Shown here one piece after another: positions 1 through 64,000 of a stretch of 64,000 bases of DNA (within the stretch, counting starts at the first letter, position 1; every line of letters starts with the position of its first letter). The notes beneath the pieces were generated by a model. The model was not told the origin of the DNA. It was given only the letters and a program-made list of their open reading frames with translations, and made no database searches. Source of the stretch: Leptolyngbya sp. FACHB-8 (lineage in GTDB: Bacteria; Cyanobacteriota; Cyanobacteriia; Elainellales; Elainellaceae). The stretch is from assembly GCF_014695575.1 (NCBI RefSeq), contig NZ_JACJOO010000019.1, positions 1 through 64,000 of the forward strand. Direction: 5' to 3'. The translations under genes were made by a program, and so were the position numbers.

Positions 1-54
<54 letters not shown>

Positions 55-345
55 AGTTAGAGAATTTGGGCTCTCTTGGCTCCGAAACTTTTCAAGCTTC
101 GGAATCCTGTTTCTGTTTTGAGATTGATAAATCAATCTCGTAGTTTCTTAACGAGGATTGGTTTTCGCTTGGCTTTCAAACTATTGCTTTTTCCAGGTTC
201 TCTCTGTACCGCAGTCGTCGCTTTGGCACATTTCCCACTTTAACTTGAACTTCCTCATTTGTGGTGAGTTTAACCGAACTTACTAAAGGATGTTTTCACT
301 ACCCATAGCGCTTGGCTATTGTTCAGGACGCTTGATGTGTGGGTC
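55..345 (-). promoter_or_regulatory. Pre-16S rRNA leader
   Basis: This non-coding stretch lies immediately upstream of the 16S gene on the same strand. It contains short inverted repeats, for example CCGAAGC/GTTTCGG around 83-103 and AGATTGAT/ATCAATCT around 121-138, as expected of a processed rRNA leader. I could not place the rRNA promoter with certainty; it is probably further upstream, between about 300 and 900. Confidence 0.55.
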
Positions 346-974
346 ACCTCTTCCAGCGCTTTACTAACATAGCAACTCTCATAGCATTCTGTAAACCCCC
401 CTCCCCTCCCAAAAATGCAGCTTTTCTTGAATCTCCTTGAAACCCTTCTGTATCCTTAAGAGATTCAGATTGAAGATTTAGGGGAGATATAAGACTCGGA
501 TTGAAGGAAATATCGCCACAAGAGGCTTGCAATATCCCTATTTTGAGATGATGAGCTGGGCCTAGGACCTCGGTTGGGAAGGCCTCATTCCCAAACCCTT
601 GACCAAGGGAACGGTTGCCCATTGCCCTAGTTCCTTTGGCAAATAGATGCGTTAGACCGCTTCGCATCGTTGAGGTTGGGAGTAGTTTTACTGAACAGGC
701 TTCAGCAGTAGGTAGTTGCAAGCAGACGGTCAAATGCTAGGACACTTCAGTGAAGTCACGGTTGTGAATAGATACCAAGTGGTGCTCACCGAGCCGGAGA
801 CGATCACCCGTCAGATCATTTCTATAGAACGAGTAAAGCAAATCGCTTGCAGCAACCTAGGTGTAGCCTACTCTAACTTCAAGTAAAAACCAATTTTCAA
901 AATTCTAAATGAAATTAAAGGTTATTTCATTGTTACTTCATATGCGCTGGGTAACTTAAGATTACCAACCTATT
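346..974. other. Non-coding stretch upstream of the rRNA leader
   Basis: No convincing gene. A 129-codon open frame on the minus strand (344-733) has no recognisable domain and no clear ribosome-binding site. The stretch probably holds the rRNA promoter and upstream control region, but no consensus box stands out. Confidence 0.4.
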
Positions 975-1196
975 ATGTGCAGTTCTATGGTCAATCTCCG
1001 TTCTCTTGTTAGCCATTTGAAGTCTCAGCATAATGCAGGACAGGGGTATGGCCCTGCATCTGATTTGGCTTACATGCCAGATGATATTCTTATGGAAGAG
1101 TACGATGCTGCTCTACTTGGTAACCAGAACAGCTACATATTAAAGGATTGTTTAAAAGAAGCCACCCGCAGAGGTTTGGTTTCTACATCCAGATAG
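975..1196 (+). CDS. Small hypothetical protein (73 aa)
   Basis: The product is not recognised. It is a short, soluble, probably helical protein without membrane segment or cysteine motif; the C-terminal part (KDCLKEATRRGL) could form an amphipathic helix. Two in-frame ATGs occur, at codons 1 and 5, and neither has a strong ribosome-binding site. Support for its being real is the balanced composition and a 12-bp-stem hairpin 10 bases after the stop that could end transcription. It stands alone between the rRNA leader and a long repeat-filled gap. It could also be a chance frame. Confidence 0.4.
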   Translation: MCSSMVNLRSLVSHLKSQHNAGQGYGPASDLAYMPDDILMEEYDAALLGNQNSYILKDCLKEATRRGLVSTSR

Positions 1197-1205
1197 GAAA
1201 TAGGG

Positions 1206-1248
1206 TATGCCTGGTTAAAGCGATCGATACTGACTCTAACCAGGCATA
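1206..1248 (+). terminator. Hairpin after the small ORF
   Basis: TATGCCTGGTTA is matched by TAACCAGGCATA across a 19-base loop that contains a GCGATCG. It starts 10 bases after the stop of the 73-codon ORF. There is no clear T run, so termination is only a possibility. Confidence 0.4.
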
Positions 1249-1885
1249 ATGGCATACTATGGCTCAACTATTTCGACCCATTGTGGTTCAGCTATGTCCG
1301 AGGCACTAGGGCTCACAAACCATTTATTAGCAGGTCTGATAACAATTTCTGTGGCCCTTACTTGGCAGAGATTCTATGTTCCATGTAGATAAGCAGATTT
1401 ACTAGTTCAGTAAACCAGATTGACTTTGAGCAAGTTCCGTCCTATCTATAGTCGATCTGGCCTTCTGGTTTCTATAGAACCTATGTTCCTATTAAGACTA
1501 CAGCCTTTCCCTGCCTGAAACCGAAAGCCTTGATGCAGCGATCGCGATCGCGTGATGTCTTATTCCCATGATCTAATGAGCCGGGTTAATTTGGATATGG
1601 CTAGGGCACCCGTGTCATTTGTCAGGAGATACTCCGGTAAAACCCATTGGGAACATAGCATCAACGAGTAAAGGGTCCTTAACAGGAATTGCCCTGCAGA
1701 GTGAGTAGTCGTAGCAGTGTATGGAATTTTAGTAACGGGTAATTGCAGCAACCCTTAGGGCTGCATCCCCAAGTTATCTACGGCAAGATTCATAGCTCAC
1801 TCTAGTTACCCAATGCAGCACTGATTTCACTGAGCCTAGACAAAGCAGTACGAAAGCCAGGGCACGATAATCTTCTATTACGGTT
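1249..1885. other. Non-coding stretch
   Basis: No gene seen on either strand; the open frame at 1560-1751 (minus) has no domain or ribosome-binding site. A double HIP1-like GCGATCGCGATCGCG occurs near 1540. Confidence 0.4.
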
Positions 1886-1939
1886 TCCGGAGTGTGAGTG
1901 GAGAAGGGGAAAATTCCCCTTCTCCACTCACACTCCGGA
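1886..1939. repeat. Long perfect hairpin
   Basis: Two 26-base arms beginning TCCGGAGTGTGAGTGG pair perfectly around a 2-base AA loop. It belongs to the general class of long intergenic hairpins seen throughout the window, but no second copy of its flanks was found here. Confidence 0.8.
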
Positions 1940-2013
1940 CCAATTGCCTACTTTACCAATATGGCGTAATGGCAAAATGAAAAATTGGTTCATCGTATAA
2001 AGTCAGCCGCTTT

Positions 2014-2045
2014 TCTTATGTACAAGCCTTTTCTTATGTACAAAC
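2014..2045. repeat. Tandem TTCTTATGTACA motif
   Basis: TTCTTATGTACA occurs twice, 18 bases apart. The reverse complement of the same motif occurs as a pair 19 bases apart just upstream of the DUF6788-like gene at 42514. Function unknown. Confidence 0.5.
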
Positions 2046-2104
2046 AAACTGAGCTCTACGGCAACTTTAGTTGAGCCGCTCTTCTAGCCAAGAACTCATG
2101 AACA

Positions 2105-2150
2105 CTCAAAAGTGGTTTGTCTACGTGTTTACGGACAAACCACTTCTGAG
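2105..2150. repeat. Hairpin with an 11-base loop
   Basis: The arms CTCAAAAGTGGTTTGTC and GGACAAACCACTTCTGAG pair with one mismatch around an unusually long loop. The right part contains TTTACGGACAA, resembling the half-site seen in and upstream of the nearby parAB genes (7076-7095, 8311-8321). It lies ~100 bases beyond the stop of the SWIM gene and could act as its terminator or as an extra partition site. Confidence 0.5.
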
Positions 2151-2253
2151 TATCCAATTGTGGAATGGCGATTACTTTAGCAACGTTTGAAACTCAAATT
2201 CTTCATTTCCCAGGCAAATGAAAGTTTCATCTCCTAAAACCCATGCTCTTGCT

Positions 2254-3087
2254 CTATATTGGGCTCTTTCGCCTAGCCTGTTCATAGAGATCTTCCATCG
2301 CTTCAATAAACGAATTATCCCGTGTCCAGAAGGCAGGATAATCCCCTTGTTTTCTGACAGCAATTCCCGGAACCAAGACTTCAGGTAAAGGTTCTATAGT
2401 CTGGGGTAAACGTCGGGCTCCATGCCAGAAATTGCGCAGCCCTCCAACGTCATCGGCGGCTTGAAGAGTGGGACGTGTGTAATAGGAAGTAGCCGACTGG
2501 GGCGAACGCTTTTGAAGCTGAAGTTCAGCAGCAAGCGCTTGACCCAAAGAAGATTTAGCTAATTCTTGATGCAGGGCTTCGCGGGATAAGCCACGTAGTT
2601 CAAACAGAAGAAATGGATCACGATCTAGTTCAGCAGCAACCATATAATGCACTCCTGCAATGTGCTTACAGGGATTGCTGTAGTCTGGGCAGGAACAGCT
2701 AGACTTAAAATCTTTGCGACTACGGGGAAGTAAATTTAATCCTAAAGTTGCGAAGGAATCTTCAATATTGTCGGGAATTTCGTTGAGTAGAAGGCGGGAG
2801 ATGAGGCTGGCCTTGGAAGCAATGAGAGCGATCGCTGCTGTCCACTTTGCTGCACTGATGGGCAGAAATTTAATCGTTGTGGTGTAAAGCGGTTCTTTAT
2901 ACACTCCAAAATAGGGATTAACAGACCCTCTCACTTGCGCAGTTACCGTTCCCTCTTTTATTTCAAAGCTTTTAACTTTGCCGCCATTGGCATAGGAACG
3001 TCCCCGACTCAAGCGCCCTGAATCTGTAAACTCTTCCAATGCAGCAATGAATTTCTGTCCCCACCAACTGCGACTAAATTTACTCAT
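2254..3087 (-). CDS. SWIM zinc-finger protein
   Basis: 277-aa protein with a clear SWIM zinc finger at about residues 130-142: CSCPDYSNPCKH gives the CxC...CxH ligand set, followed by the usual helix and an FELRG segment. SWIM domains bind DNA or protein and, in bacteria, are commonly encoded next to SNF2-type helicases, as here. The gene follows the helicase gene on the same strand with a 52-bp gap, so the two are probably co-transcribed and act together. The start ATG gives MSKFSRSWWG, a typical beginning for the family. The product is probably a cytoplasmic partner of the helicase. The biochemical role of the pair is not established. Confidence 0.88.
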   Translation of the reverse strand: MSKFSRSWWGQKFIAALEEFTDSGRLSRGRSYANGGKVKSFEIKEGTVTAQVRGSVNPYFGVYKEPLYTTTIKFLPISAAKWTAAIALIASKASLISRLLLNEIPDNIEDSFATLGLNLLPRSRKDFKSSCSCPDYSNPCKHIAGVHYMVAAELDRDPFLLFELRGLSREALHQELAKSSLGQALAAELQLQKRSPQSATSYYTRPTLQAADDVGGLRNFWHGARRLPQTIEPLPEVLVPGIAVRKQGDYPAFWTRDNSFIEAMEDLYEQARRKSPI

Positions 3088-3139
3088 TTCTCAACTGACC
3101 TCGCCATAAAAGTTGAACAGATTAGAAGTGGGGAAATCC

Positions 3140-6100
3140 TCATTCCATAACAGCACTCTTATTCAAAGCAATGAGTTGTCTAAAGGCATCATTATCTAAT
3201 TCCGTTAGCCAGGATTCATCGGCCCCAACAATAGAACCCGCTAGTTTCTTCTTATCTTCGATCATGTCGTCAATGCGTTCTTCCAGGGTTCCGATCGCGA
3301 CAAATTTATGTACAAATACATTCTTCTTCTGTCCAATACGAAAGGCACGATCCGTTGCCTGGTCTTCAACAGCAGGGTTCCACCAGCGATCGAAGTGAAA
3401 AACATGATTGGCCTTGGTCAGCGTAATACCTACCCCTCCAGCTTTAAGAGATAGGACAAAAACAGAAGGTTCTGTTTCAGGATCTTGAAATTCATTAATC
3501 ATCTGCTCCCGCTTTTTACGAGAGGTGCCCCCATGCAGGTAGTAGGTGTTGTAGTGGCGAGTTTGGCGTAAATACTTTTCGACAGCTTCTCCAATTTCAG
3601 TGAATTGTGTGAAGATCAGGAGGCTTTCACCCTCGTCGATCGCCTCCTGTACCATTTCGTCTAAGCGGGAAAGTTTGTGCGATCGCTCCGGTGTAAAGTC
3701 ACTTCCGTCCTGAAGAAATTGCATGGGATGGTTACAAATTTGTTTCAGTTTTGTCAGCGTAGATAAAATTAATCCCTTTCGCTCAATTCCTTCCGTCGTT
3801 TGGATCCTTTCTTCAACATCTTTGACCACGGCTTCATAAAGTGATGCCTGCTCCTTGGTTAAATTGCAGTAGAGTTTCTGTTCAACCTTGTCAGGTAAGT
3901 CTTTAATAATGGATTGGTCTGTTTTAACCCGGCGTAAGATAAAAGGCTCGACCAGTTTCTTCAACGTTTCTGCTTGTTGAGGCTTATTGTTTTTTTGGAT
4001 GGGTAACTCAAAATTCCGGCGAAATTGGGTTTGGTTTCCGAGATAACCCGGATTGAGAAAGTTGAAGATTGACCACAAATCCATCAATCGGTTTTCGATA
4101 GGAGTTCCAGTTAAGGCTAATCGATGAGGAGCGGAGAGCTTTAGAACAGACTTGGTCAAATCAGCTTTAGGGTTCTTGATGTTTTGAGCTTCATCCAGCA
4201 CAACACGGTGCCATTGAATATCACTGAATAACTTGATATCCTTCCGCGCCAGGGTAAAAGAGGTAATAACAACGTCATTTTCCCGGCAGGTTTTCTTGAA
4301 CTCCTGGCTCTCCTTTGTCCGTTGGCTTCCGTGATGCACGGTTGCTCGTAACACTGGTGCAAACTTCTGGATCTCGCGGTGCCAATTGCCTACCACCGAC
4401 GTAGGAGCAATCAACAGCGTGGGTGGAATTTTGATACGGTTTTTCCCGGCCAGTTCTCGCTCCTGCAATATACGGGCAATTACCTGGATCGTCTTTCCCA
4501 AACCCATATCGTCAGCAAGACAACCGTTCAGGCCGATCTCTTCTAGATATTGCAGCCAGGATACGCCTCGCTTCTGATACTCCCGCAAATTACCCTGAAG
4601 CTGAGCGGGATCGTCTACGGGTTGCAGTTGCCCTTTATCGTTTAGTTTGCTCAGCATGTCAGATAGAACATCCTGGCGATCGACCTGAATCTCCAGTTCC
4701 TCCTCATTACCTGCTGTCAGTTTTAGAAAATCTAGCAAGCTCAACTCTGGGTTCTCCTGCTGTTGAGCCTTCCAGAAGGTTAGCATTTGCTGCATCTTGT
4801 CCTGATCCAGCTCCATCCACTGGCCTCGGAACTTAATCAATGGTGTTTTTGCATTCACCAGTTGTTTCCATTCCTGATCCGTAAGAGGCTCATCACCGAT
4901 CGCCAATTCATACTGGTACTCGACCAGGGTTTCAAGCGAGAAGTAAGCGCTGTTCTTCGTCTTGCCCCCAGACACAGACTTACCCTTTGCCCTTAAACGA
5001 ACTTTAGCCCGCCGTCGCCCCTGCGGTGTCCACCAGGAAGGCACAATCACCTTATAGCCCGCATTCTCCAGTACCCAAGCGGATTCTTTCAGAAATGCAA
5101 ATGCCGCGTTTAAATCCAGATAAATTCCAACTGGCTGATCTGTATCGAGCCCTTTCCAGAGTTCTGGATACATGCGAGCGGCGTATCCCAGGTTGGTTAG
5201 CAGATGTTGTTCAAAGTCCTTTCCCAGTTGCTTTTTCACCTGTTGTTGTTGCTTAGGCTTCATACGCCAGTAGTCCAGCAAGGCGACTCGCAAGGATGGA
5301 TCACTTTTGGGTGCTACCTGCAATTGCAACGCCCAGGGGTCTTCTGGCTGAAGAGGATCTTGGAGTTGAAAACAAAGGTAGAAAGGTTGCTCAGTTTGAG
5401 TACGAACGATGCGATCGCGCCATGCCAGCCATTGTTTGTACTGCTCCAGCTTGTCGACAGATTTCCACGGCCGCCCCGATGGATGCAGACAGGCATAGAG
5501 GAGAGAATCTGCAATTGTTTTTTCGTAAGCTTGCGTGGTAGGGATATGCGTCGCAATGTCGGTTAACAAGCATTCCGAAAAGTGACGTAACAGGGTTTCG
5601 CGATCGTAAAACAAAGGCGTTTCTTGGGGTTTAGAAAACCCGGCAACACAAATCAGCGGCATGTAATCCACATACTGTTGCACTGTTGTTTCATACTCTT
5701 CACCAACGAACTCCCATGCGGGATAAATCTCAAAATTAGAAGAGTCTGTCGTTGCGGTCACATCAATCGTCTGGGTCACCGCTGTTTTTCTTGCCAGCTC
5801 CGCCGAACGGCGACGAGTTGACGTCGCTGTGCTACCTCGTGGCTTACGGGCCTGGGTGGATGCCGTCTTTTTGGAAGTTGCCTTAGCAGCGGTTGCGGTC
5901 TTCTTGGCACGAGACTTTGTCTCTTTTAGCGGTACAGGCGGCAATTCTCGGTATCGCAGGGCTGGAATGTATTGATCCTTATAAATAATTCGTTTGAGTG
6001 CCTGAGTGTAATGGAACCAGAACAATAAATCTGAGCCTAACTGCACATCAGCCAGGTTGTGCATGGCCAGGAAGTGCAAGTCATTGAGAACAGCCACAAC

Positions 6101-6517
6101 CGAATTTGTGAGTTCCCCGTTTTTGGTTCGAATTACGGTGGGACAGCAGTCTATTTGCCAGTACTGCCACTCAAAGTTCTCCGGTAATTCTTCTTCCAGA
6201 TACCGGGACAATTCCAACGAGGGAAGCGGTTCATTGTTGACGGTTGGCAGCAGGAAGTATTTTGGTTCGATGAGGTTTACGAGATTTGGGCGATCGCCCC
6301 CAGATTGCACTCCAAAATCATCGTGGAGCACTCCAGCTAAATCTTCCGACACCAGCTGGCGAGGATGGCGTTGGCTTTTAGCACTCAACGTCTGCCGTTC
6401 TGTAGTTTCAACCCAAAGATAGAACGAACCCTTCTGGACAAAATCTTCAGTCGTTGATGCATCCTTTGCTCGGTTCTCACCTACTTGGGGAATCCATGTT
6501 CCATGGAGAATTTGCAT
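3140..6517 (-). CDS. SNF2-family DEAD/DEAH-box helicase
   Basis: About 1125-aa ATP-dependent DNA translocase of the SNF2 superfamily. The N-terminal ~600 residues are family-specific and include a basic Ala/Lys/Arg-rich stretch around 200-240. The ATPase core follows: Walker A DMGLGKT near residue 670, DEAQ Walker B near 775, LTGTPIENR near 800, and in the second RecA lobe DRAFRIGQ near 1057. I chose the ATG at 6517 (MQILHGTW) over the TTG three codons upstream because bacterial SNF2 proteins commonly start this way. It precedes a SWIM-finger gene in an apparent operon and runs in the same direction as parAB upstream, 145 bp away. Role is inferred to be remodelling or clearing protein-DNA complexes. 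Confidence 0.93.
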   Translation of the reverse strand: MQILHGTWIPQVGENRAKDASTTEDFVQKGSFYLWVETTERQTLSAKSQRHPRQLVSEDLAGVLHDDFGVQSGGDRPNLVNLIEPKYFLLPTVNNEPLPSLELSRYLEEELPENFEWQYWQIDCCPTVIRTKNGELTNSVVAVLNDLHFLAMHNLADVQLGSDLLFWFHYTQALKRIIYKDQYIPALRYRELPPVPLKETKSRAKKTATAAKATSKKTASTQARKPRGSTATSTRRRSAELARKTAVTQTIDVTATTDSSNFEIYPAWEFVGEEYETTVQQYVDYMPLICVAGFSKPQETPLFYDRETLLRHFSECLLTDIATHIPTTQAYEKTIADSLLYACLHPSGRPWKSVDKLEQYKQWLAWRDRIVRTQTEQPFYLCFQLQDPLQPEDPWALQLQVAPKSDPSLRVALLDYWRMKPKQQQQVKKQLGKDFEQHLLTNLGYAARMYPELWKGLDTDQPVGIYLDLNAAFAFLKESAWVLENAGYKVIVPSWWTPQGRRRAKVRLRAKGKSVSGGKTKNSAYFSLETLVEYQYELAIGDEPLTDQEWKQLVNAKTPLIKFRGQWMELDQDKMQQMLTFWKAQQQENPELSLLDFLKLTAGNEEELEIQVDRQDVLSDMLSKLNDKGQLQPVDDPAQLQGNLREYQKRGVSWLQYLEEIGLNGCLADDMGLGKTIQVIARILQERELAGKNRIKIPPTLLIAPTSVVGNWHREIQKFAPVLRATVHHGSQRTKESQEFKKTCRENDVVITSFTLARKDIKLFSDIQWHRVVLDEAQNIKNPKADLTKSVLKLSAPHRLALTGTPIENRLMDLWSIFNFLNPGYLGNQTQFRRNFELPIQKNNKPQQAETLKKLVEPFILRRVKTDQSIIKDLPDKVEQKLYCNLTKEQASLYEAVVKDVEERIQTTEGIERKGLILSTLTKLKQICNHPMQFLQDGSDFTPERSHKLSRLDEMVQEAIDEGESLLIFTQFTEIGEAVEKYLRQTRHYNTYYLHGGTSRKKREQMINEFQDPETEPSVFVLSLKAGGVGITLTKANHVFHFDRWWNPAVEDQATDRAFRIGQKKNVFVHKFVAIGTLEERIDDMIEDKKKLAGSIVGADESWLTELDNDAFRQLIALNKSAVME

Positions 6518-6662
6518 GGCACACAAACCTATGGCGCGGTGATAATTGCCTTTTAGGGTACCAGAAATTTTCTGTAAGTTGGATGAAGGGAAGCCTTGCG
6601 GCAGGTATCTTGTAACAAAGTACCTACCACGGGGGTTTCAGACCTGAGTCTTTAGGCGGGTG

Positions 6663-7667
6663 TCAACTCAGCAAGGTTTCTATCTCCTGCAACAGCTTTT
6701 CAAGGCGAGCACTTTTCTTGGGGTCTTTCCAGATTTTTGTTTTCTTGATGGCTTTTACCACAGCCATCAGCTTAGTCGAGATCGCCTCAGGAACATCGTC
6801 CTGTTGATGACGTTGCCGTAAGGATTTTACCTTTTGTTGAATCGTATCCACCGACAGGTTATGCTTCACAGCCTCGTCAAGCAACTGCTTTTGACGAACG
6901 GGATCTTTGATTTTTAGAACTTCGTTGACCTTGGTATAACTCAACCGACCCTGTTGCAAAATTTCTTGAATCGGTTCAGGTAGCCTGAGCAAGGGAACGC
7001 GATGCTTTCGGAAGCTCTCCGGGGTTAGGCGTCCAACAACATCAAACACGTCTTCAATAATGCTCCATTCCTCACTACGGACAACGTTGTCCGTAAGCCC
7101 TCGTTTTTGGTTAGAGGCCCGGTTCAGAATGCTGACTACTTCTTCTGGGGACTTCTGAAGATTGCGGCAAAGCATTCCCATAATTGCATTTGTCTCCTCC
7201 CACTTGTTGAGATCCCCCCGCTGCAGGTTCGAGATCGCTTTAATATCTTCGGCGGTAAAGTCATCTACCTCAAAGATTCGGCAAGGCACCTGAGTGAGCT
7301 CGGCAATTTCCGCAGAGCGATGGCGCTTCTCCCCAGCTAATAAGTCATATTCATTTGAATCGGGTCGCGGCCGAATTGAAAGGGGGTCAATAATACCAAC
7401 CGCCTTCATCGATTTGGCCATTTTTTCCAGCTCATCGGGATCAAAGTACCGTCGAGCCTGGCTGGGATCGCGATTAATTTTGGAGCGGTCTACCCATACA
7501 ATTTTGGGTGCCGAGTTTAACGTTGCAGCCTGTGCTTCGGCTTGAGGCCTGGAAGTTTGCTCCTCCATTGGAACTGAAACGGTATCAACGGAATCAGTGG
7601 CACTGTCTCCCTTGTTCCCAATCACAGCCATTAAGGTTTTGAAGCGGCTACTCTTTTCCGGCGGCAT
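6663..7667 (-). CDS. parB: ParB-family partition protein (cassette 1)
   Basis: 334-aa plasmid-type ParB. The N-terminal nucleotide-binding ParB domain is clear (DPSQARRYFDPDEL, VGIIDPLSIRP, and GEKRHRSA near residues 109-116), followed by the helix-turn-helix DNA-binding region and a Lys-rich C-terminus for dimerisation. The ATG at 7667 has AAGGAG seven bases upstream and overlaps the end of parA by 20 bp, indicating translational coupling; the upstream GTG/ATG options lack this. Codons 191-197 form a perfect 20-bp palindrome that may be its own binding site. It is related to the ParB at 55111 throughout, with conserved SEE and FGR/VGR motifs. Presence of plasmid-type parAB beside chromosomal markers suggests capture from a plasmid or a role in a chromid. 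Confidence 0.9.
   Translation of the reverse strand: MPPEKSSRFKTLMAVIGNKGDSATDSVDTVSVPMEEQTSRPQAEAQAATLNSAPKIVWVDRSKINRDPSQARRYFDPDELEKMAKSMKAVGIIDPLSIRPRPDSNEYDLLAGEKRHRSAEIAELTQVPCRIFEVDDFTAEDIKAISNLQRGDLNKWEETNAIMGMLCRNLQKSPEEVVSILNRASNQKRGLTDNVVRSEEWSIIEDVFDVVGRLTPESFRKHRVPLLRLPEPIQEILQQGRLSYTKVNEVLKIKDPVRQKQLLDEAVKHNLSVDTIQQKVKSLRQRHQQDDVPEAISTKLMAVVKAIKKTKIWKDPKKSARLEKLLQEIETLLS
7076..7095. promoter_or_regulatory. Candidate parS/ParB operator inside parB (cassette 1)
   Basis: TACGGACAACGTTGTCCGTA is a perfect 20-bp palindrome inside the coding region, centred on the Asn-Val codons AAC GTT. A half-site TTACGGACAAC lies upstream of parA at 8311. The equivalent codons in the second parB hold a different perfect palindrome. 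Binding by ParB is inferred from symmetry, position and repetition. Confidence 0.6.
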
Positions 7668-8271
7668 GCATAATCTCCTTTCCAATCGTGCAATATTCAT
7701 TCCAGGCCATGCGAGCCCGGCGATCGCCCTTCACCTTATGCACTAAAATCCCGTCATTCCCTGCTTTCTGAAACGCGACGGCCTCGCGAATTTTTCCAGT
7801 AAATACAGGAAAGCCCATCTCTTTCAGAAAATCTCGGGCATCCGCTCCTTCTCGCCGGGGTGGTGGGGGAACTCGGGTCAGCAGGACTCGGTATTTGCCA
7901 GTTCCAATTTTCTGAAGCAGCTCAACCGTTTGTACCAGAGCATCTAAGGATAATGTATCGGGGGTTGTGGGTAGCACCAATAAATCACATCCCTCAAGGA
8001 TCTCTTTCAAATCTTCGGCTTCGGCCCGAGCCTCAGTATCGATCACGAAGTGTTCACAGGCGCGATAGCGTGCGGCCTGGTTTACTCCGACGACCTTGAA
8101 GGGAAGGGGTTGATTGTTGGCTAATCCACGTTCTGCCCAACGACAAGCGGAGCGGTTAGGATCGCCGTCAATTAAAACAGTATCGCCTCGTTCTTGCAGG
8201 TACGCTGCAATGTGAATTGCCGTGGTAGTTTTAGCAACACCACCTTTGAAGCTTGCTGTGGTAATAATCAT
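7648..8271 (-). CDS. parA: ParA-family partition ATPase (cassette 1)
   Basis: About 207-aa Walker-type ATPase of the short ParA/MinD-like class (plasmid type Ib size). The deviant Walker A KGGVAKTTT is at the N-terminus, followed by VLIDGDPNRSA and a Walker B-like VIDTEAR. In Walker A the usual glycine before Lys-Thr is alanine (KGGVAKT rather than KGGVGKT), a common variant. The ATG at 8271 gives MIITTASFKGG, the normal beginning for this family; the GTG at 8298 would add nine residues. It overlaps parB by 20 bp. ParA binds DNA non-specifically with ATP and is displaced by ParB, moving the partition complex. Confidence 0.9.
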   Translation of the reverse strand: MIITTASFKGGVAKTTTAIHIAAYLQERGDTVLIDGDPNRSACRWAERGLANNQPLPFKVVGVNQAARYRACEHFVIDTEARAEAEDLKEILEGCDLLVLPTTPDTLSLDALVQTVELLQKIGTGKYRVLLTRVPPPPRREGADARDFLKEMGFPVFTGKIREAVAFQKAGNDGILVHKVKGDRRARMAWNEYCTIGKEIMHAAGKE

Positions 8272-8310
8272 CCTGCTATTCGTAACAGCAACATTCACAG
8301 TGTAATCTGT

Positions 8311-8321
8311 TTACGGACAAC
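8311..8321. promoter_or_regulatory. Half-operator upstream of parA (cassette 1)
   Basis: TTACGGACAAC repeats the left half of the palindrome inside parB and lies about 40 bases before the parA start. It could let ParB (or ParA) autoregulate the operon, as is usual for plasmid partition cassettes. Only one half is present. Confidence 0.45.
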
Positions 8322-8401
8322 CGCTTTATATTAAAGCTATTTTTTAGGGCAAAAGAAGAAGATAAACCCTATGTGTGAACTCTCTTCTTTTTTTAAAAAG
8401 C

Positions 8402-8463
8402 CGTTCGAGAAACATGTAGTAGCCACATCACATGCAGTGTCATTCCCGTATGTTTCTCAAACG
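8402..8463. repeat. Imperfect hairpin upstream of parA1
   Basis: CGTTCGAGAAACAT pairs with ATGTTTCTCAAACG (one mismatch) across a 34-base interior that holds a small ACAT/ATGT symmetry. The gap 8322-8566 holds no gene. Confidence 0.5.
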
Positions 8464-8566
8464 ATCAAGATATTTCTATGAAGTGATCAATCTGGACAAA
8501 AAGAGGACGGATGCAGTTGTGTTATGGGGGAAGTATGACGCATCCCACTTCCAACACACATGTTTC

Positions 8567-8662
8567 TATAGCGCTGTGCACGTTGATTAAGTACGGTGGT
8601 GTGTGGCACGAAGTGCCACACACCACCGTTGTTGTACTTAACGCACTTGCACATTGCTATAC
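8567..8662. repeat. Variable-core hairpin repeat, family E, copy 1
   Basis: Outer sequence TATAGC...GTGCACGTTGATTAAGTAC to GTACTTAACGCACTTGCACATTGCTATA surrounds the hairpin CGGTGGTGTGTGGCACGAAG and its complement. Copy 2 at 62829-62922 has the same outer sequence in the opposite orientation, with a slightly different core (GTGTGGGGCAC). Confidence 0.8.
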
Positions 8663-8786
8663 AGGCTTGGAACAATGACGTTGAAAGCCAGTTGCGATCG
8701 CCCGTCTAAGCTAGATCTTCTCATCCTTCTAAATACACCATGACGCCCTGCATAAAGCTAAAACGTATGCCTCAACATACACATCT

Positions 8787-11700
8787 TCATTTCTGCTCTA
8801 GCAAGCTAGCAATTGCCTTAATCAGGGCCTCAGGCTCCACAGGTTTGGCAAGATGCTGCTGAAATCCAGCCTGTCGAGCCTGCTGCTCATCATACTCACC
8901 GGCATAAGCCGTCAAGGCAATGGCCGGAACTCCGCCACCCCGTTCGGGCGATCGCTTACGAATTTGTTGAATTAGCGAATAGCCATCCATCTCGGGCATC
9001 CCGATGTCACTGATCAGGATGTCTGGAGGCTGGGAATCAAATTGCACCAGTCCTTCGATAGCCGAAGCTGCCATCACCACCTGCGCCCCTTGCTGGGAAA
9101 GAATGACGTAGACCAGCTCTCGCATATCTGTATCATCGTCCACAACGAGTACTTGAAGTTGGCTCAAGTCAGTATTAGGGGCTGTTATTGCACCAGCCGA
9201 TCGAGATCTCGCTGGCCCCCGAAGCAGGGGTAAGCGCACAGTGAATGTAGCTCCCTGTCCATCTCCTGGGCTTTCTGCCTGAACTGTGCCGCCGTGTAGT
9301 TCTGTCAAATACCGCACAATCGCCAACCCCAGTCCCAACCCTCCAAATTTTCGGGTCGTTTTGCTATCTTCCTGCCGGAAGTAGTCAAACACATAGGGAA
9401 GAAATTCAGGATTGATGCCCTTTCCAGTATCTTTTATCTGAATTTGCGCATCCTGATCGACCTGGCAGAGATACACGCAGACTTGCCCATTGTGAGGGGT
9501 AAATTTCACAGCATTGGATAGCAGGTTCCACACAATTTGCTGAAGGCGTGTCGAATCTCCAGACACAGAATGCTCGCCCAGAGCCAAATGTGTTTCGATG
9601 TGAATATGCTTTGCTTCAGCCGCCAGTTGAACGGTTTCTAACGCTGACTCCACTACCGTCGTCAGGTTGACCGGGTGAATGTTCAGAGCCATCTTACCCC
9701 GCAGAATTCGGGAAACATCCAGCAAGTCGTCGATCAACTGGGTTTGTAGCTTTGCATTGCGCTCAATGGTTGCTAGCGCACGTTTGGTACTGGAGGCATC
9801 GAGCTGTTGACTTTGCAGGAGGCTAGACCAGCCCAGAATTGGGTTGAGGGGCGATCGCAACTCATGGGATAACACGGCCAGAAACTCATCCTTAATACGG
9901 TTAGCCCTTTCGGCCTCAGCTCGGGCGGCCTGCTCCCGCTTCAGAAGTTGTTCCCGCTCTGCTTCCTCATTCTTACGCTGGGTAATGTCGTTGAAGGAGA
10001 TCGCGACGCCATCGCCTAACTTAACGGCCATGTTGCGAAACCATCCGGTCGCCCCATCCAAGTTGTAGGGCAATTCAATATCATGGGGTTCACCCGTTTC
10101 TACCACCTGCCGATAGCGTTGGAATAGCTCACGGTTGAGCTCGTTGTTGGGTGATACCGTCAGCAACCGTTGTCCAATCAAATCTTCAACGGGATGCCTG
10201 AGAATTTCAGCCGCTTTAGGATTGACATAGGCCCAGATGAAATCCACGATCGCCCCTGTCTTATCCCGCATGCTATCGAGAATGGTAAAGGCATCCAGCG
10301 ACAATTCTTGGCTAATACGAAAGCGTTCTTCACTGCGACGCAGAGCTTCTTCATCACGTTTGCGATCGCTAATATCTACAAACGTTGCGATCGCCCCAAT
10401 AATCTGACGTTTGGAATTTTGCAAAGGAGCTGCACTAATGAGAATGTCGTAGTAGCTGCCATCGCTCCGCACCATGCGAGATTCAAAAGCACTACTGGCC
10501 TCTCCCCGCAAGGCTTTTGCAATAGCATAATCCTCCGGTGGAATGGGTTGCCCCTGGGTGTCGTAAGCCATCCCCCAATTCAGCAAATTCCAATCCGGAA
10601 GCGACTCCTCAGGGTCTTGCTGGGCTAGCCGTCGAGCTGTGGAATTGACAAAGGTAATGCGGCCCTCAGCATTGCAAACGATAATGGCATCGGCCGCTTG
10701 CTTGAGGATGGTACTGAGCAGAATCTGCTGCTCTCTCAGGGCGGCTTCCGTCCGCTTTAACTCGGTCAGATCCAGGTAAAAGCAAATAATTTGCTCCTGC
10801 TCGGTATAGGGCTCATTCAGGAGCGCGGCACCAATCATAATGGGAACGCGGTGTCCATCCTTGTGGATGTATTCCTTCTCAAAGGCTTGGGCAACCCCTC
10901 GTTGCCGCAGTTCCTCAACTGCCTGTAAGTCAAGATAGAGCTGTTCGGGAGGGGTCAGGTTCATCCATTGAATGTGTCCTGCCTCCAGTTCATCGCGACT
11001 ATAGCCGATCATGTTGAGCAAAGCATCATTGGCATACAGCACATTGCCGTCAAAGTCTCCCATCGCAACCCCAAAGGTGCTAACTTCCACCAGACGCCGA
11101 AACTTCGCCTCACTCTGCTTTAAGGCTTCCACCGCTAACTGGCGATCGGTTATATCCTGGGCAATGCCCACGATTTTTTCAATTTCACCCGCTTCATTGC
11201 GCACAGGAAAACCGCGATCGCGTATCCAACGAATCGAGCCATCGGGACGAACAATACGGTATTCACTTTCGATCTCGTCCTTATGCAGGCTAGTGGTGGC
11301 GATCGCCAGAACCCGTTCCCGATCGTCGGGATGCAGTGTCTCAACCCAGCGCGAGTAATCCTGATAAATCTCCGTCCGAGAGCGTCCCCAAATCTGCTCA
11401 TAGGCAGGGCTGACATAGAGTATTTGAGGAACACCAAAATCACTCATCCAAAACACGTCTTGAATGGTCTCTGCCATTAGCCGAAAACGGGCTTCACTTT
11501 CGCGCAGAGCCATTTCCGTACGTTTTTGATCCGTGATGTCTTTAATTAGAACAAGCCAGGCCCGTCTCCCTAAATAGGTCTCTTCATGTGCCGTGATCTC
11601 AACATCAATCAAACTGCCATCCTTCTTACGATGCCGCCAGACACCCGAGTAATCCAGCGCTAGGGGCGTTGTCGACAGCTTATCTAACTTATTCAAAAGC

Positions 11701-12068
11701 GCAGGAATCTCTTCAGAGGGGCGAATATCGCAAACACTGATGCTCAGAAATTCATCTCTGGAATAGCCATAGTGCTGAATGGCCGCTTCATTTACATCCA
11801 GGAATATCAGGGTTTCCGCATCAAAAACCCACATGGGCTGCGGATTGTGCTCAAACAGGCGGCGATACCGCGACTCCCGCTCCCGCAAGTTATTCTCATC
11901 GTTCAAGCCACGGGCAAAGTTTTCCACAACTTCTGAGCGCGACATGCCACGTCGATGGGCTTCTTCTTCCAGGAATCGCCAAGCTGTTGCGGTTAATGTG
12001 ATGCAAACTTGCTGCTTCGTCTCAGTCTCCCAATTGGGAACAAACTTGCCTGTCGTATCACGCTTCAT
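8787..12068 (-). CDS. Hybrid histidine kinase with ribbon-helix-helix-like N-terminus and several PAS domains
   Basis: 1093-aa soluble sensor kinase. Residues ~15-55 read like a CopG/ribbon-helix-helix module (CITLTATAWRFLEEEAHRRG then MSRSEVVENFA). About five PAS/PAC units follow, each ending in an LKDITDQK- or AQDITDRQ-like PAC motif. The kinase core has the H-box SHELRSPLNP, an N-box LLSNAVKF and GLGLGLAIV of the ATPase lid. A C-terminal receiver domain has DDD, the phospho-acceptor in SDIGMPEMDGY and a conserved Lys (LAKPVE). No membrane segment is visible, so it senses a cytoplasmic cue. The immediate upstream sequence lacks a Shine-Dalgarno motif. It is monocistronic, with no adjacent response regulator. 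An N-terminal DNA-binding-like fold on a kinase is unusual; the segment may instead be a dimerisation element. Confidence 0.92.
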   Translation of the reverse strand: MKRDTTGKFVPNWETETKQQVCITLTATAWRFLEEEAHRRGMSRSEVVENFARGLNDENNLRERESRYRRLFEHNPQPMWVFDAETLIFLDVNEAAIQHYGYSRDEFLSISVCDIRPSEEIPALLNKLDKLSTTPLALDYSGVWRHRKKDGSLIDVEITAHEETYLGRRAWLVLIKDITDQKRTEMALRESEARFRLMAETIQDVFWMSDFGVPQILYVSPAYEQIWGRSRTEIYQDYSRWVETLHPDDRERVLAIATTSLHKDEIESEYRIVRPDGSIRWIRDRGFPVRNEAGEIEKIVGIAQDITDRQLAVEALKQSEAKFRRLVEVSTFGVAMGDFDGNVLYANDALLNMIGYSRDELEAGHIQWMNLTPPEQLYLDLQAVEELRQRGVAQAFEKEYIHKDGHRVPIMIGAALLNEPYTEQEQIICFYLDLTELKRTEAALREQQILLSTILKQAADAIIVCNAEGRITFVNSTARRLAQQDPEESLPDWNLLNWGMAYDTQGQPIPPEDYAIAKALRGEASSAFESRMVRSDGSYYDILISAAPLQNSKRQIIGAIATFVDISDRKRDEEALRRSEERFRISQELSLDAFTILDSMRDKTGAIVDFIWAYVNPKAAEILRHPVEDLIGQRLLTVSPNNELNRELFQRYRQVVETGEPHDIELPYNLDGATGWFRNMAVKLGDGVAISFNDITQRKNEEAEREQLLKREQAARAEAERANRIKDEFLAVLSHELRSPLNPILGWSSLLQSQQLDASSTKRALATIERNAKLQTQLIDDLLDVSRILRGKMALNIHPVNLTTVVESALETVQLAAEAKHIHIETHLALGEHSVSGDSTRLQQIVWNLLSNAVKFTPHNGQVCVYLCQVDQDAQIQIKDTGKGINPEFLPYVFDYFRQEDSKTTRKFGGLGLGLAIVRYLTELHGGTVQAESPGDGQGATFTVRLPLLRGPARSRSAGAITAPNTDLSQLQVLVVDDDTDMRELVYVILSQQGAQVVMAASAIEGLVQFDSQPPDILISDIGMPEMDGYSLIQQIRKRSPERGGGVPAIALTAYAGEYDEQQARQAGFQQHLAKPVEPEALIKAIASLLEQK

Positions 12069-12204
12069 GGAGGGGAGGCCCGTATATATGCACGGTTTCC
12101 TCTATTCAATCCTGCTTAATCTTCAGTAAAAATCCCTCTTAAGATAGAGGATTAATGGAATGGAACGCCATTAGTCGTAAACCTTGAAAGAAACAGGACT
12201 TACC

Positions 12205-12255
12205 CACCTTTGTTGTGGGTGGGGGTGCTCTGCACCCCCACCCACAACAAAGGTG
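12205..12255. repeat. Variable-core hairpin, family F, copy 1
   Basis: Follows AGGACTTAC and forms CACCTTTGTTGTGGGTGGGG pairing with its exact complement around a TCT loop. Related elements, all next to an AGGACTTA/TAAGTCCT edge, lie at 34453, 43051 and 49648. Confidence 0.75.
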
Positions 12256-12341
12256 TTCTAGATATAGCGGACTTGCGTAAGCCCTAGGAAATTAAGCCTG
12301 TTGAAAGGGCAATTGTCTCCCTGTACAGCCTTTGTCGCGTT

Positions 12342-12470
12342 AGTTAACGTCAGTTCGGGATAAGCCGAACCGCCCATTATTGCGTGCGCGACGCGCACGC
12401 AATAATGGGCTTTTTCGAGTGCCGCGCTCCGTGCGGCACTCGAAAAAGCCCTTAACCCGGACTGAGGTTA
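12342..12470. repeat. Composite repeat: outer inverted repeat around two hairpins
   Basis: Outer arms TAACGTCAGTTCGGGATAAG and CTTAACCCGGACTGAGGTTA are near-complementary. Between them sit two adjacent perfect stems, GCCCATTATTGCGTGCGC (12372-12410) and GGGCTTTTTCGAGTGCCGC (12408-12452). As a single strand this would fold like a three-way junction. A compact version without the inner stems (GATAAGCC, TTTAACCCGAACT) occurs near 42902. Confidence 0.7.
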
Positions 12471-12472
12471 GT

Positions 12473-12525
12473 TAGGACATCAGGAGCAGGTGGGAGCAAT
12501 GCCCCCATCCGATCCTGATGTCCTA
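12473..12525. repeat. Imperfect hairpin
   Basis: TAGGACATCAGGA pairs with TCCTGATGTCCTA, with an interior that pairs less well (GGTGGGAGCAATGCCCCCATCC). It lies in the gap between the two hybrid kinases. The remaining 12526-12741 holds no gene and should contain the promoter of the downstream kinase, which I cannot place. Confidence 0.6.
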
Positions 12526-12741
12526 GCTAACGGGATCTAGCAATAGATGCTGAAATTAAAGGTTTAACAGCGCATTTCACGCTGGCACTTAGCATTTCGT
12601 AATGTAAGAATTTAATTTAGCTACGTTTCAAAGGGGAATGCATCGGCCCTGCTGTTAGCACTCCATGAAGGCGGGGCACGCTTTTATTCTGGGGTGTTGG
12701 CCTTTGATCACCTTGTTACCCGTGACTCCTCACTAAGATTT

Positions 12742-15700
12742 ATGTTGGAATTGGTAAAAAGTCTCCTGTTTCCCAGCCAGTACGTTCCCCATGGCCACTG
12801 TTATTTGTGGCAAACGCCACTGGTTGGGTTGTATGTGGTCAGCGATGCGTTGATTGCGATCGCCTACCTTTCCATCCCCGCCATGCTCATTTACTTTGTG
12901 CGGAAACGGGAGAACGTTCCATTTTCCAATGTATTCCTCCTATTTGGTGCCTTCATTGTCCTGTGTGGAACCGGACATTTATTTGATATCTGGACACTCT
13001 GGTTCCCGGCTTACTGGGTTGCTGGGGTAGAACGGGCCTTGACGGCACTGGTGTCATGCTATACAGCTCTGCGCCTGCTGGAGCTTCTACCACAATTTCT
13101 GGCGATGCAAACGCCCGAGCAGTTAGAAGCCATTAACCAGGAATTAGAAAAACAAATTGCTGAGCGGCAGCGCACAGAAGAAACTCTTCAAATGATCGTG
13201 GCTGGCACTTCTAGCGTAACGGGAGACGCGTTCTTCCCAGCACTGGCACAGAACCTGGCGAAAGCTCTGGGGGTAAGCTACGTTTTGGTCTGTGAAACTG
13301 TAGACGAACCCATCCAGACATTGCGAACTCTGGCCATGTGGGCCGAAGATCATTTCGTCGCCAATATTGAGTACAAAATAGCTGGCACCCCCTGCGACGT
13401 CTCTCTGCAAACCCCATCCGTCTGCACCTACCCAGAACAGATACAGGAGCAGTTTCCTGACTCTCCCTTGCTCCAGGAAATGAATGCTGAGAGCTATGTA
13501 GGTGTGCCTTTATTAGATGCCCATCAACAGCCCATTGGGCATCTATGCGTTCTCGATGTCAAACCCTTTTTCCCCGATGAGCGCACCCAGGCTTTGTTTA
13601 GCGTGTTTGCGGCACGGGCTGCGACGGAGTTACAGCGGAAGTGGGCTGAGGATGAAAAACGTCGTGCTTACGAGGAACTGGAAGCGCGGGTGGAAGCCAG
13701 AACTGCCGAATGGGTTACGGCAAATTTAGCTCTGGAAAGCGAAATTCGTGAACGGATTGGCGTTGAAGCGGCATTGCGCCAGAGTCAAGAACAGTTTTCT
13801 AAAGCCTTTCACTCGAACCCCATTGCTTGCAGTATCTCTACGTTGCAAGACGGGCGTTTTTTGGACGTCAATTCCAGCTTCCTGAAGTTGTTTGGCTACA
13901 GCCGGGAAGAAGTGATTGGTCGTACCTCCACCGAGCTAAAGATTTGGGTGAATGCTGAGGATCGCGATCGCCTGGTTCAACACCTGAAGCAACACCAATC
14001 CTGGCAGCAAGATGCACCGTTCTGTATCTGCTCAGGAGAAGTGCGGGAAGGGATGTCATCCTTTGAGAGGATTGACCTCCAGGGGGAGGCCTGTCTGCTG
14101 AGCATGGTCTACGACATTACCGATCGCAAACAGGTAGAAGCAGAACAGTTACAGCAAATGCGACTGGCCGCCCTGCGAGCTGACGTGGGCACAGCCTTAA
14201 CCGAGGGTGACTCCATTCAGGATATGCTGCAACGCTGTGCGATCGCACTCCAGAAGAACCTGGACGCCGCCTTTGCCCGCATCTGGATGCTGGATGAATC
14301 GAAACAACTGCTCGTCCTACAAGCCAGTGCCGGGATGTATACCCGTCTAAACGGTAGCCACAGCCGCATTCCGGTTGGGCAGTTTAAGATTGGCTGGATT
14401 GCTAAGCATCGCCAACCCCATCTGACTAACCAGGTTAAAACTGACCCTTTTATTGCTGATCACGCCTGGGCGGAGCAAGAAGGCATCGTCGCGTTTGCAG
14501 GTTATCCCCTAACCATTCAAAATCGCCTCCTGGGGGTTATGGCAATTTTTGCCCGCCATCCTCTGGAAAAACGTACTTTGACGGAAATGGCTTCCATTGC
14601 CAGTGCGATCGCCGTAGGAATCGATCGCAAACTTTCTGAGGAAGCCTTACGCCAAACCGCAGAACGAGAGCGAGCCGCTGCACGGATGCTGCAACGAATG
14701 CACGAAAGCCTGGAGTTGGAAACCATTTTTCGGACCACCACCGAAGAACTGCGGCAGGTGGTGCAGTGCGATCGCGTCCTGATCTACCAATTCAACCCCG
14801 ACTGGAGTGGACAGGTTATAGAGGAGTCTGTAGGCGATTCCTGGGGAGCCATTCTGGGAAATAGGGGCGATCGCTCGGTGCTGAGTCAGATCACCGTCGA
14901 TCGCAACGATTGCATTATGCGCCAATTCAATGGCACGGAAGTCATGATTCGTGACACCTACCTGCAAGAGCGGAAAGGAGGGCTTTATAACGACAATGAC
15001 TATTGCTGTGTTAGCGACGTCCAGCAGGAACGGTTTGACCCTTGCTATTTAGAGTTGATGGAGGCCCTACAAGCTCGCGCCTATATTATTGTGCCGATCT
15101 TTTCGGGTAACCATTTGTGGGGCCTACTCGCCACCTATCAGAATGGAGAACCCCGCCAGTGGCAATCTGCTGAGATTCAAATGGTGTTGCAAATCGGAAC
15201 CCAACTGGGCGTTGCCGTACAGCAAGCCGAGCTGTTTGCCCAGATTCAGGAGCAAGCGAAAGAGCTGCGCTACGCCAAAGATATTGCCGATGCAGCCAAC
15301 CGTGCCAAGAGCGAGTTTCTCGCCAACATGAGCCATGAGCTTCGTACTCCCCTGAACGCCATTTTGGGCTTTACCCAACTGATGCAACGGGATACCACGT
15401 TGAGCTCTGACCACCACCGCTCGGTCAAAATTGTGAACCAGAGTGGTGAGCACCTGTTGGGGTTAATCAACGATGTCCTGGAAATGTCCAAAATCGAAGC
15501 AGGACAGGTCACCCTGCACGAAACAGAATGTGATTTCTATCAGCTGCTAAACAATCTGGAAGATATGTTGCGCCTGAAAGCCCAATCCAAAGGGTTGCAA
15601 CTTGTGTTTACCTATGATGCTGACATTCCGCTCTACATCAAAATTGATAAAAATAAATTGCGACAGGTTCTGATTAATCTGCTGGGCAATGCTATCAAGT

Positions 15701-16761
15701 TTACCGAGCAAGGCTGTGTCGCTCTGCGGGTTTCCAGGGTACGCTATCCGTCTACTTCCCCGCAGAGGCACGGCACGCTGCTGTTTGAAGTAGAGGACAC
15801 TGGCTACGGTATTGGAGCGGATGAATTAGGTGATTTATTCCAGGCCTTCAAGCAAACTCACACAGGCCGACAATCTCAGGAAGGTACGGGGTTAGGGCTG
15901 CGGATTAGCAAGCAGTTTGTGCAGTTAATGGGAGGCAACATCACCGTACGGAGCGAACCCGGTCGTGGCAGTTGCTTCGCCTTCTCCATTCCAGCAACGT
16001 TCCTGGAAGCAGCCCCTGAGCTACCTGAGTTTCACCCGCTCCCGAGAGGAATTGTACGGCTGGCCCCTCACTGTATTACCCATCGAATTCTGATTGCTGA
16101 GGATAACGTCAATAACCGATTGTTACTGCGACAGCTCCTGACAGAACTGGGGTTTGAGGTGCAGGAAGCGGAGAACGGTCAGGGGGCGATCGCCCTCTGG
16201 CGACAATGGCAACCGGATCTCATCTTTATGGATATGCACATGCCGATCCTCAACGGCTATAAGGCGACCCGACAGATACGGGCTGAGGAGCGATCGCGCT
16301 TGTCTGAACGGGAACCTCACGAGCCATCCAGTGAGAGATTCGTACCCAGAACCAAAATTGTTGCCCTCACGGCCAGTGCTTTTACCGAACAACGCCAGGA
16401 AAGCCTGACGGCTGGTTGTGATGATTTTGTTAGCAAACCCTTTCAGCACGCAGAATTGCTCAACATTCTGGCGCGACATCTGGACATACAGTACGTCCAT
16501 GAGGGCTCAACATCGGAGGATAGTGCCTCATCTCTTCCCCAAGCCCCTGAGAACCCATCCAATACGGCGGATTTGACTGTTATGCCTGCCGGTTGGATTG
16601 AGCAACTTCATCGGGCGGCCATGCAGGGCGATGATGCAACCTGCCTTGAGCTGGTTAACCAAATTCCCTCGGAGCAATCAGCACTGATTCAAACCCTAAC
16701 CCACTGGGTGGAAGCTTACCAGTTTGATCAACTGATCACACTGATTCAACCAGTTGCATAA
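12742..16761 (+). CDS. Ethylene-receptor-like hybrid histidine kinase with GAF and cyanobacteriochrome-like domains
   Basis: About 1339-aa membrane kinase. Residues 28-120 form three membrane helices matching the plant ETR1 ethylene-binding domain: Asp35, Cys75 and His79 keep the 40- and 4-residue spacing of ETR1 Asp25, Cys65 and His69 (LCGTGH), so copper and ethylene binding is likely. Then come a GAF, a PAS, a second GAF, and a third GAF that resembles a cyanobacteriochrome; FDPCYLELM holds Cys768 at the bilin-attachment site, with Tyr instead of the usual His. The kinase core (SHELRTPLNA, GTGLGLRIS), a receiver (FMDMHMP, SKPF) and a short helical C-terminus follow. The same combination of ethylene and bilin domains occurs in Synechocystis Slr1212. 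The ATG at 12742 is preferred; a GTG at 12694 would add 16 residues. Confidence 0.93.
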   Translation: MLELVKSLLFPSQYVPHGHCYLWQTPLVGLYVVSDALIAIAYLSIPAMLIYFVRKRENVPFSNVFLLFGAFIVLCGTGHLFDIWTLWFPAYWVAGVERALTALVSCYTALRLLELLPQFLAMQTPEQLEAINQELEKQIAERQRTEETLQMIVAGTSSVTGDAFFPALAQNLAKALGVSYVLVCETVDEPIQTLRTLAMWAEDHFVANIEYKIAGTPCDVSLQTPSVCTYPEQIQEQFPDSPLLQEMNAESYVGVPLLDAHQQPIGHLCVLDVKPFFPDERTQALFSVFAARAATELQRKWAEDEKRRAYEELEARVEARTAEWVTANLALESEIRERIGVEAALRQSQEQFSKAFHSNPIACSISTLQDGRFLDVNSSFLKLFGYSREEVIGRTSTELKIWVNAEDRDRLVQHLKQHQSWQQDAPFCICSGEVREGMSSFERIDLQGEACLLSMVYDITDRKQVEAEQLQQMRLAALRADVGTALTEGDSIQDMLQRCAIALQKNLDAAFARIWMLDESKQLLVLQASAGMYTRLNGSHSRIPVGQFKIGWIAKHRQPHLTNQVKTDPFIADHAWAEQEGIVAFAGYPLTIQNRLLGVMAIFARHPLEKRTLTEMASIASAIAVGIDRKLSEEALRQTAERERAAARMLQRMHESLELETIFRTTTEELRQVVQCDRVLIYQFNPDWSGQVIEESVGDSWGAILGNRGDRSVLSQITVDRNDCIMRQFNGTEVMIRDTYLQERKGGLYNDNDYCCVSDVQQERFDPCYLELMEALQARAYIIVPIFSGNHLWGLLATYQNGEPRQWQSAEIQMVLQIGTQLGVAVQQAELFAQIQEQAKELRYAKDIADAANRAKSEFLANMSHELRTPLNAILGFTQLMQRDTTLSSDHHRSVKIVNQSGEHLLGLINDVLEMSKIEAGQVTLHETECDFYQLLNNLEDMLRLKAQSKGLQLVFTYDADIPLYIKIDKNKLRQVLINLLGNAIKFTEQGCVALRVSRVRYPSTSPQRHGTLLFEVEDTGYGIGADELGDLFQAFKQTHTGRQSQEGTGLGLRISKQFVQLMGGNITVRSEPGRGSCFAFSIPATFLEAAPELPEFHPLPRGIVRLAPHCITHRILIAEDNVNNRLLLRQLLTELGFEVQEAENGQGAIALWRQWQPDLIFMDMHMPILNGYKATRQIRAEERSRLSEREPHEPSSERFVPRTKIVALTASAFTEQRQESLTAGCDDFVSKPFQHAELLNILARHLDIQYVHEGSTSEDSASSLPQAPENPSNTADLTVMPAGWIEQLHRAAMQGDDATCLELVNQIPSEQSALIQTLTHWVEAYQFDQLITLIQPVA

Positions 16762-16762
16762 A

Positions 16763-16797
16763 GTTGTGGGTGGCGTGCTTCGCACGCCACCCACAAC
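16763..16797 (+). terminator. Hairpin just after the ethylene-receptor-like kinase
   Basis: GTTGTGGGTGGCGTGC pairs perfectly with its complement around a TTC loop, two bases after the TAA. It lies between convergent genes and could terminate both. There is no T run. The core resembles the family F hairpins. Confidence 0.6.
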
Positions 16798-16822
16798 AAG
16801 CCTGTTAGATGGCTGACGGTGC

Positions 16823-18019
16823 TTACCGGCGCACAAAGTTCGCCGGGTCCTGATCGCGACGATGTTTGAATGGGATAGGAGTCCCCTGTCCATCACCTGC
16901 TAGAGCGGCGGTTTTCTCCAGGGCTTCTCGCAATCGTTTGGCCGCGTAGATCGACATATCGCGAGGGACGTTGATGCGATCGCGCAGATACCGCAATGCC
17001 GCATCAGACCCGGTTGGTGGGGCACAGACCTCGCCGGTCATCAGCGTGGTCAGGGCACACCGCAAGGCCTCGTCAAAGAGGCGATCGTCAGCGGGGTTAA
17101 CGCGAACAATATTGGCGCGGTGCCGGAGGACGTAATAGAGGGCTTCCTGGCGGGAGTTTTCTGGCTCAGGATAATTGACATCTGGCAACCCAAACCAGGG
17201 ACCCTGATCAACCTGAGCTTTATTCTGGAGCATCTGAGGTTCACCATTTTCCCAACAGCCCCCCATCTGTGGAGGCAGGTCATGGACATGGGTGTGAAAG
17301 TCGCTCTGAGTGCCACGGTAGGTAGGACGGCTTTCCATGGCCTCAAACCAGGCCGCCAGGCGAGGATTATCCTTGAGAGAATATCCCTTGTAGTAGTAAA
17401 GGCTGGCCAACATCCGCTCGACATAGGGCGTAAACACGACATCGGCGGTACTGAACTCCTCCAGGAAGTAAGGACCCGGAGTGCTAGCGAGGGCGTATTC
17501 AACCTTATCGACCGTTTCAGTAAATATCTCCCGGTTGCGTTGTTCCTGCCGGGGGGATGAGGCTGGGTAACATAGCCAGTTGCACCAGGCTCGAAACAGC
17601 AGACGCTCTAGCCGCCGCAGAGGCAGCACGGCCGGAGATCCCATCCCCTGTCCCAAAGGCCCAAAGGCCCGCTCCAGCGCAAGCAGAATATCGTCGCTTT
17701 CAGTGATGAGACGGCCATCCAGCTCAAGGGCAGGCAACATGCCAGAAGGCACCTTGCGTTTGTACCAGCTCTCTTTTTCCCCGTAACAAAACATCGTCAC
17801 TTTTTCGATGCGATAGGGAATCTGCTTTTCTTCCAGCCAGAGCCACACTTTCTGGCAATAGGGACACCAGGCATGGTTGTCACGATATAAGGTCACACGC
17901 ACATCCGACTCGGAGTGACCAAAGAGGCGGAGCCGAGCCTGAGCATTGGTAGGGCCGTTAACGGTATCAATCTGAAAGTCGGTGAGGGCTTCCAGTTCTG
18001 TCCAGCTTAGGGGTGCCAT
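16823..18019 (-). CDS. Glutathione S-transferase-like protein
   Basis: 398-aa protein. After ~45 extra residues comes a thioredoxin-fold GST N-terminal domain with a glutaredoxin-like CPYC (~residues 53-56) and the glutathione-binding cis-proline/Glu-Ser region ([16 protein letters not shown]). An all-helical GST C-terminal domain and a ~150-residue extension of unknown role follow. It is longer than a classical ~220-aa GST; such long forms occur in cyanobacteria and plants. CPYC suggests thiol-disulfide or deglutathionylation chemistry rather than simple conjugation. The ATG at 18019 ([12 protein letters not shown]) is chosen over a GTG two codons upstream. It is convergent with the kinase on its right-hand side and has no operon partner. 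Substrate unknown. Confidence 0.85.
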
Positions 18020-18111
18020 GGTCACGAAGATTCTGAAGGACGTTCAATCTCATCTTGTCATGTAGACCAGACGCCTTCTTATTATCTCCAGGACATACGC
18101 ATTTTTATATA

Positions 18112-18173
18112 GGGAGATTTCCAACCATGAAATTACCAAGATGTTCGGTAAATTCTTATGCAGAAACCTCCTA
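18112..18173. repeat. Variable-core repeat, family A, short copy
   Basis: GGAGATTTCCAACCATGAAA, then a short interior, then GGTAAATTCTTATGCAGAAA and CCTCCTA. The outer sequence is nearly identical to 36475-36580, where a 53-base hairpin occupies the interior; here the interior is only ~17 bases (TTACCAAGATGTTCGGT). Confidence 0.8.
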
Positions 18174-18239
18174 ACCTTACGTTATCGGGTTATGACAGTT
18201 CACCCGTAGCTTTTTTATTCTTAGGATCACGAACAAAAT

Positions 18240-18304
18240 AACCTGTAATTCTTGTTGTGAGAGGGGCGGCAAAGCCGCCCCTCTCACAACAAGAATTACA
18301 GGTT
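18240..18304. repeat. Variable-core repeat, family G, copy 1
   Basis: The ends AACCTGTAATTCTTG and CAAGAATTACAGGTT enclose the perfect stem TTGTGAGAGGGGCGGC with an AAA loop. The copy at 34506-34567 keeps the ends but has a different stem. Nearby GGATCACGAACAAA and GCGATCC flanks also resemble those of the other copy. Confidence 0.85.
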
Positions 18305-18375
18305 AATAAATACGCGATCCTGAGTAGCAGGTAGTATTTTCAGGGGAAGAAACACTGCTTTAGGAAACAACGCCG

Positions 18376-19893
18376 ATGACGTCTGTAGAACTGGTGCGCG
18401 GTCGCTGGGTTTTCACGGGAGAGGATACGCGGGTGGATGGGGCGATCGCCCTTCAAAACGACACGATCCTAGAAGTCGATAGCTGGGAAACACTACAGAC
18501 AAAATATCCTGATGCCAAAGTTCACGGTTCCAGCCAGTTTGCGATTCTGCCGGGATTGATCAACGCCCATCACCACAGCAATGGCGTGCCCAATTCCTTA
18601 CAGGGTGTGGATGATGACTTTTTGGAATTGTGGTTGTTTTCGTTGATTGGGTTGCGATCGCAAGACCCCACCCTCAAAACGCTGCTCAGCACTAGCTACC
18701 TTCTACAAAGCGGCGTAACCAGCGTATTGGACGTTGTCTCTATCTCAGGCACCCCAGATACCTGTCTGGATGATCTGCAAGCAAGACTGAACGCCTATGA
18801 GCAAGCTGGAATGCGAGTGGCTCTGGCTCCAGGCGCCAGCTACTCCAGTACCCTGGTGCATTTTGAAGACAATACGTTCGTGTCGGGGTTACCAGACGCC
18901 CTACAACAGCGGGTCCAAACCCTGATCTCTTTTCAACAAACCCTATCCACCGAAGAGTATCTGGCCCTCATTAGTGATTTAGTCGTACGCTATCAATCCC
19001 ACCCTCACATTCGTGTATGGTTTGGGCCACCCGGGCCACAGTGGGTCAGCAATGAGCTGATGATCCAGGTGGCTGAAAAAGCGGCTGCTTTGCAAACTGG
19101 AATTCAAACCCATGTGGTGGAGTCCTTCTATGAGAACTTAATGGGGCCAAAGTTCTACGGAAAATCTGTCGTCGCGCATCTGCACGAGCTTGGTGTACTC
19201 AGCCCCCGTTTTTCCATGGCTCATGGAGTTTGGCTCAGCGAAGCTGATATCGAAATTTTGGCAGAGACGGGAGCCTCCGTGAGCCACAATCCCAGTTCCA
19301 ACTTGCGCCTCCGAGCGGGGGTTGCCCCCCTGAATGCCCTGCTTCAAGCAGGGATCACCGTGGGCCTGGGCATGGATGGCACTGCCCTGGGGGATGACGA
19401 AGATATGTTTGCCGAAATGCGCCTGGCCGCTCGCCTGCATCGCACTCCGCAAATGCAAGCTCCCGCTCCCACCTTAGCGGATGTTTTTCATATGGCGACC
19501 ACAGGCGGAGCCAAGCTTTTGATGCAGGAACAGAGTTTGGGTAAGCTGGCTCCGGGGTATAAAGCAGATCTGGTGCTGGTGAAGTGCGATCGCATCACCT
19601 TTCCGTGGATTGCCCCAGAAGCAAATCCACTCCATGCTGTCCTGATGCGTGCTCGACCAGCAGACGTTGATACTGTTTTTGTGAATGGCAAAATTGTTTT
19701 GCAGGATGGACGACCGACAGGATTTGATTTGGGGGCGATCGCCCAGGAAATTGCCGACCAGATGAATGCATCAGAATTCCGAGACGACTATCGGGCTCTG
19801 GCTCGCGAATTACGGCCTTATCTCCAGGATTGGTATAGCCGTTGGGAAGTACCCGAGCTAAAACCCTATGCTTCGTTTAATTCGCGGATTTAA
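18376..19893 (+). CDS. Amidohydrolase (TRZ/ATZ, chlorohydrolase/deaminase-like)
   Basis: 505-aa metal-dependent hydrolase of the amidohydrolase superfamily. The metal site reads INAHHH near residue 62, a His in THVVES near 245, HGVWL near 283 with SHNPSSNLRLRAG shortly after, and the catalytic Asp in GMDGTALGDDED near 332. The N-terminal and C-terminal beta-sandwich pieces are present (GKLAPGYKADLVLV). This pattern fits the S-adenosylhomocysteine/methylthioadenosine deaminase, guanine deaminase and chlorohydrolase group; the exact substrate cannot be read from sequence. The ATG at 18376 starts right at the beta-sandwich. Monocistronic, followed by a hairpin between convergent genes. Confidence 0.9.
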   Translation: MTSVELVRGRWVFTGEDTRVDGAIALQNDTILEVDSWETLQTKYPDAKVHGSSQFAILPGLINAHHHSNGVPNSLQGVDDDFLELWLFSLIGLRSQDPTLKTLLSTSYLLQSGVTSVLDVVSISGTPDTCLDDLQARLNAYEQAGMRVALAPGASYSSTLVHFEDNTFVSGLPDALQQRVQTLISFQQTLSTEEYLALISDLVVRYQSHPHIRVWFGPPGPQWVSNELMIQVAEKAAALQTGIQTHVVESFYENLMGPKFYGKSVVAHLHELGVLSPRFSMAHGVWLSEADIEILAETGASVSHNPSSNLRLRAGVAPLNALLQAGITVGLGMDGTALGDDEDMFAEMRLAARLHRTPQMQAPAPTLADVFHMATTGGAKLLMQEQSLGKLAPGYKADLVLVKCDRITFPWIAPEANPLHAVLMRARPADVDTVFVNGKIVLQDGRPTGFDLGAIAQEIADQMNASEFRDDYRALARELRPYLQDWYSRWEVPELKPYASFNSRI

Positions 19894-19966
19894 TACGCCA
19901 CATCCTCAGGACTCGTCTGTTGATGGTGCGATGCGGTTCGGCCACCACCCCTATACTCTTACATGG

Positions 19967-19999
19967 GAAGGGAAGGAGTGCTTCACACTCCTTCCCTTC
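19967..19999. terminator. Hairpin between convergent genes
   Basis: GAAGGGAAGGAGTGC pairs perfectly with its complement around a TTC-type loop. It lies between the amidohydrolase stop (19893) and the nuclease gene stop (20016), well placed as a bidirectional terminator, although without T runs. Confidence 0.6.
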
Positions 20000-20015
20000 T
20001 CACGTCCTAAGACTG

Positions 20016-21368
20016 CTATACACCCTCTAAACGTTCCTGTTCTTCGCGGAGCCATTGCTTGAGGAGATCTTCCGATGGCAGTGCAATCAGATAGCGGGAA
20101 ACGAATAGTTGATTGTCGAGCCCAGCGGTTGCGTAGCGGACGGTTTCTGCATCGCGCTCAGCGCAAAGAATAATGCCGACCGGAGGATTTTCATGGGGAT
20201 ACGCGACGTTTTCGCGCAGGTAGTTGAGGTAGAAATTCATCTGTCCGGCATAGTCGTGCTTGAATTTGCCGAGTTTGAGATCAATGGCAATTAAGCATTG
20301 AAGCGATCGATGGTAGAACAACAAATCCAAATAATGATGCTCGCTTTCCACCGTCATACGAAACTGCCGTTCTACAAAGCAAAAATCACGCCCTAACTCC
20401 TGCATAAATTCTTGCAGGTGATCGATAAGTGCCTGCTCCAAGTCGTTTTCTGTATAAACGGGCTTCTCTGCCAATCCCAAAAATTCCAGAATGTAGGGAT
20501 CGCGAACTAGAGTCTGGGGGCTATCAACAAGTTGGCCCTGTTGAGCGAGTGTGAGTACGGCATCTTTATCCTTCGACAGCCCAATACGTTCATAAAGCAT
20601 GTTGTTCATCTGGCGCTTCATTTCACGAAACGACCAGTTGCTTTTAACGGCTTCCAGTTCGTAGAAGGCACGTTTGAGGCGATCGCCAATTCGACACAGC
20701 TCCAGCAAATGCGACCACGACAGCGTTACAAACAGCTTCTGGTAATAGGCAGCATTCTGCCACCGGAGGGGCGGCTCCGTTTCTGCACGACTCTGGAGTG
20801 ACGGAAAGGCAAGGCCAGAGGGATTTGTAGGAGAGGGCGATCGCAACCCTTGAGATTCACCAGACGTTGTCTGGTGAATCTCAGCCACCACCCATTCACC
20901 AGACGCTGTCTGGTGAATTTCCGCAGGTAGCAGTCGAGCGGAGGCTAGGAGTTGTGGCAGCAGAGTGTCTTGAGCCAGATGCGGGTATGTCAGTGCAAAC
21001 TGTCGAAAATTCCTTAAATTACTGACAGCAAAACCTTTAATGCCCTGTTTCTTCAAATCCTTGGCCAGGGTTTCAATGAGTTGAGTGCCGTAGGCAGCGC
21101 GATCGACACCGTTCTGCTCGTATTCAATGATGTAGGCACCCACTAGCCAGTTACGCAGGGTCAGGGTCTGATTCACCGCACGCGCTACGGCAACCTGGCT
21201 GACTCGATTCACATCGCTGATTCCAGCAAGGAGGCGATCGTATTCCACGCGCAACGTTCCTGAACTAAACCGGACGATACTATCATGCCTGAGGCCTGAG
21301 ACCTTTATGTTGTATTCCTCGATTAGGCAAAGCCTCCACGGTTCTTGCGTCCTAGCATCAATGGCCAT
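20016..21368 (-). CDS. DUF1016/YhcG-type PDDEXK nuclease
   Basis: 450-aa protein. The N-terminal DUF1016 helical domain is at ~residues 45-140 (YDRLLAGISDVNR, NWLVGAYIIEYEQNG). The C-terminal PDDEXK nuclease domain shows LQEFMQELG, YLDLLFYHR and IDLKLGKFK, where the usual Glu of the E-x-K is Asp. The open frame starts three bases after the caspase gene ends, so the two are almost certainly co-transcribed; a later start nearer the DUF1016 domain is possible. Between the domains, a Pro/Ser-rich insertion (~residues 145-200) carries two short palindromes encoding repeated AEIHQT-SGE peptides, making the protein longer than usual. Family members are Holliday-junction-resolvase-like nucleases, often in defence or restriction contexts. 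Confidence 0.88.
   Translation of the reverse strand: MAIDARTQEPWRLCLIEEYNIKVSGLRHDSIVRFSSGTLRVEYDRLLAGISDVNRVSQVAVARAVNQTLTLRNWLVGAYIIEYEQNGVDRAAYGTQLIETLAKDLKKQGIKGFAVSNLRNFRQFALTYPHLAQDTLLPQLLASARLLPAEIHQTASGEWVVAEIHQTTSGESQGLRSPSPTNPSGLAFPSLQSRAETEPPLRWQNAAYYQKLFVTLSWSHLLELCRIGDRLKRAFYELEAVKSNWSFREMKRQMNNMLYERIGLSKDKDAVLTLAQQGQLVDSPQTLVRDPYILEFLGLAEKPVYTENDLEQALIDHLQEFMQELGRDFCFVERQFRMTVESEHHYLDLLFYHRSLQCLIAIDLKLGKFKHDYAGQMNFYLNYLRENVAYPHENPPVGIILCAERDAETVRYATAGLDNQLFVSRYLIALPSEDLLKQWLREEQERLEGV
20852..20918. repeat. Two short palindromes inside the nuclease gene
   Basis: GATTCACCAGACGTTGTCTG (20852-20882 with its complement) and a near-identical ATTCACCAGACGCTGTCTGG (20894-20918) are palindromes 42 bases apart, in frame inside the DUF1016 gene. 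They encode the repeated peptide EIHQT-SGE. Confidence 0.8.
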
Positions 21369-21371
21369 GCG

Positions 21372-24300
21372 TTATGGGATAGGGGCAAACTCATAGCTCG
21401 TAGGCGATGTGGATTTGTTTTTCGGACGAACTTCTACAAATTGAGTCGCCGTGTTCGCATCCCCCGATGGTGAAAAGCGAATGTCTCCAGAAGCGCCATT
21501 GGCAAAGAAATTAGGTGCTCTTAATGCCTCTTGAATACCCTCACGACTCGGATTTTTCTGTCGTCTCAGGGCTTCTATGATTGCTTGTGTGGCATTGTAA
21601 GAAGTTGCACTCGCATGGCTCACAGGTGCCTTCCAGAGCTCTACGGAACGGTGAGAAAACCCCGAATTAGGGTTAGCCTCACTATGCCATGCCAAAGCCA
21701 TGACCATCCCAACCGCTTCTTCACCACCCACTTCTAACGTTTTGGGTGTATATAAATTTGCGATATCTCCAATCAAAGATAAACGACCACGATTGGCTGT
21801 AATAACCTGCAAAGCATCATTCACTGTGTCAGGTGCAGGGACTAACATAATAGCGTCTGCTCCTTTCTCCATCGCCTGGTCAAGACTATTGGCAATACTA
21901 AAACTTTGATCGGATAAATCAAACCGATTCGTGACGTTGCCACTTGCCTTTTCCAGAACCTTGCTAAACTCAGACTCAAGTTCTTTACTGTACTGGCTTC
22001 TAGAGTCAAAGAAGATTGCAACTTTTGTCTTCCTTAGTTTAGTTACTGCATAATTTGCCAGTGCTTTCCCTCCCGTACTCGTATTCAAATTAGTACGAAA
22101 GACATAGGGGCTACGATGAGAAAGTTCGATCGTCGTACTGACAGGAGTAATAAATGGAATTTTCCCAGCAATATATGCCGGAACGGCTGCCAAACTCGTA
22201 TTACTCGACCAATGACCTAGCACAGCTAGAATGGTTGGATCTCCAGTAATCGTGGACGCAACTTGTTCAGTGATTTTGGGGTCATCACTATCGTCAAAGA
22301 TCTTCAATTTAAGCCTCGCACCATTAATGCCTCCAGCCTCATTAATTTCGTTTTGGGCCTGGGCAAATCCCCGCAACATCTCTAAAGCACGGCCTGGAGA
22401 ATCTCCCGTAATTGGCACCGACACAGCAATTTCGTAGGATTTTTCGGAACCAATCCGAGCATTATTGAGATAAATCAATGTCTCTGGAGCATTTGGGTAT
22501 TTCTTAAGAGCCTCTGTAAAAGCAGCGGCCGCTTCCTCATAGTCTCCTTTTGCCATAGCGGCTGCTCCTTTCGCCTTGGCAACCTCAAACTCAGGTTTTT
22601 CAGGATTGCCACCCTCTCTTTTTATTAAAATTTTATTCCCGGAGCTCATGCGATCTTCGAGAGAAGCAGGCTGAGTTTGGGGAGAGGCATCGGATGCCGT
22701 GAGGAGGTTATTGGGGGTTTGGGTACTGGGTTCAGATTGGGTCAGTGACCACACACCCAGTGAGAGAAGGAGCCCTGCGATCGCCAATCCCGAAAATATG
22801 AAAATCTTTTTGGGCGTTCGAGAAAAAATTTCAGCAATCGTTGCGCTCGAAGAAGGCTGAGTAGCTTGGGATCGTGGTAGCGATGAAACGCGCTGTGCTA
22901 GCTCCGCAGGTCGCCTTTCTGATAGCTTTCGTGCCTCTAGAACTGTAGGACTTTGAGAAATCGGAGGAGGAGAGTTAGATGTCTTTAGCCCGATCGCGTC
23001 TGTTTCTGCACTCTTCGCTCCTAAGGTACCTTGAACATCCCTGGAGGATAGAAGCCTCCCCTCAAGATGAGCAACGGTTTTGTCGGAAAGACCCAGAACT
23101 TTCTGAAAGCGCTTTAACTCATCACGTGTTTCTTCCACTAGCGGATATTCGTATTGAATAGACTCTGAAAAGACTTGCTCATACTGCTGGCACTTTTTCA
23201 ATTGGTCTTCAATACCGGCGATAATAGGCGTTTTAAGTGCCTCTATATCCTCATCCGCCAAGTTCAGCTCTGTTTGACGTTGGTTGAGTTCTCGCAGTGT
23301 TATTCCACTCAATGGATATTGCTGCTCGGCAGCCTGGATAAATTCCCGTTCATACTGCCGCAAATTTTCTTGGTAGAGGTTGATCTGAGTTGTAATTTCA
23401 GATTCGATCGCCCTGACATCTGGTTCCTTTAAAGCCAGCGCTTGGCTGGTTTGTTGTAACTGCGTACGAACGGTGTCACTGGGCTGGTAGCGGCGCTGCG
23501 TGGCATTGATGAACGCCTGTCGGTACTGATCTAGTTTTTGCTGATAATTTTCGATCTCTGTAGTAATCCTTGCTTCAATTGGAGCAACATCAATATCTTT
23601 TAGGCCCAGATTCTGTTGTTGTTCCCGCAATTCATGGCGCTTCGCATCTGTAAGAGGAAACTGTTCCTGAATAGCTGCCGCAAAACTCTGCTGATACACC
23701 TTTAAGTTACGATGGTAGCGTTCCATTTCAGCAGTAATTCGAGTCTCAATCAACGCTACATCAACATCCCCTAGCTCTAGTTGCAAGAGTAACTGTTGCA
23801 GCTCATTCCGTTTCGTTTGCCCCAGAGGATACTCCTGATGAATAGCCTCTAAAAACGCTTGCTCATAGGTCTGTAATTTCTGCTGCCGGGCTTTGAACTG
23901 AGCATCAACTTTTGCCTCAATCGGCAATGTATCTTCTTTCCTGAGTTCTAACTCCTGTTGGAGATTTTGCAGGTCAGTGCGATCCTCCTCACTGATAGCC
24001 CCATGGTGCAGCAGCAAGTCAGAAAACGCTTGCTCATACTGTCGAAGTTTGGCTCGAAACCTCTGGCGGTAGGGCTCAAGAACCTCGTCCTCGATCGCCT
24101 TTGCTTGAGAACTACTCAAACCCAACTCGGTTTGCTTCCAATCCAACGTTCTGCGACCAACGAGAGAAAGCTCTCCCCTGCGGATATATCGCATCACTTC
24201 CTTACGATATTTCTCGTGGGGATCGCCAGGGGGCACCCGTACCAACCGAATTTTAGAACCGTCCCGGACTGGAAAAATTTCGGGTTTAGCTTGAGGTCTA

Positions 24301-24971
24301 ATTTCTCGAACTTTTCGACTGGCGTACTCATGAAGTTCATCAACAGAAATCACTTCGTCTTCATCTTGATCAGCGGCCCCTGTTTTAATCCCTTCCACCA
24401 AGAAACGGGTATAAAGTGATAGCTCAGAGCCTCCATGCTCAAATGAATATTGTGTCGAGCTTGAAGAGGTCAGAATTGCTCGACCTTCCCCCCCTAATTG
24501 AGCCGGAATATCAACTGTATTATCATCTTTTGCAGATAGCCCTTCGGCAAAAGCACCACTGAAACAGCTATCCAGAATAATCACCTGTCGCCTCGATCGA
24601 CTGCGGTTCATACAGTCGTGAAGGATGTTGCTGGATACAGCGGTAGAGCGAATCAAGTCTCCTTGGGCTGTTTTACGAGTGCTACGGGTTGCTAGAAAAA
24701 GTCGACCGGCATCATCTTTAATTCCATGGCCCGAAAAGAAGAACAGGACTAAGTCATCTTTATGACGCCCTGCGAAGAGAGCCTCAATTGACTCCTCCAT
24801 GGCCTGTCGCTCAGGGTTATTCAACACCAATACATCAGCTTTGTTAAAACCGCCAATTTCAGGATTTAACAGAAGTTCTTGTATCGCGGCAACATCATTA
24901 ACTGCCGCTGGAAGTGCATTTAATCCTGGTTCATACTCGCTGACACCAATTAATAGAGCGACTTTTGCCAT
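21372..24971 (-). CDS. Caspase-like peptidase fused to a transmembrane segment and a ligand-binding domain
   Basis: 1199-aa fusion. Residues 1-~240 are a caspase/orthocaspase domain with the catalytic dyad His82 (FFFSGHGI) and Cys136 (LDSCFSGA). Residues ~250-650 hold about six helical repeats of ~58 residues, each with a YEQAF-like opening and an IEARI-like end. After a Ser/Thr/Pro-rich linker comes one membrane helix at ~722-743 (IFSGLAIAGLLLSLGVW), a TPR-like helix pair (AKGDYEEAAAAFTEALKKYP) and, from ~843, a type-1 periplasmic-binding fold of the Leu/Ile/Val receptor class (VPITGDSPGRALEMLRGFAQ). Topology suggests an external ligand sensor controlling a cytoplasmic protease. The gene sits eight bases after an EACC1-like gene and three before a nuclease gene. 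Confidence 0.9.
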   Translation of the reverse strand: MAKVALLIGVSEYEPGLNALPAAVNDVAAIQELLLNPEIGGFNKADVLVLNNPERQAMEESIEALFAGRHKDDLVLFFFSGHGIKDDAGRLFLATRSTRKTAQGDLIRSTAVSSNILHDCMNRSRSRRQVIILDSCFSGAFAEGLSAKDDNTVDIPAQLGGEGRAILTSSSSTQYSFEHGGSELSLYTRFLVEGIKTGAADQDEDEVISVDELHEYASRKVREIRPQAKPEIFPVRDGSKIRLVRVPPGDPHEKYRKEVMRYIRRGELSLVGRRTLDWKQTELGLSSSQAKAIEDEVLEPYRQRFRAKLRQYEQAFSDLLLHHGAISEEDRTDLQNLQQELELRKEDTLPIEAKVDAQFKARQQKLQTYEQAFLEAIHQEYPLGQTKRNELQQLLLQLELGDVDVALIETRITAEMERYHRNLKVYQQSFAAAIQEQFPLTDAKRHELREQQQNLGLKDIDVAPIEARITTEIENYQQKLDQYRQAFINATQRRYQPSDTVRTQLQQTSQALALKEPDVRAIESEITTQINLYQENLRQYEREFIQAAEQQYPLSGITLRELNQRQTELNLADEDIEALKTPIIAGIEDQLKKCQQYEQVFSESIQYEYPLVEETRDELKRFQKVLGLSDKTVAHLEGRLLSSRDVQGTLGAKSAETDAIGLKTSNSPPPISQSPTVLEARKLSERRPAELAQRVSSLPRSQATQPSSSATIAEIFSRTPKKIFIFSGLAIAGLLLSLGVWSLTQSEPSTQTPNNLLTASDASPQTQPASLEDRMSSGNKILIKREGGNPEKPEFEVAKAKGAAAMAKGDYEEAAAAFTEALKKYPNAPETLIYLNNARIGSEKSYEIAVSVPITGDSPGRALEMLRGFAQAQNEINEAGGINGARLKLKIFDDSDDPKITEQVASTITGDPTILAVLGHWSSNTSLAAVPAYIAGKIPFITPVSTTIELSHRSPYVFRTNLNTSTGGKALANYAVTKLRKTKVAIFFDSRSQYSKELESEFSKVLEKASGNVTNRFDLSDQSFSIANSLDQAMEKGADAIMLVPAPDTVNDALQVITANRGRLSLIGDIANLYTPKTLEVGGEEAVGMVMALAWHSEANPNSGFSHRSVELWKAPVSHASATSYNATQAIIEALRRQKNPSREGIQEALRAPNFFANGASGDIRFSPSGDANTATQFVEVRPKNKSTSPTSYEFAPIP

Positions 24972-24979
24972 GGTTAAAC

Positions 24980-25357
24980 CTATGCTTCTAAAAATTTTCG
25001 AGCCGCTTCAACAGCCGCATCTAATTCTTCTCGGCTATGTGCCTTCACATTCAGTGTTTTCCCATTGCCTTCTACAACAAGTTCAATAGGTTTTCCGCCA
25101 AGACGATCGCCTAAAAATCTACATAATGCTTTTATATTGGTTGGACTTACTTCAGCACTTAGAATTCCAACCAAAAAGCCACCTAACGCTTTATTTCCTT
25201 CTGGTGGATTGGGATCAAGAACACGATCAGCTGCTTCAACTTCGTCTAGATCTCTCAATTCATTGAGAAAGCGCCGGGCTTCCCCATCTAACCCTTCTTC
25301 ATCTAAATTAGGATCTTCGAAACGGATTGTAAATTTAACATTAGAGTTGGCTACCAT
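24980..25357 (-). CDS. EACC1-like small protein
   Basis: 125-aa protein with an acidic N-terminal half, then DPNPPEGNKALGG, a helix LCRFLGDRL, a strand pair (IELVVEGNGKTLNVKA) and a C-terminal helix. This pattern resembles effector-associated constant component 1 (EACC1), a small protein encoded beside effectors in multicomponent NTP-dependent conflict systems; I recognise it by eye and have not searched. The ATG at 25357 has AGAGGA at good spacing. It is the first gene of an operon that continues with the caspase fusion (8-bp gap) and the nuclease. Inferred role: a scaffold or regulatory partner of the caspase. It could also be an unrelated small alpha/beta protein. Confidence 0.7.
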   Translation of the reverse strand: MVANSNVKFTIRFEDPNLDEEGLDGEARRFLNELRDLDEVEAADRVLDPNPPEGNKALGGFLVGILSAEVSPTNIKALCRFLGDRLGGKPIELVVEGNGKTLNVKAHSREELDAAVEAARKFLEA

Positions 25358-25668
25358 TCAAATCCTCTTATTTTTCTCAAAATACAGGAAAAATTGAAAT
25401 TATCTATACTCTATAGCAGAGGAAAATTTTTGTAACGGGCTATAAGCCTTATGTTTATAACGCGAAACAAAAACATTCAGTATGTGTAGCGCAAGATGTA
25501 TTATTAAGCACCTTTCACTCTTGTGCCGTTGATTGAGCATCTTCTCTAATACAGACACTTTCCACTTCCGTAGAAATCGATTAAGTATAGAATTGGAGCA
25601 CCATTTACCCCATCTTCTATACTTAGAAACTCTGCAAAAATAGTGTTGCTAAATGAGGTCATGAAACG

Positions 25669-25697
25669 AGATGTGAAACCTAAGTTTCCACATCTCG
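25669..25697. repeat. Short hairpin
   Basis: GAGATGTGAAACC and its approximate complement (GTTTCCACATCTC) flank TAA. It lies in the 830-bp gap upstream of the caspase operon; the only other content of the gap is further repeats. The operon promoter must lie in about 25358-25500, but no clear -35/-10 pair stands out. Confidence 0.55.
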
Positions 25698-25711
25698 TTT
25701 CTGATAGAATC

Positions 25712-25845
25712 AGTAGATCGCAGACGAGCGTTTGGGCGTGCAAAACACACTCAAACGCTCGTCTGCGATCTACTTAATGCATCTTTCAGTCTATCGATTG
25801 CTATCCAGGTGCAAAACACACTCAAACGCTCGTCTGCGATCTACT
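25712..25845. repeat. Hairpin plus a 37-bp direct repeat
   Basis: AGTAGATCGCAGACGAGCGT and its complement form a long stem at 25712-25774. Its right half, with the loop (GTGCAAAACACACTCAAACG...), is repeated without change as a direct copy at 25809-25845. This looks like a partial duplication of the element. Confidence 0.85.
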
Positions 25846-25948
25846 GAGGATCTTACATAAGCTAAGAGAAGTAACACGGGCCTCGTCCGCACTACTTCTC
25901 ACAACTCATCTCGCAAAACTCGGACACACCCGACTGCTATAGCTTTAT

Positions 25949-26049
25949 TTACAGCGCTTTGCGCTTGAATCAGCTACGGTTGTTTTGTGAGAGCCGCGCG
26001 GAGCGCGGCTCTCACAAAACAACAGGATTTTAAGCGCTTGAAAAGCGCC
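25949..26049. repeat. Variable-core repeat, family C, copy 1
   Basis: Outer TTACAGCGCTTTGCGCTTGA and TTTTAAGCGCTTGAAAAGCG enclose a stem (GTTGTTTTGTGAGAGCCGCG) with its complement. Copy 2 at 53842-53945 keeps the outer sequence with a partly different stem. The outer arms are themselves complementary (AGCGCTTT/AAAGCGC). Confidence 0.85.
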
Positions 26050-26113
26050 GTAGCAACTGGACATAAGCCTTAAGGTACTAAGGGCTTGAGATAACACAAC
26101 TTACATCAAATCT

Positions 26114-26163
26114 GGTTGAAGAACCCTGATGCGCCGCGCCACTGCACATCAGGTTCTTCAACC
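26114..26163. terminator. Hairpin after the exported repeat protein
   Basis: GGTTGAAGAACCCTGATG pairs with CATCAGGTTCTTCAACC (one bulge) around a GC-rich loop. It lies 28 bases beyond the stop of the minus-strand gene at 26191 and could terminate it. Confidence 0.55.
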
Positions 26164-26190
26164 GGAGATCCTATTATGCTTATCAGGCTC

Positions 26191-28503
26191 CTAACGGTAA
26201 CAGTTCACCTGTTGCAGTAAGGATTGCCGAAGCCTCGCATCTTGAAGAGTTTGAATTACTTGCCGAGCCTGAGACATTTGACCCAGTTGGGCATATCTGA
26301 GGGCGATCGCCCCCAGCAAACTCCCCCGATCGCGGTCATCCTCCATGCTGAGAGGTGCTTCACCACCGCGAATCATAACCGTTTGCGATTCGTCTCCGGG
26401 TACGGTACGGGCCACCTGAAATGCCTGATTGAGCAGAGTAGCGGCTTGGGGGCGATCGTCCATTAAGCGGTAGCGATCGGATAAGGAGATAAACCAGAAG
26501 GATTGCAATGCCGGGTCATTCAACCGAGTGATTCCTGTTTCAACGGTTGGGAAATCACCCATCTGGATTGCTTTTTCGATCGCCTCATTAATTTTAGCTA
26601 GCCGCTCTGAAGGCTCCGGAATCGCCTCGGCGACTCGTAATGCCGCACGGGGTTGCTTGTTAAAGGCTAACTGCTCAGCCAGTGTTCGCAAAGCATAGGT
26701 ATGGCTAGTACTATCCTCAATAGTTTGGGCGGCAGCAATGGCTTGATCCAGCATTTGTATGGCCTGTTCCTCTTGCCCAGAGGTCAAGTAAGCTTGAGCG
26801 ATCGCCCCGAAAACAGCCGTTTGAGTTGAGGCATCGTCAATGGATGCAGCCTGTGCAATCGCTTGATTAAACAACGTTGTCGATTGTTCTGACTGCCCCA
26901 GCAGTTTTGACTCAGCTGCAATGATGGCCAGAATCCGGGGTTGAAATCCCAGATCAACGTTTGCTTCCTGGGCAATGGGTAATGCGGCGTCGATATCACC
27001 CTGGTGTGCTAAGCCCCGAGCCGTTTTTGAAAACAAGTTATCGCGCCAACTGGCAAAACTGGGTGGAATTTGTTTAGTAATTTGTAGAGCTGCATCATAG
27101 CGCTGATCAGCAATCGCACGTTCTCCCAGAGCCGTCAATACATCCACTCGGTCGAAGGGTATTTCTTCCCCCGCTTGAATCGTTTGGGCAATGCGCACAC
27201 CATAGTCATAGCGTCCCCGTTCAGCCACCTGATCCATTAATTGTTGACGAGCCGAGTTCTGGGCATTGACATCCGGAATGGTTCCCAGCTTTTCAATAGC
27301 CTGACCCAGTCGGGTTTCAGCGCGGTTTTCTTCGCCAGCCTGAGCATAGAGCAGAGCGATCGCCCCCAACCCAGGAGCTTGCACAGCCGGGTCCGCGATC
27401 GTTTGCACCGTTTCGTCGGCCTTGGCAATCAGACCACCTGCCTCACCATAACGTCGGGCTACGGCCACCAGTGCCGTATCAGCGGTTCCCAGCGATCGCG
27501 TCTCACTTACAGCTTGTCCGTAAATTTCATCGGCCTGCTGTGGCTGCTGGGCCGTAAGGTGCCCGGCGAACGCAGCCAGCGGGATCACTCGATCCTGAGT
27601 AGGCAAACTTTGCAGCACCTCCAGAGCCCGGCCAACCTGCCCCTTTTCTCGGTACTGTTCGGCAACAGCCACCATGACTGTGGCTGTATATCCAGGCACC
27701 GGGATGGATTGCGCGATGGAAAGGGCGCGATCGGGCATATCAATTTGTTCGTAAATGCTGGCAATCCGTTCCAGCACAGCAGCTCGGCGGTAAGGGTTGG
27801 GGTCGTTGATAGATTGGGCTAAGGGTAGCGATCGCTCAAGGGTACGGGCTGCAAGATCTGACTGTCCGGCATTTTTATACGCTTCGGCAATGCCATTCAG
27901 GGCGATCGCCTTCAGCTCGGCCCCCTGAATGGTATTACTGGCAATCATGGCCTGTCCCAAAATATTAACGCTCTGGTCGGGCTGCCCCACCTGGGTGTAA
28001 TCGTTCGCCAGAGCCGTTAAGGTACGGGTTTTAGATGCACTGTAGCTAGGGCTAATGGTTTGTGCGACATCAAAAGCAGCCGATAGAACGGCGATCGCGG
28101 CCTGAGGCTGTTGAGGCGAGACAGATTGCATCAGCCGGTCGAGGGGGCTACTGTAGGCAACATTTTCCCCCAAGCTCCCTACCAGACGTTCCAGCAAACC
28201 GATTCGGGCAGAGCCATTGGGCATCACCCGGATACGTTGCAGGATCATCACCAGGAGCTGAGAACCATACTCAATACGACCATTAGTGATAGCCTGCTCT
28301 GCCTGCTCTAACCCCATGTTTAATAAGGCTTCTTCAGATTGTTGCCGCTCAGTCTGGCAGGTGGGTGCTGCGTTTTGAACCGATTGCGCTACCAGGACAG
28401 CAGCCAAAACAGGTTGAAGTGCGCTACTTGTGGCGATCGCAGAACTGACACACAAAATAGTGCTGATTTTCCAGAGAACTTTATGAGGCTTAAAGGAAGA
28501 CAT
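26191..28503 (-). CDS. Exported helical-repeat (TPR-like) protein
   Basis: 770-aa protein with an N-terminal basic stretch and a hydrophobic segment resembling a signal peptide (residues ~10-35, ending near VLAA). The rest consists of ~20 degenerate helical hairpins of TPR type, with recurring motifs such as IA-AYAQAG, A-IAQAI and ALRVAEAIPEP. No enzymatic motif is visible. Two cysteines lie near the ends of the mature part (APTCQTE and the final QQVNCYR). Such proteins usually serve as periplasmic scaffolds; partners are unknown. Monocistronic, with repeats on both sides. Confidence 0.8.
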   Translation of the reverse strand: MSSFKPHKVLWKISTILCVSSAIATSSALQPVLAAVLVAQSVQNAAPTCQTERQQSEEALLNMGLEQAEQAITNGRIEYGSQLLVMILQRIRVMPNGSARIGLLERLVGSLGENVAYSSPLDRLMQSVSPQQPQAAIAVLSAAFDVAQTISPSYSASKTRTLTALANDYTQVGQPDQSVNILGQAMIASNTIQGAELKAIALNGIAEAYKNAGQSDLAARTLERSLPLAQSINDPNPYRRAAVLERIASIYEQIDMPDRALSIAQSIPVPGYTATVMVAVAEQYREKGQVGRALEVLQSLPTQDRVIPLAAFAGHLTAQQPQQADEIYGQAVSETRSLGTADTALVAVARRYGEAGGLIAKADETVQTIADPAVQAPGLGAIALLYAQAGEENRAETRLGQAIEKLGTIPDVNAQNSARQQLMDQVAERGRYDYGVRIAQTIQAGEEIPFDRVDVLTALGERAIADQRYDAALQITKQIPPSFASWRDNLFSKTARGLAHQGDIDAALPIAQEANVDLGFQPRILAIIAAESKLLGQSEQSTTLFNQAIAQAASIDDASTQTAVFGAIAQAYLTSGQEEQAIQMLDQAIAAAQTIEDSTSHTYALRTLAEQLAFNKQPRAALRVAEAIPEPSERLAKINEAIEKAIQMGDFPTVETGITRLNDPALQSFWFISLSDRYRLMDDRPQAATLLNQAFQVARTVPGDESQTVMIRGGEAPLSMEDDRDRGSLLGAIALRYAQLGQMSQARQVIQTLQDARLRQSLLQQVNCYR

Positions 28504-28725
28504 TTGACATTTCTAGCCATAGATAATGTGAAGAGCGACGATACTGGAACAACAATCTACGGTTTTCCAGACGTGCCTCATGCATTCGCATTTACGATCC
28601 AAGACGCTGATGGATCAATCTAGGTGCCTTCAAATTACAACGTTGTTCAACAGACCGCCTGTATGAATCGTTTTTTGAGGGTGCGAGAGGTTGCACAGCC
28701 AAGCGAGCAACCCACACAGGAGATC

Positions 28726-28834
28726 CAGGGTAGGGAGGCGCTGCCTCCTACCCTGAAAGCTTTGCGGGTGTGGCAAGCCTTGCCTGCCACACCCGCAAAG
28801 CTAAGTTTTTAATCTGCACAAGCGGGATGCACCC
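28726..28834. repeat. Two hairpins; the second is family D, copy 1
   Basis: CAGGGTAGGGAGGCGC and complement form 28726-28755. Then AGCTTTGCGGGTGTGGCA and complement form 28758-28801, followed by TTTTTAATCTGCACAAGCGG and GATGCACCC. The tail matches copies at 42948 and 62371, where the core stem is different. It lies right after the stop-side of the ABC gene at 28846. Confidence 0.75.
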
Positions 28835-28845
28835 TTCTGGATGTT

Positions 28846-30603
28846 TTAATCGGCTCCCATTTGGAGGGCATAGAGATTGGCATAGACACCCTGACGAGCC
28901 ATCAGTTCGGCATGAGTGCCGCGCTCGGCAATCTGGCCCTGTTGGATGACGAGCACCTGATCAGCCTGGGTAACGGTGCTGAGACGGTGGGCAATGACAA
29001 AGCTCGTGCGGTTTTGGAGGAGACGGGCGATCGCCTCCTGCACCAATGCCTCTGTCCGCGTATCAATGCTGCTTGTCGCCTCATCCAGAACCAGAATGCG
29101 GGGATTGACCAGCACAGCCCGAGCAATGCTCACCAACTGCCGCTGTCCCTGGCTGAGGGGAGCACCGCGTTCTCCCAGTTGAGTGCTGTAACCCTGGGGA
29201 AGGGTCGTGATAAATTCATGCACATTGGCGGCTTGAGCGGCGGCTTCAATTTCTGCATGGCTGGCATGGGAAGCACCAAAAGCAATGTTTTCAGCCACAG
29301 TGCCACTAAATAGCAGGTTATCCTGCAACACAATCCCGATCTGACGGCGCAAACTGGCCTGAGTCACCCGCCGCACATCCAACCCATCAATTTTGACGGC
29401 CCCATCCGTCACATCATAAAACCGCAGAATCAGGTTGATAATCGTACTTTTTCCCGCGCCTGTGGGCCCCACTAAGGCAATCATTTGCCCCGGTTCCGCG
29501 ATTAAGTTGACGTCGTTCAAGACCCGCTGGTTAGGGGTGTATCCAAAAGACACGTTTTCAAAACGGACTTCCCCCTGAATGGGTGGCATCTCCCAGGCAT
29601 TAGGGGCGTCCTGCAATTGGGCGGGCTCATCCAACAGGAAAAAGATGCGATCCAACCCTGCCAGAGCCGACTGCGCCTGAGTATAAAACTGGCTCAGAAT
29701 TTGAATGGGACGGAAAAACTGCTGCACGTATAGCAGAAAGGACGTAACCATTCCTACGGTTGCGGCTCCTGTCACGGCCAGGTAGCCCCCGTAGGCCATT
29801 ACCCCTGCGGTTGCAAGAGTATTCAAAAAGTCGATTGAAGGTAAAAATGCTGCCGTTACAGCTACCGCCTGTACATTGGCTCGACGATTAGCAGCATTGA
29901 GGCTGTCAAACTCTTCAATGTTGAGCTGGGTGCGGTTAAAGGCCTGAGCTTCGCGCACGCTACCAATGTCTTCTTCTAACTTGGCGGAGAGTTCGCCAAT
30001 GGTCTCGCGGGTAACCCGGAACCGCTGTCTGGCCCAGCGCGAGAAGAACCCGGTCGTAAATACCATCAAGGGCACCACCAAATTGCTGAGCAGCGCAAGC
30101 GGCACATTAATAGAAAACATGGCAATAATGATGCCCACCAGGCTGAAGGTCTGGCCCAACATCTGGGGAATGGTGAGACCGAATGCCTGATTTACGGTGT
30201 TGACATCATTAATTAAGCGGCTCATCAGATCGCCCGCTTCACTGCGATCGAAAAAGCTGACGGGCAAACTTTGAATTTTAGTGAAAATATCTTCCCGCAA
30301 CTGGCCCAGCAAGCGCTGCATGATCGAACCCATGCGCAAGATTTGACCGCGAGTTGCCCACACCCCCAGGCCATAAATCAGGGCTAGAAAGATCAACAGT
30401 TGCACCAATCCAGGCCAATTGCCCTGAAGAATCAGGTGATCGATAGCCCAACCAATCAGCAACGGACCAATAGACAGGCTAGATGCACCCAACAGAACGA
30501 GTAGAAACGCGACCGGAAGTTCATCCCGGTAGGGTAAAAAGTACTGGAGAAAACGGCTCAGGGTCGAGGCTTTGAGTTTGGCATCGGTTCCAGCTTGCAT
30601 CAT
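28846..30603 (-). CDS. ABC exporter half-transporter (canonical ATPase site)
   Basis: 585-aa half ABC exporter: six membrane helices in residues ~30-320, then an ATPase domain with Walker A GPTGAGKST, signature LSQGQRQ, Walker B LVLDEATSSID with the catalytic Glu, and an H-loop AHRLST. It starts with the ATG of a TAATG overlap with the stop of the preceding ABC gene, so the two are translationally coupled and very probably form a heterodimer. The substrate is unknown; drugs, lipids or peptides are usual for this group. Confidence 0.92.
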   Translation of the reverse strand: MMQAGTDAKLKASTLSRFLQYFLPYRDELPVAFLLVLLGASSLSIGPLLIGWAIDHLILQGNWPGLVQLLIFLALIYGLGVWATRGQILRMGSIMQRLLGQLREDIFTKIQSLPVSFFDRSEAGDLMSRLINDVNTVNQAFGLTIPQMLGQTFSLVGIIIAMFSINVPLALLSNLVVPLMVFTTGFFSRWARQRFRVTRETIGELSAKLEEDIGSVREAQAFNRTQLNIEEFDSLNAANRRANVQAVAVTAAFLPSIDFLNTLATAGVMAYGGYLAVTGAATVGMVTSFLLYVQQFFRPIQILSQFYTQAQSALAGLDRIFFLLDEPAQLQDAPNAWEMPPIQGEVRFENVSFGYTPNQRVLNDVNLIAEPGQMIALVGPTGAGKSTIINLILRFYDVTDGAVKIDGLDVRRVTQASLRRQIGIVLQDNLLFSGTVAENIAFGASHASHAEIEAAAQAANVHEFITTLPQGYSTQLGERGAPLSQGQRQLVSIARAVLVNPRILVLDEATSSIDTRTEALVQEAIARLLQNRTSFVIAHRLSTVTQADQVLVIQQGQIAERGTHAELMARQGVYANLYALQMGAD

Positions 30604-32384
30604 TAAATTACCTCCTGACCCTGCTTTACCTGAGATTCCAAAATCACCCCATACAGAGGGCTGGTACGCATCAGCTCTTCATGGCTGCCCTGGGCGACGA
30701 GACGGCCTCTGTCCATTAGCAAAATGCGGTCAGCGGTACGTACCGTACTAATCCGCTGCGCTACCACAAACGCGGTACAGGTACGCCGACGCATCAGGTC
30801 GTCGAGAGCTGCTTGAATTTGGGATGCGGTTTGGGCATCTACAGCGGATGTGCTGTCATCCAGAATCAAAACACTATAGTCGGTGAGGAGGGTGCGAGCG
30901 ATCGCCACCCGCTGCTTCTGCCCACCCGACAGACCTACCCCCCGTTCGCCCACAATTGTGTCGTAGCCCTCGGGCAAACTCATTATAAAGTCATGAATTT
31001 GCGCAGCCTTTGCCACCTCAATGACCTGTTCCAGCGTAGCCTCTGGTTTGGCATAGGTCAGGTTGTCAAACAGGGTGCCTGAAAACAGCGTAGTTTCCTG
31101 AAAAACAATACCGATGTGCGATCGCAAACTCTCCAGGGTGAAGTCGCGTACATCCCGCCCATCAATCCGCACAGCTCCCGATGTGACGTCATAAAACCGG
31201 GGCAATAAATTCACCACCGTACTTTTTCCGGATCCCGTCATGCCGAGAATCGCGATCAGCTCATTGGGTTTGGTTTCAAAAGAAACGTTGGAGAGGGTAG
31301 GAACTGTGGCACCCGGATAGCGAAAGGAGACGTTTTCAAAGGTGATGCGCCCACCACAAGTTGTAAAGGGAGCCGCATTGGGGCGATTGCGAATTTCAAT
31401 CTCGGCATCCACCACTTCATAAACTCGTTCAGCAGAGACAGCGGCCTGAGCGATCGCCGGAGCCGCGAATCCAATTAATAACACGGGTTGTAAGATCAGG
31501 ATGAGATAGGAGTTGAACGCTACCAGTTCTCCCACCGAAAAGCGGCCCCCTATCACGGCCGCGCCACCATAGCCAATAACGGCGAGTGTCACCAAATTGC
31601 TCAGTAGAAAGATAAATGGAAAGGTGTTACGAATCGCCCGTACGGTTTTCATGTTCGCAGCCACCAGATCATGATTGAGATTGGTGTAGCGCTCCGTTTC
31701 CACCGACTCACGCACGAAGGCTTTCACCACTCGCACCCCCAACAGGTTCTCTTGCAGCACTCCGTTCAGATCGCTGAGCTGTTCTTGTACCTGGCGAAAT
31801 AACTGACTATTGCGTTGCAGGAAGCGTGCCATCAACCATCCCGACATGGGCACAACGGTCAGACTGATGAGTGCTAGTTCCCAATTCATCAGCAGCAAGA
31901 TCACGGCGATCGCCAACAACGTTACCGAACCACTGATCACCTGAATCAAACTGGTGCTGAGAAAGGTACGGATTTGTTCAATGTCACTGGTGACACGGGT
32001 CAGCAGTTGTGAGGTCTGCGATTGATCGTGATAACTAAAGCTGAGGTTTTGAATTTTGCTAAAAATACGATTGCGCAGGTCATACACAACACTTTGAGAC
32101 AGAGCCTCGGCGCAGAAGCTTTGGCCAAAGTTGAAGAGGCCACGGGCGATCGCTGCCACCACCAACCCCGCCGCACTATAAAGCACAACAGTTAAATTCT
32201 GCTCCGCAATCCCCTGGTCGATCGCCCATCGAAATAGCTGTGGCGTAGCGGCATAAGCAGCAATTAAGCATAGAGCGCTCCCTAACGTCCCCAGGGTGAG
32301 CCAGGGGTAAGTTTTGAGATTTTCTAGAACCCGCTGCAGCGGTTGGCGGGATGACGGTTCCGAAGGCTGGGATGACTGAACCAA
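30603..32384 (-). CDS. ABC exporter half-transporter (degenerate ATPase site)
   Basis: 593-aa half ABC exporter with a six-helix membrane domain and an ATPase domain: Walker A GMTGSGKST, signature LSGGQKQ, Walker B LILDDSTSAVD. The position of the catalytic Glu is Asp, and the switch His region reads AQRIST instead of AHRIST, so this subunit contributes the degenerate site of an asymmetric pair. It is the first gene of a two-gene operon. The frame begins at a TTG (32384); the following residues are a soluble N-terminus, so a slightly later start is possible. Role: with its partner, ATP-driven export across the inner membrane. Confidence 0.9.
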   Translation of the reverse strand: MVQSSQPSEPSSRQPLQRVLENLKTYPWLTLGTLGSALCLIAAYAATPQLFRWAIDQGIAEQNLTVVLYSAAGLVVAAIARGLFNFGQSFCAEALSQSVVYDLRNRIFSKIQNLSFSYHDQSQTSQLLTRVTSDIEQIRTFLSTSLIQVISGSVTLLAIAVILLLMNWELALISLTVVPMSGWLMARFLQRNSQLFRQVQEQLSDLNGVLQENLLGVRVVKAFVRESVETERYTNLNHDLVAANMKTVRAIRNTFPFIFLLSNLVTLAVIGYGGAAVIGGRFSVGELVAFNSYLILILQPVLLIGFAAPAIAQAAVSAERVYEVVDAEIEIRNRPNAAPFTTCGGRITFENVSFRYPGATVPTLSNVSFETKPNELIAILGMTGSGKSTVVNLLPRFYDVTSGAVRIDGRDVRDFTLESLRSHIGIVFQETTLFSGTLFDNLTYAKPEATLEQVIEVAKAAQIHDFIMSLPEGYDTIVGERGVGLSGGQKQRVAIARTLLTDYSVLILDDSTSAVDAQTASQIQAALDDLMRRRTCTAFVVAQRISTVRTADRILLMDRGRLVAQGSHEELMRTSPLYGVILESQVKQGQEVI

Positions 32385-32478
32385 CGCTGGACTCCTGCGA
32401 CACCTGACGAACTCTTAAACCGTAACAGGTCAAACATGAGTTCGAATAGCGTTGGAGGGGGTGATCTTATAACCCCTT

Positions 32479-32550
32479 CCGATCTAGTAGATCCGAGAAA
32501 TAGATGTGAAACATCGCCCCACATTCATCTCACGCATCTATCAGATCGGA
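32479..32550. repeat. Branched inverted repeat
   Basis: TCCGATCT pairs with AGATCGGA over a 72-base span that contains a second inner pair (ATAGATG/CATCTAT). It lies in the ~300-bp gap between the divergent ABC operon and the cyclase gene. No other content is recognised in the gap. Confidence 0.5.
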
Positions 32551-32690
32551 AAATACTGTGTAAAGCACGATACATTTTGACCCTAATCGGGCAATACTAA
32601 TGGCATCAATGACTTAGGAAAACCCTACTTTGCAATCTTCAGGTCGGTGGTTGGAAGTGGTATCTAGCAGAAAGGTACGAGTTCGAGCCC

Positions 32691-34397
32691 GTGGAAACAG
32701 GATATCGTGTGACAGAGAAGGTAAAGCGCTCTAGACGCGCATGGGTCAAGACAGCTCAATCGACATTAGCCAATTGGCTACTTGGGTTAGCGAACCGACT
32801 AGAGCCAGGAAACAGAGAGCAGAGTTTACAGATTCCGCCTCCCAGAAAAAATATCCCTTCTATAGTCCCTGCAAGACCTGAGAATGAGGGCGATCGCCTG
32901 ACTGCCCTGAAGCGCTATGAAATTTTGGATAGCGCGGCTGAAGAAGAATTTGACGATCTCGTTCGTCTGGCATCTTACATCTGCGGCACACCGATCGCGC
33001 TGATCAGCCTAACCGATTCGCATCGGCAGTGGTTCAAGTCAAAACTGGGAACACCTCTGCCAGAACTGCCGCGAGAAATGACCTTCTGCTCCCATGCCAT
33101 TCTCGAACCCATGCAACCGATGGTGGTGCAAGACGCTTTAGATGACGATCGCTTCGCCGACAATCCATTAGTCTCTAACGATCCCAACCTGCGATTTTAT
33201 GCCGGACATCCCCTGGTCACCCCCGACGGTTATCCATTGGGAACGCTTTGTGTGATGGATTATATTCCCCGCCACCTCAACTCAGCTCAGCTTGAGGCAC
33301 TACAGATGGTAGGGCGCTGTGTCATGACACAAATGGAACTCCGGCTGAATCTCAAACGTCTGGAACACCAACGCACACAGCAACAAGAAACGGAAGCCAA
33401 ACTGCGAGCATCTGACCAGCAGGTCGTCAATTTGCTGGAACACATGACAGATGCTTTCCTTGCCACCGATCGCCAGGGACACTTTAGCTACATCAACCAG
33501 GAAGCAGCGACTATTTTGCAACGGGAGAAGCATCTTCTTTTGGGGCACGTGATTTGGGACGTGCTGCCAGAGTTGATTGGGTCTACCTTTGAGCAAAAAT
33601 TTCGGTGGGCATTAGCGCACCAAACAAATGTGGTTCTGGAAGAATTCTATAAACCCAGCAACCGATGGTTAGAGGTACGCATCTTCCCGTCCTATGATGG
33701 AGTATCTGTCTTCTTCCATGACATTACGACGCGCAAAAATACGGAAGTGGCTCTGCGCTTGGCGCAAGAGAAATCCGATCGCCTGTTGTTGAATATTATT
33801 CCCCAATCAATTGCTGAGCGGCTAAAACAGAATTCAGCCGCCATTGCCGATGACTTTGAAGATGTCACGGTTCTGTTTGCCGATATTGTCGGTTTTACAG
33901 AACTGAGTAGCCAGGTGTCACCGATTAAGCTAGTCGGATTACTCAATCAGATTTTTTCTGTCTTTGATCGATTGGCTGAACAGCATGGGTTAGAAAAAAT
34001 CAAAACCATTGGGGACGCATATATGGTTGCAGGGGGGTTACCTGAGCCCCAGCCCAATCATGCAGAAGCTGCAGCACGAATGGCACTCGATATGCAGCAG
34101 GAAATCATCCAGTTTACAGCCCGAGAAAACCAACCCATTGCTCTGCGCATTGGTCTTCACACGGGCCCGGTGGTAGCAGGGGTTATTGGTTCCCGAAAGT
34201 TCAGCTACGACTTGTGGGGAGATACAGTGAATATTGCCAGCCGGATGGAATCCTGTGGGGTGAGTGGTGGCATTCAAGTCACCGATTCAACCTATGAGCG
34301 TTTGCGCGACCAATACTGGTTTGAACCCCGAGGCATGGTCAGCGTTAAAGGAAAAGGCGAGATGATGACTTACTGGCTAAAAGGAGCCATGCCATAG
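32691..34397 (+). CDS. GAF-PAS adenylate cyclase (class III)
   Basis: 568-aa soluble cyclase. After a basic N-terminus come a GAF domain (~70-230; ALKRYEILDSA opening, FCSHAIL, GTLCVMD), a PAS domain (~240-350) and a class III nucleotide cyclase domain (~375-560) with both metal aspartates (TVLFADIVGF and GDAYMVAGG). The purine-specificity positions are Lys (EKIKTIGD) and Asp (SYDLWGDTVN), which indicates ATP, so the product should be cAMP. The frame opens at a GTG with weak ribosome-binding context; a second GTG lies six codons in. It is divergent from the ABC operon. Likely input is a small ligand or redox/light cue through GAF or PAS. Confidence 0.9.
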   Translation: METGYRVTEKVKRSRRAWVKTAQSTLANWLLGLANRLEPGNREQSLQIPPPRKNIPSIVPARPENEGDRLTALKRYEILDSAAEEEFDDLVRLASYICGTPIALISLTDSHRQWFKSKLGTPLPELPREMTFCSHAILEPMQPMVVQDALDDDRFADNPLVSNDPNLRFYAGHPLVTPDGYPLGTLCVMDYIPRHLNSAQLEALQMVGRCVMTQMELRLNLKRLEHQRTQQQETEAKLRASDQQVVNLLEHMTDAFLATDRQGHFSYINQEAATILQREKHLLLGHVIWDVLPELIGSTFEQKFRWALAHQTNVVLEEFYKPSNRWLEVRIFPSYDGVSVFFHDITTRKNTEVALRLAQEKSDRLLLNIIPQSIAERLKQNSAAIADDFEDVTVLFADIVGFTELSSQVSPIKLVGLLNQIFSVFDRLAEQHGLEKIKTIGDAYMVAGGLPEPQPNHAEAAARMALDMQQEIIQFTARENQPIALRIGLHTGPVVAGVIGSRKFSYDLWGDTVNIASRMESCGVSGGIQVTDSTYERLRDQYWFEPRGMVSVKGKGEMMTYWLKGAMP

Positions 34398-34452
34398 GGG
34401 CCAAGACGTGCCTTAAAAGCTGCTACGCGAGTTCTCTATGTTTAGGAAATTC

Positions 34453-34487
34453 CTGTTGTGTGTGGTATACGAAGCACATCACACAAC
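34453..34487. repeat. Variable-core hairpin, family F, copy 2
   Basis: TGTTGTGTGTGGTATACGAA and an imperfect complement, followed by AATGCGTAAGTCCTG, the right edge shared with the copies at 43051 and 49648. It sits ~55 bases after the cyclase stop. Confidence 0.65.
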
Positions 34488-34505
34488 AAAAATGCGTAAG
34501 TCCTG

Positions 34506-34567
34506 AACCTGTAATTCCTTTTAGGGGAGTGGCGGCTTAGCCACTCCCCTAAAAGGAATTACAGGTT
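34506..34567. repeat. Variable-core repeat, family G, copy 2
   Basis: AACCTGTAATTCC and GGAATTACAGGTT enclose the stem TTTTAGGGGAGTGGC with its complement. The ends match 18240-18304, but the stem sequence is different. Confidence 0.85.
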
Positions 34568-34650
34568 GTTTCATTTGTGATCCTAGGAGTTTTTGTTTGT
34601 ACGCTCGTGTATAAACATTCAATCCCGAAAGCAAGGTCTAGCAGTCCGTC

Positions 34651-34735
34651 AATGTTTAGGTGTGGGGTAACCCCACACCTAAACATTAAATTCCAGGACT
34701 TTTTGAGGGGTCTACGGCCCCTCAAAAAGTCCTGG
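34651..34735. repeat. Two adjacent perfect hairpins
   Basis: 34651-34687 is a perfect palindrome beginning AATGTTTAGGTGTGGGG. 34693-34735 pairs CCAGGACTTTTTGAGGGG with its complement around a TCTACGG-type loop. The first resembles the core at 39989. Confidence 0.8.
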
Positions 34736-34743
34736 ATAGAAGA

Positions 34744-34844
34744 CTAGTATGCTGAGGCGGAAATCCATCACCTATGTTTTTGTGTGGGGTGCGAAGCACC
34801 CCACACAAAAACATAGTATGCAAACTTAGGCGGCAGCCTACTAG
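34744..34844. repeat. Variable-core repeat, family B, copy 1
   Basis: CTAGTATGCTGAGGCGG ... ACTTAGGCGGCAGCCTACTAG encloses ATCACCTATGTTTTTGTGTG and its complement with a GAA loop. Other copies: 36672-36773 and 53201-53300. Its last bases overlap the stop codon of the AlkB-like gene. Confidence 0.85.
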
Positions 34845-35425
34845 CCAATCACACGAAAGGTTAAGTTGATGCGGGGTGAAACGGGACGTTTGGTTTTAGG
34901 AATCTGGTGCTGCCAGTGATGTTGCGTTGCCCCTCGCATCAGTAAGAGACTTCCTGAGGTGAGTTCCACTTGATGCTTCAGGGTTTTATCAAACCGATGC
35001 CGCAACATAAATCGTCGGGTTCCTCCCAAACTGAGGGAGCCGATAACTGGATTGTGTCCCAATTCGGGTTCATCGTCACTGTGCCAACCCATGCTGTCAT
35101 TTCCATCCCGATACAGGTTGAGAAGCACACTGTTATACACAACGCCCGAGATAGCATCGGCCTTTACTTTTAGATCAAGCAACGGTGGTATCCAGGGGGT
35201 TGGCATCATCGTGAGATTTGAGTAAGTATAGGATTTACCGGGATCTCCATACCAGGCTGTGAGTCGGGGTTGCAGCAGCGATCGCCCAAACAATGTAATA
35301 GCATCCTGCCGCCATTGAATACGCTGAGTCAACTCTGTCAGGAAGCGATCGCTCTCCGATACATTCAAGAAGTTGGGGTAAAACTGGATGTCTGCATCGG
35401 GTAGGGGCAAGGAAAGCTTGAGCAT
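34841..35425 (-). CDS. AlkB-like 2OG-Fe(II) oxygenase
   Basis: 194-aa protein of the AlkB family of iron/2-oxoglutarate dioxygenases, which remove alkyl groups from DNA or RNA bases. The iron ligands are visible as WHSDDE (His-x-Asp) and the distal His in GATQHHWQHQIPK, with the 2-oxoglutarate-binding Arg in SPRINLTFR. AWYGDPGKSYTYS matches the substrate-binding lid of ALKBH2/3-like members. The ATG at 35425 (MLKLSLPLPDADIQFY) is chosen; the frame is open 41 codons further up but without domain content. The stop codon lies inside a family B repeat. Divergent from the H1-tailed HTH gene. Probably cytoplasmic DNA repair. Confidence 0.9.
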   Translation of the reverse strand: MLKLSLPLPDADIQFYPNFLNVSESDRFLTELTQRIQWRQDAITLFGRSLLQPRLTAWYGDPGKSYTYSNLTMMPTPWIPPLLDLKVKADAISGVVYNSVLLNLYRDGNDSMGWHSDDEPELGHNPVIGSLSLGGTRRFMLRHRFDKTLKHQVELTSGSLLLMRGATQHHWQHQIPKTKRPVSPRINLTFRVIG

Positions 35426-35733
35426 ATAACGCAGCAACGGAAGATTAATGAAGTTTAATACCAGTTCAGAATGAAGATGTCGCTGACTTCGTGACCCACC
35501 CGAGTTCCCATAGAAGGTGGGGTGCATCCTGATTCGGAAGAAATACAAGCCTGAGCAATATCATCGAGCAACAGGTAAAAGGCGCCAACGGGAACAACAG
35601 GGTAATAGAAATCTGACAAAAGTAAGAATTAATCGCAGATGACCCTAAATAAATGGTAATTCCTTCCAAATTTAAGCTAAAAGTAATGCAGGACTCGTAC
35701 GAGTGATCGCAAGATTCAATACGAGGGCAGAAA

Positions 35734-35750
35734 TCAACTATCCACCTATT
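35734..35750 (+). promoter_or_regulatory. Conserved upstream block of the H1-tailed HTH paralogs
   Basis: TCAACTATCCACCTATT lies 20 bases before the ATG at 35771, and the same 17 bases lie at the same distance before the paralog start at 60169 (on the other strand). A further GAGAA is shared between the block and the ATG. It may be a protein-binding site or conserved leader for both genes. Confidence 0.6.
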
Positions 35751-35770
35751 TGATATCCGAGAATACACCT

Positions 35771-36322
35771 ATGGCAGCCAAAAGAGGGCGATCGCCCGCA
35801 GCCGCAACCATCACTCAAAATTCCATTGACGAGGCGTCCGCCGCTTTAGAGGGATTGCCTGAAAAACCCAAGACCTCCTGGTCGCTTCGAGAAGCTGTTA
35901 ATCAATTGCAGGGAACCATTAATGCAGCTCTAGAGCGGGGTTATTCCCACCAGGAAGTAGCAGAAATGCTCGGCGAGCAAGGTATTCGCATCAGCCCGGC
36001 TTCTCTCAAGTCTTATCTAGCAGCGATCAATCGTGACGCAGGTTCGTCGGCTCCCAAGCGGCGACGTTCGTCAGCCAAAGCGAGTGCCCCCGAAGAAGCG
36101 GCTGCTCCCGAAGAAGCTCCCGCACCTGAGCCTACCCCCGCGCCCGAAAGCCAAGCTGAAGAAGCACCTGCGCCTAAGAAGACTCGGGGACGGGGCACTG
36201 GTCCTCGCACCGCTAACAAAGCAAAAGCCCCCGCTGCGAAAACAAAGAAAACTGGTACTGAGTCCGGTGCCCCTCGAGGCCGTCGGAAGAAGACGGATTC
36301 AGCTGCTAAAACAGCGTCCTGA
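35771..36322 (+). CDS. HTH protein with histone-H1-like basic tail (paralog 1)
   Basis: 183-aa protein. Residues ~10-95 are a compact helical domain with a probable helix-turn-helix (YSHQEVAEMLGEQGIRIS then SLKSYLAA), reminiscent of plasmid mobilisation or recombination accessory proteins. The C-terminal half is a disordered Ala/Pro/Lys/Arg-rich tail (APEPTPAPES, KTKKTG) resembling histone H1 or AlgP tails, which suits non-specific DNA binding. A paralog at 59576-60169 has ~70% similar HTH but an independently built tail, and both share a 17-bp upstream block. The ATG at 35771 matches the paralog start. Function unknown; a nucleoid-associated or regulatory role is inferred. Confidence 0.8.
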   Translation: MAAKRGRSPAAATITQNSIDEASAALEGLPEKPKTSWSLREAVNQLQGTINAALERGYSHQEVAEMLGEQGIRISPASLKSYLAAINRDAGSSAPKRRRSSAKASAPEEAAAPEEAPAPEPTPAPESQAEEAPAPKKTRGRGTGPRTANKAKAPAAKTKKTGTESGAPRGRRKKTDSAAKTAS

Positions 36323-36395
36323 TGCTTAAAGCCACAAATTAGGAAGCGTGCAGGGGCGAATGACCTATTCGCCCTATTTTTGGCTGCAATCTCAT

Positions 36396-36438
36396 CTTTT
36401 GTGGGAGCAGGTGGCTTTGCCACCGCTCCCACAAAAAG
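36396..36438. repeat. Hairpin
   Basis: CTTTTGTGGGAGCAGGTGGC pairs with its complement (one mismatch) around TTT. Outer bases TTGC and GCAA-like edges extend the symmetry. It lies 75 bases after the H1-tailed gene. Confidence 0.7.
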
Positions 36439-36474
36439 AATTGCAAGTTGTTAAATGCAAGGTTCTTAGGGCTA

Positions 36475-36580
36475 AGGAGATTTCCAGCAATGAAATTACC
36501 CCCCAGGATGTTGGTGTTTTGCCCGCGAAGCGGGCAAAACACCAACATCCTGGGTAAATTCTTATGCAGAAACGTCCTAA
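36475..36580. repeat. Variable-core repeat, family A, long copy
   Basis: GGAGATTTCCAGCAATGAAA ... GGTAAATTCTTATGCAGAAA matches 18112-18173, but the interior holds a perfect 53-base hairpin at 36502-36554 (CCCAGGATGTTGGTGTTTTG with complement, GAA loop). Comparing the two copies shows the hairpin as an extra unit. Confidence 0.85.
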
Positions 36581-36671
36581 GAGGATTATTTTCTAAAAGC
36601 TGTGTTCCAAGTTGCCTTTCAAAAATAACTGGTCCTCACAAGATTGTGTAAGGCAAGAAAATTACGACTGA

Positions 36672-36773
36672 CTAGTAGGCTGGGGCAGAAGTGTACAACC
36701 TAATTTTTTGTGGTGGGGTGCTTCGCACCTCACCACAAAAAATAGGCAACGAACTTAGGCCGTAGCCTACTAG
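36672..36773. repeat. Variable-core repeat, family B, copy 2
   Basis: CTAGTAGGCTGGGGCAG ... ACTTAGGCCGTAGCCTACTAG with core stem ATTTTTTGTGGTGGGGTGC and a TTC loop. Outer sequence as at 34744 and 53201; core differs. Confidence 0.85.
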
Positions 36774-36843
36774 GATCTTTCAGAGGTGTTTCTTCGTGCG
36801 CTAAGTGCTCAAAAAATATCTCTTCCAGCCATTAAGACATACC

Positions 36844-38880
36844 CTAGTCCTGATCCGGCTGGTTATCAAAATCACCCAGTAACGCTTTAATTTGCTTCAG
36901 GTGCTTTGGCTGAATGGTTCGCTGACCTTTGAGCCAGCGGGTGACCAGGGAGCGATCAACTTGCAGAGTATCGGCCAGCTGTGCCTTTGTCATGCCCTTC
37001 GCTTCCAAAGCGGCCTTGATGGCTTCACCCGTCAAGGCAGGGGGTTGGGGAACCGCGCGAGACGCCTTTAGGGCAATAGGTGCATGGCCTCCTAGCTTCT
37101 CTTGAATTTTGACAGAAGGTTTAATAATAACAATGGCTTTCAGCCATATAGATAGCCAATTACGTGGGCGATAGCCTGAATCCACATCCTCATTCAGCGA
37201 CCAGGTGGGGCGAATGCTCTCTGGATAAGTGGCCGGATCAAAGCCGATTTCCCATCCCAATTCTTTGAGGGTGAGCAATGCACTATCCCACTGATTGATT
37301 AATTTGACCCGACGCAGGCGATCCTTGCGCAGGGCATCTAGTAAATCCTTTGGTTCTAACCGTTCCAGCAGCGTTTGTACTTCATAGCGGCCATCATCGC
37401 GAATGCGGCTCATGATAGTCAGGAAAATAGCCAGCTTGGATGCTAAGCGTTGACGATAGGGGTTGATTTGCAGCGTACTCTTCGCAAGATAGCCGTATTG
37501 AAAGAGAGATTCTCTTGCGTGAGTATCACTAGCATTGAGGAATTTTTCAGTCCAGATTCCCGGACGTACTTTTATATATAGTTCATCCGGATCACCCGCT
37601 TCATACGTCGGTGAATCGGGCTGATTCATATCCATGGTTAATGCTAGTTGACCCGCATACCCCAAGCCCTCCAGAATCCACATTGGACCTCGTTCAACGT
37701 TATAACGCTTGGCTCCAATGTTAATGTTCTTGACTAAAACGGAAAGGCTACAAACCAGTTCTACCAAGTGTCCGATCTTCTTCAGTTTTTGAGCGATGGT
37801 GATATCGGTACGCTTATCCCAACCGAACAGGCGGATCAGATCTGTACCTCGTAACCGAATTTGCTCAGCCCAGGGCTCCTCTGAATCGGTCGCGTAAGAG
37901 GAAAAGATCAGAAATACATAGGCTGCTTCTGGACCAAACTGTTGAATAATTTCCCAGGCCGCTTTGCCAGGAACTAACTCAATCTGTTGACTAGACGGGC
38001 TCTGGCGTACAATCTGGTGCTGGATGAAGCCTTCCCCTACCAGCTTTTTCCAGTAGGGATACTCTCCATCCTCCCATTGGGAATTGATGAGTGCCTGAGC
38101 TCCTGTCAGGATGGGATACCCTGTTGCAACCCGTTCCATTTCCGTATCCTGAAACAGTGGTTCACGGCTCGTTGTTCCATGGCTGGACTTTAGCCCCAAC
38201 AATTTGTCAATTTCCGCTGCACTGTGGCCGGACAAATTTAGGTGGCGTAACCACTGACTGGCCGTGTGGAAGGCACAAGCACTAACAACGAGGGATTCAC
38301 GCCATTCATCACTGTCGGTTAAATCAGCACCAGACTCCAGGGACAACATGCCGACCACAGCACAGTCAGCAGGCATTAAATCTTCGCGACGCCATTGTTC
38401 AAGCCGCACTAATATCCAGTTTGCAGATTGTTCCCAGAACTCATCGGTTTTTAAGACTGAACGAAATCGACGTTCCAGCCGCATCATCGTCTCTTTTTGT
38501 AGAGCACCGATTTTTTCAGTTTCGTCGTAGAGGTTGATAACATCGGCATCGTTCTGTAATCGCGCATTTGCCAAATGCAATCGAAACTGATTGATTCCGG
38601 TGGCAACGTTGACCAACACTAAATTGAGGAAAGACTTACCCGCTTTTAACTTTGCCGCGTACTGTTGCATCTGTTGTTGGTTCAACGCAATGGATGCAAG
38701 GTCAGAGGCAAGCGGCTCAGTCAGAACGGATGTTGAGTCGAGAGTGAGATTGTTAAACTGAGTCACGGGTTTTACGCAAAGCTTATCCACATCGGCATAG
38801 TATACTTCCGAGATCGAAAGATCTGGATCATCTTCCAGATAAATGTCAATAGACTTGACTGAGCGATCGCCTTCATCCAC
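36844..38880 (-). CDS. Large protein with C-terminal Xre-type HTH, possible replication or regulatory protein
   Basis: 678-aa protein, not recognised as a whole. The C-terminal ~60 residues form a clear lambda-repressor-type HTH (KAALEAKGMTKAQLADTLQV, DRSLVTRWLKG). The central part has helix-rich segments that could be winged-helix domains (RGTDLIRLFGWDKRTD followed by a hydrophobic stretch), as in plasmid replication initiators. The gene points away from the TTGAC/CTAGA repeat array (39070-40116), and the AEP-primase gene points away on the other side. This suggests the protein binds the array. The start ATG at 38880 lies within ~190 bases of the first array half-site. Function is inferred from context only. 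Confidence 0.6.
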   Translation of the reverse strand: MDEGDRSVKSIDIYLEDDPDLSISEVYYADVDKLCVKPVTQFNNLTLDSTSVLTEPLASDLASIALNQQQMQQYAAKLKAGKSFLNLVLVNVATGINQFRLHLANARLQNDADVINLYDETEKIGALQKETMMRLERRFRSVLKTDEFWEQSANWILVRLEQWRREDLMPADCAVVGMLSLESGADLTDSDEWRESLVVSACAFHTASQWLRHLNLSGHSAAEIDKLLGLKSSHGTTSREPLFQDTEMERVATGYPILTGAQALINSQWEDGEYPYWKKLVGEGFIQHQIVRQSPSSQQIELVPGKAAWEIIQQFGPEAAYVFLIFSSYATDSEEPWAEQIRLRGTDLIRLFGWDKRTDITIAQKLKKIGHLVELVCSLSVLVKNINIGAKRYNVERGPMWILEGLGYAGQLALTMDMNQPDSPTYEAGDPDELYIKVRPGIWTEKFLNASDTHARESLFQYGYLAKSTLQINPYRQRLASKLAIFLTIMSRIRDDGRYEVQTLLERLEPKDLLDALRKDRLRRVKLINQWDSALLTLKELGWEIGFDPATYPESIRPTWSLNEDVDSGYRPRNWLSIWLKAIVIIKPSVKIQEKLGGHAPIALKASRAVPQPPALTGEAIKAALEAKGMTKAQLADTLQVDRSLVTRWLKGQRTIQPKHLKQIKALLGDFDNQPDQD

Positions 38881-39644
38881 TTCCTAAAAAAATTAGATAG
38901 CTTCACTAGCATGGGTTTTAGCGATCGCGCCTACTCTTTCTCATTGCTTTTAAAGACTAGGATCGTGTAACTTTCTGACTAGGATCGATAAACATATTAG
39001 ACAAGTGACTGATATACCCTCTCAGAGAGGGACCCAAGTACCGCTTGAAACACTGAATAATTGGTAATTTTTCTAGTTGTCAATTCAGGACTCAATAAAA
39101 GCTAGAATTTGGCAAAAGTTTAACTTTCTTAACAATTGACACAATTGACCTGGATTCTAGAATCCTATTACATTTGTCAATTCTTGAATGGGCAACGTGC
39201 CGGAACCCTTTTCAGTAACTGGCAACTCTCCCTCATTTACAAGGCATTGGCCAAAAGTCCTTCTATGGTTTTATCCACAGGATGGAGTACTTTGAGCCTG
39301 TAGTTGGATGCGTTGAAAGGGATCATCTATGCCCTCGCCAACCCACTCAACTATCGATCCAAACACTCATTCGCCTCGATATGGTGGTTAGGGAAATCGA
39401 GCGTTTTCCTAAATTGACAAATTGACTTGTCGTTCTAGAGTCCAGCAACATCTGTCAATTTTACCGGCAGCTACAGGTCGATTGACAAATTGACTTGTTG
39501 TTCTAGTATCAAGCAACATGGAGTGCCTGTGCTCTGGCTTTGTTGACCTCGCTCAGCTCGATCAATCATGGGTTTCAGGTCAGTAGAACCGGATTGACAA
39601 ATTGACAGGCCACTCTAGAATCTTGCAACGTTTAGGATAATCCT

Positions 39645-39774
39645 AGCAATTCTCATTTTGGAATCCAACCCGAAAATAGCCCGTCTTCGGCGGGCTATTT
39701 TCGGGCTTCAAAGCTGAGAGTTCCTGCCCTTCGGGCAGGAACTCTCAGCTTTGAAGCTCATACTGAGAATTGCT
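39645..39774. repeat. Composite repeat, family H, copy 1 (inside the array)
   Basis: Terminal inverted repeats AGCAATTCTCA/TGAGAATTGCT enclose two hairpins: CCCGAAAATAGCCCG with complement, and TTCAAAGCTGAGAGTTCCTG with complement. A second copy at 50409-50532 has the same ends and first hairpin, but the inner part of the second hairpin is replaced. It interrupts the iteron-like array. Confidence 0.9.
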
Positions 39775-39988
39775 GCCTCTTAAGGGTTCGAATTGACAAA
39801 TTGACAAGCCACTCTAGAATCTTGCAACACACCCTATTTTTCTAGCGTTGACAAAGTTGACAGGTTCTCTAGTATCCTAAAACATTGCGTTGACAGATTT
39901 GACCAAGGCTCTAGAATGCCATAACAAAAATTTCCGAGAGTCTTCCTTCTTGCTCAAAGCTCTAATACTGGACAACCTGGATTTGCCT

Positions 39989-40033
39989 ATGTTTAGTGGT
40001 GTAAGGTGCAAAGCACCCTACGCCACTAAACAT
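39989..40033. repeat. Hairpin inside the array
   Basis: ATGTTTAGTGGTGTAAGGTG and its near-complement around a CAAAG loop. Its outer ATGTTTAG resembles 34651-34687. Confidence 0.75.
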
Positions 40034-40462
40034 TAAGTTGGCTGCTGCCATCGAGCTCTAGGATGCTACAACAAAAGCCCTGGAAGCCTTGCTAGAGGTC
40101 TAGAATAGCGCTACGAAAAAATTTAGTACTGAATTTTCGCCGCTAGGATCTGCCAACAAAGAGATCTGGCAACTTACGCAAAATCAAGGGTTGTAGCTCT
40201 AATTGCCAAATCTAAGAACTATTTAGATACCGATGGTTGACTAACTCAGCTTTGCCAAAAACAGGTTGTTTAATGATCAAACATAATCATCAGCCAGCAT
40301 AGTATCCGCTGGTCTGTACTTTTGCGCGACCCCTCAATTTCTAGGGGGTTGGTTCTGCATAGCCTATGCAGCAACTCACCCTTTGGAATTTTGTCTGGGT
40401 ATGTTTGTCGTGCTTTAGCTTCGAGTCCCTGGTTGGGAGGCATCCTGATTGCTATAAACCCT

Positions 40463-42418
40463 ATGAAACAGACCCATACAATTCGGTTTGAAAGTGTTCG
40501 TGAATGGGGAGATGCATTTCTATCTCTGTTTCCCCATAGGTTTGACTATATTTTTGCGCCCCATGCCAATCCAGGTGAAACGCCTGCATGGCGAACTGAA
40601 AGCCGCCATCCATTGAGCGATCGCCTTATTCAACAAGGGGCTTATCTCTATGGTGTTCGCTTTGGTGCAGAAACCAACTATGGCCTTTTAGATATTGACT
40701 CTGGGAGTCGCTATCACCCCAAACACGACCCGTTGGCTATCTCACGGATTGCAGCTGCGTTAGAACCCATAGGTTTGGTTCATTATGTTGCCTGCACCTC
40801 TAGCTACAGCGGTGGCTTGCATTTGTACTTTCCGTTTCAGAATGCGCAAAGCTCGTGGCAGCTAGCGATCGCCCTCGCTTGCCTCTTAGAAAATGCTGGA
40901 TTTAAAATCCAGGCCGGACAACTTGAGATTTTTCCAAATCCTAAACCCTATGGAGTGGGAGGGAACCTCAGTTTGTTTAATGCCCACCGATTACCGCTAC
41001 AAAGCGGTTCCTACCTGCTCAATGAGTCCTGGGAACCTATTTGGAGTGATACGCAAACCTTTGTCAATCGTTGGAAACTGGCTCAACAACGCAACGACAT
41101 TGATAGTCATGCGTTGAAACGGATCATTAAACAAGCTAAACGGAAGCACTTTGGTATTTCTGGAAAAGCAGAAAAGTTTATCAACGATTTGAATGCTGAG
41201 ATCGAGGTGGGCTGGACAGGATATGGACAGACCAATCGTTTATTGGGCCGTATTACTATGCGGTGCTATATCTTTCATCACCTACTTTCCGGTGGAGAAC
41301 CACTACAGGGCGATGCGCTTGTAGCGGAGATTGTTGAAACTGCTCAAGCACTACCGGGCTATCAAGAGTGGTGTCGGCATCAACATGAAATTGAACAGCG
41401 GGCTGAGGAATGGGCTCGATGCATTGAACATAGCCACTACTTTCCTTTCGGAAGCCAATCGCAAAAACCAAAACCCGAAGAACGAGGTCCCGAATTAACG
41501 GCTGCGATTGACCAATCGCCCTCCTGGAATCAGCGCCAATCAGCTGCAACACGCGATCGCATTCGACGAGCCATCGCTGACTTACTCGAACAAGACAAAC
41601 TCCCAGCTAAAGCAACCGCTCGGTTTCAGGCATTACTGCAATATGGAATCGGCGGTGCTTCTCTGTATCGTCATCGAGATTTATGGCATCCCAATTATTT
41701 AGGAGTTGAGCCCACTCAAGACCCAGCTCATGGTGACAATGCATCTGGTGATAATGCATCTGGCAATACACCTGTGGAAAACCCCCCGAACCCCCCGGCT
41801 CTTCATAGAGATGGGCAGTTAGATTGCGCTAAAGGCGCACCTAACTGCCACAGTTCTACAAACTTATTAGCTACGGGAGATGGTGATAACTTACAGGGCA
41901 AGGGTTTCAGCGATCGCACTTCTCCTAAATCTCCTAAAAATGGGAGTGATATAGGTGATAGAGCTCCTTCTTCCCAACACGGCATTCCGTTTATTCGTAG
42001 AGTGTTGTCTCAGATCAAAGCAACACAGCAATCCCTGCAAGAAACCTTACGGTCGACTCAGAAACAGCATCGTCACCATCAATCTCAGCAGGCGAGGCAA
42101 CAGCAAATTGCTCGAATGCAGCAGTTTCTGAACTCTGGTGACCCAATTCTGGTGGCTGAAGCTTTAGCTTGGGCGGAGCGTAATCCGGGTGTTCTCCCCA
42201 CAGATCCAGGTCATCCTTCGTTGTCATCCCTACCTCCTGAGCCTGGTAATCGTTCAGCTCTGATGACGGCTATTCAATCGCAAATCACCCGTTTGAGATG
42301 GGCGGATACCCGGGTGTGTGACTGTTTGCATCAACAATTCCATAAAGATTGCCTGACCCAATTAAGTGATGAGGAGTTAAGTCAATGGTTGTCGTGGTTA
42401 AGTTCGCAGAGTGAATGA
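40463..42418 (+). CDS. AEP-type primase/replication protein
   Basis: About 651-aa protein. The N-terminal domain has the three motifs of archaeo-eukaryotic primase (prim-pol) folds: LLDIDSG with Asp77/Asp79, SGGLHLYF with the Ser-x-His signature ending at His120, and GQLEIFP with Glu155. Such domains serve as plasmid replication primases or initiators. A helical region and a long low-complexity linker (~420-540) follow, then a Gln/His-rich coiled segment and a C-terminal helical part. I chose the ATG at 40463 (MKQTHTIRFESV), as the upstream 47 codons begin with TTG and lack domain content. It lies next to the iteron-like array, suggesting a replication module of plasmid origin. A DUF6788-like gene follows 95 bp downstream. 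Confidence 0.8.
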   Translation: MKQTHTIRFESVREWGDAFLSLFPHRFDYIFAPHANPGETPAWRTESRHPLSDRLIQQGAYLYGVRFGAETNYGLLDIDSGSRYHPKHDPLAISRIAAALEPIGLVHYVACTSSYSGGLHLYFPFQNAQSSWQLAIALACLLENAGFKIQAGQLEIFPNPKPYGVGGNLSLFNAHRLPLQSGSYLLNESWEPIWSDTQTFVNRWKLAQQRNDIDSHALKRIIKQAKRKHFGISGKAEKFINDLNAEIEVGWTGYGQTNRLLGRITMRCYIFHHLLSGGEPLQGDALVAEIVETAQALPGYQEWCRHQHEIEQRAEEWARCIEHSHYFPFGSQSQKPKPEERGPELTAAIDQSPSWNQRQSAATRDRIRRAIADLLEQDKLPAKATARFQALLQYGIGGASLYRHRDLWHPNYLGVEPTQDPAHGDNASGDNASGNTPVENPPNPPALHRDGQLDCAKGAPNCHSSTNLLATGDGDNLQGKGFSDRTSPKSPKNGSDIGDRAPSSQHGIPFIRRVLSQIKATQQSLQETLRSTQKQHRHHQSQQARQQQIARMQQFLNSGDPILVAEALAWAERNPGVLPTDPGHPSLSSLPPEPGNRSALMTAIQSQITRLRWADTRVCDCLHQQFHKDCLTQLSDEELSQWLSWLSSQSE

Positions 42419-42480
42419 CAGGGAAATGAGCCGAAGCACAACCGCATCATGCATCAGCGATGAACACTAGATCTGAATTT

Positions 42481-42511
42481 GTACATAAGAAGAGTTTCTG
42501 TACATAAGAAG
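42481..42511 (+). repeat. Tandem GTACATAAGAA motif
   Basis: GTACATAAGAA occurs twice, 19 bases apart, ending 3 bases before the ATG at 42514. An inverted pair with 18-base spacing lies at 2014-2045. It occupies the ribosome-binding region and could be an operator; function unknown. Confidence 0.5.
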
Positions 42512-42513
42512 CT

Positions 42514-42867
42514 ATGAACCTCGACTTGAATTTTGATAGCCTGCGGCGTACTCTCTATGCTCTTGACTTGGAGCAGGCCAGGCAACTTCGGGATGAGCTG
42601 AGTGTTGTAATTCAAACCCTGGAAGAGCGATCGCCTCCCGCTCCTCCGGTTAAAACAAGGGGCCGCGAGATTATAGAGGTTCGCCATCTAGGGATCGGGC
42701 CATCTGCTCGTCTTTATCAGCTAGAGCGGATTCGTTGTGGCAAAGCGGGTTGTAAGTGCGCTGGGGAAAATGGCAAGCTACATGGCCCTTACTGGTATGT
42801 CTATTGGCGAGATGCAGGCAAGCTGAAGAGCCGATATGTGGGAAAGCGGTTAAAGGTTGAGGAATGA
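42514..42867 (+). CDS. DUF6788-like protein
   Basis: 117-aa protein. After an N-terminal helical stretch, the C-terminal half has the pattern RCGKAGCKCAGENGKLHGPY then YVYWRDAGKLKSRYVGK, typical of the DUF6788 family: a small Cys-containing (C-x4-C-x-C) basic domain widespread in bacteria on plasmids and near mobile elements. It is probably nucleic-acid-binding. It follows the AEP-primase gene by 95 bp in the same direction and may belong to the same plasmid-derived module. The ATG at 42514 follows tandem GTACATAAGAA repeats. Confidence 0.75.
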   Translation: MNLDLNFDSLRRTLYALDLEQARQLRDELSVVIQTLEERSPPAPPVKTRGREIIEVRHLGIGPSARLYQLERIRCGKAGCKCAGENGKLHGPYWYVYWRDAGKLKSRYVGKRLKVEE

Positions 42868-42947
42868 GTCACGGTTTCTATGTTGTATTAACCGCAATTT
42901 GAGATAAGCCTTTAACCCGAACTAGTAGGACTCACCCAAGTCCGCTA

Positions 42948-43033
42948 GGGTGCATCCCAGTTTTATTGATGTGGCGGGCGAAGCCCGCCACATTAATAAA
43001 ACTGGGTTTTCAATCTGCAAAAGTGAGGTGTAC
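42948..43033. repeat. Variable-core repeat, family D, copy 2
   Basis: GGGTGCATCCCAGTTTTATT ... TTTTCAATCTGCAAAAGTGA encloses GATGTGGCGGGC with complement and a GAA loop. Copy 3 at 62371-62458 has nearly the same core; copy 1 at 28758 has a different core. Confidence 0.85.
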
Positions 43034-43050
43034 TCAGTCCCTATATCTAG

Positions 43051-43102
43051 TGCATCGTTGTTGTGGGTGGGGTGCTCTGCACCCCACCCACAACAACGAT
43101 GC
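43051..43102. repeat. Variable-core hairpin, family F, copy 3
   Basis: TGCATCGTTGTTGTGGGTGG pairs perfectly with its complement around TCT, followed by TAAGTCCTGTTCA. It lies 10 bases from the stop of the minus-strand glycosyltransferase gene. Confidence 0.8.
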
Positions 43103-43113
43103 ATAAGTCCTGT

Positions 43114-44154
43114 TCAGGTTATATAAGAGGACAAATCTTGAAGGACTTCGGGGGCGATCGCTCCATTTACAAAGTCTGGTGGCATCTGCCGTTGCGATGC
43201 TGGTGCAGTCGCCAAGACCCACTCCAAAACACTCATGACCTCGGGTAGGGAATAGGCAATATGCATGTCTTGATTATTGTTTTGCAGGCGCTTCAGCCGC
43301 ATTGCCTGGCGATCGTACAGCCGCTTCCAGGGAACCGCAATCAGAGGAACTTTAAGAGCGATGCATTCATGGACCGTGTTATAGCCCCCACTGCCGATTA
43401 CTACGTCTGCCATCCACAGCACATCCATGGCAGGGTAATGAGCAATCCATGGATAGGGCAGTGTTCCCTTGGGTGGCTCAGGGGCTAGCAGCCTTAGGGT
43501 GACTTGAGGAAAGGTATGAGCGATCGCCTCGCTCAACGCCACAAAGAATGCTTGTTCCTCAGGTTGTCCTGCCAGTAGCACCAGCACCAATGGCGATGGA
43601 TCGTGTGGTTCTACATTCAGAAGGGTACAGGCGGTGGAGCGATCGCCCAGCTCTCCGGGTTGCCGTACCAGCCAGGGGGCACTCTGTCGCACCTGTGGCA
43701 AGGTGGCGAAAGGAACAGCCGTTCCTTCCCCAGGAATCCATAACCGTTCGTAATGGCATCGCACAAAGTCCGTCAGATGGTGAGATGCAACATATCGGGG
43801 ATTTAGATCCCGATGGATCAGGATGCGGGAGCGATCGCTCAACTTAGGCAACAGGTCTGCCAGTTCTCCCACTAACCCCCGTGGAAAGGTATCGACCAAT
43901 AACCCGGTGTAAGGTAACGTCTTGAGCCATCGCCAAATCTGGTAACAAGCCTCACTTAGGGGAATATCTGGTGCCAGGGTATGAAACTGCAGATTCGGAA
44001 GGACAGACAGGTAAGACTGCATGAAGGGGGCATAGGGGCTGTTGGTCAGGATGTGAACAGAGTGATGCTGAGCAAGGGGACGGGCAATGGCGATCGCCCG
44101 ATTCAAATGTCCCCAGCCGCCACCCATCGCGTAAATCAGCCATCCTGCTTGCAT
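43114..44154 (-). CDS. Glycosyltransferase (GT-B, MurG/GT28-like)
   Basis: 346-aa GT-B glycosyltransferase. The N-terminal Gly-rich GGGWGHLNRA is the acceptor-side loop typical of GT28/GT1 enzymes. The C-terminal donor-binding half has VLLAGQPEEQ, then MADVVIGSGGYNTVHECIAL and VPLIAVPW, like the nucleotide-sugar site of MurG-type and macrolide transferases. The ATG at 44154 has AAGGGG five bases upstream, preferred over a GTG two codons earlier. Substrates are unknown. It precedes no partner; upstream lies a 68-bp palindrome separating it from the FHA operon. Confidence 0.85.
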   Translation of the reverse strand: MQAGWLIYAMGGGWGHLNRAIAIARPLAQHHSVHILTNSPYAPFMQSYLSVLPNLQFHTLAPDIPLSEACYQIWRWLKTLPYTGLLVDTFPRGLVGELADLLPKLSDRSRILIHRDLNPRYVASHHLTDFVRCHYERLWIPGEGTAVPFATLPQVRQSAPWLVRQPGELGDRSTACTLLNVEPHDPSPLVLVLLAGQPEEQAFFVALSEAIAHTFPQVTLRLLAPEPPKGTLPYPWIAHYPAMDVLWMADVVIGSGGYNTVHECIALKVPLIAVPWKRLYDRQAMRLKRLQNNNQDMHIAYSLPEVMSVLEWVLATAPASQRQMPPDFVNGAIAPEVLQDLSSYIT

Positions 44155-44218
44155 CGGCACCCCTTAACGTAAAGGTTGGATTTTTCAGACACACAGCGCC
44201 CGAAAAATCTAAGAATCC

Positions 44219-44286
44219 GTTTGAAAAGTCCTGAAAAGGGTTGATGTTGCGTACGCAACATCAACCCTTTTCAGGACTTTTCAAAC
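44219..44286. terminator. 68-bp perfect palindrome
   Basis: GTTTGAAAAGTCCTGAAAAG... reads identically on both strands over 68 bases, centred between 44252 and 44253 on GTAC. It lies 32 bases after the stop of the FHA operon and just upstream of the glycosyltransferase gene. It could act as a terminator hairpin without a loop. No second copy in the window. Confidence 0.7.
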
Positions 44287-44317
44287 CAGTACTAAAAGGA
44301 AGCGTCTTGCTCCAGCA

Positions 44318-45043
44318 TCAACTCGCATCCAGCCGATTCTCAAAATCCATGTCGCCTTCTTCTTCAAAGCTGGAAACATCGGATTCGTTGAAATCAATGC
44401 TACGGGTGTAGGGGTTGTAGGAGTAGAGATCGCGGTCACTGTAGTAAGTGTGCCCCCAGTAACCCCTGCCGTAATAGCCATAGCTTGGGTAGTAGCCATG
44501 TTCAACCTGAAAGGGATCATGATCTGGACCCGCTAATCCTCCCTGACAATAGGAACAACCTGTGGGATCGGTGCGGCCACAACGGCGTTGAAAGAGAAAA
44601 CCGATTTTGCGATCGCACCCCTTCTCTGCTGTGGGATCTGTACCGGCACTCAGGGGGGCGGCACCCGTGGCTAGAGGGTTTTCTGAAGCTGCCAGAGAAG
44701 CTGTCTCTGGTGAAGCGGCTCCATCGGGTAAGGTTACATGCAGCGTAACAGGCCCCAATTGAAAGGAGCTTTGATCGGCCAACCTGCCCACCGTTACGGA
44801 GCCACTCTTAAGCTGTACCCCAATACCACTCTGATCCGTAATCAGCAATTGCCCATCTTGCTCGGTGATCAGGGCATGATACTCGGCTACTTGAGGATGG
44901 CCGATGACCGCTCGCGAAACGCGCTGCCCGTCCACCATTCCGGGCATCATCGTAAATTCTCGCCCCAGCGCGATCGGAGTTTCCAGGAATGGTTGCTGGC
45001 GTTGCCCAGTAGTGGGGTCGTCCCAGCGCAATTGAATTCGCAC
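44318..45043 (-). CDS. FHA-like domain protein with aromatic C-terminus
   Basis: 241-aa protein. Residues 1-~110 resemble a divergent FHA domain: LGREF, VSRAV, HPQVAEYHALI, DQSGIGVQLKSG, which normally binds phosphothreonine peptides. The rest is low complexity, with a Cys cluster (KGCDRKIGFLFQRRCGRTDP, then CSYCQ) and a Tyr/Gly-rich stretch (SYGYYGRGYWGHTYYSD) before an acidic end. It is the third gene of an operon after a membrane protein and a lipoprotein, with a 5-bp gap to the lipoprotein. Inferred role: a phospho-dependent adaptor with a zinc-like knuckle. Also possible: a surface-associated structural protein. Confidence 0.75.
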   Translation of the reverse strand: MRIQLRWDDPTTGQRQQPFLETPIALGREFTMMPGMVDGQRVSRAVIGHPQVAEYHALITEQDGQLLITDQSGIGVQLKSGSVTVGRLADQSSFQLGPVTLHVTLPDGAASPETASLAASENPLATGAAPLSAGTDPTAEKGCDRKIGFLFQRRCGRTDPTGCSYCQGGLAGPDHDPFQVEHGYYPSYGYYGRGYWGHTYYSDRDLYSYNPYTRSIDFNESDVSSFEEEGDMDFENRLDAS

Positions 45044-45048
45044 AGCCG

Positions 45049-45720
45049 TTAACTCCCTGCACGATGGAGAGCGTAGGCCAAACCCGCTTGCTGCTCTGGG
45101 GTAAGCTCCTTGAAGCCAAAGGGGGCCAGGGCGATCGGCGTTAACGGGTCTTTGGTATATAGCACGGTCTGGTCACTGGCATCTCGCAGGGAGAGTTTGC
45201 CTTCCTTCAGCTTCACTTTGTATACAGAAACCTTATCCGGTGTCTCAATCTCAAATCCGTAATCCCGTTGTTTGACCCGATAAATGTCCTGATCAGAGCC
45301 GGTTTCGAACTTGTAATCTCCATCACTTTGGCGGCGCAGAATATAAAGTTCTTTAGTTTGGTCTGCATTCTCTACCTTCCACTTGTCAGAATCGCTGACA
45401 ATGTAGGCCAAAGCCGTATCAGTGGCGTTTTTGACCTTTACCTTTTGGTTGTCATCTACAGTAAATCGTGCCAGTTCATCACCATTGGCTCCTTCGAGTT
45501 TGGCTCCATCGCTCCGAAACTCCAACGAGAAGGCTTCCGTGCCATCCTCGCGCTTAAACTTTACTTTTACTTTGCTGGCTTGAGGTGCAACTGCTTCGCT
45601 GGAAACCTCTGTTGTAGGAGCTGGCTGTGGGGAGACATTCTGACCGCTACTGCATCCCAAAAATAGCGTCAGCATCAGACCCAACAGGCTATATAGCAAT
45701 ACCCGTAACATCGAACGCAT
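45049..45720 (-). CDS. Lipoprotein
   Basis: 223-aa predicted lipoprotein. An N-terminal signal (LLYSLLGLMLTLFLGCSS) ends in a lipobox LGC, followed by a Pro/Thr/Glu linker and a beta-rich domain of repeating strands (KVKVKFKREDG, FTVDDNQKVKVK, YRVKQRDYGFEIE). The ATG at 45720 has AAGGAG at ideal spacing; the frame is open 13 codons upstream, overlapping the preceding gene by 4 bases (ATGA), but the internal start gives a normal signal peptide. Middle gene of a three-gene operon. Function unknown; probably anchored in a cell-envelope membrane. Confidence 0.8.
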   Translation of the reverse strand: MRSMLRVLLYSLLGLMLTLFLGCSSGQNVSPQPAPTTEVSSEAVAPQASKVKVKFKREDGTEAFSLEFRSDGAKLEGANGDELARFTVDDNQKVKVKNATDTALAYIVSDSDKWKVENADQTKELYILRRQSDGDYKFETGSDQDIYRVKQRDYGFEIETPDKVSVYKVKLKEGKLSLRDASDQTVLYTKDPLTPIALAPFGFKELTPEQQAGLAYALHRAGS

Positions 45721-45755
45721 CAAAAACTCCTTGGCATTGGACGAATGAACCGGAT

Positions 45756-46688
45756 TCACGAGGCTTCCGTCTTGTCATCAGATAAAACTTTGGCAAGATT
45801 CAGGATGTGATAAAGGCTCAAAAACATCAGGGTGATGGCCTGATAAAGTTGCTCCACTTGTACGTCAGGGTTCTCCGGAGGGGGAAGCATTTTTACCCGA
45901 AGATATAGGCTGTTATCCTCCACTTCTAGACGCTTCAAGCTGCAAGTTTTGGGTAATTGGATTGCCTCTCGAGCGGCAGGGGTAAGTACGGGTAAGGCTC
46001 CATATTTTTTCCGGGGTACTCGCAAGGCCAGGGCCAGCTCAAACCCCTTAGATTTTGATTTCGTTTTGTATTTTCGCTTACCGCTGCGTCCACGTTTCCA
46101 GCCTGCGGCCGTCACCCAACTTTCTGTACAGAGCAGCTGAAACCGGGTTCGATCCAATAGCTCTCCTTCTAGCGTGAGCCATTGATCGTCATAGCGTTTC
46201 AGATTCCATCCGGAGCGATGGGGATGGGGTCCATCGAATGTACATTTCTGAATACGGAGTGGAGGGTTGAGGACAAGATGGGTAGAGACGGGAGCCTGCT
46301 TGTCCATATCTCGCACCAACATGGTGAGAAGTTTAGGGAGTAACTGATAGCGGTAGTTGGGGATGTTGATGGCAACGTATTGGCCGCGTTTTCGGCTGGT
46401 GACGATGATGCCGCCGATCAGCCCAATCAGCACGATGACTAAGGCAATTGTCATGGCTGAGCTAAGGCCAGAAGCCACTATTAGGGCGATGAATACGGCG
46501 ATCGCCCCCAAAATACACCCAATCATCCATTGGGTCATTTCTCGTTGCTTCTGTTCAATGGTTTGATCCAGCGCCACCACTCGTTTCAGATCCGAGACAA
46601 TGTGCTGTACCGATGCTTCGGCTTGATATACGGGTGTTTCTCGCAGGCCAACCAGATCATGGTCCTGCACCTCTGTTGTCTTAGCCAT
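45756..46688 (-). CDS. Membrane protein of unknown function
   Basis: About 310-aa protein with two adjacent membrane helices at ~residues 55-100 (MIGCILGAIAVFIALIVASG and ALVIVLIGLIGGIIV). A basic cytoplasmic domain follows, with a Lys/Arg-rich loop (KRGRSGKRKYKTKSKSKG) and mixed beta-strands. The ATG at 46688 (MAKTTEVQDHD) is preferred over a GTG three codons earlier. First gene of the operon with the lipoprotein and FHA-like protein. No family recognised; association with an FHA protein suggests a phosphorylation-linked envelope process. Confidence 0.75.
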   Translation of the reverse strand: MAKTTEVQDHDLVGLRETPVYQAEASVQHIVSDLKRVVALDQTIEQKQREMTQWMIGCILGAIAVFIALIVASGLSSAMTIALVIVLIGLIGGIIVTSRKRGQYVAINIPNYRYQLLPKLLTMLVRDMDKQAPVSTHLVLNPPLRIQKCTFDGPHPHRSGWNLKRYDDQWLTLEGELLDRTRFQLLCTESWVTAAGWKRGRSGKRKYKTKSKSKGFELALALRVPRKKYGALPVLTPAAREAIQLPKTCSLKRLEVEDNSLYLRVKMLPPPENPDVQVEQLYQAITLMFLSLYHILNLAKVLSDDKTEAS

Positions 46689-47017
46689 GCAACCCACTCA
46701 CAACATCAATACGACCGTTTTGCTGAAACGGTGAATGCAGGTCACGATGCCTTGCAAAATCCACAATTTCAGTGGAGCGGTCGAGAACCCTGTCACAAAA
46801 ACAGCCTGTTGTCCTTCGGATCAACCTCCCAATACTCAAAATTCCCCCATGGGGTTAAATCCGGGTTAACAGAAGTCACCTTTGCCTTTACAGTACCTCT
46901 GTAGACCCCCACCCTCCGTCCCCTGAAAACGCCACTTCCCTTCCTTCATAACCCACCGGTATTTTCCGGTTATCCAGAGTAATAATTGTTCATATCGGCC
47001 ATTCAGTGGCAGAGAGT
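46689..47017. other. Intergenic region with divergent promoters
   Basis: About 330 bp between the membrane-protein operon and the divergent glycosyltransferase gene. I see no gene, no hairpin repeat and no clear promoter boxes. Confidence 0.4.
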
Positions 47018-48196
47018 ATGGCTCCTCAGATTGCGTACATTTCCTTTGATATAGTTCCGGCACCAAAGGGAGCCGCTATTCATATTCAAGCCCTGGTACA
47101 GGCTCTGGCTGCTGCTTTTGGGGAGGTGCAGCTGGTGACCATATCACCGAAAGCAGAGGTCATCACCTATCCAGAACGGTGGCCTGGCGTGCAGCATATT
47201 GCCCTCCCGGCCACCGGCCCAACCCTGATTGACCGCGTGATGACCTTCCGTAAGCACCTGCTGGACTGGTGGCAGGGGCAGTTTTTTGATGTAGTGCATT
47301 TCCGCTCTATCTATGAGGGGTTTCCGATTGCGGTGCGTAAGGCAAAACTGGCCCAACATCTGGTCTTTGAGGTGAATGGGTTACCCTCCATTGAGCTGAA
47401 ATATCGGTATCCACGAATTGCGGGCGATCGCGATCTTCAACAGAAATTACGGCAACAGGAAGCCTTTTGCCTGGAAGCGGCAGATCGGGTAATAACCCCC
47501 AGTTCCGTCACTCACACGTATCTACAGCGGCGTGGCACCCCTGCTGAAAAAATTCAGGTGATCCCCAATGGTGTAGATTTAGACATTTTTCATTACCAAC
47601 CGCCCCAATCAACTCCAGAGTTGTCTCCTCTACACTTGCTGTATTTTGGAACAGCCGCTGCCTGGCAGGGGTTGGCGATCGCCCTCCAGGCCCTTAGCTT
47701 GTATCGCCGAGATTACCCTGCTGATCTCAATATTCTGGCCTTGATCCGCCCGTGGCAACGGCGAGACTTGCAGCATTTAATCCACAAGCTCGACTTGGAG
47801 GATGCCGTCCACTTTCGCGAACCGGTTTCCCAATCGGGCGTTGTAACCTGGATGCACGAATCTGACGTAATTCTGGCTCCTCTGATTCTGAATGACCGCA
47901 ATCTGGTGCAGGGATGTTGCCCACTCAAGGTACTGGAGGGAATGGCTTCAGGTACTCCCATTATTACCAGTGATTTGCCCGTGATCCGTGATCTGGGTAA
48001 CCCCGATGAACATTTTCTCGCTGTGCGCCCGGGTTCTCCCAAAGCGATTAAGGATGCTCTTCTCCGTTTGCGGGTGGAACCGGAGTTGCGCCGACGATTG
48101 GCGAGCTCAGCCCGTCAACGCATTGAAGCTCACTACACTTGGGCGCAAACAACCCAACCCTTGATTCAGCTTTACCAGGAGTTGCTGGGAACATAA
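47018..48196 (+). CDS. Glycosyltransferase family 4
   Basis: 392-aa GT-B enzyme. The N-terminal half has PAPKGAAIHIQAL (acceptor-side loop) and the C-terminal half HLLYFGTAAAWQGL, then LKVLEGMASGTPII with the conserved Glu of the E-x7-E motif in GT4. Role: transfer of a sugar from a nucleotide sugar, for surface polysaccharide or glycolipid. The ATG at 47018 is chosen; a GTG four codons upstream is in frame. Convergent with another GT4 gene on the opposite strand; the two share ~25% motif-level similarity and may act in the same pathway. Confidence 0.88.
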   Translation: MAPQIAYISFDIVPAPKGAAIHIQALVQALAAAFGEVQLVTISPKAEVITYPERWPGVQHIALPATGPTLIDRVMTFRKHLLDWWQGQFFDVVHFRSIYEGFPIAVRKAKLAQHLVFEVNGLPSIELKYRYPRIAGDRDLQQKLRQQEAFCLEAADRVITPSSVTHTYLQRRGTPAEKIQVIPNGVDLDIFHYQPPQSTPELSPLHLLYFGTAAAWQGLAIALQALSLYRRDYPADLNILALIRPWQRRDLQHLIHKLDLEDAVHFREPVSQSGVVTWMHESDVILAPLILNDRNLVQGCCPLKVLEGMASGTPIITSDLPVIRDLGNPDEHFLAVRPGSPKAIKDALLRLRVEPELRRRLASSARQRIEAHYTWAQTTQPLIQLYQELLGT

Positions 48197-48203
48197 GACC
48201 TCT

Positions 48204-48246
48204 GGCGTGAACTGTTGAAAGGCTTCGCCTTTCAACAGTTCACGCC
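48204..48246. terminator. Hairpin between convergent glycosyltransferase genes
   Basis: GGCGTGAACTGTTGAAAGGC pairs perfectly with its complement around TTC, eight bases after one stop and 38 bases from the other. Good position for a bidirectional terminator; no T run. Confidence 0.65.
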
Positions 48247-48284
48247 CTCAAAAACCGGTAGAAAGATAGGATTTATGCCATATA

Positions 48285-49460
48285 TCACAGGAGTGGGGTC
48301 AGCAGGTCGTGTAAGTGCGATCGCTCCCGCTCTAAAGTATGACAGCGCAACACGTACTCACGGGCCGATTGCTGTACTTGCTGCTGAATGGCGCGATCCA
48401 GCATTAACCACTCCAGCACGGCTTCTCCCAACTGGGGGAGGTGCGATCGGGGCAGCACAAAACCGTTTTTCCCGTGCTTCAGCACATCGGTAATGCCTCC
48501 GGCATCGCTGGCAATACAACAACGGCCACAGGCCATCGCCTCTAGCAGCGCATTGGGCATCCCCTCCCACAGAGAAGGTTGTAAGTACACATCACAGAGT
48601 TGTAGATGGCGGGCTACCGCTGTCGCATCGGGCAGGTGTCCTGTCACAATCACCCGGTCTGCATTATTGGGTTGATGCATTCGGTAAAGGGATAAATCCG
48701 CTTCTTGGGAAGACCGCACATCACCAATTACCAATAGACAAGCGGGGTAATGTTGCCTGACTACCGTCAATGCCTGCAATAGAAATGACTGTCCCTTCTT
48801 CTCTCGCAATTCCCCGGCGAAGCCCAGCACTACCTCGTTGGACAAAATGCCCAGTGCAGCTCGTAAGTTAGACAAATCTACCCTTACGGCATCGTTGGGT
48901 GGAGCGAATCGCTCGGTGTCAACGGCGTTGGGCAGAACCCTCACATCTTCACGGCGAGTCAGACACTTCACCTTGTGGGCCAGATCTGCACTTACAGCCG
49001 TTACATGGTGAGCCCGTTCCAACGTCCACTGCAACCGGGCAAAGTCTCCGGGGGGAAACAAGTCTCGATCCAGGTCATTACCCCGTACACTGACGAAACT
49101 CAGGCATTGATGCAATTCGGCAAACCAGGCTGCAACAAATCCTCCAGGAAACAGGTAATGGCCCCAAACCCCATCATAGGAATGCTGTCTATGCAGCCCC
49201 TCCAAAAAATTTAAGGTATGGGGAAGGGTGGCATCCCACTGACGATAGCGTCCGATGCGATAAATTTGCGGGCGGTCAGGGCGGCGGGCTAATTCTGGAT
49301 CGGGGGGCAGCACTTCCCCTGCCGGCAGTTGGCGGCTCCACACCACGACATCCACCGCAAACCCCAAATCGCATAGAGATGCACTGATACGCCCGGCACT
49401 GGCAGCCAGGCCACCCATATCGGGAGGATAGCGATCGCACAAAAATAAAAGTCGTGGCAC
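48285..49460 (-). CDS. Glycosyltransferase family 4
   Basis: 391-aa GT-B enzyme. It opens PPDMGGLAASAGR (acceptor loop), contains the nucleotide-sugar-binding GFAGELREKKGQSFL and LLEAMACGRCCIASDAGG with the conserved Glu, as in GT4. The start ATG gives MPRLLFLCDRYPPD, the expected beginning. Substrates unknown; probably cell-surface or exopolysaccharide assembly together with the convergent GT4. Confidence 0.9.
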   Translation of the reverse strand: MPRLLFLCDRYPPDMGGLAASAGRISASLCDLGFAVDVVVWSRQLPAGEVLPPDPELARRPDRPQIYRIGRYRQWDATLPHTLNFLEGLHRQHSYDGVWGHYLFPGGFVAAWFAELHQCLSFVSVRGNDLDRDLFPPGDFARLQWTLERAHHVTAVSADLAHKVKCLTRREDVRVLPNAVDTERFAPPNDAVRVDLSNLRAALGILSNEVVLGFAGELREKKGQSFLLQALTVVRQHYPACLLVIGDVRSSQEADLSLYRMHQPNNADRVIVTGHLPDATAVARHLQLCDVYLQPSLWEGMPNALLEAMACGRCCIASDAGGITDVLKHGKNGFVLPRSHLPQLGEAVLEWLMLDRAIQQQVQQSAREYVLRCHTLERERSHLHDLLTPLL

Positions 49461-49647
49461 GGTGGTTTTTGCTATGGTTTGTAACCCCTGATAGGATTCC
49501 TACTGCTTCTCTTTATACCGAATCTTGCATCAAAGCCTATAGAAGCACGTTTCAAACATGTGGCTGGTTGTTGTGAGAAAGCACCCTCCCTATATTGCTG
49601 CGCCAGGTTTGTTTTCGCATAGAAAACCATCGGTTTTTCATTTCAAT

Positions 49648-49738
49648 AGGACTTACGCGAGTCCTCTATCCGTAGTGTATTTGTGTTGTGGATGGGGTGC
49701 TTCGCACCCCATCCACAACACAAATGCGTAAGTCCTGT
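49648..49738. repeat. Variable-core repeat, family F, copy 4 (complete)
   Basis: AGGACTTACGCGAGTCCTCT ... ATGCGTAAGTCCT flanks the stem TTGTGTTGTGGATGGGGTGC with its complement. The outer AGGACTTACGC/GCGTAAGTCCT is itself an inverted repeat. The gap 49461-49647 holds nothing else recognised. Confidence 0.85.
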
Positions 49739-49810
49739 TCAAAACAGACCCGAATGAAAGCTTCAGGCACGAATACAATAGTCTTACGCTAAAAAGTTAG
49801 CTCCAAGGCC

Positions 49811-50362
49811 ATGGCTCGTCACGTCAACCAAAAGTGTCAACAGTGTGCTGCCCTCGCCGTTGAGGAGGCGATCGCCCTTCATGGTCCTGAGGGTGACAAT
49901 TGCTGGAACCCTGAGAACCGTAATGGCTGGGGGTACGATTGTCATCGCCGCCGCTCCCATTATCGCCATCGAGACGATGACAATCGCACTCGCCGCAGGC
50001 TGCGCAGAGCCGCCAAGCTCAACCCGGGAGGTGTTGCGATCGCTCCGATAGGTGATCCTGACACTCCTCTAGAATTGCTGCCCCCACCCACGACACATTA
50101 CGCAGCGGTCCTGGTGCTATACCGCAATCGCAAAGATTCACCTGTGCATGCGATCGCCGCCGAAATTTGGCAAGGAGACACCAAGATACACACCATTAAA
50201 GCGGTTCACTGTCTCGGGATGCGGGGCAACGAAGTGGCCGACTACATCGAGCAGTTGTTAACGCAACTCCACGAAAGGTTCAAAGTTTCTCGCTTTGAGT
50301 CGGAACCCAAGGAGTTACCTGTGGCAGACTGCCCGCTCACTCCCTGCCCTATGAAGCCCTAG
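49811..50362 (+). CDS. Conserved-looking hypothetical protein with a possible zinc knuckle
   Basis: 183-aa soluble protein, not recognised. Its N-terminal half has four cysteines and several histidines in a zinc-ribbon-like arrangement (QKCQQCAAL, DNCWN, YDCHRRRSHYRH), followed by an Arg-rich stretch. The C-terminal half looks like an alpha/beta fold (YAAVLVLYRNRKDSPVHAIA then EIWQGDTKI, CLGMRGNEVADYIEQLL). Composition and HIP1 content match its neighbours. The downstream repeat and next gene are in the same orientation but 275 bp away. Metal binding is inferred. Confidence 0.65.
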   Translation: MARHVNQKCQQCAALAVEEAIALHGPEGDNCWNPENRNGWGYDCHRRRSHYRHRDDDNRTRRRLRRAAKLNPGGVAIAPIGDPDTPLELLPPPTTHYAAVLVLYRNRKDSPVHAIAAEIWQGDTKIHTIKAVHCLGMRGNEVADYIEQLLTQLHERFKVSRFESEPKELPVADCPLTPCPMKP

Positions 50363-50408
50363 AAACGTGAGGGGCATACATCTTCCCTCCTGACGCCTGG
50401 CGCAAGAC

Positions 50409-50532
50409 AGCAATGCTCATTTTGGAATCCAACCCGAAAATAGCCCGCTAAGACGGGCTATTATTCGGGCTTCAAAGCTGATTCGTGCCCGAAGGGCACG
50501 AATCAGCTTTGAAGCCCATACTGAGAATTGCT
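50409..50532. repeat. Composite repeat, family H, copy 2
   Basis: AGCAATGCTCATTTTGGAAT ... CATACTGAGAATTGCT with hairpin CCCGAAAATAGCCCG kept, and the second hairpin core replaced: TTCGTGCCCGAAGGGCACGA instead of GAGTTCCTGCCC at 39645. Complementarity is kept despite the replacement. Confidence 0.9.
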
Positions 50533-50638
50533 GGGCGCAAGAGGACGATGCGCTTACCCTGGGCGATCGCTATATCATGGTGTAAATGCAAGCTCTTCAC
50601 ATCTAACCCCACGTTGCCGAGGTGATAAAGAAACGGCG

Positions 50639-51295
50639 ATGGTTCAGTTCCCCCGCCTTCAAGCTGCGATCGCCGATCCAGAATCCGCCAATCTGGCCCA
50701 GTTGTGGCGCGAGGTGGAGCAGCAATTGGCGGGTTTAGAGCGAGATGAAAAACTCCGGGCTGCGGGGGAGGCGATCGCTCTACTGGCTGAACTACACTTC
50801 GCCCGGGCTCAGTGGTTACTCAATAATTGGGAGGAGCGATGGAGCGATCGCCCCGAATTTGATGAGGAACCGCTACTGACAGACGATATGTTAGCTGGCT
50901 TCTTGCGGCAAACCATGAGTCTCAACCTGGACGACATCCTGGAAAGCTTCACTCAAACCCGCACTCGTCGCGAACCCGAGGATCCAATTGTCGGTGAAGT
51001 TGAAAAGCAGGCTGTACTAAACTGGCTGGAGCAAGAAACCAAGGCGCAACAAGAGAAGGAACAAGCGTTATCAGTTGCCCATGATGAAAACGTAAGCGAA
51101 TGGATTCAGCTGATCCGCACCTGGCTACAAAAGCATCACACAGGTGCTAATTTCAGCGCATTGGCATGGGATCTACAACAAACGAATCCTCACATGAGCC
51201 TGGTTACTGTTTGGCTTGGCTTACTGCTTGGAGGATTTGCTGTTGAGCCCGTCGGCGATGATTTTTACTCTCAAGACTTTTGGATTAATGGTTAA
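50639..51295 (+). CDS. Hypothetical protein (218 aa)
   Basis: Soluble acidic helical protein, not recognised. Two predicted helices near the N-terminus (LWREVEQQLAGL; LAELHFARAQWLLNNWEERW) and an acidic central part (EPEDPIVGEVEKQ) are followed by a C-terminal amphipathic region (WIQLIRTWLQKHH) and a conserved-looking MSLVTVWLGLLLGGF. The ATG at 50639 (MVQFPRLQAAI) is chosen; the frame is open 37 codons upstream inside the region after the repeat, without a start signal. Function unknown. Confidence 0.65.
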   Translation: MVQFPRLQAAIADPESANLAQLWREVEQQLAGLERDEKLRAAGEAIALLAELHFARAQWLLNNWEERWSDRPEFDEEPLLTDDMLAGFLRQTMSLNLDDILESFTQTRTRREPEDPIVGEVEKQAVLNWLEQETKAQQEKEQALSVAHDENVSEWIQLIRTWLQKHHTGANFSALAWDLQQTNPHMSLVTVWLGLLLGGFAVEPVGDDFYSQDFWING

Positions 51296-51486
51296 TCCTT
51301 TTTCATTCATCGGGCGCGTGTGAAACATAGACTGCATCAAAGCTTTCCGTAAAAATTGGCTAATTAAATACTGTCAAACATCCATCCATTGAAAGACCCC
51401 TTTAGAGGAAACAACTTTACCTTTTAGCGATTGGATTAGCACACATTCAAACGCACATTAGAGGATAGTGAATAGGAGTCTGAATT

Positions 51487-52542
51487 ATGGCAATTGAAGG
51501 GGTCATTTTAGACGTAGACGGCACTCTCGTTGCAAGTAACGACACCCACGCTCAGGCGTGGGTCGCAGCGTTTGCTGCCTTTGGCTACGAAATTCCTTTT
51601 GAACAGGTGCGCCCCATGATGGGTATGGGGGGGGATCAAATTATCCCGCGTTTAGTACCCGGTCTGACCAGCAAGGAAGGGGTTGGCCAACAGATTACTC
51701 AGCACCGCAGAGAGTTGATCGTAAACGAATATAGCAATGCCCTGGCTCCAACCCAGGGGGCTCGGGATCTGGTTCAAAAGCTGCGGGATAATGGCTTGCA
51801 CTTGATCATTGCCAGCTCTGCCAGTGATCAGGAAATGGATGTTTTACTTGATGTTGCGCAGGTAAAGGATTTGGTTCCTGAGATTACTAACTCTAGTGAT
51901 GCGGATGCTACGAAACCTGCTCCGGACATTGTAGAGGCTGCTTTAAACAAGGCTCATCTGCAACCCGATCGCACCGTCATGTTAGGGGATACTCCTTATG
52001 ACATCGAGGCTGCTAACAAAGCAGGCGTCAGTGTGATTGCTCTGCGCTCTGGTGGCTTTGATGATCAACAGCTTCAGGGGGCGATCGCTATCTATGATGA
52101 CCCCGCTGACTTACTGCGCCACTACGAAACTTCCCCGCTTTCCAGCACGGCTCCTACTCCCATCACCCCCGCTGCGAAGCCTGGGGTTTCTGATGAACCT
52201 TCTTTTGGAGCTCCGAGCAACAGTTGGGGTTCCTTCCAGAACCAGCCTGCTGCCTATTTAGAGAATGCTCTGGAATCCGCCCGTTCTTTCTTCAATAAAA
52301 ACCAACCCGTTTTGGTTAACTTGGGATGGGTTTTCCTGGCCCTGATTGGCTTACAACTGGTCTTCACGATTCTGGATGTGGTTAACCATCTTCCACTCAT
52401 TGCGCCTTTCCTTGAGCTTGTTGGGCTGACCTACACAAGCTGGTTTGTCTGGCGTTATTTGCTGAAGGCAAACACCCGTCAGGAGCTTGGTGAGAAGATC
52501 CAGCAGACTAAAGCAGAATTGTTGGGCGATCGCAATCAATAA
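51487..52542 (+). CDS. HAD-family phosphatase fused to a CAAD membrane domain
   Basis: 351-aa fusion. Residues 1-~215 are a HAD hydrolase of the phosphoglycolate-phosphatase/beta-phosphoglucomutase group: motif I DVDGTLVASND, motif II SSASDQ, motif III Lys (ATKPAPD) and motif IV GDTPYDIEAA. A Pro/Ser-rich linker follows. Residues ~255-351 are a CAAD domain with two membrane helices (LGWVFLALIGLQLVFTILDV and FLELVGLTYTSWFVWRYLL), an amphipathic lead-in (AARSFFNK-like) and a C-terminal EL-EKIQQTKAELLG. CAAD domains anchor cyanobacterial proteins, classically some aminoacyl-tRNA synthetases, to thylakoid membranes. Here a soluble phosphatase would be tethered to that membrane. A hairpin terminator follows. 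Confidence 0.88.
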   Translation: MAIEGVILDVDGTLVASNDTHAQAWVAAFAAFGYEIPFEQVRPMMGMGGDQIIPRLVPGLTSKEGVGQQITQHRRELIVNEYSNALAPTQGARDLVQKLRDNGLHLIIASSASDQEMDVLLDVAQVKDLVPEITNSSDADATKPAPDIVEAALNKAHLQPDRTVMLGDTPYDIEAANKAGVSVIALRSGGFDDQQLQGAIAIYDDPADLLRHYETSPLSSTAPTPITPAAKPGVSDEPSFGAPSNSWGSFQNQPAAYLENALESARSFFNKNQPVLVNLGWVFLALIGLQLVFTILDVVNHLPLIAPFLELVGLTYTSWFVWRYLLKANTRQELGEKIQQTKAELLGDRNQ

Positions 52543-52548
52543 ATGACA

Positions 52549-52581
52549 TAGAAAAAGAGCTTCCATTAGGAGGCCCTTTTC
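52549..52581 (+). terminator. Rho-independent-like terminator
   Basis: AAAAGAGCTTCC pairs imperfectly with GGAGGCCCTTTT, ending in TTTT, just after the HAD-CAAD stop. Confidence 0.55.
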
Positions 52582-52664
52582 TGTTTTCTGCCTTGCCACG
52601 CATTGAGCCAGAAGGTTTAATCCTTCATCAGCCACTCCCAAGAAACTCACAGTTTCTCTTGTCT

Positions 52665-52702
52665 ATGAGGTAATGGAGGGTGATCACCCTCCATTACCTC
52701 AT
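52665..52702. repeat. 38-bp perfect palindrome
   Basis: ATGAGGTAATGGAGGGTGAT... is a perfect palindrome centred on TGATCA. It lies in the long gene-free region after the HAD-CAAD gene; no second copy found. Confidence 0.75.
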
Positions 52703-52807
52703 TTGCTCTTAGGAAACACACGTGTGTCCTTGATATTTCGCTGGGTGGAACCCTCACAGCTCTACCCGGTGAGGAACTCACATCTTGCACTTTTCTAAAA
52801 CCGAGAT

Positions 52808-52858
52808 GCAGAAGGGTGATTTCTCCGTTGCTGAGAGACGAAGAAATCACCCTTCTGC
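52808..52858. repeat. Hairpin with a 17-base loop
   Basis: GCAGAAGGGTGATTTCT pairs perfectly with AGAAATCACCCTTCTGC; outer CTAAAAC/GTTTTAG extends the pairing. Confidence 0.75.
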
Positions 52859-53200
52859 GTTTTAGCTCAAGATCTGATGTTATCTACAGCCGAATGTATT
52901 GGTTTATGGTTTATTGGCCGCTACAGCCCAAGCCTGCTCCAATAGAGTTTATTTAGTGTAATTATAGTGTAAGTACTTTTTGAGTCTAATGAGACTATAT
53001 CTGATAAGACATACTCTGGGTTAGCTTAAAAATTCTACTGAGAAAATTTGTGCATAATTCACCTGCTATGTGGATGGTTTACCCACATAGCAAGGGTGGC
53101 ATACATAACAGAGGAATTTTGTTGCTAAAAATCTTCCGAAATTTTGCTCAGTGCTAGAGTTGTAGCTTCTGTGGTTTTCTGTAGCCAGCTTTGTCTGCTA

Positions 53201-53300
53201 CTAGTACGCTGAGGCGGCAATCCATCACCTATGTTTTTGTGTAGGTTGCTTCGCATCCTACACAAAAACATAGGTTGCGAACTTAGGCCACAGCCTACTA
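53201..53300. repeat. Variable-core repeat, family B, copy 3
   Basis: CTAGTACGCTGAGGCGGCAA ... ACTTAGGCCACAGCCTACTA. The core starts CACCTATGTTTTTGTGTAGG, identical to 34744 for the first bases, then diverging (TTGCTTCGCATCC) while keeping the hairpin. Confidence 0.85.
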
Positions 53301-53841
53301 AATAACGAAGCAATTAATGAGAAGAATTTTAGCGTTATTTCTTAGAGGTCTAAAAATATTCCTTGATGGTGATGGCTAATAATACTAAACTAGTTTGGCT
53401 CCACAACAAATGAGAACGTAAGCCAGTACTCGTAGGAACGGGTTTAGCATCACTTTCCTGACTTCGCAGAAACCTTGGTGGCAAAACTTGTATAGTACGT
53501 GCAAAGACCCCTATTTAAACTGCTATGATAGTTCGCTTGATCGAAGAGTTTTGCTCCTCTAGGAATAATAGCGTTTCAACTTAATCTATAAAAATATATC
53601 TTTTTCTATTCATTGCTTGGAACCTCTTTATCTCTAGCTCCGCATAAGGAGGTTGCATCTTGTGTTTTGCTAACGAAGTTCAAAGCCTTCCTTAAAAGCT
53701 TGATTGGAAGCGTATGAACAGCAACAAAAGAGATTGGAATAGAGCAATGTATTAAAGTCTCAAATATTTCCCAAACAGTGCTTTTAAAGTGTTATTCAAG
53801 ACGCTTGGTTATCCTATCGCTTCTCAGTATAAAACTGTAAC

Positions 53842-53945
53842 TTACAGCGTTTTGCACTTGAATTAACCATGGTTGTTTTTGTGAGAGCTACGCACTCTGC
53901 GTAGCTCTCACAAAAACAACCAGATTTTAAGCGTTTGAAAAGCGC
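53842..53945. repeat. Variable-core repeat, family C, copy 2
   Basis: TTACAGCGTTTTGCACTTGA ... TTTTAAGCGTTTGAAAAGCG, with a stem (GGTTGTTTTTGTGAGAGCTA and complement) different from copy 1 at 25949. Confidence 0.85.
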
Positions 53946-54335
53946 TTTATGTTCCGGTCTTCCAACGCACAACATGAGCTACAACTTGAAATTGAGTTGG
54001 CATTAGAGTGCGATCGCCCAATGTACGCCAATCAATTGAGACTGAGTGTGTCGTGAAAACTTTGCTTGAATGAACTTGCTTTCAGAAGCTTTTTTATTGC
54101 GCATGCTCAGTATGGATAAAAATAAAATTACTTCTAAAACATGAATTTTTTAACGTGATGCCTTGTACCTCACTAAAAAATCTGCATTTTAGAGCTCTTG
54201 CCCTTTTACTGAGCGCATAAATCTATCATTACGTTAAACAGCATCGTTCACGCTTCCAAAGGAGTTCGAGCTTGAGAGTGATGGTTTCTCGTTTTTGTGA
54301 ACTATTCTACTAAAAAGCTACCCGGTAGCTGGGCA

Positions 54336-54365
54336 CTTTTTAACCAAAACATTTTGGTTAAAAAG
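54336..54365. promoter_or_regulatory. Palindromic operator upstream of parA (cassette 2)
   Basis: CTTTTTAACCAAAAC and ATTTTGGTTAAAAAG form a 30-bp inverted repeat that is perfect apart from the central two bases. The half-site TAACCAAAA is the same as in the palindrome inside parB at 55653. Confidence 0.75.
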
Positions 54366-54406
54366 ATGATTCATTTGATCGGAGGAGTGCTAATATCAAA
54401 CTAAAT

Positions 54407-54416
54407 CTTTTGGTTA
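54407..54416. promoter_or_regulatory. Second half-operator before parA (cassette 2)
   Basis: CTTTTGGTTA, eight bases before the parA start codon, repeats one arm of the operator at 54336. It may serve for autoregulation; together with 54336-54365 it brackets the likely promoter. Confidence 0.55.
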
Positions 54417-54424
54417 TTTAACCT

Positions 54425-55114
54425 ATGCCTCGTCTAAAGACAAAAAAGGCGGTGGCCCTTCCTACGAAACTACCTAAGATTGTTGCTTTCGCAAATCAAA
54501 AGGGTGGTGCAGGTAAATCGACGGGAGCCGTACATGCCGCAGATTGGTTTGCTAAACAGGGCTACTCAACAGTTCTTGTAGATGCAGATGGCCAGCAAAG
54601 TTCTTCAGAATGGATGAATGAGCTAAAGCTTAACTATGAAGTTATCAGCAATCCAGAAGCATTATTTGACGAACTGCCTAAATTAGCTAAGTCTCATGAT
54701 GTTGTGATTGTTGATGGACCCGGAAATGCGAGTGAAGTAACGAAAGCTGTTCTAATTCGCTCTGATCTCGTGCTTATTCCGTGCCGGGATTCCATGATAG
54801 ACCTGGCTAGCACTGGCAAGATTGTACAATTCGTACGGCAGGCCAAGGAAATCCGTGGAGGATTGCCTGTAGCAGCGATTTATTTGAATGCTGTGAAGGA
54901 CAACACCATTCTACTGCGAGAAGCGAGAGAGGCTCTACAAGATGGTTTGCTGCCTTTACTGAGCACCTCCTTGCCCGATCGCCAGTGCATTAAGGATGCT
55001 CCAGGCCAGGCCAGTACGGTTTTTCGGATGAAGGGTGAGTCTCCCAGAATAGTTTCGGATGTTTACTCGCAATTATTGATAGAAGCCTTGAAATTGTTTG
55101 AAGCGGAATCATGA
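54425..55114 (+). CDS. parA: ParA-family partition ATPase (cassette 2)
   Basis: 229-aa Walker-type ATPase. Deviant Walker A KGGAGKST at residues ~25-32, VLVDADGQQSSSE (A'), and Walker B VIVDGPG, then LIPCRDSMIDL. It lacks the long N-terminal HTH of type Ia ParA, so regulation should be by ParB or a half-site. An operator-like palindrome lies 60-90 bp upstream. It overlaps parB by 4 bp (ATGA). Sequence is clearly distinct from the ParA at 7648 but of the same class. Role: segregation of a replicon. Confidence 0.92.
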   Translation: MPRLKTKKAVALPTKLPKIVAFANQKGGAGKSTGAVHAADWFAKQGYSTVLVDADGQQSSSEWMNELKLNYEVISNPEALFDELPKLAKSHDVVIVDGPGNASEVTKAVLIRSDLVLIPCRDSMIDLASTGKIVQFVRQAKEIRGGLPVAAIYLNAVKDNTILLREAREALQDGLLPLLSTSLPDRQCIKDAPGQASTVFRMKGESPRIVSDVYSQLLIEALKLFEAES

Positions 55115-56094
55115 TGACTCGACGAAAGCTAAAAGATGCGATCGCCAGTAACGAAGAACTAAGCTTCGTCTTTGGTAACACGACTGTTCAAAAAATTACT
55201 CAGGCAGTTCAGGATGTAAGCGAGAAGACTATATCTTTGCAAGAGATTCTCTGCTCGTTCACCTTTGTGCCTGATGGAAAGCCTGTTCGTCACTATTACG
55301 ACCTGGATGAGTTAAATCGTTGGGCTTTGAACGATATTAAGCCAAACGGTATCTGTTCTCCTTTATGGATACGCCCCCATCCCTATCAGAAAAGTAAGTA
55401 CGAATTAGTCGCCGGATTGCGCCGCTACAAAGCAGCTGAGATTCTTCAGTTAGAGAACGTCCCAGTTAAAATTTTTGATTGGGACGACCGTACTGCATTT
55501 CAGGCAGCTATTTCGGAAAACTCGAATCGTCGGGATTTTAGCGCCCTTGAGGAACTCGATAACACTCTACGAATGATCGAAATTCAGTTAGGGTGCGATA
55601 CTGAAGAAGTGGTAAGTCTACTCTACCGGATGAACAACGCGGCAAAGGGAACCACTAACCAAAACGTTTTGGTTAGTGAAGAAGCTGAGGTGGTCAAACA
55701 AATTTTTGATGCATTTGGCCGTATTACCTGGCAATCCTTTGTCTCAACGCGGCTGCCACTGCTTAAGAAGCCCCCTGAAGTTCTCGACGCTATTCGTCAC
55801 GGCAAAATCCATTATACAAAAGGCATCTTACTGGCCAGCATTAAAGATAACGAAGCTCGCCAAGTCCTATTAGAAGAGGCTGCACAACGTTCCCTCAGCC
55901 TTTCTGAGATCAAGCAACGCATTAAAGATACCCAGAGCGAAACTCGGCCACCTGTTGCTTCTATGGATCTTAAGCAAAGGCTTGCACTTACAGTAAAACA
56001 GGCCAGAGGTAACAAAAAACTGTGGAGAGACCCGAACAAAACTCGGCAAATAGAACAGTTATTGGAGCAACTCGAGGCAATTATTGTGCAATGA
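55111..56094 (+). CDS. parB: ParB-family partition protein (cassette 2)
   Basis: 327-aa ParB. It has the ParB nuclease-like fold (YYDLDELNRWALND, GICSPLWIRP and GLRRYKAAE near residues 103-111), a SNRRDFSALEE segment, an HTH-containing middle and a C-terminal Lys-rich dimerisation end (KLWRDPNKTRQIEQLLEQLE) that closely matches parB1 (KIWKDPKKSARLEKLLQEIE). Codons 181-190 form a perfect 26-bp palindrome whose arms match the operator upstream of parA. Translationally coupled to parA (ATGATG). The 17-residue stretch around the palindrome is homologous to that of parB1, although the DNA palindromes differ. Confidence 0.92.
   Translation: MMTRRKLKDAIASNEELSFVFGNTTVQKITQAVQDVSEKTISLQEILCSFTFVPDGKPVRHYYDLDELNRWALNDIKPNGICSPLWIRPHPYQKSKYELVAGLRRYKAAEILQLENVPVKIFDWDDRTAFQAAISENSNRRDFSALEELDNTLRMIEIQLGCDTEEVVSLLYRMNNAAKGTTNQNVLVSEEAEVVKQIFDAFGRITWQSFVSTRLPLLKKPPEVLDAIRHGKIHYTKGILLASIKDNEARQVLLEEAAQRSLSLSEIKQRIKDTQSETRPPVASMDLKQRLALTVKQARGNKKLWRDPNKTRQIEQLLEQLEAIIVQ
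55653..55678. promoter_or_regulatory. Candidate parS/ParB operator inside parB (cassette 2)
   Basis: CACTAACCAAAAC and GTTTTGGTTAGTG form a perfect 26-bp palindrome centred on the codons AAC GTT (Asn-Val). Its arms match the operator at 54336-54365. The corresponding site in parB1 (7076-7095) is centred on the same codon pair with a different arm. Confidence 0.7.
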
Positions 56095-56220
56095 TTTAGG
56101 CCTGGAAAATTGTTTAGAACAGGCGTGATTAGGAATGGTGTACTTCTTTTACAGCCCAGTCATGTCTGTTCTAATGGTGATAAATAAGACAATATAGCAA
56201 TATGCAAGTACGCTAAATCT

Positions 56221-56271
56221 AAAAGGGATGGGATATGAGGTGTGAAACACTCAATATCCTATCCCTTTTTT
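56221..56271 (+). terminator. Terminator after parAB cassette 2
   Basis: AAAAGGGATGGGATATGAG and TCAATATCCTATCCCTTTTT form an almost perfect stem ending in a six-T run, 127 bases after the parB stop: a good rho-independent terminator. Confidence 0.75.
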
Positions 56272-56393
56272 GCTGAACCAGTTTGCATGGCACGGTTGTC
56301 TTTAGGGAAGTAATTGTTTGGCAAAGTGCTTACTTCATGCAACCGTAGCAGCCTCTAATTGTGTAGATAGGCAAGAATCATTTGGCCCAGAAC

Positions 56394-56436
56394 GGTAAAA
56401 GAACCTTATACCACTTTAAACAGAGGTTCTTTTACC
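56394..56436. terminator. Hairpin in the gap after parAB2
   Basis: GGTAAAAGAACCT pairs perfectly with AGGTTCTTTTACC across a 17-base loop. Function unknown; possible second terminator. Confidence 0.5.
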
Positions 56437-57226
56437 TACCTGTAGGGACAGGTTACCCTTCAATCTACCTGCGAAGCTAAGAGGTCACGGCTAAATCCGT
56501 TTATACTCGCTTGCTAACGTTTCCATTTTTTGAAACTGGCTTAGTTTGTCAGTAGTTTAACTCGCTGTCTAAAACATAATACATGCCTTGCTAGAATTGG
56601 CAGATATTTTAGAAACTAATTTAAAGCAAAAATCATATAAAACTTTGAGGCTCAAATGACAATAACCCTTTGTAAGATTGGGTTATTTGTTGTCTCAACT
56701 TTACGCCTTAAGGTATCGTCTAAGTTTGCCCTTGCCTGAAGTCAGGACGAGCGACAATGATAGTTTTTTTAGACAATGAACGTTACAGGCAAAAGGAGTC
56801 AGTTAAATCTTAGTCAGCCCATTCTCTGTCAATAGAATTAGAAGATAAAAAATATTTCTTGTTTGGAATATTTTGACCATAGCTTATGCAACCCTTTTAT
56901 AGATGGTCTATTGATATCAGGCGTAGTGGCAAGTTGTAAACCCTGCTGATTCTCATATATTTCTTCAAGAAAGCAAATTTATTGGGAGAATATTTGCTTC
57001 TTGAATATATTCTTACACTAAACTTACACCATTTTATGAAGTGCTGATTTGTATGTTCATTCTTCATCAATTGGGTCGTTATTGAGCGGGCGATCACCCA
57101 ACTTCTAAGTACACATATAAGCGTTTAGGATGAGTGGAGTAGATTAGGTTATAAGGCTGTCGTATGTCTGGGAGGTGCCTTGGTCTGCTGTCAATCACCT
57201 CCACTCTGTAGAGTTCTGGATAAATC
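56437..57226. other. Gene-free stretch before the alpha/beta-hydrolase gene
   Basis: 790 bp, AT-rich, with no supportable gene. A weak hairpin GACAATAACCC / GGGTTATTTGTTGTC lies near 56656-56695, and HIP1 octamers are missing. The open frame at 56897-57097 (minus) has no recognisable content. Confidence 0.45.
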
Positions 57227-58141
57227 ATGTTGTTGACAAGTCCTACACAAAATACTCAAGACCCCCTAATTGGGGGGACGCCGCAGATTTATGAGTGGGT
57301 GTGGAAAGAACAGCCCTATCGTATTTCCTATGAAGTTCGTGGCGAAGGGCTACCCGTTCTCCTTCTACCGGCCTTTAGTACGGTTTCCAGCCGCTCTGAG
57401 ATGCAGGGGTTAGCTACGCGACTGTCCTTAGATTTTCAGGTGGTTGCTCTGGATTGGTTGGGGTTCGGGCAATCTGCTCGGCCAGCACTGGATTATCGCC
57501 CTGATCTCTATCATCAGCTGCTTCACGATTTTCTTCGTGTTCATTTCAGCCAACCCATTAGCGTTGTAGCCGCTGGGCATGCTGCTGGGTATGCCATGCA
57601 CATAGCTCAGCAGCAGCCGAATTCCTGGTCAAAAATGGTACTTGTGGCTCCGACCTGGAAGGGGCCATTATGTGCCATGGGTGCCCCATCTCCCCTGCGG
57701 GATGGCGTGCGGGAGTTAGTGCGATCGCCTGGCCTGGGCCAGTTACTCTACGGCTTAAATACGACTCCTGGTTTCCTCAAGTTCATGTACCGTCGCCATG
57801 TATTTGTGAACGAGGCCAAACTAACGCCCGAATTTATCCAGCAGAAATACCAGAGTACTCAGCAGCCTGGCGGACGGTTTGCCCCTGCCGCTTTTGTCAC
57901 CGGAACCCTCGATCCGATGGCTCATCGGGAAGAGTTTCTGGCAGCGGGGCGATCGCTGACGATTCCAACCCTGGTGGTCATTGGTGAGCAATCTCCTCCC
58001 CAATCGAGAGCAGAAATGGAGGCCCTCGCAGCACTACCCAATATTCAAACGGTCAGGTTACCCGGAACTTTGGGAATGCACGAAGAAGAGGCCGTCTCCC
58101 TATCAGAGGTGCTCAGTTCCTTCTTGACTGAGGATGCCTGA
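57227..58141 (+). CDS. Alpha/beta-hydrolase-fold protein lacking the nucleophile Ser
   Basis: 304-aa alpha/beta-hydrolase fold. The oxyanion-hole region (VLLLPAFSTVSSR) and VVALDWLGFGQS are present, and a catalytic-type Asp and His occur late (TLDPMAH; LGMHEEEA). However, the nucleophile elbow, normally G-x-S-x-G, reads GHAAG, with Ala in place of Ser (GGG CAT GCT GCT GGG at ~57577). So it is either catalytically inactive as a hydrolase or a non-hydrolytic family member such as a binding protein. Start ATG at 57227, without a strong ribosome-binding site. Convergent with the aspartoacylase-like gene, separated by a hairpin. Confidence 0.8.
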   Translation: MLLTSPTQNTQDPLIGGTPQIYEWVWKEQPYRISYEVRGEGLPVLLLPAFSTVSSRSEMQGLATRLSLDFQVVALDWLGFGQSARPALDYRPDLYHQLLHDFLRVHFSQPISVVAAGHAAGYAMHIAQQQPNSWSKMVLVAPTWKGPLCAMGAPSPLRDGVRELVRSPGLGQLLYGLNTTPGFLKFMYRRHVFVNEAKLTPEFIQQKYQSTQQPGGRFAPAAFVTGTLDPMAHREEFLAAGRSLTIPTLVVIGEQSPPQSRAEMEALAALPNIQTVRLPGTLGMHEEEAVSLSEVLSSFLTEDA

Positions 58142-58159
58142 GTAGCATGGAAGGGCGTT

Positions 58160-58198
58160 ATCAAATGTTTTGAGCGCCAAGCGCTCGAAACATTTGAT
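58160..58198. terminator. Hairpin between convergent genes
   Basis: ATCAAATGTTTTGAGCGC pairs with GCGCTCGAAACATTTGAT (one G:T) around CAA. It lies between the stops at 58141 and 58200, so it may terminate both genes. Confidence 0.65.
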
Positions 58199-58199
58199 A

Positions 58200-59276
58200 T
58201 TAACAGTACTTCTCAAGCCGGGGACTGCCCCATTGGTTTTCCATACTGTTATATAGAATCTGCATGATACGTGCACCGGGCTCGCTAATGGCATCTCGGG
58301 CAATGGTCGCTACTTGGCCAGTCACGCTTGTTTGATATTCGGCAACGATGTCGCCAAAGGCATTGCGCTGTACAGCGACTTTCTGCCCTGGGGCAACCCG
58401 TTCCCCTACGTCCACTAGCATTTCCAGGAAGCCTCCATGGCCGGAGCGGATGGTTTCAAAAGAATCCCCAACGAAGGTTCCAACGTCCTGGGACGTGCGG
58501 CCAATCGGCCCATCAACAATCCCGTGATGTTTCAGGACGTTTAGGGTTCCTTCGACTGTCAGCGCAATTTTGTGAGTATCAAAATAGCGTGGGCCACCAA
58601 TTTCGACTGTCATCGCTGGGATCCCCGCATTGATAAAGGCGAGTTCCAGTGTGCCGCCTTCACCGGGGTCATCTTTAATTTGCTCTACTGGAAACAGTTC
58701 TGCCATTTGTCGAATTTCGGGTTGTTGCAAATTGGCATAGATGAATAGAGAAAACTCGCTGCCCGTAGATACGGTGTGATAATCGATCGCGATATCTACA
58801 TTGTTGGTGAAGAGCCGATTCCATAGCAGCCCGGCATGGCGGGTCGGAGCATCAATACCCAATTCATCCCCCGGCCATACACGATTAAAATCGACGAGTA
58901 ACCCTCCACATTGAGCGATCGCCCATTGGCTACGGGTGTACTCAATAGCCGCACGGGAAACACCGTAGAGAGCGATCGCTGTGCCAGACATCTCCAAGGG
59001 GTCAATCTGTTCCATCACGCGCTGTACAGCGTCGATGGAGCTGAGTTCATCACCGTGCACGCCGGTGACCATAGCAACGCGCTTGCCGCTATGTATGCCT
59101 TTGGCGACAACAATGGGCACATACCAGTGCTGGCCGGTTCCCATTTGTACGCCCTGGAAATAGAAGCGATGCTTCTTTCCCGGTTCCAGTTCACTTACAT
59201 CTAACTGGCTGATGACAGGTATACCCTGGATTGTATCGCCCGTGTAGATGGTCGTACTGAAAGTAAGAACGTTCAC
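58200..59276 (-). CDS. Succinylglutamate desuccinylase/aspartoacylase-like zinc hydrolase
   Basis: 358-aa M14-type zinc-dependent deacylase. The zinc ligands are seen in TGVHGDELSS (His, Glu) and IDYHTVS (His), and a catalytic-type Glu in MTVEIGGPR. The C-terminal part carries a biotinyl-like beta domain (GGFLEMLVDVGERVAPGQKV). Enzymes of this family remove acyl groups from N-acyl amino acids; the substrate here is not predictable. Start ATG at 59276. Convergent with the alpha/beta-fold gene. Confidence 0.88.
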   Translation of the reverse strand: MNVLTFSTTIYTGDTIQGIPVISQLDVSELEPGKKHRFYFQGVQMGTGQHWYVPIVVAKGIHSGKRVAMVTGVHGDELSSIDAVQRVMEQIDPLEMSGTAIALYGVSRAAIEYTRSQWAIAQCGGLLVDFNRVWPGDELGIDAPTRHAGLLWNRLFTNNVDIAIDYHTVSTGSEFSLFIYANLQQPEIRQMAELFPVEQIKDDPGEGGTLELAFINAGIPAMTVEIGGPRYFDTHKIALTVEGTLNVLKHHGIVDGPIGRTSQDVGTFVGDSFETIRSGHGGFLEMLVDVGERVAPGQKVAVQRNAFGDIVAEYQTSVTGQVATIARDAISEPGARIMQILYNSMENQWGSPRLEKYC

Positions 59277-59441
59277 GGGTTGGCTCCTTCTGACATGATG
59301 CGGCTACCCAAAGAGAATTAAAGTGGAAGAGAAAATGCTCTCAAAGCTTCTATAGAAAGAGACTGGAAAGCACTTTAAACCTACATATTACTCATAATTC
59401 TGAACCAAAACCTACTCCTCTTTTTACTATCGTGTTGCAAG
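59277..59441. other. Short intergenic region
   Basis: Should hold the promoter of the aspartoacylase-like gene; nothing distinct seen. Confidence 0.3.
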
Positions 59442-59476
59442 AAAAAAGCCTACCGCGGAAGGTGGCAGGCTTTTTT
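59442..59476. terminator. Bidirectional rho-independent terminator
   Basis: AAAAAAGCCTACC and GGTGGCAGGCTTTTTT form a stem with A and T runs on both sides. It lies ~100 bp after the stop of the minus-strand H1-tailed gene and is the clearest intrinsic terminator in the window. Confidence 0.8.
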
Positions 59477-59575
59477 CGAGATGCTATGAAGGATGGCGAT
59501 GTCAATAATTTCAGGAGATCGGATCACGAACGGCGATCGTCCGACATCGCCCTTTCACTTTAACCGTATGGGTAA

Positions 59576-60169
59576 TCAAGAAGCGGCCGTTGAGGCCTTC
59601 CTGCGCCCTGGGCGAGAGGTCTTAGCTTCGGTCGTGGTTTTTTTCGCTTTTGTCGATGTCGTGGTTTTTGCTTTTGCAGAATCTGCAGTTTTGGATTTAG
59701 CAGGCGTTGCAGTTTTCGCTTTCGGGGATGTTGTGGTTTTCGCCTTTGCGGGGGCCTTACTGGCAGTCCGTGGGCTGCGCGTCTTTTTGGGAGCGGGAGC
59801 TTCCTCGGGGGTGCTTTCGGGAACGGGAATGGTGGCGGTTGTTACGGCCTCGGTTTTGGCTGTTTTGGCGGCTACCCGTTGCCGTCTGGGTGCTATCCCT
59901 GCCTCACGGCTGCTGGCTGCCAGATAGGACTTGAGAGATGCTGGGCTAATACGAATGCCTTGCTCACCCAGCATTGCCGCAACTTCTTGGTGCGAATAGC
60001 CGCGGGACAGCGCGCTACTGATTGTTCCCTGCAATTGCTTAATAGCTTCTCGCAAAGACCAGTGAGTTTTGGGCTTTTCGGGTAACTGGCTCAATGCGGT
60101 CGACGCTTGCTCAAGGGACTGTTGAGTGATACTTGCGGCGACAGGTGCACGTCCTTTTCTGGCTGCCAT
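59576..60169 (-). CDS. HTH protein with histone-H1-like basic tail (paralog 2)
   Basis: 197-aa paralog of the gene at 35771. The N-terminal HTH-type domain is closely similar (LPEKPKTHWSLREAIKQLQG, YSHQEVAAMLGEQGIRIS, then SLKSYLAAS), while the C-terminal tail is made of degenerate K/A/T repeats (KAKTTTSPKAKTATPAKSK), again like histone H1. The ATG at 60169 (MAARKGRAPVAAS) aligns with the paralog start; the frame is open 39 codons upstream without content. The upstream 17-bp block is identical to that of the paralog. A clear bidirectional terminator follows. Inferred role: DNA-binding, nucleoid-associated. Confidence 0.8.
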   Translation of the reverse strand: MAARKGRAPVAASITQQSLEQASTALSQLPEKPKTHWSLREAIKQLQGTISSALSRGYSHQEVAAMLGEQGIRISPASLKSYLAASSREAGIAPRRQRVAAKTAKTEAVTTATIPVPESTPEEAPAPKKTRSPRTASKAPAKAKTTTSPKAKTATPAKSKTADSAKAKTTTSTKAKKTTTEAKTSRPGRRKASTAAS

Positions 60170-60189
60170 AGATTTGTTCTCGCGGGTCC

Positions 60190-60206
60190 AATAGGTGGAT
60201 AGTTGA
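60190..60206 (-). promoter_or_regulatory. Conserved upstream block (paralog 2)
   Basis: On the minus strand, TCAACTATCCACCTATT is identical to the block at 35734-35750 and has the same 20-base distance to the start codon. Confidence 0.6.
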
Positions 60207-60373
60207 CTCCTTACGTCTGCTTGATCTTGCAATTGATGTAATGAGTACTTTCTTACTTGTAGCGTAAATTCTAAAATAATTAACAATTTTTTTGTCAGTA
60301 AGCGATCAATTTTCTGTTCCTATGGTTATGGCGATCACCATTCTCATAGCCTACCCCTAATCAATCCCAATCT

Positions 60374-60420
60374 GGAATGCAGGTTCTAATGCTATGACAC
60401 GGCATTGAAACCTGCATTCC
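60374..60420. repeat. Hairpin
   Basis: GGAATGCAGGTT pairs with AACCTGCATTCC across a 23-base interior. The rest of 60207-60711 is gene-free. Confidence 0.55.
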
Positions 60421-60711
60421 GGTACAAACCATACTCTTTGTCATTGCTGTTAGAAGCAAGAAGAGAGGCAGGAGGTGGCACGACTCTTCTCCTTGCACTC
60501 TACCCAAAACAACTACAGCTATATGGGCATTCCTGTTGTGAATTTCCACCTACTTCCCATCACCAACATGCAAAAGACTGTGGATGCTATATCAACGCTG
60601 GTTGATCAGCCCTATCGCTACAGCCATTGAAGAATCGGTGGGTGTGCAGTACCGATCTTCTTATCTTATTAGCCTCCCTGGGGCATCTCACGTTCCGATT
60701 CAACAGACCCC

Positions 60712-60756
60712 CTGCGTCAATCGTTGCACCGCTTCGCTGCACAATGATTGATGCAG
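60712..60756. terminator. Hairpin after the CheR-PAS gene
   Basis: CTGCGTCAATCGTTGCACC pairs imperfectly with GCTGCACAATGATTGATGCAG, next to TTCAACAGACCCC, which is also seen near 28652 (TTCAACAGACCGCC). It lies six bases from the CheR-PAS stop and may terminate it. Confidence 0.55.
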
Positions 60757-60761
60757 GAGTT

Positions 60762-62129
60762 CTAATAGGTTGGGTCTTGATCCAGAAGATGCATTTCTTG
60801 ATGTGCGGCTTCCAGTTCCATCTGGGTGGTGTGCATTGCTTCACGGAGCTTGTCCAGCTCGGCCTCGGTGCTGCTCAGTTTCTCCGTCAGTTGTTGGTAA
60901 TCGCTTCTATCCGCAAAGGTTATAGCAACACCCAGAAATTGTCTTTGGGCGTTGAAAACGGGGGCTATTGTAATATCAAAATATTTGATTCCTTTCGCGG
61001 TGACTCCCTCAACGTGTTTCAGTGAGACGGTAGATCGAGCGCGGTAGAAGGCCTGAATTGAAATATGGGAGCGGAGTATTTTCCCGGGAACGAGTTCTTG
61101 AAATGGTCGGTTCCAATCTTCCGGGGTTAAGTCAAACAGGTGGCTCGCTTGCTCGTTAGCTCCGATTAACCATCCATTGAGATCGATCGCAAGCTGGGCA
61201 GCAGGATTGGTTTCGAAGAGAGTACGCCAGAAGTCATGCTCTTGAGTAGGTGGCGTGAGCGCCTTCTGTGGGGAAGATTTTTGAGCAATTGATAGATAAT
61301 CAGAAATTTCTAGCTTTGATGCCTTGGTATAAATGCGATGTTGATGGTGAAATGAGGTAAAAATTGGCCTGCGGTGTACTAGAGTCTCGGTTTTACCCAG
61401 AAACAAGAAGCCTGTATGTTTCAGGCCAAAATGAAAGCGCACTAGCACCCTAGCTTGAATTTCTGGTTTGAAATAGATCAGTACATTGCGACACATTAAT
61501 AAGTCAAGCTTGGAGATAGGCGCATCTTGAGTCAAGTCATGGTAAGCAAAAATGACTGTGTGCTGTAAAGCTGGATGAAAGGTATAACCCTGGGGCGTGG
61601 GATGGAAGTATTTTTGGAGCCACTCTGGTGGAATACTGGCCAGTTCTAGTTCCTTGTAGGTAGCCCGCCGTGCTTGTTGAATGGCTTCTTCATCGGCATC
61701 TGTGGCATAACATTGGACACGCTTCAGGCAATTCTCAATCCCCAGGGCTTCTGCCAGCAGGATCAGGAGGCTATAAATTTCATGTCCTGCGGCACAGCCT
61801 GCGCTCCAGATACGAATAGGTTCATCCGGTTCTTTGCTACCAATAATTTTTGGGATAACTTCGTCAGCTAAATATGTCCAAGCATCGTGATCGCGAAAAA
61901 AGCCGGTGACGTTGATGAGAACGTCGTTGAGAAGATCCCGGTATTCTTCTGGATGGCGTTGCAAATACTGTAAGTAATTGTTATAGCTCTCAATCTTGAG
62001 GCTCTGCATCCGATGCTGAAATCGCCGCATCAGAGTCGAGTGTTTATAGCCCGTCAAGTCACATCCCCGGTTGTGCTTGAGGTAGTCTAATAAGGCTTCA
62101 AATTCAGAATTGGTTTCCGGGGGAGCCAT
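60762..62129 (-). CDS. CheR-type methyltransferase with PAS domain
   Basis: 455-aa protein. Residues 1-~270 are a CheR methyltransferase: an N-terminal helical part (SEFEALLDYLKHNRG, YLQRHPEEYRDLLN) and the SAM-binding domain with WSAGCAAGHEIYSL, CYATDADEEAI and LLMCRNVLIYF. CheR methylates glutamates of chemoreceptors. A PAS domain at ~310-420 (FETNPAAQLAIDLNGWLIGA; FDITIAPVFN) and a C-terminal coiled coil (LTEKLSSTEAELDKLREAMH) follow. No CheB or receptor lies nearby. Such CheR-PAS proteins often act in signalling systems other than classical chemotaxis. Start ATG at 62129. Confidence 0.9.
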   Translation of the reverse strand: MAPPETNSEFEALLDYLKHNRGCDLTGYKHSTLMRRFQHRMQSLKIESYNNYLQYLQRHPEEYRDLLNDVLINVTGFFRDHDAWTYLADEVIPKIIGSKEPDEPIRIWSAGCAAGHEIYSLLILLAEALGIENCLKRVQCYATDADEEAIQQARRATYKELELASIPPEWLQKYFHPTPQGYTFHPALQHTVIFAYHDLTQDAPISKLDLLMCRNVLIYFKPEIQARVLVRFHFGLKHTGFLFLGKTETLVHRRPIFTSFHHQHRIYTKASKLEISDYLSIAQKSSPQKALTPPTQEHDFWRTLFETNPAAQLAIDLNGWLIGANEQASHLFDLTPEDWNRPFQELVPGKILRSHISIQAFYRARSTVSLKHVEGVTAKGIKYFDITIAPVFNAQRQFLGVAITFADRSDYQQLTEKLSSTEAELDKLREAMHTTQMELEAAHQEMHLLDQDPTY

Positions 62130-62370
62130 GGAAGGTCGTGAGGTAATGAATGGGCTGATGTCCTGATACGGGTGTTTGAGTTGCCAAAATAGTGCCGAAC
62201 CGGGCAGTTATTGCTGATGAGCGAATCGGATGTGTGGACGATACGTTTGATGGGTGTCAGTCAAAGGAAAATGTAACGTAAACTCCTTAATGGGCGAGCG
62301 CTTCCTCCTACGTCTTTGTCCACTTCTTCTTTTCTTCTTACTGTATCACTCCCCTTTCTTTCCTCCTGCT
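62130..62370. other. Gene-free stretch upstream of CheR-PAS
   Basis: No gene or clear promoter seen. With the repeats at 62371 and 62829 it forms an 800-bp gap; 62459-62796 also lacks a gene. Confidence 0.35.
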
Positions 62371-62458
62371 GGGTGCATCCCAGTTTTGTTAATGTGGCGG
62401 GCTTCGCCCGCCACATTAACAAAACCGAGTTTTCAATCTGCAAAAGTGGGATGTACCC
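62371..62458. repeat. Variable-core repeat, family D, copy 3
   Basis: GGGTGCATCCCAGTTTTGTT ... GTTTTCAATCTGCAAAAGTG with a stem AATGTGGCGGGC, TTC loop. Closely matches copy 2 at 42948, with the loop inverted. Confidence 0.85.
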
Positions 62459-62828
62459 CTCCTGTTCCTCCGGATCGAGCCGCCAGATCAGGAATAGATT
62501 TTCTGCATCAGTCGTTCTTCTGAGGACATGGATCGCTGCGCCGCGAACCCGTGCAGCGACGTATACAGAAAGCCCGATGTCGCCCCCTTGGCCTTCTTCC
62601 GCACGTTCAAGCTAAATTGTTTCGTTGTGAAGTTATACTAAGCGCGATCGCCTATCCCCACTCGCTTCTCTGTATGTAGAAGTTATTTTTCCCGTGTGAA
62701 CGTATAAAAAATAACTGCTAAAACAGCCCTTTATGAGAGGGAAATGTCCAATCATTATTTGACCAGTGGCGAGGGCCCGATAGAGGTTCCCTTTTCTTAG
62801 TCTTCAGCCTTATCCCTACCACTACGTC

Positions 62829-62922
62829 TATAGCAACGTGCGAGTGCGTTAAGTACAGCAACGGTGGTGTGGGGCACGAAGTGCCCCACACCACCGTACT
62901 TAATCAACCCGCACATTGCTGT
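62829..62922. repeat. Variable-core repeat, family E, copy 2
   Basis: TATAGCAACGTGCGAGTGCG ... CGCACATTGCTGTA encloses CGGTGGTGTGGGGCAC with complement, GAA loop. Matches the family E repeat at 8567 in reverse orientation. It overlaps the remains of a receiver-domain gene. Confidence 0.85.
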
Positions 62923-62928
62923 AGCTAA

Positions 62929-63120
62929 TTGCGCCACTATCTCAACCCACTCATCGGGTTGAGCCAGCTTGTGTAGATGAGCTTCGAATCCAGCAGCCAA
63001 AGCCTTTTCCCGATCCTCTCCCAAATATGCTGTAATCGCGGCAGCAGGAATAGGTCTGCCTTGTTTCAACTCCATGGCTCGCACCTGGCGAATCAGCGTG
63101 TAGCCATCTCCTCCAGGCAT
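62929..63120 (-). pseudogene. Fragment of a response-regulator receiver domain
   Basis: On the minus strand, MPGGDGYTLIRQVRAMEL then PAAAITAYLGEDREKALAAG, FEAHLHKLAQPDEWVEIVAQ matches the second half of a receiver domain (after the phospho-acceptor Asp, through the conserved Thr/Ala and Lys). The first half, with the acidic pocket and phospho-acceptor, is missing upstream of 63120. Downstream, the reading frame runs into a family E repeat, and the residues after ~62929 are repeat-derived. It was probably the receiver end of a hybrid kinase; now non-functional. Confidence 0.65.
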
Positions 63121-63623
63121 ATAGTTTCATGTCCTACGCGGGGAAAATCAAACCATATTTGAAGGTGGAGAGTGCCCAGTAACCCACTTTCGAACCAATC
63201 TAAAGTGTTCATTGTAGTGTCCGTAGAGCTAGCTTCCTTCGCTAGCTCCACGGGCACTACTTCACCAAGAAAAGCACCTGTTGAATGAGCAACGAAATTC
63301 AACAGGTGTTCTGTACGGTTCTGTTCGTATCACTAAAAATGTTGGCAGATTATATTTTTCGCATGAAGCATACTGAGAAAATGCGTTTCTCCATCACGAA
63401 CTGGGCATCCTGTAAGACGATCATGTTTGTCCCTGAGCAGGTTGGATACAAGCCATCGTCGGTATTGTGAGGAAACATGTTCAGGCTGCATGTGCTGCTT
63501 TGGTACGAAAACGGGAGGTGTGAAATCATCCATGCTGTCGGTTTTGTCCCTAATGGTGATGCATGCCGCTATATCATGCATAACAGCGCGTAAGGGTGTC
63601 GTGATATGAGGGAGGGGAGCGGC
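63121..63623. other. Gene-free stretch with a hairpin
   Basis: No supportable gene on either strand. It holds the hairpin at 63214-63260 and the promoter region of the GAF gene, where no clear boxes are visible. Confidence 0.4.
63214..63260. repeat. Hairpin
   Basis: GTAGTGTCCGTAGAGCTAGC pairs with GCTAGCTCCACGGGCACTAC (with mismatches) around TTCCTTC. Confidence 0.6.
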
Positions 63624-64000
63624 ATGGCTGGACAAAGCCAAGTTCTAGAGATGATCGCCCAGGGGGCGATTCTGCCCGCAGTCCTTGCATCGATTGCTCA
63701 GCTTGTTGAATCCCAGGGGCAGGATTTGTATTGTTCCTTTGCGTTGGTCGATGAAGATGGCCAGCGATTACACCTGGGCGCGGCCCCCAGTTTTCCAGAA
63801 CGTTACTGGGAGGAAATTGGTAGTATATCGGTTGCTCCAGCGACGGGGCCATGCGGTGCTGCTGTCTACTGGAAAGCTTCCATCATCGCAGACGATATTC
63901 GTACCGACTTTCGCTGGCCTCACCTGCGTGAGGTTGCCTTGAACTATGGGTTACGAGCCTGCTGGTCTACCCCCATCCTGAGTATGGAAGGGCAGCCTTT
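63624..64000 (+). CDS. GAF-domain sensor protein, N-terminal part (runs off the window)
   Basis: An open reading frame without stop begins at ATG 63624, after GGGAGGGGAG, and continues past the window end (125 codons seen). The N-terminal MAGQSQVLEMIAQGAILPAV begins a GAF domain: ALVDEDGQRLHLGAAPSFPE, ATGPCGAAVYW, IIADDIRTDFRWPH, LRACWSTPILSMEGQPF. This GAF type is common in cyanobacterial histidine kinases and in FhlA-like regulators, where it is followed by PAS or kinase domains, so the full product is probably a sensor kinase. Confidence 0.85.
   Translation, partial: MAGQSQVLEMIAQGAILPAVLASIAQLVESQGQDLYCSFALVDEDGQRLHLGAAPSFPERYWEEIGSISVAPATGPCGAAVYWKASIIADDIRTDFRWPHLREVALNYGLRACWSTPILSMEGQP

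Follow-up and report, generated by a model that had tools for sequence, protein, structure and literature searches.

Near-perfect hairpins in several families of small mobile elements of Leptolyngbya sp. FACHB-8 and their probable maintenance by arm-templated copying

How can two copies of one repeat agree in their outer sequence and each carry a long self-complementary centre that seems unrelated to the other? The question was raised by a hairpin at position 34506 in a stretch of 64,000 nucleotides from Leptolyngbya sp. FACHB-8 (hereafter the window), whose partner lies at 18240. The earlier note on this DNA sorted such hairpins into at least eight families (A to H) and proposed that whole stems are replaced or regenerated. 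In the draft assembly of this genome (6.93 Mb, 95 contigs), the window is contig C11. We examined it together with 40 genome stretches, giving a sample of 840,849 bases or ~12% of the genome. For one window protein, the closest named relatives were all cyanobacterial, RU_5_1 (Leptolyngbyaceae) and YX3bin19 (Thermosynechococcaceae), both at 79%, followed by FACHB-502 (78%) and Leptolyngbyaceae M33_DOE_097 (77%), very near records possibly having been omitted.

Folded as DNA, the focal hairpin reached -32.9 and -32.5 kcal/mol on the two strands (z about -12). It carries the outer arms of family G, as does its listed partner, and its left outer flank has been replaced by the end of a family F copy. 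Across the genome, family G occupies at least 38 separate places, as counted with 40 of 125 candidates scored, and has at least 71 match rows on both strands. The cores could be aligned in 21 copies. Among 651 pair cells, 610 were Watson-Crick, 7 were G-T, 13 were mismatched and 21 were gapped, and the copies differed, by eye, by mirrored substitutions and mirrored losses of one, two or three pairs. The pair at 18240 and 34506 looks unrelated because only two copies were compared. In the other families the cores also aligned by eye, with 9-20 rows per family, those of family F being the most diverged. There were exceptions: the interiors of subfamilies A1 and A2 differ from one another, the core is missing from the A copy at 18113-18171, the F cores look different by eye between this genome and the same-genus genome G001, and the copy of family D at 28758 has diverged strongly. 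The observation in the earlier note thus holds with respect to the hairpins, the flank families and the loop type, but not, as stated, for central stems often unrelated between copies. Cores that align once all copies are collected, which the note itself had named as the outcome speaking against it, are what the fuller family alignments contain, and replacement of whole stems is not needed.

We estimate with a probability of about three in four that these sequences are several non-autonomous families of the MITE type, moved by different transposases, whose near-perfect hairpins are kept by arm-templated copying, that is, template switching.

Hairpins and repeat families

In the window, 31 perfect hairpins (arms of at least 12 bp, loops of 3-12) were counted, and none in any of five first-order shuffles. 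Over 459,554 bases the numbers were 199 and 0, the latter in a second-order shuffle (one per contig). The hairpins are therefore real and far above chance. The whole sample contained 366 hairpins (0.44 per kb), 315 of them perfect, with a median arm of 22. An element has one or two hairpins with arms of 15-30 bp and a usually tight loop. Loops were mostly tri-nucleotides, and these were mostly closed by GC, as had been noticed earlier; 208 of the 366 had a 3-nt loop, and in 153 of these 208 the closing was GC..GC.

Grouping by flank alone gave families of 34, 20, 19, 16, 12, 11 and 7 copies along with smaller ones, and 202 of 361 hairpins remained single. Profiles were constructed for A1, A2, B, C, D, E, F, H and J. 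They covered 172 of the 366 hairpins of the sample; a further 106 had a second copy in the sample, and 88 did not. All 18 copies listed earlier for families A to F and H fell in profile matches of the named family, which is a check of grouping and not a blind test, as most had been profile seeds. With the two G copies, all 20 listed copies belong to flank families (Table 1).

As the families had first been found via their hairpins, a repeat search blind to hairpins was also carried out on 183,834 intergenic bases of the sample, retaining regions with at least two other places. A hairpin was present in 189 of the resulting 218 intergenic repeat regions, and random intergenic placement averaged 49. 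The hairpins are thus not an effect of ascertainment. By eye, several of the 29 remaining regions, in which no hairpin was present, appeared to belong to families E, G, H or J in diverged form. An apparently hairpin-free short intergenic repeat of ~58 bp (C56 222674, C78 27134 and C93 16209) is an exception in this genome.

Several further features of the window were noted. Between 34424 and 34840, in less than 0.5 kb, hairpin elements are clustered: the truncated F copy, the focal G hairpin, two unnamed hairpins and a B element. Between 39133 and 39926, a 40-nt repeat (TTGACA..TTGAC..TCTAGAATC) occurs seven times at irregular spacing, and every copy has a sigma-70-like match of the TTGACA-16-TAGAAT type; TRF reported no tandem array, and one H element lies inside the cluster. 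Sites of GCGATCGC number 81 in the window.

Table 1. Coordinates of hairpin elements in the window and of restored sites (contig given where named)
Feature	Position	Strand	Remark
Focal hairpin, inner part of family G element	34506..34567	.	28-bp perfect arms, 6-nt loop
Family G, second window copy	18239..18305	.	outer ends GGATC..GATCC, family target duplication TWA
Family F copy, truncated, adjoins focal G hairpin	34453..34505	+	
Family A1 element, 102 bp	36476..36577	+	TAA direct repeats on both sides
Coreless family A copy (59 bp)	18113..18171	+	
Family B element	34748..34840	+	CTAG on both sides
Family B element	36676..36769	+	CTAG on both sides; one half-changed stem pair
Family B element	53205..53297	+	CTAG left, CTAA right
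Family C element	25952..26050	-	TA-flanked
Family C element	53845..53947	-	TA-flanked
Family D element	62371..62458	+	8-bp flanking repeats with one mismatch
Family D hairpin	42956..43006	+	profile match 42909-43055
Family D hairpin, diverged	28758..28802	+	profile match 28701-28852
Family E element	8567..8661	+	family common to same-genus genome G001
Family E hairpin	62861..62897	+	profile match 62806-62941
Family F element	12196..12284	+	ends of CAGGACTTACGCA type; 5-bp flanking repeats with one mismatch
Family F element	49649..49735	-	exact 5-bp target duplication TTCAA
Family F hairpin	43051..43103	+	
Family H double-hairpin element, 132 bp	39644..39775	+	no clear target duplication
Family H element	50408..50533	+	9-bp target duplication GGCGCAAGA; mirrored 3-bp deletion in both arms of second hairpin
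Family J double-hairpin element, 124 bp	12346..12469	+	absent from earlier list
Two adjacent hairpins	34651..34736	.	homologous pair in contig C53 16892-16974
Restored sites, family A	C78 85195, C35 5958		palindrome at C78 85195
Restored sites, family D	C78 27454, C53 17169, C81 437		
Restored sites, family J	C51 1882, C11 12345		

Ends, target sites and transposases

Full-length elements of eight families were recovered via their inverted ends, with modal lengths of 87-132 bp. All eight have terminal inverted repeats; the outer ends of family G are GGATC..GATCC. Family B has CTAG at both ends, and family C is flanked by TA. A1 and A2 have the same ends and the same 3-bp target duplication, and their interiors, including the subterminal parts, are different.

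Target duplications were evaluated against 1000 shuffles of the right flanks. In family A a 3-bp duplication (TWA) was exact in 29 of 34 elements (12.3 in shuffles). The 9-bp duplication of family H was exact in 8 of 18 (0.5), and the 5-bp duplication of family J was found in 11 of 20 (0.7). For D (8 bp) and F (5 bp), the match was 0.70 vs 0.27 and 0.88 vs 0.37, respectively. The 3-bp duplication (TWA) of family G was weaker, with 8 of 16 vs 4.1, and 14 of the 1000 shuffles were as good. The target sites of B (CTAG) and C (TA) are near-invariant, so that shuffling cannot prove a duplication, and in family E no target duplication could be shown. At seven of 149 junctions tested, removal of the element restored another repeat or a palindrome, according to our own reading of the alignments; the remaining rows mostly represented flank matching its own locus or a tandem copy. 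Two back-to-back pairs of B elements were also present, each pair with one common CTAG. Inverted ends, target duplications of fixed length, empty sites, and a short, non-coding, multi-copy nature are the characters of MITEs, and judged by these sequence features the families would be MITEs.

Inverted ends combined with target duplications of 3-9 bp are the mark of DDE-type transposition and not of IS200/IS605-type insertion, and the families were probably moved by several transposases of the DDE type. The REP-like single-strand transposase suggested earlier is not supported: the elements bear such ends and duplications, and no match to Y1_Tnp (PF01797) was obtained in this genome, five of 14 control genomes being positive. 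A link to TnpA_REP, or membership in REP/REPIN by way of a RAYT gene, was rejected on the same absence of Y1_Tnp. The Pfam families searched genome-wide were four (PF01797, PF01609, PF13586 and PF13358), in a draft assembly broken by repeats. No transposase gene with matching ends was found in this draft, either at the PF01609, PF13586 and PF13358 loci or in an end-pair scan of 841 kb. In the scan, pairs spanned ordinary genes or joined two ordinary copies; the PF01609 and PF13586 loci had no matching end pairs beyond ordinary copies, and one PF13358 locus displayed two F-like end matches. Contigs C72, C20 and C26 break inside the same DDE insertion sequence (ends L081, L082 and L083), the shared part of which ends at CTAG. 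This is an unassembled multi-copy insertion sequence. It was considered as a partner of family B but has a different end.

Evolution of arms and loops

In the mechanism that we propose, elements mostly of about 60-135 bp would be moved, now or formerly, by different transposases acting on the terminal inverted repeats and duplicating 3, 5, 8 or 9 bp of target. During replication, the hairpin would fold in a single strand and one arm would template the other, polymerase template switching acting to correct one arm from the other. Substitutions and indels arising in an arm would be either erased or mirrored, and stems would stay near-perfect while their sequence drifts. Switching between strands, or recombination between arms, would turn the loop round.

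Changes were counted on minimum spanning trees of nine families (114 copies), the rates being approximate as copy pairs are not independent. The flanks had 213 substitutions in 4783 sites (0.045). In the arms, 85 of 2816 pair cells had mirrored changes (0.030) and 108 were half-changed (0.038). With both arms mutating as fast as the flanks and with unbiased correction, the predicted mirrored rate, calculated by hand, is (2 x 0.0445 - 0.0384)/2 = 0.025 per pair, against the 0.030 seen. The assertion in the earlier note that paired changes cannot come from point mutation is consequently valid only if arms are not corrected, as flank mutation with unbiased correction comes close to the observed rate. 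In family G, the mirrored rate (0.045 per pair) was well below the predicted 0.109, which suggests that the G arms are constrained or that correction favours the old state. When G was pooled with the other nine, 0.033 was seen and 0.049 predicted, some G flanks being mis-oriented. Mirrored changes were also found between copies with nearly identical flanks (C93_16563 in family A and C78_73278 in A2).

Mirrored length changes were recognized by eye in H, A2, B and G. Scripted indel counts were mostly one-sided (24 vs 3 mirrored in the nine families, and 20 vs 1 in another count), in part because gap placement in T/A runs is arbitrary. Half-changes were in excess in one arm (79:36), element orientation being arbitrary for each family.

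Loop orientation was counted with the flanks fixed in one orientation. The ratios of loop to reverse complement were 12:6 in A1, 6:4 in A2, 9:9 in B, 6:4 in C, 5:4 in D and 4:3 in E, and, for the two-ratio families, 6:5 and 5:4 in J and 4:4 and 4:2 in G. H (4:1, 3:1, 4:2 and 2:2) and F (3:1) were less balanced. The common loops were present in both orientations in every family, and single copies had other loops. Among 41 copy pairs identical outside the loop, 14 had the same loop, 14 the inverted loop and 13 another; 30 of the 41 came from A1, and pairs are not independent. In these copies, loops are thus inverted quickly compared with the pace of point change. In the family E copies of a second genome of this genus (G001), GGC and GCC loops occurred 6:3 relative to the flanks, one variant copy aside. 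Mirrored substitutions, mirrored indels (by eye) and spacer inversion, by which a hairpin maintained by template switching is recognized, are all present here.

The most serious alternative is selection on RNA. The hairpins would be terminators or other structures at mRNA ends, and their pairing would be kept by compensatory mutation through G-U intermediates. Their location agrees with this. Of the 366 hairpins, 341 lie outside crude ORF calls (16 of these at the margins of a sampled contig, outside its outermost ORFs); by the same crude calls, convergent gaps have 3.65 hairpins per intergenic kb, tandem gaps 1.76 and divergent gaps 1.04, and 110 of 159 in tandem gaps are nearer the upstream stop. 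Terminator-like sites were also slightly above chance in the 19.1 kb from 34300 to 53400 (29 vs 20.4 +- 4.2). The bias towards gene ends would also fit with insertions being tolerated there or purged from promoters. As for intrinsic terminators (GC-rich stem plus T tract) in 34300-53400, stems of at least 15 pairs were present in only four of the 29 calls, representing three hairpins, and the other hairpins there were not called. No Rfam match above the gathering score was obtained in the window. Passage through G-U would enrich transitions, and no enrichment was seen among mirrored changes, which argues against compensation at the RNA level. Transitions and transversions were 50:35 among mirrored changes of the nine families and 152:61 in their flanks (p 0.04, fewer transitions in the former), and 16:7 vs 46:21 in family G; with G pooled with the nine, some G flanks being mis-oriented, arms and flanks were equal (p 0.82). 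The mismatches of tandem-gap hairpins, read on the sense strand, were 18 G-U, 11 A-C and 4 other, with no significant preference for G-U (p 0.26), and no route through G-U exists for mirrored indels or for loop inversion. We regard selection on RNA as improbable.

Replacement or regeneration of whole stems, for instance by a TnpA_REP-like single-strand transposase, is less probable still. It could account for A1 and A2, which combine common ends and a common target duplication with different interiors, and for the F cores, which look different by eye between this genome and G001. On the other hand, the genome has no Y1_Tnp, target duplications are 3-9 bp, and cores within families align and change stepwise. 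A1 and A2 differ outside the hairpin as well, as would separate MITE families with one common transposase. Judged from the fuller family alignments, this reading appears largely refuted. What stands of the interpretation in the earlier note is hairpin-primed copying or gene conversion, in the form of a change-by-change correction of arms; the differences between cores are few mirrored substitutions and indels. Core swapping between families was provisionally rejected as well, as A1 and A2 differ outside the core and nothing else pointed to swapping.

It is hardly credible that inverted loops arose in assembly and that mirrored states reflect only founder differences between subfamilies: both hairpin-rich genomes are drafts (95 and about 140 contigs) and many copies have identical arms, but loops are inverted relative to flanks in two independent assemblies, mirrored changes separate copies whose flanks are nearly identical, and ordinary reads exceed the 45-60 bp of a hairpin.

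Compensatory changes are usually taken as proof of RNA function. With mirrored substitutions, mirrored indels and both loop orientations occurring in mobile, mostly intergenic DNA, covariation alone would misclassify these stems as structured RNAs. The genome also offers a natural experiment in which template switching could readily be measured in a bacterium.

Arm composition, known systems and spread among genomes

In a perfect hairpin the 5' arm has the same sequence on both strands, so that its composition is independent of the strand. In 227 hairpins non-redundant by flank, the 5' arms consisted of 31% G, 29% T, 24% A and 16% C, with 176 above and 41 below half G+T. C made up 6-9% of the arm at 8-14 nt from the loop. 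The skew was retained when arms were clustered at up to 3/14 mismatches (133 vs 41 of 174) and disappeared at up to 5/14 (16 vs 14 of 30 clusters), because 328 of the 366 hairpins were then lumped in one cluster; clustering of arm tips at 4-5 mismatches lumps nearly everything and is a poor filter for non-redundancy. The 5' arms of G001 were also G/T-rich (50 vs 18 of 72), and those of other genera suggestively so (17 vs 8 of 30, p 0.11). Among polarised mirrored transitions, 20 of 94 A/C pairs had changed towards G/T and 21 of 150 G/T pairs away from it, in the expected direction and not significantly (odds ratio 1.66, p 0.16).

In the part of PMC8794818 consulted, intrastrand switching corrected to the 5' base is stated to predict that, with the 5' base named first, G-C and U-A pairs are in excess, for which a conserved strand is needed. 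G/T-rich 5' arms are the pattern predicted there for intrastrand switching. Preferring the strand with the G-T wobble would give a skewed 5' arm without a conserved strand. A bolder and rather doubtful extension, to be taken as tentative, is that hairpin-templated copying governs the evolution of mobile DNA throughout the genus. Nascent strands would fold back, prefer the arm with the G-T wobble and correct to the 5' base, yielding strand-independent, G/T-rich and C-poor 5' arms in unrelated transposon families, with near-perfect cores made and maintained by host replication. Why near-perfect hairpins should occur across at least four lengths of target duplication and in 189 of 218 intergenic repeats of one genome is the question raised. 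Either elements that form hairpins survive better, or host replication perfects any quasi-palindrome.

Very small mobile repeats, dispersed in cyanobacteria, were reportedly described by Elhai et al. in 2008; set beside them by description only, our elements are alike in being small, dispersed and mobile. The process of template switching itself is already published, as the parts of two papers considered here make clear: arm homogenisation and spacer inversion in yeast (Abraham and Hazkani-Covo, PMC8604942), and a proposal for RNA stems, in which complete loop inversions are very rare (Monttinen and Loytynoja, PMC8794818). By title, loop inversion is also on record for chloroplast DNA. With the hairpins of these two papers, again as far as the parts consulted go, ours have in common arm homogenisation, multi-base compensatory change, spacer inversion and the G-C/U-A excess from the 5' base. 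In contrast to RNA genes and yeast coding DNA, the hairpins here are in mobile DNA, their 5' arm is G/T-rich whatever the strand, and loop inversions are common.

The portion consulted of a review of bacterial MITEs (PMC10969869), which cites the cyanobacterial Nezha, describes small, intergenic elements of many copies with terminal inverted repeats and target duplications, as here; stable stem-loop transcripts are counted as a further likeness. Unlike those MITEs, most short intergenic repeats here have a near-perfect internal hairpin, there are several target-duplication lengths, and loop inversion and mirrored arm evolution were measured. REP/REPIN and the GTAG/CGTC palindromes, in the part of PMC3733652 consulted, are likewise short, intergenic, high in copy number and known in cyanobacteria. 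The GTAG repeats are associated with RAYT tyrosine transposases and have stems of mostly 6-9 bp, whereas here no such gene was found, stems are longer, and terminal inverted repeats come with target duplication. Hairpins on the scale of 189 of 218 intergenic repeats were not found in the literature as represented by titles and the openings of abstracts.

G001 had 72 hairpins in 354,785 bases (0.20 per kb). A genome of another genus (G010) had 0.076 per kb, and twelve other relatives had 0 to 0.042 in samples of ~10 to 140 kb. Of the genomes sampled, only the two of this genus thus had a high density (0.44 and 0.20 vs at most 0.076 elsewhere). Family E gave at least 45 match rows on both strands of its own genome and at least 25 in G001 (23 candidates scored in each), and between the two species its cores are separated by mirrored changes. 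Among 34 other genomes of the taxonomic family, three had one weak partial match each. In the G001 sample, the profiles of C, E and F gave six weak matches, 20 and 12, respectively, and those of A, B, D, H and J gave none. When a window stretch with A and B copies was compared with G001, all matches among the 15 candidates scored (of 98) were to genes.

Two observations were made in more distant genomes. Three hairpins of G010 (L055 13907-13969, L056 17300-17362 and L057 1143-1209) have a 25-bp tip identical to that of family B, with longer and different outer arms and, as stored, GAA and TTC loops. In G017, which belongs to another family and consists of a single contig, the hairpin repeat CTGAGTTTATGGTGGGGGCGC[TAC] is dispersed, with copies at L250 5783, L251 8227 and L252 4612, and its 5' arm is G/T-rich too.
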